In this document: positions 1 through 24,999 of the stretch, one piece after another
Position numbering within the stretch: position 1 is the stretch's first letter
How the letters are laid out: each line of letters opens with the position of its first letter
Origin: a virus
Strand: one strand, 5' to 3'
Virus record (IMG/VR): IMGVR_UViG_3300017740_000076
Location: 1-24,999 of that record
DNA: 24,999 bases
Translations under genes and position numbers: made by a program
The notes under the pieces: generated by a model
The model's input: only the letters and a program-made list of their open reading frames with translations
Told to the model about the DNA's origin: nothing
Database searches by the model: none

Positions 1-3000
1 AATTCTTTGGCGAAGGCAGACTTGGTGTGACTCACGGTTCGCTTAATATTACTACAGATGCCAACGGTAGAGTTGCAACTGCTGTGATTGCTGATGGCGG
101 TGCTGGATATCAATACGGTGATGTAGTCAGTGTAGCGGTTGGTACACTTGGTGGCAATGTGCAAAGTCAGAAACCATCTTTCTTTGTTGATGCAGCTGGA
201 TTTGGTTACAATGAAACTGAATTGATCGTTGACAACTCAAATGGTATTTCTACTGGAGATATCATACAAATCACTGAAGAAAGATTAGAAGTTGTCAGTG
301 TAACTGGAAATATCATTACAGTTATCAGAGGAGCTCAAAATACAGAAATTGTCGATCATTTAGATGACATTGCCGTAGAATTGGTCACAAAGACATATAG
401 ATTTACTAAAGACAGTGTTGTTAATTTTGGATCTAGTAATGCATATGTTGATAACTATGATCCATCTACGCAACAGCTTGATGTTTACTATGTAAATGAG
501 GGTGACCAGATTATTGCAGATAATTCTATTTTTGTAGATGAAAGCACTCCAACCAAGCAAGCACAGATTGATAGTGTTACTGACACGTCTCTCAGATTCA
601 GATTCCGTAAAGATGGTGAGTCTGAATGGTTTAAGAACATTAGTCTTGATATTCAAAGAACATATCGATACATCTTTGATACTAGTAGTCCTACCTTGGT
701 TGGTAGACATCTTAAGTTCTACGAGAATGTTTATAGAACTAGAAATCTTCTTCAGGCATTTGAGTCCATCGAAAAACCTGGATTCTCTGGTTCATACACT
801 TCTTTCCAGCTAGGTTACGGTATTCCTATTGACGGAACTAATTGGGAGCAAAAACCAGTTATTGCTGTTCCTCCTAAAATCTATTATGATGAACCCTTAA
901 GCAAAATTAATTCGGAAGATCAATTCTTTACTCTTGTAGAAGATCCATTTGCTGGTAAGCACGCTGTATTCTATGGCTTTGAATACGAATTTGCTTATAG
1001 ACTACCCAAGGCACCTCAGCAAGAAGGATTTACAAACGTTCAGTACTTTACAGATTCTCTGTATGCTATTGGTAGCATTAAGAACGTTAAAGTTATTAGT
1101 GGTGGTAAGAACTTCACATTACCCCCACAACTTCCTGGTGTCTTCTTGAATAAGAGGTTTAGAGGTGCATTTACTCCTTTAATCGAAGATGGCAAGATTA
1201 CTTCGGTAAACATTATTGATACGGGACTAAACTACTCCCAACCCAAGGTTTTACTTGAGAACACTGGTGGTGGCGCTAATGCTCAGTTCCGTGTTGAGCT
1301 GACTAATCAAGGTGCTGTTGGTCGTATTGTGCCTACAGAAGAAGGTTCTGGATATGGTCCTGATACTACTGTGAGACTATATGAGTCTGACGCAAAACTA
1401 TATGCTCACGGCGAGAATATTGGTAGGCTTGCCACTTTAGAGATTATTTCTTCTGGTAAAAACTTTAATAATGATCCATCATTGCTGCCACAGGTCAATC
1501 CTCCTATTGTGATGACTTTAAGAAACTTCCCTGATAGGGCATTCTTAAATGGTGAACAAATTACTCAGAGAGATGCCAATGGGAAGATGATCGCATTTGG
1601 TCGTGTTGACTATTGGATCAATGGTATGAACATTCTGCGAATTAAGCAGGTTCAGGGTAAATTTGATCAACGATATCCTCTTTATGGCGAAGCGCTTCGC
1701 AGCACAGCTGATATTCAGAAGATTTACGTTGCTAAGATTGATCCTGTTATTGGACCTACTAGCACATCGATTGGTAACTTCCAAACTGACCGTAGTAAGC
1801 TGTCTGCTGTGTCGCAGAAGATTCAAGATGGTATTTACTATCAAGATTATTCTTATGTGGTTAAATCCACCATTTCTATTAATGACTGGAGAGACTTTGT
1901 TAAGAAGTTCACTCACCCTGCAGGATTTAACCTGTTTGGTGAAGTTCTAATCGAATCTTTCGGTGATGCCGAGCAACCAGCAACTATTGACACTCCTCAG
2001 TCTGGCACTAAGGACAATGGTTTTGGTGCTGTCATTAGTATTATTGAACCTGGTGTTTTAGGAGTTACTACTAGTCATAAAGCTACGAGAATTACTCAAT
2101 CTCACGTCAGAGTTGATACATTCAGACAGCAGCGTGGTCTTGGCACTCTTAACTACAGTGAGCGTAACAATGTAGAGATCGAGGTATTTGACCTTGCCGT
2201 ATCTCCTGAATTCGATGGTGAGGTGCAAGTAGACGGTTCGGTTACTGGCACAAGAACCTTTACGCTGTTCAAAAAAGATATCAATGAACCGTTGGTGCCA
2301 TACAAAGCACAGCAATTGCTGGTAACTCTAGATGGTGTGCTGCAGGATCCCGATACTGCATATACTGTCTCTGGTAGTACAATTACATTTGCTGAAGCTC
2401 CTCTCGGACCATTTGTTGATGCTAAGACTGGCATTAATGTTCCTGGAGTTAATTTCTACGGTAAGTCAATTAAATTCCAAGACAATATTAACAATGACCG
2501 TTATATGCTTGAGGCAAATAATATTACCTCACAGTTTGATGGTACTAGTACTAATTTCGATCTCGGTATTGAAATTGTCAATGACGACCACGTATTCATC
2601 TCTTTGGATGGTGTTCTTCAAGAACCTGGAGTCGCATACAACCTTGTGGAAGGTGGTGCAGGCGAAGTTACCTTTACAGAACCTCCTAGACAAGTTGGTA
2701 AGATCCTAGAGCTGGATATTACTGATGCAACTAACTTCTTAGTTAATGATTTTGTTGTTGGACAGACATCTGGAGCACGTGGCGAGATTGTCGCTAAACG
2801 TTACTTTGTCGATCACAGATTCCTCAATGCTGCAGATCTATTAGCTGACAACAGTACAATTCTTGCTGAAGAAGCTGTTGGAATTTTAGATGATACCAGT
2901 AAGTTTGATGGATTCACTTATCCTGGTCTAGGTAGAAACCAGTGTATCACTGATCTCAAATCTGTTCTGAAAAATATTTCTAGAGATTTGCAACTTGGTG

Positions 3001-6000
3001 GCAATAGTAATACTTGGGATGCTGCTAAAGAGTATTTGCTCAATCCTGCTGACCCTAACTCGGATCTTAAGCATATTGAAGGTGAAGTTGAAGCTACACT
3101 ATGGGCGATGAAGTATTTTAAGGATATGTCTATCCTTACTATTCGTAATCACTTTGGTATTGGCAATCTCACTAGTCAACAACGTTTTGCTGATACGACG
3201 TTCAGTATGACACCTACAAATGCTCTTTATACAGCATCTAGCGGTGTCCTAGTCCTTACACTCCCTGGTCACGAACTGTCTTCTAGTGACAAAGTTGCAA
3301 TTGCAACTGATTCACTTGTATTTACTTGCGATAAGGATAGCAATCAAACGCAGCATAGCTATCCTCGCAGTACAGATCCTGCTGCAGGTGTTATTCTGTC
3401 TATTGTATCAATTTCTGGCGATGATGTTACTATAAATGTTGGTGCTTCACCAGCTGGTGAGCAATATAGTCATTCGTTTGTAAGTTCTTCTGCAAATAGC
3501 ATCGGTAAGTATAACGATGTTTACAATAAGACAAATGCTGTCGCAGACGAATTTATTGATAGCGCTAATCTATTAAATGCTAACCGTAACTTCATTGCTG
3601 AAGAAGCTGTCGCTATGATGCTTGCTGGTGGCGGAACGATTTCAGACCCTGCTTTCAATACTGCTGTATCGATTGTTTCTGCCACTGCAACAACTATTAC
3701 TGTCGATGTTGGCAAATCAGATTCTATAGATGCACATACTTTCGATAGTGCACTTGCCAATTCTGTTATCACTGGTGGTAACTATACTCATACATTGCAA
3801 GAAGTTGCTGCAAATTCAATACAAGTAACTTCTGGTCCTGCTTTAACTCCGACTGATGCTACTTACGATCCAGCAACTGGTGAGTTTGTAATGACAGTTG
3901 TTGGGCACACTCTTACGACTAGCAGTACAGTTACTATTGCAGATGACGCATTTATATTCAGATGCTCGATGGATCAGAATGCTACACCGCATAGTTATCC
4001 TCGTTCTACTGACCCTGCATCTGGACAGCAATTAGCAGTCACTAGTGTTACCACTGATACATTTACGGTTAATGTTGGTGTGTCTGCTGAAGTAACTTTC
4101 ACACCTACTAACGGTACCTATGATCCTCTGACTGGAATGATGATGCTGGATATCGGCACTCATACTCTTGCTCAAGGAACTAGCATCAGACTGTTGACAA
4201 ATGGTATTTCATTCACCTGTGATCTGGACAATTACACAGTAGCGAAGGCATATCCTCGTGCATCTTCTCCTGGAAGTTCTGATGATTGTTGCGATGATGT
4301 TAAGGATATGCTAAAAGCTATAGCTTGGAACTTACAATATGGTGGCAACAACAAAGTCTGGGATGCTGCAGAACTCTATGTCGATAGAGATGGATATCTG
4401 AATCATATTACCCAGAAAGTACCCGAAACCCTACAAGTATTTGCAAATGTCAAAACTCTCGCTGCTGATGTCATTCGCAACAACGTTATCACACCAGCTG
4501 GTACCCACGGAGTCACTCAGGTGTTTGATAACAGCATTACTGTTGAGACAAATGAGTGTGCATCTGTAGAATCCGCTATCGGTGTTTTGGTAGATTTGGT
4601 TGGTAATGCTATCCAAACTCCTAGCACATTTGAAGCAAACGTTGCAAGAACACTACCTTTAGTTTGGCCAACTGAGTTCAGCACCTTGACTCCAACTCGT
4701 GATTTGACAATCACTATAGATGCTGCTAATCCATATTGCCAACAGGTCGAATCTGCAGTTAATGTTCTTTTCAATATTGTCACTACAACAATTTCAGAAG
4801 CTGCATTTAACAATACCAATCATTTGCTGAATGTTGCACAGGACTTCCCAAATCCCAACAGAATTCAAGTTGAGATGACTAAGAAGGACTTCCTACAGGG
4901 TGAAGATATCCAGTCTGAAGCTTCTCTTCTTACGGCAACTACTCAAAGCGTATCTTCTATCAACCCTGGTATCCAGCAAAAATTCTTCGGATTCAAGCAA
5001 GGTAAGTATTACAAACTGGATTCTATTGAGTCTCAGTTTAATGATGCTCAAACTATCTTCGATTTGGAAAGAAGTGGCGTTCCTTTCTATTCAGAAAGAT
5101 CGCAAAATCTCGTTGTCATCCTGAATGGTGTTATGCAGGTCAACCGCGTAGCATATCGTGTGGAAGACAACCTTGTCGTATTTAATGAAGCTCCTGCCTT
5201 TGGTTCTGCTTGCTTCATTCTTTACTTCTATGGTTTGGACCCTGAGCGTGTTTTGATCGGTTATAATATCGAACCACCTGGCACATTTAAGAAGTTCTTT
5301 AAGTTAACTCTGGATCAACAGATTTTGCTACCTTTGGAAGGTGCTCAATGTTGGGTTTCTACAGAACCTGTAACTAACATTGTAAGAGAATATCCTTATT
5401 CGTTTGCACGGGGTAGAATTTATAAGCAAGCGTGGACTCCTGGTCAGCAGAATGTTCTTTTTGTGGAGGGTGTGACTGCACAGAAATCAAACTGGTTGAA
5501 TGGTACCTTAAGTGTTACTAGAGACAGAGGATCAACTGCTCCTATTATTGAGCTGCAAATTCTAGATGTTGAAGAGCAAGTCAATGAAGACTTTAGAGAA
5601 AAACTATTCAACAGACAGGATAGAATCAAGTCTAATCTCAGTCAGGGTGACTTAATCAAAATTGATGGCGAGGCAGAGACTCGTGGTATTGTGAGAGCTG
5701 CTAGAGATGCACTGGTCACTTCTGGTTATGATTCTGATACTTCTGGTATCGTGTCTTCTTTCTTTAGAAGTTACGAATATGAAGTTGTTCTTAACGTTGG
5801 TCCTTATTCTGGACAGATTGAGGGTTTTGGCGCTCAAGCAATTGCTAAAATCGACGCTGAAGTAAGATTCCACACTTTACAATCTTCTAGAACTGAAGGT
5901 GTGGAGTTCTTACCTGGTGACGAAGTTGTTCAATATCAAGATCAGAATGATACTTCTAGTCCTGTTATTTGGAGAGCAGTTGTCAAAGCATATGCTCCTA

Positions 6001-8102
6001 AAGATAAGGCAATTGAATTTAGAAGTGAATATATTGATGGCACTACTCCCGTTGTTTATACAGATCCCGACGTTAACACTTTCCGTACTGGAGAAAGAAT
6101 TTACGTTGAAGCTACACCTAGTACAAATGCTATCGCATTGCAGTACTTAGAACCTGGTGGTGTTAATCGTGTTGTCTTGACTAGAAGAGACAATTCTGCA
6201 TACTACGAATCTTTCAGAGAATGGAAGCAAGCAAATGTTTGGAACAAAGGTGAGAATTTATTAGGTAACGGATTCGTTCCTATGAATGCCAGTGCAAATA
6301 ATGAACCTGGGGAGTATGACTTTACATCTTCAATTTATGACGATCAACTAAATCCTCAGATCTCCAAAAATTATCGCGAACCTCCCGTGATGATCTTTAG
6401 ATCTTCACCTGTCACAGATTCTAATGGCGATTCTTTAGGTTCTCCTACTGGTGGTGGCGCTCGTGCTACTGCAATTGTTGTTCGTGGAGAAATTGTTGAT
6501 ACCGAGCTTATTTCTTCTGGTTCTGGTTATAAAGTTCCTCCTCAAATCCTCTTTACTAGAGGTTACTTTGTGTTCCGTAAGGATCCTCTGAGTGTTGCCA
6601 ATTTCACGACATTTGGTATTGAACCTCCGACTATTGACTCTCCTGTCGGTGTTCAAAGCTTCTTGCAAACCATCTTCAAAGGTGGCGATCGCACCCGTTG
6701 GACTCTGTTCAACTCCTACGCTCCTGCTGGTGATAACCTTGTATTTGGTAATGCTGGTGCACCGATCTATCAAGTTAAAAAATACTATGATGGTCGAGTA
6801 ATTATTCAGAAAATTCTGGATCTTACTAATAAGATGCATCCTCAGCCTGAGATCTACATCAATCTGGCACCAGAAGATGTTCGTTGCTATTGGAAGGAAA
6901 CTACAGTTCTGCAGTCTCAGATGACTGGTGGTGTACAAGGAATCTCTTGTGCACTTACTAAGTACAAGAAAACTGAGACTAAAGTTCAATATAATGCTGG
7001 TGTTATTGAAAAGAGAGCTTTCAATAATCCTAATCTGATTGGTTTTGACACTTACAACACGGGTTCTCTTGGACTGACTATCGGTTCGTTGGAGTCTATG
7101 AAGTTTGAAATTCAACCCCAATCTAATAATTCTATCGGACAGAATGGTTACTATACCGATTCTGCTGGTAGGCAGATTAATTATGTAATGGGTGATATGA
7201 ACCTTGACTTCTGGTCTAATTTGTATCCAAACCTTACGATTGGCGATTTCGAGAATCCCGATATCCTCAATTCTCAGGTATATGCTGAGGGAGATCAAAA
7301 CTACTTCCGTTATCAGCAAGGTTCCGAAATACATTTCAGAACTACCAGCAAAGCTATGATTCTTGATAATACCTTTGGGGATGATGTTCTGTTAGTAAAC
7401 AGTACGAAAGGATTCCCTGCATCTGGCGGTAAGTTAATTATTGCCGATGTAGCTGCGGATAAGAGAGAAGAAATGACTTACACTTCTTCCACATCGGATA
7501 GATTCTTAGGAGTCCAAAGATTGAATCCTTTGAGCACAGTGGAAGAAGGTTCCAGATTTGCCGCTATGACTAACACCAAACTTACGCAATATGTGAGTCT
7601 ATCTAACGGTGGTACTGGATTGAGTTACAATGGAGGATTTATTTCCGATGTTCAATATTACTTATTCTATGGCGGTAACGTTGGTAGCAATAGAATAATC
7701 CACTGGACTTTCAGTACAGCTAATGAGATTCAATCTTTCCAGAATCACAACACTATTACTGTTGAATATATACGAGGTACTGGATCTAATGGCGGTGAAT
7801 ATCCAGGGCAAGATTTAGAACTATGGTTCTGGTCTGCAAATACAAATTATGTAAAAGCAGGAAATGTTTGGTCCTCTGGTGATGCTGCTGGGGGAGATTG
7901 GAGCACAACTACATTGAATATCCCTGCTACTATCCAAACAGAAATTAATAATGGCAACGCATACCGAATGTACTTCCAGCAACTTAGTATTCAAGCAGGT
8001 GGTGCTGACTACTTCGGTCTCAGAACTTGGTGGCTTGATGACACTGACGGCGAACCCACATATCCAAAGGGAACAGTCGTGATGTCTGCGAATAAACTAT
8101 AA
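1..8102 (+). CDS. Giant modular virion structural protein, gp7 position, 5' truncated
   Basis: The frame is open from the first complete codon (position 3) with no stop before the TAA at 8100-8102, giving at least 2699 residues; the GTG at 27 is an internal valine codon, not a start. Numbering residues as position/3: G-x-GY beta motifs lie near 13-48, 357-510 and 2148-2190; a YRYIFDTSS...GRHLKF stretch near 219-240; LNGVLQ-type modules at 753-803, 841-896 and 1673-1744; a helical module at 936-1053; HxYPRxxDP modules at 1070-1147, 1282-1359 and 1367-1424; paired CxxVESA helices at 1517-1537 and 1576-1597. The last 165 or so residues are rich in tryptophan and aromatics and look like a terminal beta sandwich. 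The gene directly precedes gp8, where T4 has gene 7, so a baseplate wedge or rim role is inferred from position only; I see no direct similarity to T4 gp7. No signal peptide or membrane segment is visible. Confidence 0.85.
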   Translation, partial: FFGEGRLGVTHGSLNITTDANGRVATAVIADGGAGYQYGDVVSVAVGTLGGNVQSQKPSFFVDAAGFGYNETELIVDNSNGISTGDIIQITEERLEVVSVTGNIITVIRGAQNTEIVDHLDDIAVELVTKTYRFTKDSVVNFGSSNAYVDNYDPSTQQLDVYYVNEGDQIIADNSIFVDESTPTKQAQIDSVTDTSLRFRFRKDGESEWFKNISLDIQRTYRYIFDTSSPTLVGRHLKFYENVYRTRNLLQAFESIEKPGFSGSYTSFQLGYGIPIDGTNWEQKPVIAVPPKIYYDEPLSKINSEDQFFTLVEDPFAGKHAVFYGFEYEFAYRLPKAPQQEGFTNVQYFTDSLYAIGSIKNVKVISGGKNFTLPPQLPGVFLNKRFRGAFTPLIEDGKITSVNIIDTGLNYSQPKVLLENTGGGANAQFRVELTNQGAVGRIVPTEEGSGYGPDTTVRLYESDAKLYAHGENIGRLATLEIISSGKNFNNDPSLLPQVNPPIVMTLRNFPDRAFLNGEQITQRDANGKMIAFGRVDYWINGMNILRIKQVQGKFDQRYPLYGEALRSTADIQKIYVAKIDPVIGPTSTSIGNFQTDRSKLSAVSQKIQDGIYYQDYSYVVKSTISINDWRDFVKKFTHPAGFNLFGEVLIESFGDAEQPATIDTPQSGTKDNGFGAVISIIEPGVLGVTTSHKATRITQSHVRVDTFRQQRGLGTLNYSERNNVEIEVFDLAVSPEFDGEVQVDGSVTGTRTFTLFKKDINEPLVPYKAQQLLVTLDGVLQDPDTAYTVSGSTITFAEAPLGPFVDAKTGINVPGVNFYGKSIKFQDNINNDRYMLEANNITSQFDGTSTNFDLGIEIVNDDHVFISLDGVLQEPGVAYNLVEGGAGEVTFTEPPRQVGKILELDITDATNFLVNDFVVGQTSGARGEIVAKRYFVDHRFLNAADLLADNSTILAEEAVGILDDTSKFDGFTYPGLGRNQCITDLKSVLKNISRDLQLGGNSNTWDAAKEYLLNPADPNSDLKHIEGEVEATLWAMKYFKDMSILTIRNHFGIGNLTSQQRFADTTFSMTPTNALYTASSGVLVLTLPGHELSSSDKVAIATDSLVFTCDKDSNQTQHSYPRSTDPAAGVILSIVSISGDDVTINVGASPAGEQYSHSFVSSSANSIGKYNDVYNKTNAVADEFIDSANLLNANRNFIAEEAVAMMLAGGGTISDPAFNTAVSIVSATATTITVDVGKSDSIDAHTFDSALANSVITGGNYTHTLQEVAANSIQVTSGPALTPTDATYDPATGEFVMTVVGHTLTTSSTVTIADDAFIFRCSMDQNATPHSYPRSTDPASGQQLAVTSVTTDTFTVNVGVSAEVTFTPTNGTYDPLTGMMMLDIGTHTLAQGTSIRLLTNGISFTCDLDNYTVAKAYPRASSPGSSDDCCDDVKDMLKAIAWNLQYGGNNKVWDAAELYVDRDGYLNHITQKVPETLQVFANVKTLAADVIRNNVITPAGTHGVTQVFDNSITVETNECASVESAIGVLVDLVGNAIQTPSTFEANVARTLPLVWPTEFSTLTPTRDLTITIDAANPYCQQVESAVNVLFNIVTTTISEAAFNNTNHLLNVAQDFPNPNRIQVEMTKKDFLQGEDIQSEASLLTATTQSVSSINPGIQQKFFGFKQGKYYKLDSIESQFNDAQTIFDLERSGVPFYSERSQNLVVILNGVMQVNRVAYRVEDNLVVFNEAPAFGSACFILYFYGLDPERVLIGYNIEPPGTFKKFFKLTLDQQILLPLEGAQCWVSTEPVTNIVREYPYSFARGRIYKQAWTPGQQNVLFVEGVTAQKSNWLNGTLSVTRDRGSTAPIIELQILDVEEQVNEDFREKLFNRQDRIKSNLSQGDLIKIDGEAETRGIVRAARDALVTSGYDSDTSGIVSSFFRSYEYEVVLNVGPYSGQIEGFGAQAIAKIDAEVRFHTLQSSRTEGVEFLPGDEVVQYQDQNDTSSPVIWRAVVKAYAPKDKAIEFRSEYIDGTTPVVYTDPDVNTFRTGERIYVEATPSTNAIALQYLEPGGVNRVVLTRRDNSAYYESFREWKQANVWNKGENLLGNGFVPMNASANNEPGEYDFTSSIYDDQLNPQISKNYREPPVMIFRSSPVTDSNGDSLGSPTGGGARATAIVVRGEIVDTELISSGSGYKVPPQILFTRGYFVFRKDPLSVANFTTFGIEPPTIDSPVGVQSFLQTIFKGGDRTRWTLFNSYAPAGDNLVFGNAGAPIYQVKKYYDGRVIIQKILDLTNKMHPQPEIYINLAPEDVRCYWKETTVLQSQMTGGVQGISCALTKYKKTETKVQYNAGVIEKRAFNNPNLIGFDTYNTGSLGLTIGSLESMKFEIQPQSNNSIGQNGYYTDSAGRQINYVMGDMNLDFWSNLYPNLTIGDFENPDILNSQVYAEGDQNYFRYQQGSEIHFRTTSKAMILDNTFGDDVLLVNSTKGFPASGGKLIIADVAADKREEMTYTSSTSDRFLGVQRLNPLSTVEEGSRFAAMTNTKLTQYVSLSNGGTGLSYNGGFISDVQYYLFYGGNVGSNRIIHWTFSTANEIQSFQNHNTITVEYIRGTGSNGGEYPGQDLELWFWSANTNYVKAGNVWSSGDAAGGDWSTTTLNIPATIQTEINNGNAYRMYFQQLSIQAGGADYFGLRTWWLDDTDGEPTYPKGTVVMSANKL
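219..389 (+). repeat. GDxIxI...RG beta module, copy 1
   Basis: The encoded segment runs ELIVDNSNG, then TGDIIQI, EVVSV, ITVIRGAQNT and DHLDDIAVEL. It follows the pattern 'short strand, GD-I-I, re-evaluation strand, V-RG-Q-T, H-GD/D-V'. The same pattern recurs near the end of this gene (7380-7571) and inside the 214 aa protein (21123-21317). The pattern is read by eye; the domain has not been matched to a database. Confidence 0.5.
1071..1530 (+). repeat. Cluster of four G-x-GY type beta repeats
   Basis: Four consecutive units share the pattern 'G-x-I/V-x-x-x-x-I-x-x-x-G-x-N/G-Y/F': SIKNVKVISGGKNF, KITSVNIIDTGLNY, AVGRIVPTEEGSGY and RLATLEIISSGKNF. A GGGANAQ spacer lies between the second and third. 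Repeats of this kind (G-I-x-x-I-x-V-x-x-x-G-x-G-Y-x-x-x-P) are common in phage structural proteins. Other copies lie at the window start, at about 6444-6570, in gp8 (9070-9252) and in the 2749 aa protein (15916-16155). Confidence 0.6.
2259..2690 (+). repeat. Two tandem LNGVLQ-type modules
   Basis: Two adjacent modules occupy 2259-2411 (FTLFKKD...LLVTLDGVLQDPDTAYTV...ITFAEAP) and 2523-2690 (SQFDGTSTNFDL...VFISLDGVLQEPGVAY...VTFTEPP). Each holds a short FDG/F-x-L entry, a central hydrophobic strand ending in DGVLQ-P, an AY strand and a closing TF-x-E-P-P/AP. The module recurs at 5019-5234, twice in the 456 aa fibre and at the N-terminus of the last gene. Confidence 0.65.
2703..2801 (+). repeat. 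tSGA-type beta module in the giant gene
   Basis: This short unit reads NDFVVGQTSGARGEIVAK. The pattern is 'F-x-G/N-D-x-V-x-G-x-T-S-G-A-x-G-x-V'. It also appears in gp8 (TGNTSGATGKAGV) and several times in the 2749 aa protein (VGQTSGVKAFV, QGSISGATAVI, TGKTSGTKGVL). It sits directly before the helical module and may act as a linker or rod segment; this role is inference. Confidence 0.5.
2808..3161 (+). repeat. Helical FIAEEAV / GGN-WDAA module, intact copy
   Basis: The segment begins with FLNAADLLADN and ILAEEAV. It continues with a cysteine-containing helix (QCITDLKSVLKNISRDLQLGG), then NTWDAAKEYL, LKHIEGEVEATLWAMKYF and ILTIRNH. It is predicted to be almost entirely helical, unlike the beta-rich surroundings. 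A second copy lies downstream but is split into 3552-3656 and 4281-4487. I recall this type of segment from large structural proteins of marine phages; its function is not known to me. Confidence 0.6.
3210..4274 (+). repeat. Three HxYPRxxDP beta modules, the third truncated
   Basis: Copies lie at 3210-3443, 3846-4079 and 4101-4274. Each runs TPTxxxYxxxxG, a hydrophobic strand, GH-x-L, xxVxI, a strand with FTC or FRC followed by D, then (H/K)xYPR. The first two close with STDP, a beta strand pair and INVG/VNVG. Copy three has SFTCDLD and AYPRASSPG, then stops and runs straight into the second half of the helical module. Copies two and three are almost directly adjacent. The single cysteine in each copy is conserved. 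Confidence 0.65.
3552..3656 (+). repeat. Helical module copy 2, first half
   Basis: The segment FIDSANLLNANRNFIAEEAV followed by AMML...ISDPAF matches the first half of the intact helical module at 2808-3161 (AADLLADN, ILAEEAV). The matching second half does not follow. Beta modules follow instead, and the rest of the helical module resumes at 4281. The interruption spans about 624 bases. Confidence 0.55.
4281..4487 (+). repeat. Helical module copy 2, second half
   Basis: The segment DDCCDDVKDMLKAIAWNLQ, YGGNNKVWDAAELYV, YLNHITQKVPETLQVF and LAADVIRNNV aligns by eye with CITDLKSVLKNISRDLQ, GGNSNTWDAAKEYL, LKHIEGEVEATL and LTIRNH of the intact copy at 2808-3161. It opens with an unusual DDCCDD cluster at the junction with the truncated beta module. 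Confidence 0.55.
4551..4793 (+). repeat. Two CxxVESA helical repeats
   Basis: Two helices share a pattern: NECASVESAIGVLVDLVGNA (4551-4613) and YCQQVESAVNVLFNIVTTTI (from 4728 to 4793). Both have cysteine, then VESA, then VL, then a hydrophobic I/LV and a final A/T-I. They are separated by about 38 residues of extended, proline-containing sequence. Confidence 0.55.
5019..5234 (+). repeat. LNGVLQ-type module, third copy in the giant gene
   Basis: The segment contains SQFNDAQTIFDL, QNLVVILNGVMQVNRVAY and LVVFNEAP, ending FILYFYG. It follows the same order of elements as the modules at 2259-2690 and is most like the N-terminal module of the fibre starting at 24186 (LISLGGVMQEANVSY). Confidence 0.6.
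7380..7571 (+). repeat. GDxIxI...RG beta module, copy 2 (diverged)
   Basis: The segment reads DDVLLVNSTKGFP, GKLIIAD, REEMTYTS, FLGVQRLNPLST and EEGSRFAAM. It resembles copy 1 at 219-389 in order of elements (strand, GFP turn, I-I, E-M-T-Y strand, V-R/Q, G-S/D-V), but G-V-Q-R replaces V-I-R-G. It precedes the aromatic C-terminal region of the giant protein. Confidence 0.4.
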
Positions 8103-8116
8103 TTAAAGTCACTAAA

Positions 8117-8124
8117 TATAAATA
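8117..8124 (+). promoter_or_regulatory. T4-type late promoter box TATAAATA before gp8
   Basis: An exact TATAAATA lies in the 55-base gap after the giant gene, 33 bases upstream of the gp8 start. TATAAATA is the consensus -10 element of T4 late promoters, read by the phage late sigma factor gp55 with gp33 and the clamp; T4-like cyanophages use very similar boxes. It probably starts the unit gp8, DUF4815 giant, small gene. Confidence 0.75.
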
Positions 8125-8157
8125 ACCACGGATCCAGTCTCAGTATACGAAAATCCA

Positions 8158-9978
8158 ATGTCTGCAATTATCACTGATCTTTTTAGAATTCATAATGCAC
8201 AGCAGTTCGTTGAGGCGCTGGCGGAACCCGACACTGCTTCCCCCTCAGAGGAAACAGCAGCTGAGTCTGGCACCCAACGTACTCGACTATACTTCTTTAT
8301 TGGACGCCCCCAAGAATGGCGTGCATATTTAGAACTATATGCTATCAATAACACTTTCCAGGAAGGCGAGATCGTCTACCAAGGTAGTTCTTACCCTGGT
8401 GGCGCTACCGTTTACGGCACGGTCGAAAAAGTGTTTCCCAATTCAGTCCTTCTCTCTGGCGTCAATGGCGCTTCGGGACAGAACTCCAACTTTGTTGCTG
8501 GAGTCGCTGTAACAGGTAATACTTCTGGTGCTACTGGTAAAGCTGGTGTATGGAGAACTGGTACAGAGAACACTCCTACACAACCTTTCGACTCGCAAGA
8601 AGAAAAGTTTGAGATCTTCGATGATATGATCTCACTCAAGCGTGTGAAAAAAGATGACGTGACCTTTGTGGTCAAGCGTTATAACTTCGGCGCTAACACT
8701 GTGTACGATATGTACAAGCCTGATTATAGCAGTGCTAAAACTTCTGCTACAGGTTCATCTTCATTGTTTGCTGCCACATTCTATGTGATGAACAGCAGCT
8801 ATGAGGTTTTCAAATGCATCTACAACGGTCAGACCCCTACCGATCCTAACGGTGTTGTTTCTGTAACAGAACCAACTAAAGTTCAGTCAATCTCTGGTAT
8901 TTTCATCGAACCTGAAGATGCTGGCAACCCTGGATTCCGTACGGATGGTAAGCGTCCATACGTTTGGAAGTATATGTACACCATCCCTACCGATAGTGTG
9001 CTGAAGTTCCTCTCCACTGACTTCCTTCCTATTGTGGAAGAAACTGCAGTTATTACTTCTGCTGTTGATGGTGCTATCGATAATATTCTTATTACTGATT
9101 CTGGTACCAACTATGACCCTGGTACCTACTATGCTCCTATTCAAGGTAATGGTAGTGCTGGTATTGCTAAACTAGTTGTTGATTCAGGTGCTATTGTCGA
9201 AGCAAGTCTTCAAGCTTCTGGTACAGGATACACATACGCTTCAATTAATTTGAGCGATGTCTATAGCGATGCTGCTCTCACAACCCCCTCTAACATCGAC
9301 GCTAACACCGATGCTACTGGTGGTGCCCTGGAAGTGATTATCCCCCCTCAAGGTGGACACGGAAAGGATCCTGTAGAGGAATTGGGTGGTAAGCGTGTGA
9401 TGATTAACACTCGCTTGACCTACGATGAAGGCGAAGGCGACTTCCCAACTGATAACGACTTCCGTCGTATCGGTTTGCTGCGCGACCCATATAACTACAA
9501 CTCTACCGATTTCGCTACTGCTGACAACCTGAGTGCAACTCCTGCACTTAAGCTGCAGAACCCATCTGGCGATTTCTTCGTTGACGAAGAAATTTCACAA
9601 ACTTATACCGATGGCAATGGCGATACAGTTGTTGCTAAAGCAACTGTAGTTTCTTGGAAGGGTACTGTTGACGGCGTAACCTACAACATCGTTAAGTACT
9701 TCCAGTCTCCTGACCGTCACACACATAACGGCGTTGTGTATGATTTCAGCAATGGTGCTGATACAGTTTCTGGCGGAACTTCGCTTTCTACTGCTACGGT
9801 AAATAGTACATATAATACTCCTGGTGGTCAGACTGACGGCGGTGTTATCTTTGCTTCTGGTCTCGCTAATCCCGAAATCGAAGGCAACTCTGGTGACATC
9901 ATCTATATTGAGAACCGTCGTGCAATTTCTCGTGCTTCTGACCAGATTGAAGACATTAAACTCGTTGTTGAGTTCTAA
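8158..9978 (+). CDS. 8: Baseplate wedge subunit gp8 (T4-like), enlarged
   Basis: The 606 aa product is the T4 gp8 homologue, a wedge protein that in T4 forms a dimer and helps hold gp10, gp7 and gp6 in the baseplate. The last 29 residues (SGDIIYIENRRAISRASDQI then EDIKLVVEF) match the T4 gp8 end (SGEMIYMENRP...DQTEEINILFTF). Residues 266-277, RPYVWKYMYTIP, match T4 GYVWEYLFEIP. The YVMNSSYEVFKCIYN segment matches the T4 region holding LVYRCLD. T4 gp8 is 334 aa; the extra length is largely repeat-type beta sequence near residues 67-135 (tSGA module) and 305-365 (G-x-GY modules). ATG at 8158 is the only sensible start and has no strong ribosome binding site. Arginine codons are mostly CGN, whereas the neighbouring giant genes favour AGA. 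The next gene follows after 18 bases. Confidence 0.92.
   Translation: MSAIITDLFRIHNAQQFVEALAEPDTASPSEETAAESGTQRTRLYFFIGRPQEWRAYLELYAINNTFQEGEIVYQGSSYPGGATVYGTVEKVFPNSVLLSGVNGASGQNSNFVAGVAVTGNTSGATGKAGVWRTGTENTPTQPFDSQEEKFEIFDDMISLKRVKKDDVTFVVKRYNFGANTVYDMYKPDYSSAKTSATGSSSLFAATFYVMNSSYEVFKCIYNGQTPTDPNGVVSVTEPTKVQSISGIFIEPEDAGNPGFRTDGKRPYVWKYMYTIPTDSVLKFLSTDFLPIVEETAVITSAVDGAIDNILITDSGTNYDPGTYYAPIQGNGSAGIAKLVVDSGAIVEASLQASGTGYTYASINLSDVYSDAALTTPSNIDANTDATGGALEVIIPPQGGHGKDPVEELGGKRVMINTRLTYDEGEGDFPTDNDFRRIGLLRDPYNYNSTDFATADNLSATPALKLQNPSGDFFVDEEISQTYTDGNGDTVVAKATVVSWKGTVDGVTYNIVKYFQSPDRHTHNGVVYDFSNGADTVSGGTSLSTATVNSTYNTPGGQTDGGVIFASGLANPEIEGNSGDIIYIENRRAISRASDQIEDIKLVVEF
8356..8562 (+). repeat. 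tSGA-type beta modules inserted in gp8
   Basis: Residues 67-135 of gp8 read FQEGEIVYQGSSYPGGATVY, then SVLLSGVNG, FVAGVAVTGNTSGATGKAGV. They match the repeated 'F-x-x-GE-x-V-x-G-x-T-S-G-A' element of the flanking giant proteins. T4 gp8, as I remember it, has no such segment between its N-terminal FGRSEPW strand (here FIGRPQEW) and the following conserved region. Confidence 0.5.
9070..9252 (+). repeat. G-x-GY beta modules inserted in gp8
   Basis: Residues 305-365 of gp8 contain AIDNILITDSGTNY and AIVEASLQASGTGYTYASIN separated by a GNGSAGIAKL strand. This is the two-unit form of the G-x-GY repeat found in the giant genes on both sides. It directly follows the conserved gp8 block that ends in FLPIVEE. 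Confidence 0.55.
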
Positions 9979-9996
9979 TTAAAAGAGACCTAAGAG

Positions 9997-12900
9997 ATGC
10001 CACAAAACACTAACCTGAATAGATCCCCGTATTTTGACGATTTTGATACGGGGAAAAACTTCTATAGGATTCTGTTCAGACCTGGTTACTCAATCCAAGC
10101 GAGAGAGTTAACTCAGCTGCAGTCTATGCTGCAGGATCAGGTCGAACAAGTCGGCAATAGTATGTTCAAACAGGGTCAAATGGTGATCCCTGGCGAAGTC
10201 TCGTATTCTAATACGTATGACTATGTTAAGTTAAGTAGCGTCTCTCAGGTTGCACAAAACGTAAATGGCGAAATTAATTTCGTCAAATACAATATTTCTC
10301 AGCTGGTCGGCAAGATTCTTGTCGGTCAGACTTCTGGTGTTAAGGCATTTGTTGATAATCACGCTTTAGAAACTACAACAGACGCTGATACTATTTTTGT
10401 TAAGTATGTCAGTTCAGGTTCTGATAATACTGACGTTAGGTTTAGACAGGGCGAATCTCTCAAATTAGAAACTCCTACAACGGATAACGATCCGACTCTA
10501 GTTGTAGGTACAGATGGAATCAAACCAGCAGATACTACTGCTATGGGTTTTGGTTCTGCTGTAAACGTTCAGAAAGGCATTTACTTTATTAATGGACATT
10601 TTGTCCAGAACGAATCTCAAACTCTTATTCTAGAGAAATACAGTGCTATTTCTTCTTATAAGATTGGTTGGGATATTACAGAATCAATTGTCACTCCAGA
10701 AGACGATCCTTCGCTGAAGGATAACGCTCAGGGTTACTCTAACTATTCTGCACCTGGAGCTCATAGACTGAAGATTACTTTGAATCTTCAAAAGTTTGCT
10801 GTTGACGCTCCATCAAATAAAAACTTTGTTCAGCTTGTCTTCCTGGAAGAAGGTAAAATCCAGAGACAAATTACTCAAACTTCACCTAGTCAGATTGAAG
10901 AGATTCTGGCACGTAGAACTTATGACGAGTCTGGCGATTATATCGTAAAGAATTTTATTGCCGACCTTAAAGAATATTACAACGCTGATGGATCTGGTTA
11001 CTATGATGTCAATTCATCAACTGGTCTAGTCAACGGTTTATCTGAACTGGCAGCTGATGGAAAGTTTATTGTTGGCATCGGTCCTGGTAAAGCTTATGTT
11101 CGTGGTTACGAAGTAGAAAGTACAGATACTAAGTATCTCGAATTAGATAAAGCAAAAGATACTCAGAGTAGAGAAAATACCAGACTATATTCCACACCTT
11201 TGCCTACAGTTGGTATACGTGGAGTTCACGGTTCTGTTCCTATTAGTGCTACTTCTGATGGAGAATCTACACCATTTAAGAAAGCTAATTTTTATAGAAA
11301 ATTTATTGATTCTTATCTTGGCGATAATGGTTCCAAAAACAGTCAAGATACAGGCATTTTTGTTGCTAGCGATCTAAGAGGAACAACTTATAATACCGAT
11401 GCTGCAACTATGACAGTATGGGTATATCCTGGTGTCGATCCTGTCAATGGTGAGCCTATTGACCTTGCAACTAATACTACAGATATTGTTTACACCGACT
11501 TGAAGGTTGGCACTTCAGCATCTGTGTTCCACTTTAATGGCACCTCTTATGATGAGATTAAAGTTGTTGCCGCAAGATTTAATCAAAAATACAATACGGA
11601 TAGAGATAGAAACGTTCCTTGGAGCGAAGATAGTGCTACTGGTGGTATGAATGAATCTGGTTCGGAGCACGTTGTGCACGAACTGATTCTAAGAGGTCCT
11701 ATTGCAACTCTATACAGCATTCATCAATCTTACCAAGCACACGGTCCTGTAAAGCTGGGAGGTTCTGGTGGTGGCGCTAGTAATGGTATCTCTCTATATG
11801 GTAACAATACTGGTGCAACTTATTATGGTATGGTTCTAGACTATACTCTTCCAGTGCACCCTATCATTGGTAGAGCTATTGCAAGAGACTTCAAATTCCA
11901 AACAGTTCCTGTTGGATTTGATAAAACTCGTGGCGTTGTTGCTTCTAGTAATCAGCAAGACTCTACATTCACATTCAGTTATACCAACCCCATTCTTTTC
12001 ACCAAGATTGTTTTAACTGGTATCCACGCATTTGAAACTGGTTCTAATATCCAGGGTTCTATCTCTGGTGCCACTGCTGTTATCGAAGGTGGGTTGTCGG
12101 TTGGGCAAAATGATCCCGAGAATGCAACTTTATCTCATTCTAATACAATTGTACTATCGAATGTTATTGGAGAGTTTGAAGAGGGAGAAGAAATTTTTGA
12201 TATGGATGACAGTGCCAAAGCTGCTGTCATTGCTGTAGAAGGTCGTATTAGTCACTTCACTGTTCCTTATGGTGGTGAAAATTATTCTGATCAGATGGAG
12301 TTGAAAATTGGTCAGAGACAATATCGCGGTAACTACACTACTGTTAGAAGAGAGACTGCTGTTGACGGCATCGATGGTCAGCAGGATTATGTCCACTCTG
12401 TTACTTTCACCGAATTAGGTAGGAGAGAGATTTCTGATAAATTCCTCAGTCCTCCAATTGTTGAAGTTATTGATGTTGGTGGTGTACACAGTGCTAGCGA
12501 TCCAGATGCTTATGTAAAAGCATTCCTTTATAAGAATGTCATTCAAACGTTTGGTACGGAAGATCTTCGTTCCGTTGGAATGACACACGGTAATAGTTCT
12601 AGAACGTTCTCTGCAGATATTCAGTATGCAGATACCGATTATACAGAATTTAAAACTATCACCAACAACCTACAGTATTCTGGCAGAACAGATTGCGACT
12701 TTATTGAAGCTACTAACTATAGTGCACGTCCTGCAGATGAACTTAAAGAAGATGATTTAATTCAAATCACTGCTGATGGTGTTACGTATCGTTATGAAGT
12801 TGCGTATGCTTGCAATGCTACTACCGATACAGTTGCCAGAATTTATTTAAAACAGCGTCTCTTAGCTAACTTCGATTCTAATACTGTTTCTAAGATTCGT

Positions 12901-15900
12901 GCAAAAATTGAAAATTCTGGAAAATCAAGTCTAGTTCTTCCTCTGCCAAACAGTAAAATTTATTCGATTCTTTCGGATGATGCAAATACTGAGATTACTT
13001 ATTTCTCAAGAAAGCAATTTATTGAATCAGTTACTGTTGATGGTACCACAAACGAAATTACTATTGCTGCACAGCTTGACTTTGGTCAACAGCAATTTGC
13101 TCCATTTAATCAAAGCGATTATGTAATGGAGATCTATACTGCTGGTGCTACTACTACAAGATATGGCGGTGCTACTGGTGATCTAGTGAGAGAAGGAGAT
13201 ATTCTCTATATTGATCGTTCGATGATCTCGATCACTAGTGGTTCTGAGGGAAATACTGCTGGCACTATTGCCATCAAGCTTCCACCCGATTACTTCTATC
13301 AAGCAGGTGCTCTGAATCTGGCAGATATGAAGTTGAAAATCAGTTGTACTATTGAGACTGCAAACGCAAAACCAAAACTAAAAACATCTGTCAAGAAGAA
13401 AAGAATTTCTATTGCTTCGGATATCGATAACGATATTATCCCAATTAGAGGCGATGATTACGACAATCCAACTGGTCAGGTCAAGTCTTTCTCCGATGTA
13501 TACAAGTTGCGTTATGTCTATGAAGGGCAAGCTGGTATTGCACCGTCTGTTGATGAAGATGGAACTATTCTAGGTAACAGTGGAATTGATATTACAGATT
13601 ACTTCTTATTCGATGATGGTCAAAGAGATTCTTTGTATGACACATCTGCATTAATTAGAAAACCTGGTTTCAGAACTCCTACTGGTACCCTAGTTATTGG
13701 ATTTGATTATTTCAAGCATTCGGAAGGAGACTTCTTTGCAGTTGATTCTTATCTCCACGAGAACGGTGTTTCATATTCTGAAGTTCCCAAATTTACTTCT
13801 AATGTATATGGCAGCAAGTCTTTAGCAGATGTAATTGACTTCCGTCCTTTGGTTGGTACATCAGCATTTATTCCTGGTTATCTGAATGCCAGTGTGATGG
13901 ATCCATCATCCAATGTTTCTGAAGTGTTTACAAGTGGTGGTGTTACTGCAGCACTTCCTGCTGACACACAAAGCTCTGCCAGTATTCCATACACCTTTGC
14001 TTGTCAGTATGAATACTACGTTGACAGAATTGATACTATTTACTTGAAGAAAGACGGTAACTTTATTGTTAAAAAAGGTGCTGGTTCTAACGATCCTCAG
14101 TCTGCACAAACAATTGACGAAGCTATTAAGATCTTCAAGATTTACATTCCTGCGTTTACTGAAAATCTCAGAAAAATCAAAGTTTTCCCTGTGGAAAACA
14201 AGCGTTTTACAATGCGCGATATCTCCAAATTGGAGAAGAGAATCGAACGTGTCGAGAGATATACAATGCTGTCTATCTTAGAACAGTCAGCTCTTAACAC
14301 TCAAATTAAGGATGGTCAAACTGGTCTTGATAGATTTAAGTCTGGTTTTGCTGTCGATAACTTCGAGAACTTCAATCTCTCTAATATCAACAGCGTTGAT
14401 TATAAGTGCGCTCTTGATCTCACTCGTGGTTCGATGCGTCCCGAGTCTAAAGAGACTAGTGTTACTTTGCTTGAGCACGATCCAAATCCAACTTCTAGAC
14501 TTTTGTCTGGTTATGTGGTCAATAAAGGTATGGTTACTCTACCATTCACCACAAAAGTTCTCGCTCAAAACAACTTTGCGACAGAAACTATTCCTGTCAA
14601 TCCTTTCCTTATCTTTGCCTTTAAGGGAACTGCAGCTCTTTCTCCTAATGTCGATCCGTGGTTCGATGAGTATAGTCTGCCATCTTTGAATAATAACGAC
14701 AACCAGACATTAGATCCTCTGGAAGTTTATACCGATGGAGATGTTGCCCTATCTCAAATTCACGATGTTAGTAAGATCTCTATTCTTGGTAACGATTCCG
14801 AGTTTAGCAATGTCAATTCTCTAAGCTCTGATGCTCCTCAAACTGCAGAAGCTGAAGTTATTCAGTCTAAGATTACCAGTTCTTCTAATCTGGCATCTCA
14901 GAATACAGAGCTTCCTTTACAGCAAAGCAGTACTTCCATCGGAGAAAAAGTTCTTTCTACTTCATTCACTCTGTATGTGAAAGAGCAATATGTTGAGTTC
15001 CATCTTCGTAAGATGAAACCTAATACTAGATTGCATACTTTCTTGGATAATATCAATATCGGTGGGTATGTGGTACCAGATCGTAACTATTCTGGCATTC
15101 CTGGATCTTCCCTCAGGTCTTGGGGAGACAATATAGTAACAGATGATGCTGGAAATGCTTCTGGTATTATTCTAATTCCTTCAGGTAGAAAACCATCCTT
15201 AGGCACTTTCCACGAAGAAAACATCGAAGACTTGACTTTTGATGAGTCTGTTGGGCTTAAATTCCCTCTGGGCGTTAAGAAGATTAAGTTTACGAGCAGC
15301 AGCACTAACGGACATCATCCTCAATCATTTGCCAATGTTTCTTTCTTCGCAACTGCAATTAAAGAAACTGCTCCTAATGATATCATCGCTGTTGAAAATC
15401 TTAGCGATGATGAGAAAACAGATGGTACACAGTACACAGAGAATATCCTCAACCCAGAGGTTTCTGTTGTTGACCCACTAGCACAAACTTTCCGTGTTGA
15501 AAGCTTTAATGGTGGCGTATTTGCATCTTCTGTAAATATGTACTTCTCGGAAAAAGATCCCATCTTGCCAATTTCGGTGAAGTTAGTTGATACTATTGCT
15601 GGTAGACCTTCTAAAAATGTCATACCTGGTTCTGAAGTTGTAATAGATCCTAACACCTATCTTCGTGTTATTTGTAGTGGTGGACACACTCTCATTAAAA
15701 ATGAGATCATCGAAGGCGATACTTCTAACGCACAAGGTCCTTTAATCAAAGTTCTGGATTCTCAGAATACTCCTGTTCCTGAAGTCAATGGCAACTTCAA
15801 TCTGGCAACTACTCAAGTTTATACTTTAATCTTGGGAGACCACAACAAAGAGAGTTTCATAGCTGGCGAACCTCTGGTTATCACTTCACTGACTGTTGCT

Positions 15901-18246
15901 AATAACAGCAGATCTGGTGACGAGATTGTATCTGTGGAAATCGTTCAGGATTCTGGATACATCTCTCGTATTATTATGGACGATCTTGGAGATGGGTATG
16001 CAGGTTCGACAACTGTCACAATTGAATCTCCTCAATTGCCTGGTGGCGTTACCGCTACTGCAGTTCCTAGTGTCACAGATCAAAAGATCTATGAAATTAA
16101 TCCTACTTTAGGTGGTACCGAGTATACAATTCCTCCAAGTGTATTGATTGTTAGTACTAATGCCACACAGCTGGCATCTGCTACAGCAATTATTAAGTAT
16201 AACAAACCTGCAGTTAGGATGGGTGTTGCTACAGATAGCAAGGCACTTATTCCTACAGAGTTCCATTTCGATTACCCGATATATCTAGAAAATGACCGTG
16301 AGTATGCTCTTCTCATCGAAACAAATAGCACTCAGTACCAAACATTCATTTCTCGCCTCGGTGAGACTGAAATTAACAGTAACTCTACAGTTACTACTCA
16401 GCCTTTGCTTGGTTCGCTGTTTAAATCTCAGAATAGCACTCTTTGGACCGCGAACCAATACGAAGACCTGAAGTTTGATATCTTTAGAGCACAGTTTGAT
16501 ATTACTAAGATTGGTGTTGTTCGTCTCGTCAATGATGATATGGGATATGACAACCTTCCACCAAGTCCTGTCAGAACTGATGCTGATGGTTCTGGTACTA
16601 CTTCGAGTCAGCTGTTTGGTGCCAATACTAAGGTTATCAAAATTGACCATAAAAACCACGGTCTTAATCCTGGATCCTTTGTTGCTCTGAAGAATGTTGG
16701 TGGTGTCGGTGGTTATTCGACTACTACTTTAAACAATCAAATCTTACCTGTTATTAATGCTGGTATCGATTTCTATACTGTGGAGATGCCTACTGTTGCA
16801 GGCGGTAATGGTACTGGTGGTGGTAATATTGGTGTTGCTCTTGGGCAAATTAAGTATGAGAAAGCAGTCATTAAAATTGATGCTATTGATTACCCTGAAA
16901 CGACACTCTCAACTATGGTTGAGACTACTAAGATCAAACCTATCGATAGCAGAGAAACTATCGTTGACTATGAGATTGAAAAACCAGTTGATATTATTCT
17001 CAATAAAGAATACTACTTCCCAACTCAAAGAGTTATCGCTTCTAAGCTGAACGAGAAGATATATTCTGATCGTATGAACGATAAGAGATCAATGACCGTT
17101 AGTGCTACACTTTCTACCACTAATCCAAATCTTTCTCCTATTATAAACCTCAAGAATCCAAAGGCAATTCTCACCACCAACCGTGCTGAGTCTCCGAATG
17201 GTACTGAAGATAGATACGGGAAGAAAGTTCAGCAGGTTGAAGTTTATAAGACAGTTGTTATGAGACTAACGGATAATGCAGCTTCTCCTGCAACTCTTGG
17301 TTCTGCTCAAACGTTTGAAGTTACTTCTGGCGAAGGACAAGTTATTACTGGTAAGACATCTGGCACTAAGGGTGTTCTGTCTTACTGGGATGCATCTTCT
17401 CCTGGTGAGATGTATGTGAGAATTACCGAAGGTGATGGTTTCATTATTGGTGAAGAACCTGAATTCAGTGGTTCATCTTCTTATAATAAAGAGTGGAACT
17501 TTGATGGCAGTACCACTAATCCTGTGAGTGGTGCAGCTACAGGGTTTACTTTACCTCTAAAAATTGCTGGAGATCTTTCTCTCGCACAATTCGATATTGA
17601 TCCTGGAAGTAACGTTGCGTTAGATGATGATTCTAAGACTGCCGTTGCTAATCGTTGGAACCAAGAAAACTATCGTTTGATCTTCTCTTCTAACAATTCA
17701 TTGTTTGTTGCTGGAGATTTAATCGGTTCTGGTGATAGCACTACTGGACTGTACGAAGCTGGTTTTGATGTTATCAATAAGAGTTTCAATGTTCCTCAGG
17801 AAATTAAAACTGTATACGAAGCTTATGGTTTCTTATACACACCTGAAAGACTTAAGAATTCTTCTAACGTCGCAAATTATGTCACTAAAGAAATTTCGCT
17901 AGATAATCCTGGTAGTGGTATTACAGTCAAACTGACTGCTGCTCTACAAGAAATAGACGACATTTCGTTGATGTATAAAACTAAGAGAGCGTCACAACAG
18001 GTGTTCTTTAAAGAAATCAACTGGACATACTTTAACACCACTGGTGTTCCTGACAAGACTGTTTCGCCTTCCACAGGTACAAACTTCTCGCCAATTACTG
18101 AATCCGAAGAAGACTTCAAAGAATACTCATTTACTATTGGTGGATTGAAAGATTTTAATTCTTTCGCTATCAAAGTTGTATTGAAGTCACGCAATCCATC
18201 TATGCCCCCTAGAATTAGGGACCTTAGAGCAATTGCAACTTATTAA
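9997..18246 (+). CDS. Giant DUF4815-type baseplate or tail structural protein
   Basis: The 2749 aa product begins SPYFDDFDTGKNFYRILFRP then GYSIQARELTQLQSMLQDQ, the signature start of the DUF4815 family of phage structural proteins as I remember it. Near residues 1402-1430 is FTMRDISKLEKRIERVERYT followed by GLDRFKSGFAVDNF. Near 1826 is DPLAQTFRVESFNGGVFASS with a following yF-x-x-KDP-x-L-P-I block. Both are hallmarks I associate with these proteins. tSGA-type units lie near residues 102-157, 679-749, 1896-1965 and 2439-2495; G-x-GY units near 1974-2053. The C-terminal 150 residues (YEAYGFLYTPERLKN to RDLRAIATY) look like a closing domain. The gene follows gp8 by 18 bases, in the T4 gene 9/10 position, so it may anchor the baseplate rim and fibres; that is inference from order. 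A weak AAGAGA lies 8 bases before ATG. Confidence 0.88.
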   Translation: MPQNTNLNRSPYFDDFDTGKNFYRILFRPGYSIQARELTQLQSMLQDQVEQVGNSMFKQGQMVIPGEVSYSNTYDYVKLSSVSQVAQNVNGEINFVKYNISQLVGKILVGQTSGVKAFVDNHALETTTDADTIFVKYVSSGSDNTDVRFRQGESLKLETPTTDNDPTLVVGTDGIKPADTTAMGFGSAVNVQKGIYFINGHFVQNESQTLILEKYSAISSYKIGWDITESIVTPEDDPSLKDNAQGYSNYSAPGAHRLKITLNLQKFAVDAPSNKNFVQLVFLEEGKIQRQITQTSPSQIEEILARRTYDESGDYIVKNFIADLKEYYNADGSGYYDVNSSTGLVNGLSELAADGKFIVGIGPGKAYVRGYEVESTDTKYLELDKAKDTQSRENTRLYSTPLPTVGIRGVHGSVPISATSDGESTPFKKANFYRKFIDSYLGDNGSKNSQDTGIFVASDLRGTTYNTDAATMTVWVYPGVDPVNGEPIDLATNTTDIVYTDLKVGTSASVFHFNGTSYDEIKVVAARFNQKYNTDRDRNVPWSEDSATGGMNESGSEHVVHELILRGPIATLYSIHQSYQAHGPVKLGGSGGGASNGISLYGNNTGATYYGMVLDYTLPVHPIIGRAIARDFKFQTVPVGFDKTRGVVASSNQQDSTFTFSYTNPILFTKIVLTGIHAFETGSNIQGSISGATAVIEGGLSVGQNDPENATLSHSNTIVLSNVIGEFEEGEEIFDMDDSAKAAVIAVEGRISHFTVPYGGENYSDQMELKIGQRQYRGNYTTVRRETAVDGIDGQQDYVHSVTFTELGRREISDKFLSPPIVEVIDVGGVHSASDPDAYVKAFLYKNVIQTFGTEDLRSVGMTHGNSSRTFSADIQYADTDYTEFKTITNNLQYSGRTDCDFIEATNYSARPADELKEDDLIQITADGVTYRYEVAYACNATTDTVARIYLKQRLLANFDSNTVSKIRAKIENSGKSSLVLPLPNSKIYSILSDDANTEITYFSRKQFIESVTVDGTTNEITIAAQLDFGQQQFAPFNQSDYVMEIYTAGATTTRYGGATGDLVREGDILYIDRSMISITSGSEGNTAGTIAIKLPPDYFYQAGALNLADMKLKISCTIETANAKPKLKTSVKKKRISIASDIDNDIIPIRGDDYDNPTGQVKSFSDVYKLRYVYEGQAGIAPSVDEDGTILGNSGIDITDYFLFDDGQRDSLYDTSALIRKPGFRTPTGTLVIGFDYFKHSEGDFFAVDSYLHENGVSYSEVPKFTSNVYGSKSLADVIDFRPLVGTSAFIPGYLNASVMDPSSNVSEVFTSGGVTAALPADTQSSASIPYTFACQYEYYVDRIDTIYLKKDGNFIVKKGAGSNDPQSAQTIDEAIKIFKIYIPAFTENLRKIKVFPVENKRFTMRDISKLEKRIERVERYTMLSILEQSALNTQIKDGQTGLDRFKSGFAVDNFENFNLSNINSVDYKCALDLTRGSMRPESKETSVTLLEHDPNPTSRLLSGYVVNKGMVTLPFTTKVLAQNNFATETIPVNPFLIFAFKGTAALSPNVDPWFDEYSLPSLNNNDNQTLDPLEVYTDGDVALSQIHDVSKISILGNDSEFSNVNSLSSDAPQTAEAEVIQSKITSSSNLASQNTELPLQQSSTSIGEKVLSTSFTLYVKEQYVEFHLRKMKPNTRLHTFLDNINIGGYVVPDRNYSGIPGSSLRSWGDNIVTDDAGNASGIILIPSGRKPSLGTFHEENIEDLTFDESVGLKFPLGVKKIKFTSSSTNGHHPQSFANVSFFATAIKETAPNDIIAVENLSDDEKTDGTQYTENILNPEVSVVDPLAQTFRVESFNGGVFASSVNMYFSEKDPILPISVKLVDTIAGRPSKNVIPGSEVVIDPNTYLRVICSGGHTLIKNEIIEGDTSNAQGPLIKVLDSQNTPVPEVNGNFNLATTQVYTLILGDHNKESFIAGEPLVITSLTVANNSRSGDEIVSVEIVQDSGYISRIIMDDLGDGYAGSTTVTIESPQLPGGVTATAVPSVTDQKIYEINPTLGGTEYTIPPSVLIVSTNATQLASATAIIKYNKPAVRMGVATDSKALIPTEFHFDYPIYLENDREYALLIETNSTQYQTFISRLGETEINSNSTVTTQPLLGSLFKSQNSTLWTANQYEDLKFDIFRAQFDITKIGVVRLVNDDMGYDNLPPSPVRTDADGSGTTSSQLFGANTKVIKIDHKNHGLNPGSFVALKNVGGVGGYSTTTLNNQILPVINAGIDFYTVEMPTVAGGNGTGGGNIGVALGQIKYEKAVIKIDAIDYPETTLSTMVETTKIKPIDSRETIVDYEIEKPVDIILNKEYYFPTQRVIASKLNEKIYSDRMNDKRSMTVSATLSTTNPNLSPIINLKNPKAILTTNRAESPNGTEDRYGKKVQQVEVYKTVVMRLTDNAASPATLGSAQTFEVTSGEGQVITGKTSGTKGVLSYWDASSPGEMYVRITEGDGFIIGEEPEFSGSSSYNKEWNFDGSTTNPVSGAATGFTLPLKIAGDLSLAQFDIDPGSNVALDDDSKTAVANRWNQENYRLIFSSNNSLFVAGDLIGSGDSTTGLYEAGFDVINKSFNVPQEIKTVYEAYGFLYTPERLKNSSNVANYVTKEISLDNPGSGITVKLTAALQEIDDISLMYKTKRASQQVFFKEINWTYFNTTGVPDKTVSPSTGTNFSPITESEEDFKEYSFTIGGLKDFNSFAIKVVLKSRNPSMPPRIRDLRAIATY
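10024..10054 (+). other. Perfect 9-bp inverted repeat just inside the giant gene
   Basis: TCCCCGTAT (10024-10032) and ATACGGGGA (10046-10054) are perfect complements around a 13-base loop, beginning 28 bases into the coding sequence. The stem has five G-C pairs in an otherwise AT-rich gene. No T run follows, so it is not an intrinsic terminator. It could form an mRNA hairpin that affects translation or stability of the message. Confidence 0.5.
10300..10467 (+). repeat. tSGA-type module near the DUF4815 N-terminus
   Basis: The encoded segment runs QLVGKILVGQTSGVKAFVDN, then a strand IFVKYVSSG and FRQGESLKL. It follows the same order (G-x-x-L/V-x-G-x-T-S-G, strand, F-x-x-G-E) as the units in gp8 and elsewhere in this protein. 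Confidence 0.5.
12031..12243 (+). repeat. tSGA-type tandem module in the DUF4815 giant
   Basis: Two half-units are visible: FETGSNIQGSISGATAVIEG and then IGEFEEGEEIFDMDDSAKAA followed by VIAVEG. The second half-unit keeps F-x-x-GE-x-I and the following A-x-A-x-V but has replaced the T-S-G. Confidence 0.45.
15916..16155 (+). repeat. G-x-GY module in the DUF4815 giant
   Basis: The segment contains GYISRIIMDDLGDGYAGSTT, a TVTIESPQLPGGVTATAV spacer and IYEINPTLGGTEYTIPPSVL. It matches the two-unit G-x-GY arrangement in gp8 (9070-9252) and the giant upstream gene, including the PP-x-V-L-I ending. Confidence 0.5.
17311..17481 (+). repeat. tSGA-type module near the DUF4815 C-terminus
   Basis: The encoded segment contains VITGKTSGTKGVLSYWD, a strand MYVRITEGD and FIIGEEPEFSGSSS. 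It holds both half-units: T-S-G-x-x-G-V and F-x-x-GE. Confidence 0.5.
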
Positions 18247-18494
18247 TGCCTAGTACAATACTTGCTGAAATGTGGGCTAAAAATTACAACTACCATAAGG
18301 TAAAGGGTCACGATGATCTCCATCGTGACGAATCGGGAGCGATTATCAATCACGATAAAAGCTCCTTTGAGGCATACAAGCGTTCAAAAATGCTTGCCGA
18401 AAGAAATATTAGTTATGCAGATGAAATTGATAATTTAAAGAAAGATGTTTCCGACATCAAATCTCTTTTAAAGGAACTTATTTCCAAACTATAA
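18246..18494 (+). CDS. Small phage protein with coiled-coil C-terminus
   Basis: The 82 aa product starts at an ATG that shares its A with the TAA stop of the giant gene, so it is probably translationally coupled to it. Residues 18-46 hold a charged block, KVKGHDDLHRDESGAIINHD followed by a SSFEAYKRSK stretch. Residues 57-82 (YADEIDNLKKDVSDIKSLLK then ELISKL) show clear heptad spacing of I, L and V and should form a coiled coil. I recall small cyanophage proteins with a similar 'v-x-GH-x-DL-x-RD-x-x-x-GAI-x-N' block, without a known function. Being between the giant baseplate protein and the fibre genes, it may be a connector or chaperone; this is inference only. A 9-bp hairpin lies in its coding sequence. 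Confidence 0.8.
   Translation: MPSTILAEMWAKNYNYHKVKGHDDLHRDESGAIINHDKSSFEAYKRSKMLAERNISYADEIDNLKKDVSDIKSLLKELISKL
18307..18329 (+). other. Perfect 9-bp hairpin inside the small gene
   Basis: GTCACGATG (18307-18315) pairs perfectly with CATCGTGAC (18321-18329) around a 5-base loop. It falls 61 bases into the gene, over codons for GHDDLHRD. No T run follows, so it is not a terminator. A message-processing or translational role is possible but unproven; it could also be chance within the HDDLHRD coding constraint. Confidence 0.5.
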
Positions 18495-18497
18495 ATA
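18490..18497 (+). promoter_or_regulatory. T4-type late promoter box overlapping a stop codon
   Basis: An exact TATAAATA overlaps the TAA stop (18492-18494) of the 82 aa gene and lies 24 bases before the ATG of the 513 aa fibre gene. It fits the T4 late -10 consensus and would start the fibre message separately from the baseplate unit. Confidence 0.75.
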
Positions 18498-18504
18498 CTC
18501 ACAT

Positions 18505-18509
18505 AAGGA
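18505..18509 (+). promoter_or_regulatory. Ribosome binding site AAGGA for the 513 aa fibre
   Basis: AAGGA lies 12 bases before the ATG at 18522, a slightly long spacing. It supports this start over in-frame alternatives. Confidence 0.5.
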
Positions 18510-18521
18510 TCTGTTTAAACA

Positions 18522-20063
18522 ATGGCGCTTACACGAATCAGGAGAACTGGTTTAAATGATGGGCTAGTCAGTGACGCCAAACTGGATAGTGGTGTAGGCA
18601 CCCAAGCGGTGACAACTTCCACTATCAGAAATGGCGCTGTTACTACCCTGAAGTTAGCAGATAACTCCATCACCACAGAAAAACTCAGTACCTCTGTAGG
18701 GCTTGAGGCAATTGACACTTCGGTGCTTAGAGACGGATCAGTTACTCCACCTAAGATCGATACCACTAGCACATTTAATTTTAACTCTGCTACTGTCGCA
18801 ACTTCTCTAAACGTTACTGGTAAAGTTTCTAGAGATGATGCAGTTGGAGTTGACGTTTCTGGTTCCGATATTACCATTGCAGGTGGTGCTGGTACTGGAT
18901 CTGCTACTGGTGGTTACATCAGACTCAAGACATCCAAAGCTAGCGGAACTAGTGGATCCTCTGCTAACAATCTTACAGATGCCATTGTTGTTACTGGAGA
19001 AGGTAAGGTAGGCATTGGAGTTGGTTCTCCTACAGAAGATCTCGAAGTTGCAAACAACGTTGTAATCAACGGAGAACTAACTGTTCTTGGCGGCACTACG
19101 ACAGTTTCCACAACCAACACTGTGATTGGTGATAAACTGATCGAACTTGGCAATGGTGTTGTTGGTTCTCCAGCTGGAGACAGTGGTATTGTATTTGAGC
19201 GTGGTAGTGAAGACAATGCATTCATCGGTTATGATGAATCAGAAGATAAATTTGCAATTGGAACTGGTAGCTTTACTGGTACAACTTCTGGCGATCTCGG
19301 TATTACCAGAGGAACTTTAATTGCTGATTTAGAAGCAGCTTCTATCGCAGTTGCTGGTGTTGGTTCTTCAGTTACTTTCGATGGTGCAGTAGTCACTATT
19401 GAACCAACTGGATCTAATGTTCCTTTGCTGAAGGTTGATCCCACTAACAATAAGATGGGTATCGGTCAAGAGCCCAACAATGCTCTTGCGCAAATCTTGC
19501 AAGTTCAGGGTACTGTCGGTGCTACTGCATTTATCGGTGATGGTAACGGTCTGACTAACCTGTCTGGTTTTACTGGAGCAGGCGATGGTACGGAATCCAT
19601 TCCTGGTATGTCATTCTTCCAAGATCAGGATAATGGTTTCTATAGACCATCTTCCGATCAAATGGGATTGTGTCTTGGTGGTGCTGAGAAAATTCTTTAT
19701 AATGATCAGGGAGATTCACTAGTCTTAACTCGTGATATTCACGGTCAAGACTGCGGACAAGTTGTTACAGCAACTATTCAAGCAGCCGTTATTGATACAT
19801 TCACAATTGCCGATTACTACAGCGGCAAGTATGTTGTTCAGGTTGTATCTGGTGCTTACGTTCAGGTCAAAGAAGTCCTGATTATGCACGATGGTACTGA
19901 CATTTTCATCGAAGAATATGCCACTATGACTTCTGGTGGTCTTAATGAAGGTGCACTAGGTACTATTACTGCACAGTATAATGGAGCAAACATCGAAGTT
20001 ATATTCACTCCGTCATACGCTACTAATACTGTCAAGTACTTCAGATCACTCATCAGATCCTGA
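18522..20063 (+). CDS. Tail fibre-like protein, 513 aa
   Basis: The product has the modular layout of a phage fibre. Residues 1-80 carry short repeats of the type AVTTxKLADNSITTEKLS (IRNGAVTTLKLADNSITTEK, VLRDGSVTPPKI). Residues 162-176 (KVGIGVGSPTEDLEV) and 311-328 (MGIGQEPNNALAQILQV) hold the GIG..P..L.V fibre motif. Residues 331-345 read TVGATAFIGDGNGLTNLSG, a common fibre element, followed by DNGFYRPSSDQMGL near 370-383. The last 95 residues (IDTFTIADYYSGKYVVQVVS to VKYFRSLIRS) look like a conserved C-terminal cap found in other marine phage fibres as I recall them. It probably trimerises and sits at the baseplate or whisker. The gene has its own late promoter and a TGA stop followed at once by the next late box. 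Confidence 0.8.
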   Translation: MALTRIRRTGLNDGLVSDAKLDSGVGTQAVTTSTIRNGAVTTLKLADNSITTEKLSTSVGLEAIDTSVLRDGSVTPPKIDTTSTFNFNSATVATSLNVTGKVSRDDAVGVDVSGSDITIAGGAGTGSATGGYIRLKTSKASGTSGSSANNLTDAIVVTGEGKVGIGVGSPTEDLEVANNVVINGELTVLGGTTTVSTTNTVIGDKLIELGNGVVGSPAGDSGIVFERGSEDNAFIGYDESEDKFAIGTGSFTGTTSGDLGITRGTLIADLEAASIAVAGVGSSVTFDGAVVTIEPTGSNVPLLKVDPTNNKMGIGQEPNNALAQILQVQGTVGATAFIGDGNGLTNLSGFTGAGDGTESIPGMSFFQDQDNGFYRPSSDQMGLCLGGAEKILYNDQGDSLVLTRDIHGQDCGQVVTATIQAAVIDTFTIADYYSGKYVVQVVSGAYVQVKEVLIMHDGTDIFIEEYATMTSGGLNEGALGTITAQYNGANIEVIFTPSYATNTVKYFRSLIRS

Positions 20064-20071
20064 TATAAATA
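20064..20071 (+). promoter_or_regulatory. T4-type late promoter box TATAAATA before the 217 aa gene
   Basis: An exact TATAAATA begins on the base after the TGA stop of the 513 aa fibre gene and ends 28 bases before the next ATG (20100). It probably drives the 217, 214 and 456 aa genes, which are separated by 6 bases and a 1-base overlap. Confidence 0.75.
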
Positions 20072-20099
20072 AACCCAGATACTAGTTGCCCTATCACAA

Positions 20100-20753
20100 A
20101 TGACTGTCAGAAACGTAGCGAAAAATTATACGTTTGAGCAACAGCGCCTTGAGATTAATGACATTGGCGCTGACAATGGTGATTTTTCTGGCAAGGTCAT
20201 TGGCCAAGCTGTGGTAAATAACCTTATTGCTCAAACAATTACCGATTGCTTACTTGAATTAGATACAGAGTTGGGACCTATCGCCTCTATCACTGGCGAA
20301 ATTCCTGCTAACGATAAAGATAACGTGGTGGAAGCAGTTAATTATATCACTGATACTATCATTAAATCGTTATCCCAGTTAACTACTGTGGATAAAACTA
20401 GTATTGTTAATGCTGTTAATGAACTAGATCAAGATGTAGGCGACTTGACATCTCTGTCTGCTAACATTGTAGACCATTCAAGCTTAGTTGCTGCCCTCAA
20501 CGAAACAAAAGATGTCATTGTTGGTGTTCTTTCTAACTTAAGTACAGTTTCCAAATCCAGTATCGTTGCTGCGATTAATGAAATTAAAGATACTACTATC
20601 GGAAACTTAAACAACCTCACTACACAAAATAAAGCAAACCTTATTAATGCTATTAACGAATTGCAAATTGAGGTAAACACTCTTGCTGCTCAGGTTGGTG
20701 TATCTGTGGAAGCAGGTCTCGACGCTACTGCTCTCGCTATCGCTTTAGGTTAA
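20100..20753 (+). CDS. Virion protein with five AINEL-type helical repeats
   Basis: The 217 aa product starts MTVRNVAKNYTFEQQRLEIN. It carries a series of about 26-residue repeats, each ending in an amphipathic helix: VVEAVNYI (76-83), SIVNAVNEL (101-109), SLVAALNET (128-136), SIVAAINEI (154-162) and NLINAINEL (180-188). Repeats of the type 'L-T-T-x-x-K-x-S-I-V-x-A-I-N-E-L' are known from phage fibres, where they are thought to form helical bundle segments. The first copy is the most diverged. The N-terminal 50 residues have no repeats and may be the docking part. There is no clear ribosome binding site. It was not matched to a named T4 protein. Confidence 0.75.
   Translation: MTVRNVAKNYTFEQQRLEINDIGADNGDFSGKVIGQAVVNNLIAQTITDCLLELDTELGPIASITGEIPANDKDNVVEAVNYITDTIIKSLSQLTTVDKTSIVNAVNELDQDVGDLTSLSANIVDHSSLVAALNETKDVIVGVLSNLSTVSKSSIVAAINEIKDTTIGNLNNLTTQNKANLINAINELQIEVNTLAAQVGVSVEAGLDATALAIALG
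20268..20669 (+). repeat. Five in-protein helical repeats, about 26 aa each
   Basis: Anchors VVEAVNYI, SIVNAVNEL, SLVAALNET, SIVAAINEI and NLINAINEL are spaced 25, 27, 26 and 26 residues apart. DNA identity between copies is low by eye, so the repetition is old at the protein level. Confidence 0.7.
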
Positions 20754-20759
20754 TAAAAA

Positions 20760-21404
20760 ATGGCAAATAAATTCCTATCCACTTCTAAAACGGGCGTTGG
20801 CGTTTCCGACACTAGTATCTACGCAGTAGAACTGCAAGGTACTCAGGTTGAAAAACAGAGCGTGTTAATTGGATGCAACTTATCCAATACCACACAGACA
20901 GCTGTTATCGCTGCTGTAAAGGTCAGTCGATATCCAGCATATTCTATCGATCCGCAGTATCCTAAAGATGATGTATTCATCGTAAAGAATGTTCCAATTC
21001 CTGCAGGATCATCATTTGAAATTATGCAGGGTCAAAAGATTATTCTGGAATATAATCCAGATGGATATAGACTATCGACACCTAATGTAAGCGATACATT
21101 AGCAGCTAATATGACTAGTGCCAGTGTCGTATCTTTAACTGTTACAGATAACACTGGTCCTAAGTTTAACGCTCAAGACTATATCAAGATCAATAACGAA
21201 ATTATGCAGATCACCTCCCTTCAGGGTACAGGTGACGAAATACTTAACGTAGACAGAGCGCAAGCAAACTCTACTCCTACTACTCATACTAGTGGAGATT
21301 CTGTTCAAAAAATTGATGTTGGGTTGGGTGATGAAATCATAGTTACTTGTGATACTAATTCAGCTCTAGATTGCATTTCTAGTATTATGGAGGTCTCAGT
21401 CTAA
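20760..21404 (+). CDS. Small virion protein carrying an inserted beta module
   Basis: The 214 aa product resembles small phage structural proteins with the outline 'MANKF...GVG-x-S-x-x-x-IY...VLIGCNLSNTTQ...VFIVKNVPIPAGSSFEIMQGQKIIL...GDEII...IMEVSV'. In the form I recall, the GQKIIL strand is followed closely by a GD-x-I-x-V strand and the final S-I-M-E-V. Here about 65 residues (122-186: SLTVTDNTG, DYIKINNEIMQITSLQG, EILNVDRAQANSTPTTH, GDSVQKI) lie between. They match the GDxIxI...RG module of the giant gene at 219-389. The stop overlaps the next start by one base. It is probably a decoration or fibre-associated protein; the exact place in the virion is not known. Confidence 0.75.
   Translation: MANKFLSTSKTGVGVSDTSIYAVELQGTQVEKQSVLIGCNLSNTTQTAVIAAVKVSRYPAYSIDPQYPKDDVFIVKNVPIPAGSSFEIMQGQKIILEYNPDGYRLSTPNVSDTLAANMTSASVVSLTVTDNTGPKFNAQDYIKINNEIMQITSLQGTGDEILNVDRAQANSTPTTHTSGDSVQKIDVGLGDEIIVTCDTNSALDCISSIMEVSV
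21123..21317 (+). repeat. GDxIxI...RG beta module inserted in the 214 aa protein
   Basis: Residues 122-186 read VVSLTVTDNTG, QDYIKINNEIMQITSLQG, EILNVDRAQANSTPTTHTSG and DSVQKI. The order of elements (strand, D-Y-I-x-I-x-x-E-I-M-x-I-T, I-L-x-V-x-R, T-T-H-x-x-G-D-x-V) matches the segment at 219-389 (TGDIIQI, EVVSV, ITVIRG, DHLDDIAV). Confidence 0.55.
21389..21394 (+). promoter_or_regulatory. Ribosome binding site GGAGGT for the 456 aa fibre
   Basis: GGAGGT lies inside the end of the 214 aa gene, 9 bases before the overlapping ATG at 21404. It fixes the start of the 456 aa gene. Confidence 0.65.
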
Positions 21405-22774
21405 TGGCATATCTTGGATTAAATCCCGAAGCATATGTTTCTAAAATTAAGGAGCTCCAAGATATTTCGTCGTCATTTAACGGCGTTGATGTAAATTTTC
21501 CGCTTCGTACTACCAACGGTGATATAGTCACTGTTTCTCAATCAATGCAACTCACCGTTAGTTTAAACGGTGTTCTGCAACAACCCAATACTGCTAGTGC
21601 TTCTGGTGGTCCTGGATCTTTTTGGGTTCAGGGAGATCAACTTTATTTCTCAGAAGCTCCTAGTACTGGAGATGTTTTCTTCGGTCACGTTCAAAATTCA
21701 GTTGTTAACAATATGGATCGTTCGGAGATTTTCTCCGAATCGTTTGTTGCTAACGGAATTGACGTTGACTTTACAATGTCAAAATCTCCACCAAATGTTC
21801 ACGCAATTTTGGTGACTATTGATGGTCTGGTGCAGCATAAAGATGCATACACTCTGACTAGTCAAAACCTAATTCTTCGTTTAGATGATGCTCCTAGTAT
21901 TAACTCGGTTATTGAAGTTACTCACATTGGGTTCTCTTCATCTCTGGTTGGACCCACTAGTGCTGTTAGTTCTTTCTACGGAAGATCTGGTGCTGTCGAA
22001 CTTCTCAATACGGATGACGTAAATGTTAGAGACGTTGACTGTTACGGTTCTATTGGCGTCGGTAATTTTAGTCCTAGCTTTAAGGTTGATATCGACGGTG
22101 GTTCTGGGACTTCTAATTGCCTCAGGGTACAGGCACAGTCTTTGCCAACGATTACTTTAGAATCTTCCAACACAGGTGGTACTACAAAGTTCATCCAAAA
22201 TGGTGATGACTTCCATATGTTCGCCACAGCTGGTGGTGTTACTACTGATATCTTTGTAGCAACTCAAGGATATATTACAACTGAGAATTCTATTGGTAGT
22301 CCTGCTGATAGAACTACTGTTAACATTGCAGGTGATTCATCTGGTGTAACTAAAGCACTGAATGATAATACTACTGCAATTGCTACAACGGCATTTGTCC
22401 GTCAGGAAGTTGCTGATTTGGTTGGGTCGTCACCAGGCGCACTCGATACATTACAAGAATTGAGTACAGCATTAGGGGATGACCCTAATTTTTCTGTCAC
22501 CATTAACAATGCTATCTCATTGAAAGCAGATGCTACTAATGGTACTACTAACTTACAAACCTTAAATAACGCAACTATTAATGGGGTTAGCATTCAAGCT
22601 GATCCTGGTGGTCCTACTCCCAATAGGATTCGTCTTGGAAACGTTATTTACCCTGCTACCCAAACTGCTGATATTGGTTATAACCTCGTGGTTGTTAGCA
22701 GCAATATTGATGGGACTGTAAATATGGAATTCAGCGACCGCAATGAAATGCGGGACATCTGGTTGTTCAGCTAA
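21404..22774 (+). CDS. Modular tail fibre protein, 456 aa
   Basis: Residues 1-17 (MAYLGLNPEAYVSKIKE) resemble the start of the truncated last gene (MAYLGVTPKIGNIRK). Two LNGVLQ-type modules follow at about 18-98 (SSFNGVDVNFPL, LTVSLNGVLQQPN, LYFSEAP) and 110-176 (VANGIDVDFTM, ILVTIDGLVQHKDAY). Residues 189-205 (SSFYGRSGAVELLNTDDV) are the F-x-GR-x-GAV fibre motif. Residues 218-232 (GVGNFSPSFKVDI) are a GIG..P..L.V element. Residues 325-375 hold AIATTAFVRQEV and GALDTLQELSTALGDDPNFS followed by VTINNAISLKAD, the widespread ALDTLNELAAALGDDPNF fibre motif. A short region (401-456) ends the protein without an obvious receptor-binding domain. It is probably a baseplate-attached fibre; a downstream partner may supply the tip. 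Confidence 0.85.
   Translation: MAYLGLNPEAYVSKIKELQDISSSFNGVDVNFPLRTTNGDIVTVSQSMQLTVSLNGVLQQPNTASASGGPGSFWVQGDQLYFSEAPSTGDVFFGHVQNSVVNNMDRSEIFSESFVANGIDVDFTMSKSPPNVHAILVTIDGLVQHKDAYTLTSQNLILRLDDAPSINSVIEVTHIGFSSSLVGPTSAVSSFYGRSGAVELLNTDDVNVRDVDCYGSIGVGNFSPSFKVDIDGGSGTSNCLRVQAQSLPTITLESSNTGGTTKFIQNGDDFHMFATAGGVTTDIFVATQGYITTENSIGSPADRTTVNIAGDSSGVTKALNDNTTAIATTAFVRQEVADLVGSSPGALDTLQELSTALGDDPNFSVTINNAISLKADATNGTTNLQTLNNATINGVSIQADPGGPTPNRIRLGNVIYPATQTADIGYNLVVVSSNIDGTVNMEFSDRNEMRDIWLFS
21455..21931 (+). repeat. Two LNGVLQ-type modules in the 456 aa fibre
   Basis: Residues 18-98 and 110-176 each run F-N/V-x-G-x-x-V-x-F-x, then a V-x-L-N/D-G-V/L-V/L-Q strand, then a closing F-x-E-A-P or L-x-D-A-P. 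They match the modules at 2259-2690 and 5019-5234 of the giant gene and the start of the last gene. Confidence 0.6.
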
Positions 22775-22777
22775 ATA
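22771..22777 (+). promoter_or_regulatory. Possible weak late promoter CTAAATA
   Basis: CTAAATA overlaps the TAA stop of the 456 aa gene and lies 21 bases before the next ATG. It differs from TATAAATA in the first part but keeps the TAAATA core, and CTAAATA-type boxes are known in T4-like cyanophages. It may start the 125 and 328 aa pair. Confidence 0.4.
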
Positions 22778-22779
22778 TC

Positions 22780-22787
22780 AAGGAGGA
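22780..22787 (+). promoter_or_regulatory. Strong ribosome binding site AAGGAGGA
   Basis: AAGGAGGA lies 11 bases before the ATG at 22799. It is the longest match to the 16S tail consensus in the window, suggesting high translation of the 125 aa protein. Confidence 0.7.
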
Positions 22788-22798
22788 TACAATATACA

Positions 22799-23176
22799 AT
22801 GGCTCTTTCAAGAGGAAAATTATCAGGCACTGGAGGGAAGAACATTCAGTTCGTTCCCACAGGCACTCCTGGTACGGTTTACGTAAACCCTGCAGCTACA
22901 AAGACATATTTCAAGGGTTTTGTTGTTTTTAATGGCAACACTACTACTGAAACTATTAACTTGTATCTCGCTGAAGATAACGTAGGTGCACTCGATACTA
23001 TCGATGCTGCAACTAAGCCACAGCAGTTTGTTAGACAAGAGTTAAGTTCTGGTGAAACGTTCTACGTTGAACTAAACTATCCCATCGTTCTCGAAGACGC
23101 GAATGATGCAATTTATGGTCTGACTGACACAGCAAACAAAGTTACAATCATTCTAATTGGCGATAAGGAGTCATAA
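22799..23176 (+). CDS. Small virion structural protein, 125 aa
   Basis: The product is a short, beta-rich protein with no cysteine: FKGFVVFNGNTTTETINLYL (38-57), QQFVRQELSSGETFYVEL (75-92) and ANDAIYGLTDTANKVTIILI (101-120). The order of elements (hydrophobic strand with N-TT-T, V-strand, S-S-GE-x-F strand, 'IVLEDAND-x-I' and final VTIILI) resembles the core of the 214 aa protein (NLSNTTQTAV, VPIPAGSSFEI, GDEIIV, ISSIMEV), so the two may be distant paralogues. It has the strongest ribosome binding site in the window, which would fit a decoration or repeated fibre-associated protein. The next start abuts its stop. The function is not known. Confidence 0.75.
   Translation: MALSRGKLSGTGGKNIQFVPTGTPGTVYVNPAATKTYFKGFVVFNGNTTTETINLYLAEDNVGALDTIDAATKPQQFVRQELSSGETFYVELNYPIVLEDANDAIYGLTDTANKVTIILIGDKES
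23165..23170 (+). promoter_or_regulatory. Ribosome binding site AAGGAG for the Gly-rich gene
   Basis: AAGGAG lies at the very end of the 125 aa gene, 6 bases before the ATG at 23177. It supports this start and coupled translation. Confidence 0.65.
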
Positions 23177-24163
23177 ATGCCTTTTCGCATCGGCAGTTTA
23201 AAAACTCAAAATTACGAAAGTCGGTTGGATGACTTGACCGATGAAGGACATTTGCGTCCTTTCTATGACACTACTAAAATTCGCAAGACTCCTTTTGAGG
23301 CAGCAAGAATTGTTCGTGTGACTCCTCAAGATGGATCCGCAGCTTTTAACTGGAACTTAGATACTCAAGGATCTTTAGTTTTAAACATAGGAGAGTATCA
23401 ATTAGAAACAGTTGTTTCTGATGATGCTATGTTTACAGTGCAATTCGTAATGTGGGGAGCTGGTGGAGCTGGCGGTAAAAACACTGGCGGCATTGGTGGC
23501 GGTGCTGGATATACAGCTGGCGGTTTGAGACTGCTCTCAACTCAACTGTATCACATTTGTGTTGGTGGTGGTGGGGATTCTAGATCATCTGCATCAGTCA
23601 CTACTGGCGGCGAATGTGGAGGTGCCTTAGGAGGTCTTTTGGGTAATGAATATGGTGGATGTGGTGGAGGATTCACAGGAATCTTCCGTGATTCTGCTGT
23701 TCAATCAAACGCACTTTTGATTGCAGCTGGTGGCGGGGGCGGTGGTGCCGATCAACGTGGTGGAGCAGGCGGTTCTTCCAACGGTCAAATCGGTCAACTG
23801 TTCGATCAAAGAGGCGGTGGTGGAGGTTCCCAAACTGAGGGAGGTTTCGCTGGTTTTACTGATTCAGTTTCTGGTTCTGGATTATCAGGTGGCAGAGCAG
23901 GATCTCTGTTGACATATCCAGGCGGTGGCGGCGGTGGCGGTTACTACGGTGGCGGTGGCGGCGGTAGTGGCGACGTTAATGGTCACGGTGGTGGTGGCGG
24001 AGCTGGTTTCATAGATCAGACTCGTATCATTGCTGGATCATATTCTGCTGGTTCAAATGAAGTCCCTGGTAATGATGCAGATCCCAATAGAGGAGTTGCT
24101 GGGCAGGGTGGTATACCCAATCAGTCTGGGACAGACGGTAAATTCGCCATCATTGGCACCTAA
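23177..24163 (+). CDS. Glycine-rich probable adhesin or receptor-binding tip
   Basis: The 328 aa product has a non-repetitive N-terminal part (1-85, with LDDLTDEGHLRPFYDT and a strand pair QGSLVLNIGEYQLETVV) and a glycine-rich part from about residue 93 (VMWGAGGAGG) to 315. Glycine runs include GGGGGG near 185-190, PGGGGGGGYYGGGGGGSG near 249-264 and GHGGGGGAGF near 269-278. The final GKFAIIGT is a closing strand. The pattern resembles gp38-type adhesins of T-even phages, whose polyglycine II helices hold variable receptor-contacting loops, and also the glycine-rich domain family of eukaryotic receptor kinases (AGGGGGG). The intervening segments (e.g. 133-156, 206-245, 280-310) could be contact loops. 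A role at the fibre tip is inferred from composition and from its place among fibre genes; I cannot tell the receptor. Confidence 0.75.
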   Translation: MPFRIGSLKTQNYESRLDDLTDEGHLRPFYDTTKIRKTPFEAARIVRVTPQDGSAAFNWNLDTQGSLVLNIGEYQLETVVSDDAMFTVQFVMWGAGGAGGKNTGGIGGGAGYTAGGLRLLSTQLYHICVGGGGDSRSSASVTTGGECGGALGGLLGNEYGGCGGGFTGIFRDSAVQSNALLIAAGGGGGGADQRGGAGGSSNGQIGQLFDQRGGGGGSQTEGGFAGFTDSVSGSGLSGGRAGSLLTYPGGGGGGGYYGGGGGGSGDVNGHGGGGGAGFIDQTRIIAGSYSAGSNEVPGNDADPNRGVAGQGGIPNQSGTDGKFAIIGT

Positions 24164-24171
24164 CATAAATA
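24164..24171 (+). promoter_or_regulatory. Late promoter-like box CATAAATA before the last gene
   Basis: CATAAATA is one base off the TATAAATA consensus, begins directly after the TAA stop of the glycine-rich gene, and ends 14 bases before the ATG at 24186. A start about six bases after the box would leave a leader of only about eight bases. Confidence 0.6.
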
Positions 24172-24185
24172 TTTTTTAAAGACAG

Positions 24186-24999
24186 ATGGCGTACTTAGGA
24201 GTCACACCCAAAATTGGTAACATCCGTAAATTGGATGACGTTGCTGCACAGTTTAATGGTGTGGCGGTTACTTTCAATATGCGTGTTGGTGGGCAAGTAA
24301 TTTTTCCTGGTTCGCCTCTGCAAATCCTCATCTCACTTGGTGGTGTGATGCAGGAAGCAAATGTTTCTTATCAGATCAATAACGATCAGATTACATTTTC
24401 AGATCCTCCGAACCCTGGTATTGATTTCTTTGGTCTTGTCATTGGTGATACCATCGATGTTGGAGAGCCTTCAGATAATACAATTAATGCGGTTAAATTA
24501 AACCAAGGTGCCACCTTTACGATGGGTGGTTTGAATGTTAATGGTCCTATTGCTATTGATAGTTCTACCTTAGTTGTAGACGAAATCAATCACCTAGTTG
24601 GTATTGGTACTGCATCTCCTTCTAATAGATTATCAGTATCTGCTGGTGATATCGAGCTTGATCCCTCCAACAATTTAACTTGGGGTACTGGTATTAACAG
24701 ATCTCAAATTACAGGTGCAGATCAAAACCTCGTATTGAAATCTAATATTGCGGATTTGAATGGATCTATTCAATTGAATGGTTCGTCAGTGGTTATGAAT
24801 AACACTCTGACTATTGCTCAAAACAGTAGCACTACAAATATTGTAGGGTCTGGAAATATAATGCAATTCAGTAATGCTGGGAACACAGCAACTCCTGGAT
24901 TGGTAGTAAGCAACGTTGGCATTACTCTTAACAGAGAAACGAATTGCAACTACAATATGATGATCAGCAACCAACTCAACGTTGGAACATATCTACAGA
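24186..24999 (+). CDS. Modular tail fibre protein, 3' truncated by the window
   Basis: The frame starts MAYLGVTPKIGNIRKLDDVA and stays open to the window end for 271 codons. It is absent from a stop-to-stop view only because the stop lies outside. Residues 1-95 hold a LNGVLQ-type module: QFNGVAVTFNM, PLQILISLGGVMQEANVSYQ, ITFSDPP and FFGLVIGDTI. Residues 109-150 (TFTMGGLNVNGPI...VVDEINHLVGIGTASPSNRL then SV) hold the GIG..P..L.V fibre motif. The region after that (ITGADQNLVLKSN, TIAQNSSTTNIVG) is beta-like shaft sequence. The protein shares its start with the 456 aa fibre and probably docks at the same kind of site. Its C-terminal part is unseen. No ribosome binding site better than AAAGA is present. 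Confidence 0.8.
   Translation, partial: MAYLGVTPKIGNIRKLDDVAAQFNGVAVTFNMRVGGQVIFPGSPLQILISLGGVMQEANVSYQINNDQITFSDPPNPGIDFFGLVIGDTIDVGEPSDNTINAVKLNQGATFTMGGLNVNGPIAIDSSTLVVDEINHLVGIGTASPSNRLSVSAGDIELDPSNNLTWGTGINRSQITGADQNLVLKSNIADLNGSIQLNGSSVVMNNTLTIAQNSSTTNIVGSGNIMQFSNAGNTATPGLVVSNVGITLNRETNCNYNMMISNQLNVGTYLQ

Follow-up and report, generated by a model that had tools for sequence, protein, structure and literature searches.

A globin domain of the phycobiliprotein type probably serves as a repeated brick in the baseplate or tail of cyanophages, and in the second of the two copies described here this domain is split by an insert of two beta units located in the loop between helices B and E. 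The DNA analyzed (the window) is a 24,999-base IMG/VR virus record, and all the features discussed lie on its plus strand. A first-pass annotation of this DNA had already pointed to the split copy, while the relation of the helical module to phycobiliproteins, the recurrent use of the same loop and the whole-unit nature of the insert are all absent from it. The fold and domain insertion as such are already known; their combination and their location appear to be new as far as checked, and a search of the open-access literature yielded no description of phage virion proteins with a domain resembling phycobiliproteins.

The Giant Structural Protein and Its Genomic Context

The modules belong to an ORF of 2699 residues (positions 3–8102), a single uninterrupted frame whose 5′ end lies beyond the window. 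Its PHROG matches (phrog_4406 with E 2e-196, phrog_701 and phrog_18802) are all virion structural families of cyanophages. Directly downstream is a gp8-like baseplate wedge ORF (8158–9978; phrog_438, E 6e-162), followed by a further giant ORF with a match to phrog_358 (9997–18246), which is VrlC-like by gene order. In Prochlorococcus phage P-HM2 a related gene is annotated as gp7 and the genes are arranged in the order gp6-gp7-gp8-VrlC; in the window the gp8-like gene comes after ORF 3–8102, the upstream side being beyond the edge. In cyanophages this ORF probably corresponds to the baseplate wedge protein of the gp7 type; its place in the baseplate and its role in host contact are drawn from gene order and annotation only. 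From a comparative perspective, the window protein shares with T4-type gp7 the gene position (beside gp8 and, in the P-HM2 relative, between gp6 and gp8), whereas it is several times longer and carries cyanophage-specific repeats. A solved gp7 was also sought with both flanks, neither of which found a gp7 chain in the PDB by phmmer, a single-sequence search and as such weak. The same modules are held by PHROGs 701, 18802, 4406, 5342 and 4527 (cyanophage virion structural or tail fiber families), of which the window protein is a member; these families are without a domain description, and neither the phycobiliprotein relation nor the nested insert is recorded there.

The modules are a feature of cyanophages. 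When two different modules were compared with a collection of 50,697 phage records, 356 and 347 records matched, all named Synechococcus, Prochlorococcus or cyanophage with the exception of one "Marine" record. A comparison with predicted viral structures gave, among the entries that bear a name, Synechococcus phages and uncultured phages until the scores collapse; several of the top entries are nameless. The tRNAs annotated inside the module-bearing gene of S-PM2 were not found there by ARAGORN.

A Probable Relation of the Helical Module to Phycobiliproteins

The peptides picked out in the first-pass annotation were all recovered, in frame and in place, within ORF 3–8102, and the intact helical module that it had described (copy 1, 2808–3161) was confirmed. 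Single-sequence searches of Pfam, NCBIfam and the PDB with the window region gave nothing useful, and the intact copy by itself has no match to PF00502, the Pfam phycobiliprotein family. The relation emerges from profiles. A profile of six modules, run against all PDB sequences, gave weak matches that are almost all phycobiliproteins; with 57 modules the best match was phycoerythrin alpha (E 2.7e-4), and phycobiliproteins occupy approximately 57 of the 60 leading rows, the other three being unrelated helical proteins. The listing also contains de novo helical proteins, with E-values of 0.002–0.007. Scanned singly, 20 of the 57 modules matched PF00502 (best 1.5e-5) and any other family was matched by two modules at most. 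Applied to whole phage records, PF00502 finds the giant ORFs, with one copy alone above the curated cut-off (24.5 versus 22.2 bits) and others passing it only when neighboring copies are summed. An hhalign comparison of the module with phycobiliproteins gave a probability of 95%, an E-value of 2.7e-8 and a score of 50, against at most 25 for 100 column shuffles and 15 for the reversed profile, with an alignment that is confident over helices A, B and E only (about 60 positions). In 12 whole cyanobacterial genomes the module profile found 36 places with E ≤ 0.1, and phycobiliproteins account for 35 of them.

The predicted structure gives a similar picture. The AlphaFold2 model of the intact copy, built without templates (pLDDT 85.5, pTM 0.77), has a globin-like core made of helices A, B, E, F and G. 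With this model the first 46 rows of a Foldseek search are phycobiliproteins, followed by globin-coupled sensors, at weak E-values of 0.08 and up. Nearly all of the best 50 VIA-align matches are phycobiliproteins (2.2–3.0 Å over 98–109 residues, Z 10.2–11.6), the chain region matched being mostly 33–148, with values of up to Z 11.6 (2.2 Å over 107 residues) for beta chains; a photocobilin bundle is found at Z 10.9, and Z values under 13 can correspond to an arrangement common in helical folds.

The module and the phycobiliproteins (PF00502; phycoerythrin, phycocyanin, allophycocyanin) are alike in a predicted globin-like fold corresponding to beta-chain residues 33–148. They also have in common an Asn between helices A and B, invariant in the modules, a PGG loop at the matching position and a C-x-x-D motif of the Cys84 type at the start of helix E, where the near-invariant Cys of the module aligns with the central bilin-attachment Cys and is followed by an Asp at +3. 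The phage modules differ in their length of approximately 105–120 residues, without the X/Y helices or the C-terminal end and with a shortened B-E loop, in the Arg at C+2, which is mostly absent, and in being repeated inside giant virion proteins, where the B-E loop can hold 1–11 beta cassettes. The X and Y helices of phycobiliproteins pair the alpha and beta chains; the module starts at phycobiliprotein residue 33, and beta or other modules flank it instead.

Convergence is an unlikely alternative: with the same architecture, the module would be a small helical bundle of unrelated origin that came to adopt a globin-like arrangement, and the N..C..D pattern would be coincidental. Such a bundle would account for an identity of only 10–20% to phycobiliproteins in structural alignment, for the weak Foldseek E-values and for the presence of non-phycobiliprotein helical proteins within the same match lists. 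However, independent sequence methods retrieve almost exclusively phycobiliproteins, whichever of the two families is used as the query; the C-x-x-D motif, the PGG loop and the conserved Asn that lies between helices A and B are at matching positions; and the domain occurs only in phages that infect cyanobacteria.

The Conserved Cysteine and the Bilin Question

In phycobiliproteins the bilin is attached at Cys84 with Arg86 and Asp87 (C-x-R-D), and residues of the B-E loop, which the phage modules do not have, help to hold it. Among 122 module representatives, C-x-x-D is present in approximately 102 and the full C-x-R-D in 38. The window copies read C-I-T-D (copy 1, Cys codon 2943–2945) and C-C-D-D (copy 2), with Cys and Asp present and the Arg at C+2 absent in both. 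The modules might bind a bilin, but the shortened bilin-holding loop and the usual lack of the Arg make this doubtful.

A reading compatible with the preferred one, and in our view quite improbable, is that the modules do bind bilin at the conserved Cys, served by phage bilin reductases or CpeT-type proteins, so that the baseplate or tail would be a chromoprotein. The motif counts given above would agree with it, as would the presence of just 12 Cys among the 2699 residues of the giant ORF and the occurrence, among 17 module-bearing records, of a bilin reductase in 7 and of CpeT in 10; moreover, the function of cyanophage pcyA and pebS has been described as a mystery (PMC3037559). The shortening of the bilin-contacting segment of the B-E loop and the lack of the Arg in both window copies argue against binding, and the bilin genes are patchy whereas the modules are everywhere. 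A bilin reductase or CpeT gene is found in 14 of the 17 records, a proportion that is not diagnostic, and no claim is made that C-x-R-D modules and bilin genes go together, 17 records being too few and both traits being common in cyanophages. We know of no colored cyanophage virions.

A more elaborate scenario, which we consider similarly improbable, is that a host phycobiliprotein was cut to its bilin-holding globin core and multiplied in baseplate and tail proteins, that the C-x-R-D class still carries a bilin made by phage HO1, PebS or PcyA, and that the insert beside the bilin site modifies those copies. If true, virions would be chromoproteins, and assembling them would be part of the purpose of the phage bilin genes. 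Under the preferred reading of the module as a repeated structural brick, the conservation of Cys and Asp may reflect an inherited structural trait, and the role of the module is most likely structural or one of host contact in the baseplate.

A Two-Unit Insert in the B-E Loop of the Second Copy

The two helical copies are separated by a beta cassette with the motif HSYPRSTDP (3201 to approximately 3450). Copy 2 opens with its N-terminal half (helices A and B, 3540–3623), in which FIDSANLLNANRNFIAEEAV begins at 3552 and which ends in ...EEAVAMML. The insert then starts with the C-terminal half of a beta cassette, AGGGTISDPAFN... (3624 to approximately 3764), defined from the alignment of relatives, AlphaFold2 and VIA-align; it continues with a full HSYPRSTDP cassette (3774–4088) and closes with the N-terminal half of a cassette, cut at AYPRASSPG (4092–4274) and defined from the alignment of relatives and AlphaFold2. 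The C-terminal half of copy 2 (helices E to G, 4284–4490) begins with DCCDDV..., the string DDCCDDVKDML starting at 4281 and CCDDV at 4287, with the bilin-type Cys codon at 4287–4289. The insert is thus placed in the B-E loop, just N-terminal of this Cys. The gap had initially been taken to hold two HxYPRxxDP beta modules: it does contain two units' worth of sequence, but not two complete modules, and it reads as a C-terminal half, one full cassette and an N-terminal half, in permuted phase. Likewise, the DDCCDD sequence at the junction, originally seen as unusual, is not anomalous, because the first of its two Cys residues corresponds to the one conserved in the module (unsplit copies have NC-I-DD, the window DC-C-DD).

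The module HMMs match the N-terminal half with an i-E of approximately 5e-9 and the C-terminal half with approximately 1e-23 (identical sequence in contig L003). Three IMG/VR contigs of other metagenomes (L002–L004) carry a 100% identical region, so the split is not a one-off misassembly, and chance or an assembly artefact was rejected.

The spacing at the orthologous place is not uniform among the IMG/VR relatives. Contigs L010–L012 have two adjacent unsplit helical copies and lack the cassette between them; in L008 a beta cassette lies between the copies and the second one is unsplit; in the window and L002–L006 the second copy is split; and in L007 and L009 it is split with one further unit. 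At the split site the orthologues without insert (L008, L010, L011 and L012) have a loop of 14–16 residues, versus approximately 216–221 residues in the window: the unsplit protein reads ...MML-ANPANTGFTIPNGNVN-CIDDV, and the window reads ...MML-AGGGTISDP[...]AYPRASSPGSSD-DCCDDV at the same place. Upstream of the site, the flanking sequence of contig L010, which is unsplit and belongs to the same record as L093, shares 91% identity with the window. In both flank trees the unsplit orthologues sit among split ones, and the trees do not polarize insertion versus loss at this particular site.

The AlphaFold2 model of 3540–4535 consists of helices at residues 3–14 and 16–29, strands within 43–238 and helices at 246–267, 271–278 and 294–312; its mean pLDDT is 80.6 and its pTM 0.53, the five models vary, and confidence falls at the junctions (residues 240–244 below 50). 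Since a single phycoerythrin beta chain aligns by VIA-align over model residues 1–332 (Z 10.4, 2.7 Å, 122 residues), the halves at 3540–3623 and 4284–4490 are predicted to pack as one helical domain. This prediction and the unsplit orthologues support the domain-in-domain architecture put forward in the first-pass annotation, in which a beta cassette is inserted within an existing domain. The full cassette (model residues 79–183), predicted to form a small beta barrel, gives weak PilZ or split-barrel-like matches with VIA-align (Z 5–6). In other VIA-align rows, the two half-cassettes on either side may jointly resemble EF-Tu domain 2, and by the VIA ranges 36–221 and 79–183 they may form a single barrel enclosing the full cassette. 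In a Foldseek search with the split model, beta-domain matches lead with a probability of at most 0.12 and were set aside as noise.

Degeneration of the split copy, to a state in which its halves no longer fold together and the region serves just to link beta modules, would fit the low confidence at the junctions and the moderate pTM but is very improbable, given that the model aligns as a single domain across the insert, that the conserved Cys and Asp are retained in the listed split copies, and that both helical halves are, by sequence comparison with L005, under strong purifying selection (dN/dS of 0.07 for the N-terminal half and 0.10 for the C-terminal half, with 0.18–0.23 for the insert parts).

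A Recurrent Site With Whole-Unit Variation

When HMMs of both module halves were run over the long ORFs of the collected loci, 284 distinct N-C pairs were obtained, with linkers of 10–39 residues in 242 copies and of 125–1191 residues in 42. The 22 distinct long insert lengths are multiples of approximately 106.5 residues and correspond to between 1 and 11 units; the fit to this period leaves a residual of 0.06, versus 0.24 for random lengths, and 0 of 2000 random sets were as good. Near-identical flanks are found around inserts that differ by whole units (for example, lengths of 975/1191, 754/970 and 755/868). On a module tree built with the insert removed, the split state requires seven changes, at least four of which are forced by well-supported branches, and inserts in the B-E loop are found in at least four module lineages. 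On the basis of these forced changes and of the whole-unit variation, the B-E loop is a recurrent insertion site, where cassettes are gained and lost as whole units. As in nested domain insertions in general, a discontinuous domain harbors a continuous one in a surface loop; the phage insert differs in being a variable-copy array at a recurrent site, the end units of which seem to be split cassette halves.

According to the preferred explanation, the module consists of the A-B-E-F-G core without the X/Y helices, is used as a repeated building block of giant cyanophage proteins in the baseplate or tail, and would descend from a cyanobacterial phycobiliprotein gene. In copy 2, two cassette units take the place of the B-E loop preceding the bilin-type Cys helix, and unequal or homologous recombination between cassette repeats could change the number of units. 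The globin core would anchor a protruding beta arm on the rim of the baseplate, and the length and sequence of this arm may tune the contact with the host surface.

Significance

In a chemostat study, phage S-PM2d under host pressure showed mutations in very large hypothetical proteins and in short-tail-fibre proteins (PMC9910659). The finding described here provides a function-first lead on the large cyanophage structural proteins that are without domain annotation. The recurrent, unit-counted insert in one loop represents a clean natural system for the origin and variation of nested domains. The use of a light-harvesting-protein fold as a repeated brick of the phage baseplate or tail appears to be undescribed, and practically all phages in which it is found infect organisms producing such proteins, which offers a concrete test for the old question of the purpose of phage-encoded bilin enzymes and pigment-making genes.

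Insertions in the helical module

Two kinds of junction were distinguished among the inserts that separate the halves of the phycobiliprotein-like module. In the related loci L061, L063 and L067 (linker of 125-127 residues between the halves) a full cassette is cleanly placed after QYPSL.INGG, whereas in the window type the cassette is permuted, with its C-half first and its N-half last, and these two styles suggest separate, independent insertion events. Past the split module, at 4560-4860, two more stretches are present, NECASVESAIGVLVDLV and PYCQQVESAVNVLFNIV, which look like a repeated Cys-starting helix and are perhaps degenerate half-modules without the Asp.

Other ORFs and related phages

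The second giant ORF of the window (9997-18246; 2749 aa) belongs to phrog_358, a family listed without a function, and is VrlC-like by position. It is followed by a series of small tail-fibre-like ORFs (18522-24998) that have short N-terminal and repeat segments in common and include a glycine-rich protein (23177-24163).

In S-PM2, 16 tRNA genes are annotated within a module-bearing giant tail gene (L253 11587-22926 = NC_006820.1 165928-177267). An uninterrupted reading frame of 3,792 codons spans this stretch, and ARAGORN recovered none of the 16 there, so their coordinates look misplaced.

In P-HM2, a PF00502 match (NC_015284.1 82973-83161; E 2.4e-4) lies in an ORF of 3682 aa distinct from the gp7-type gene, so that several structural proteins of one phage may carry the domain.
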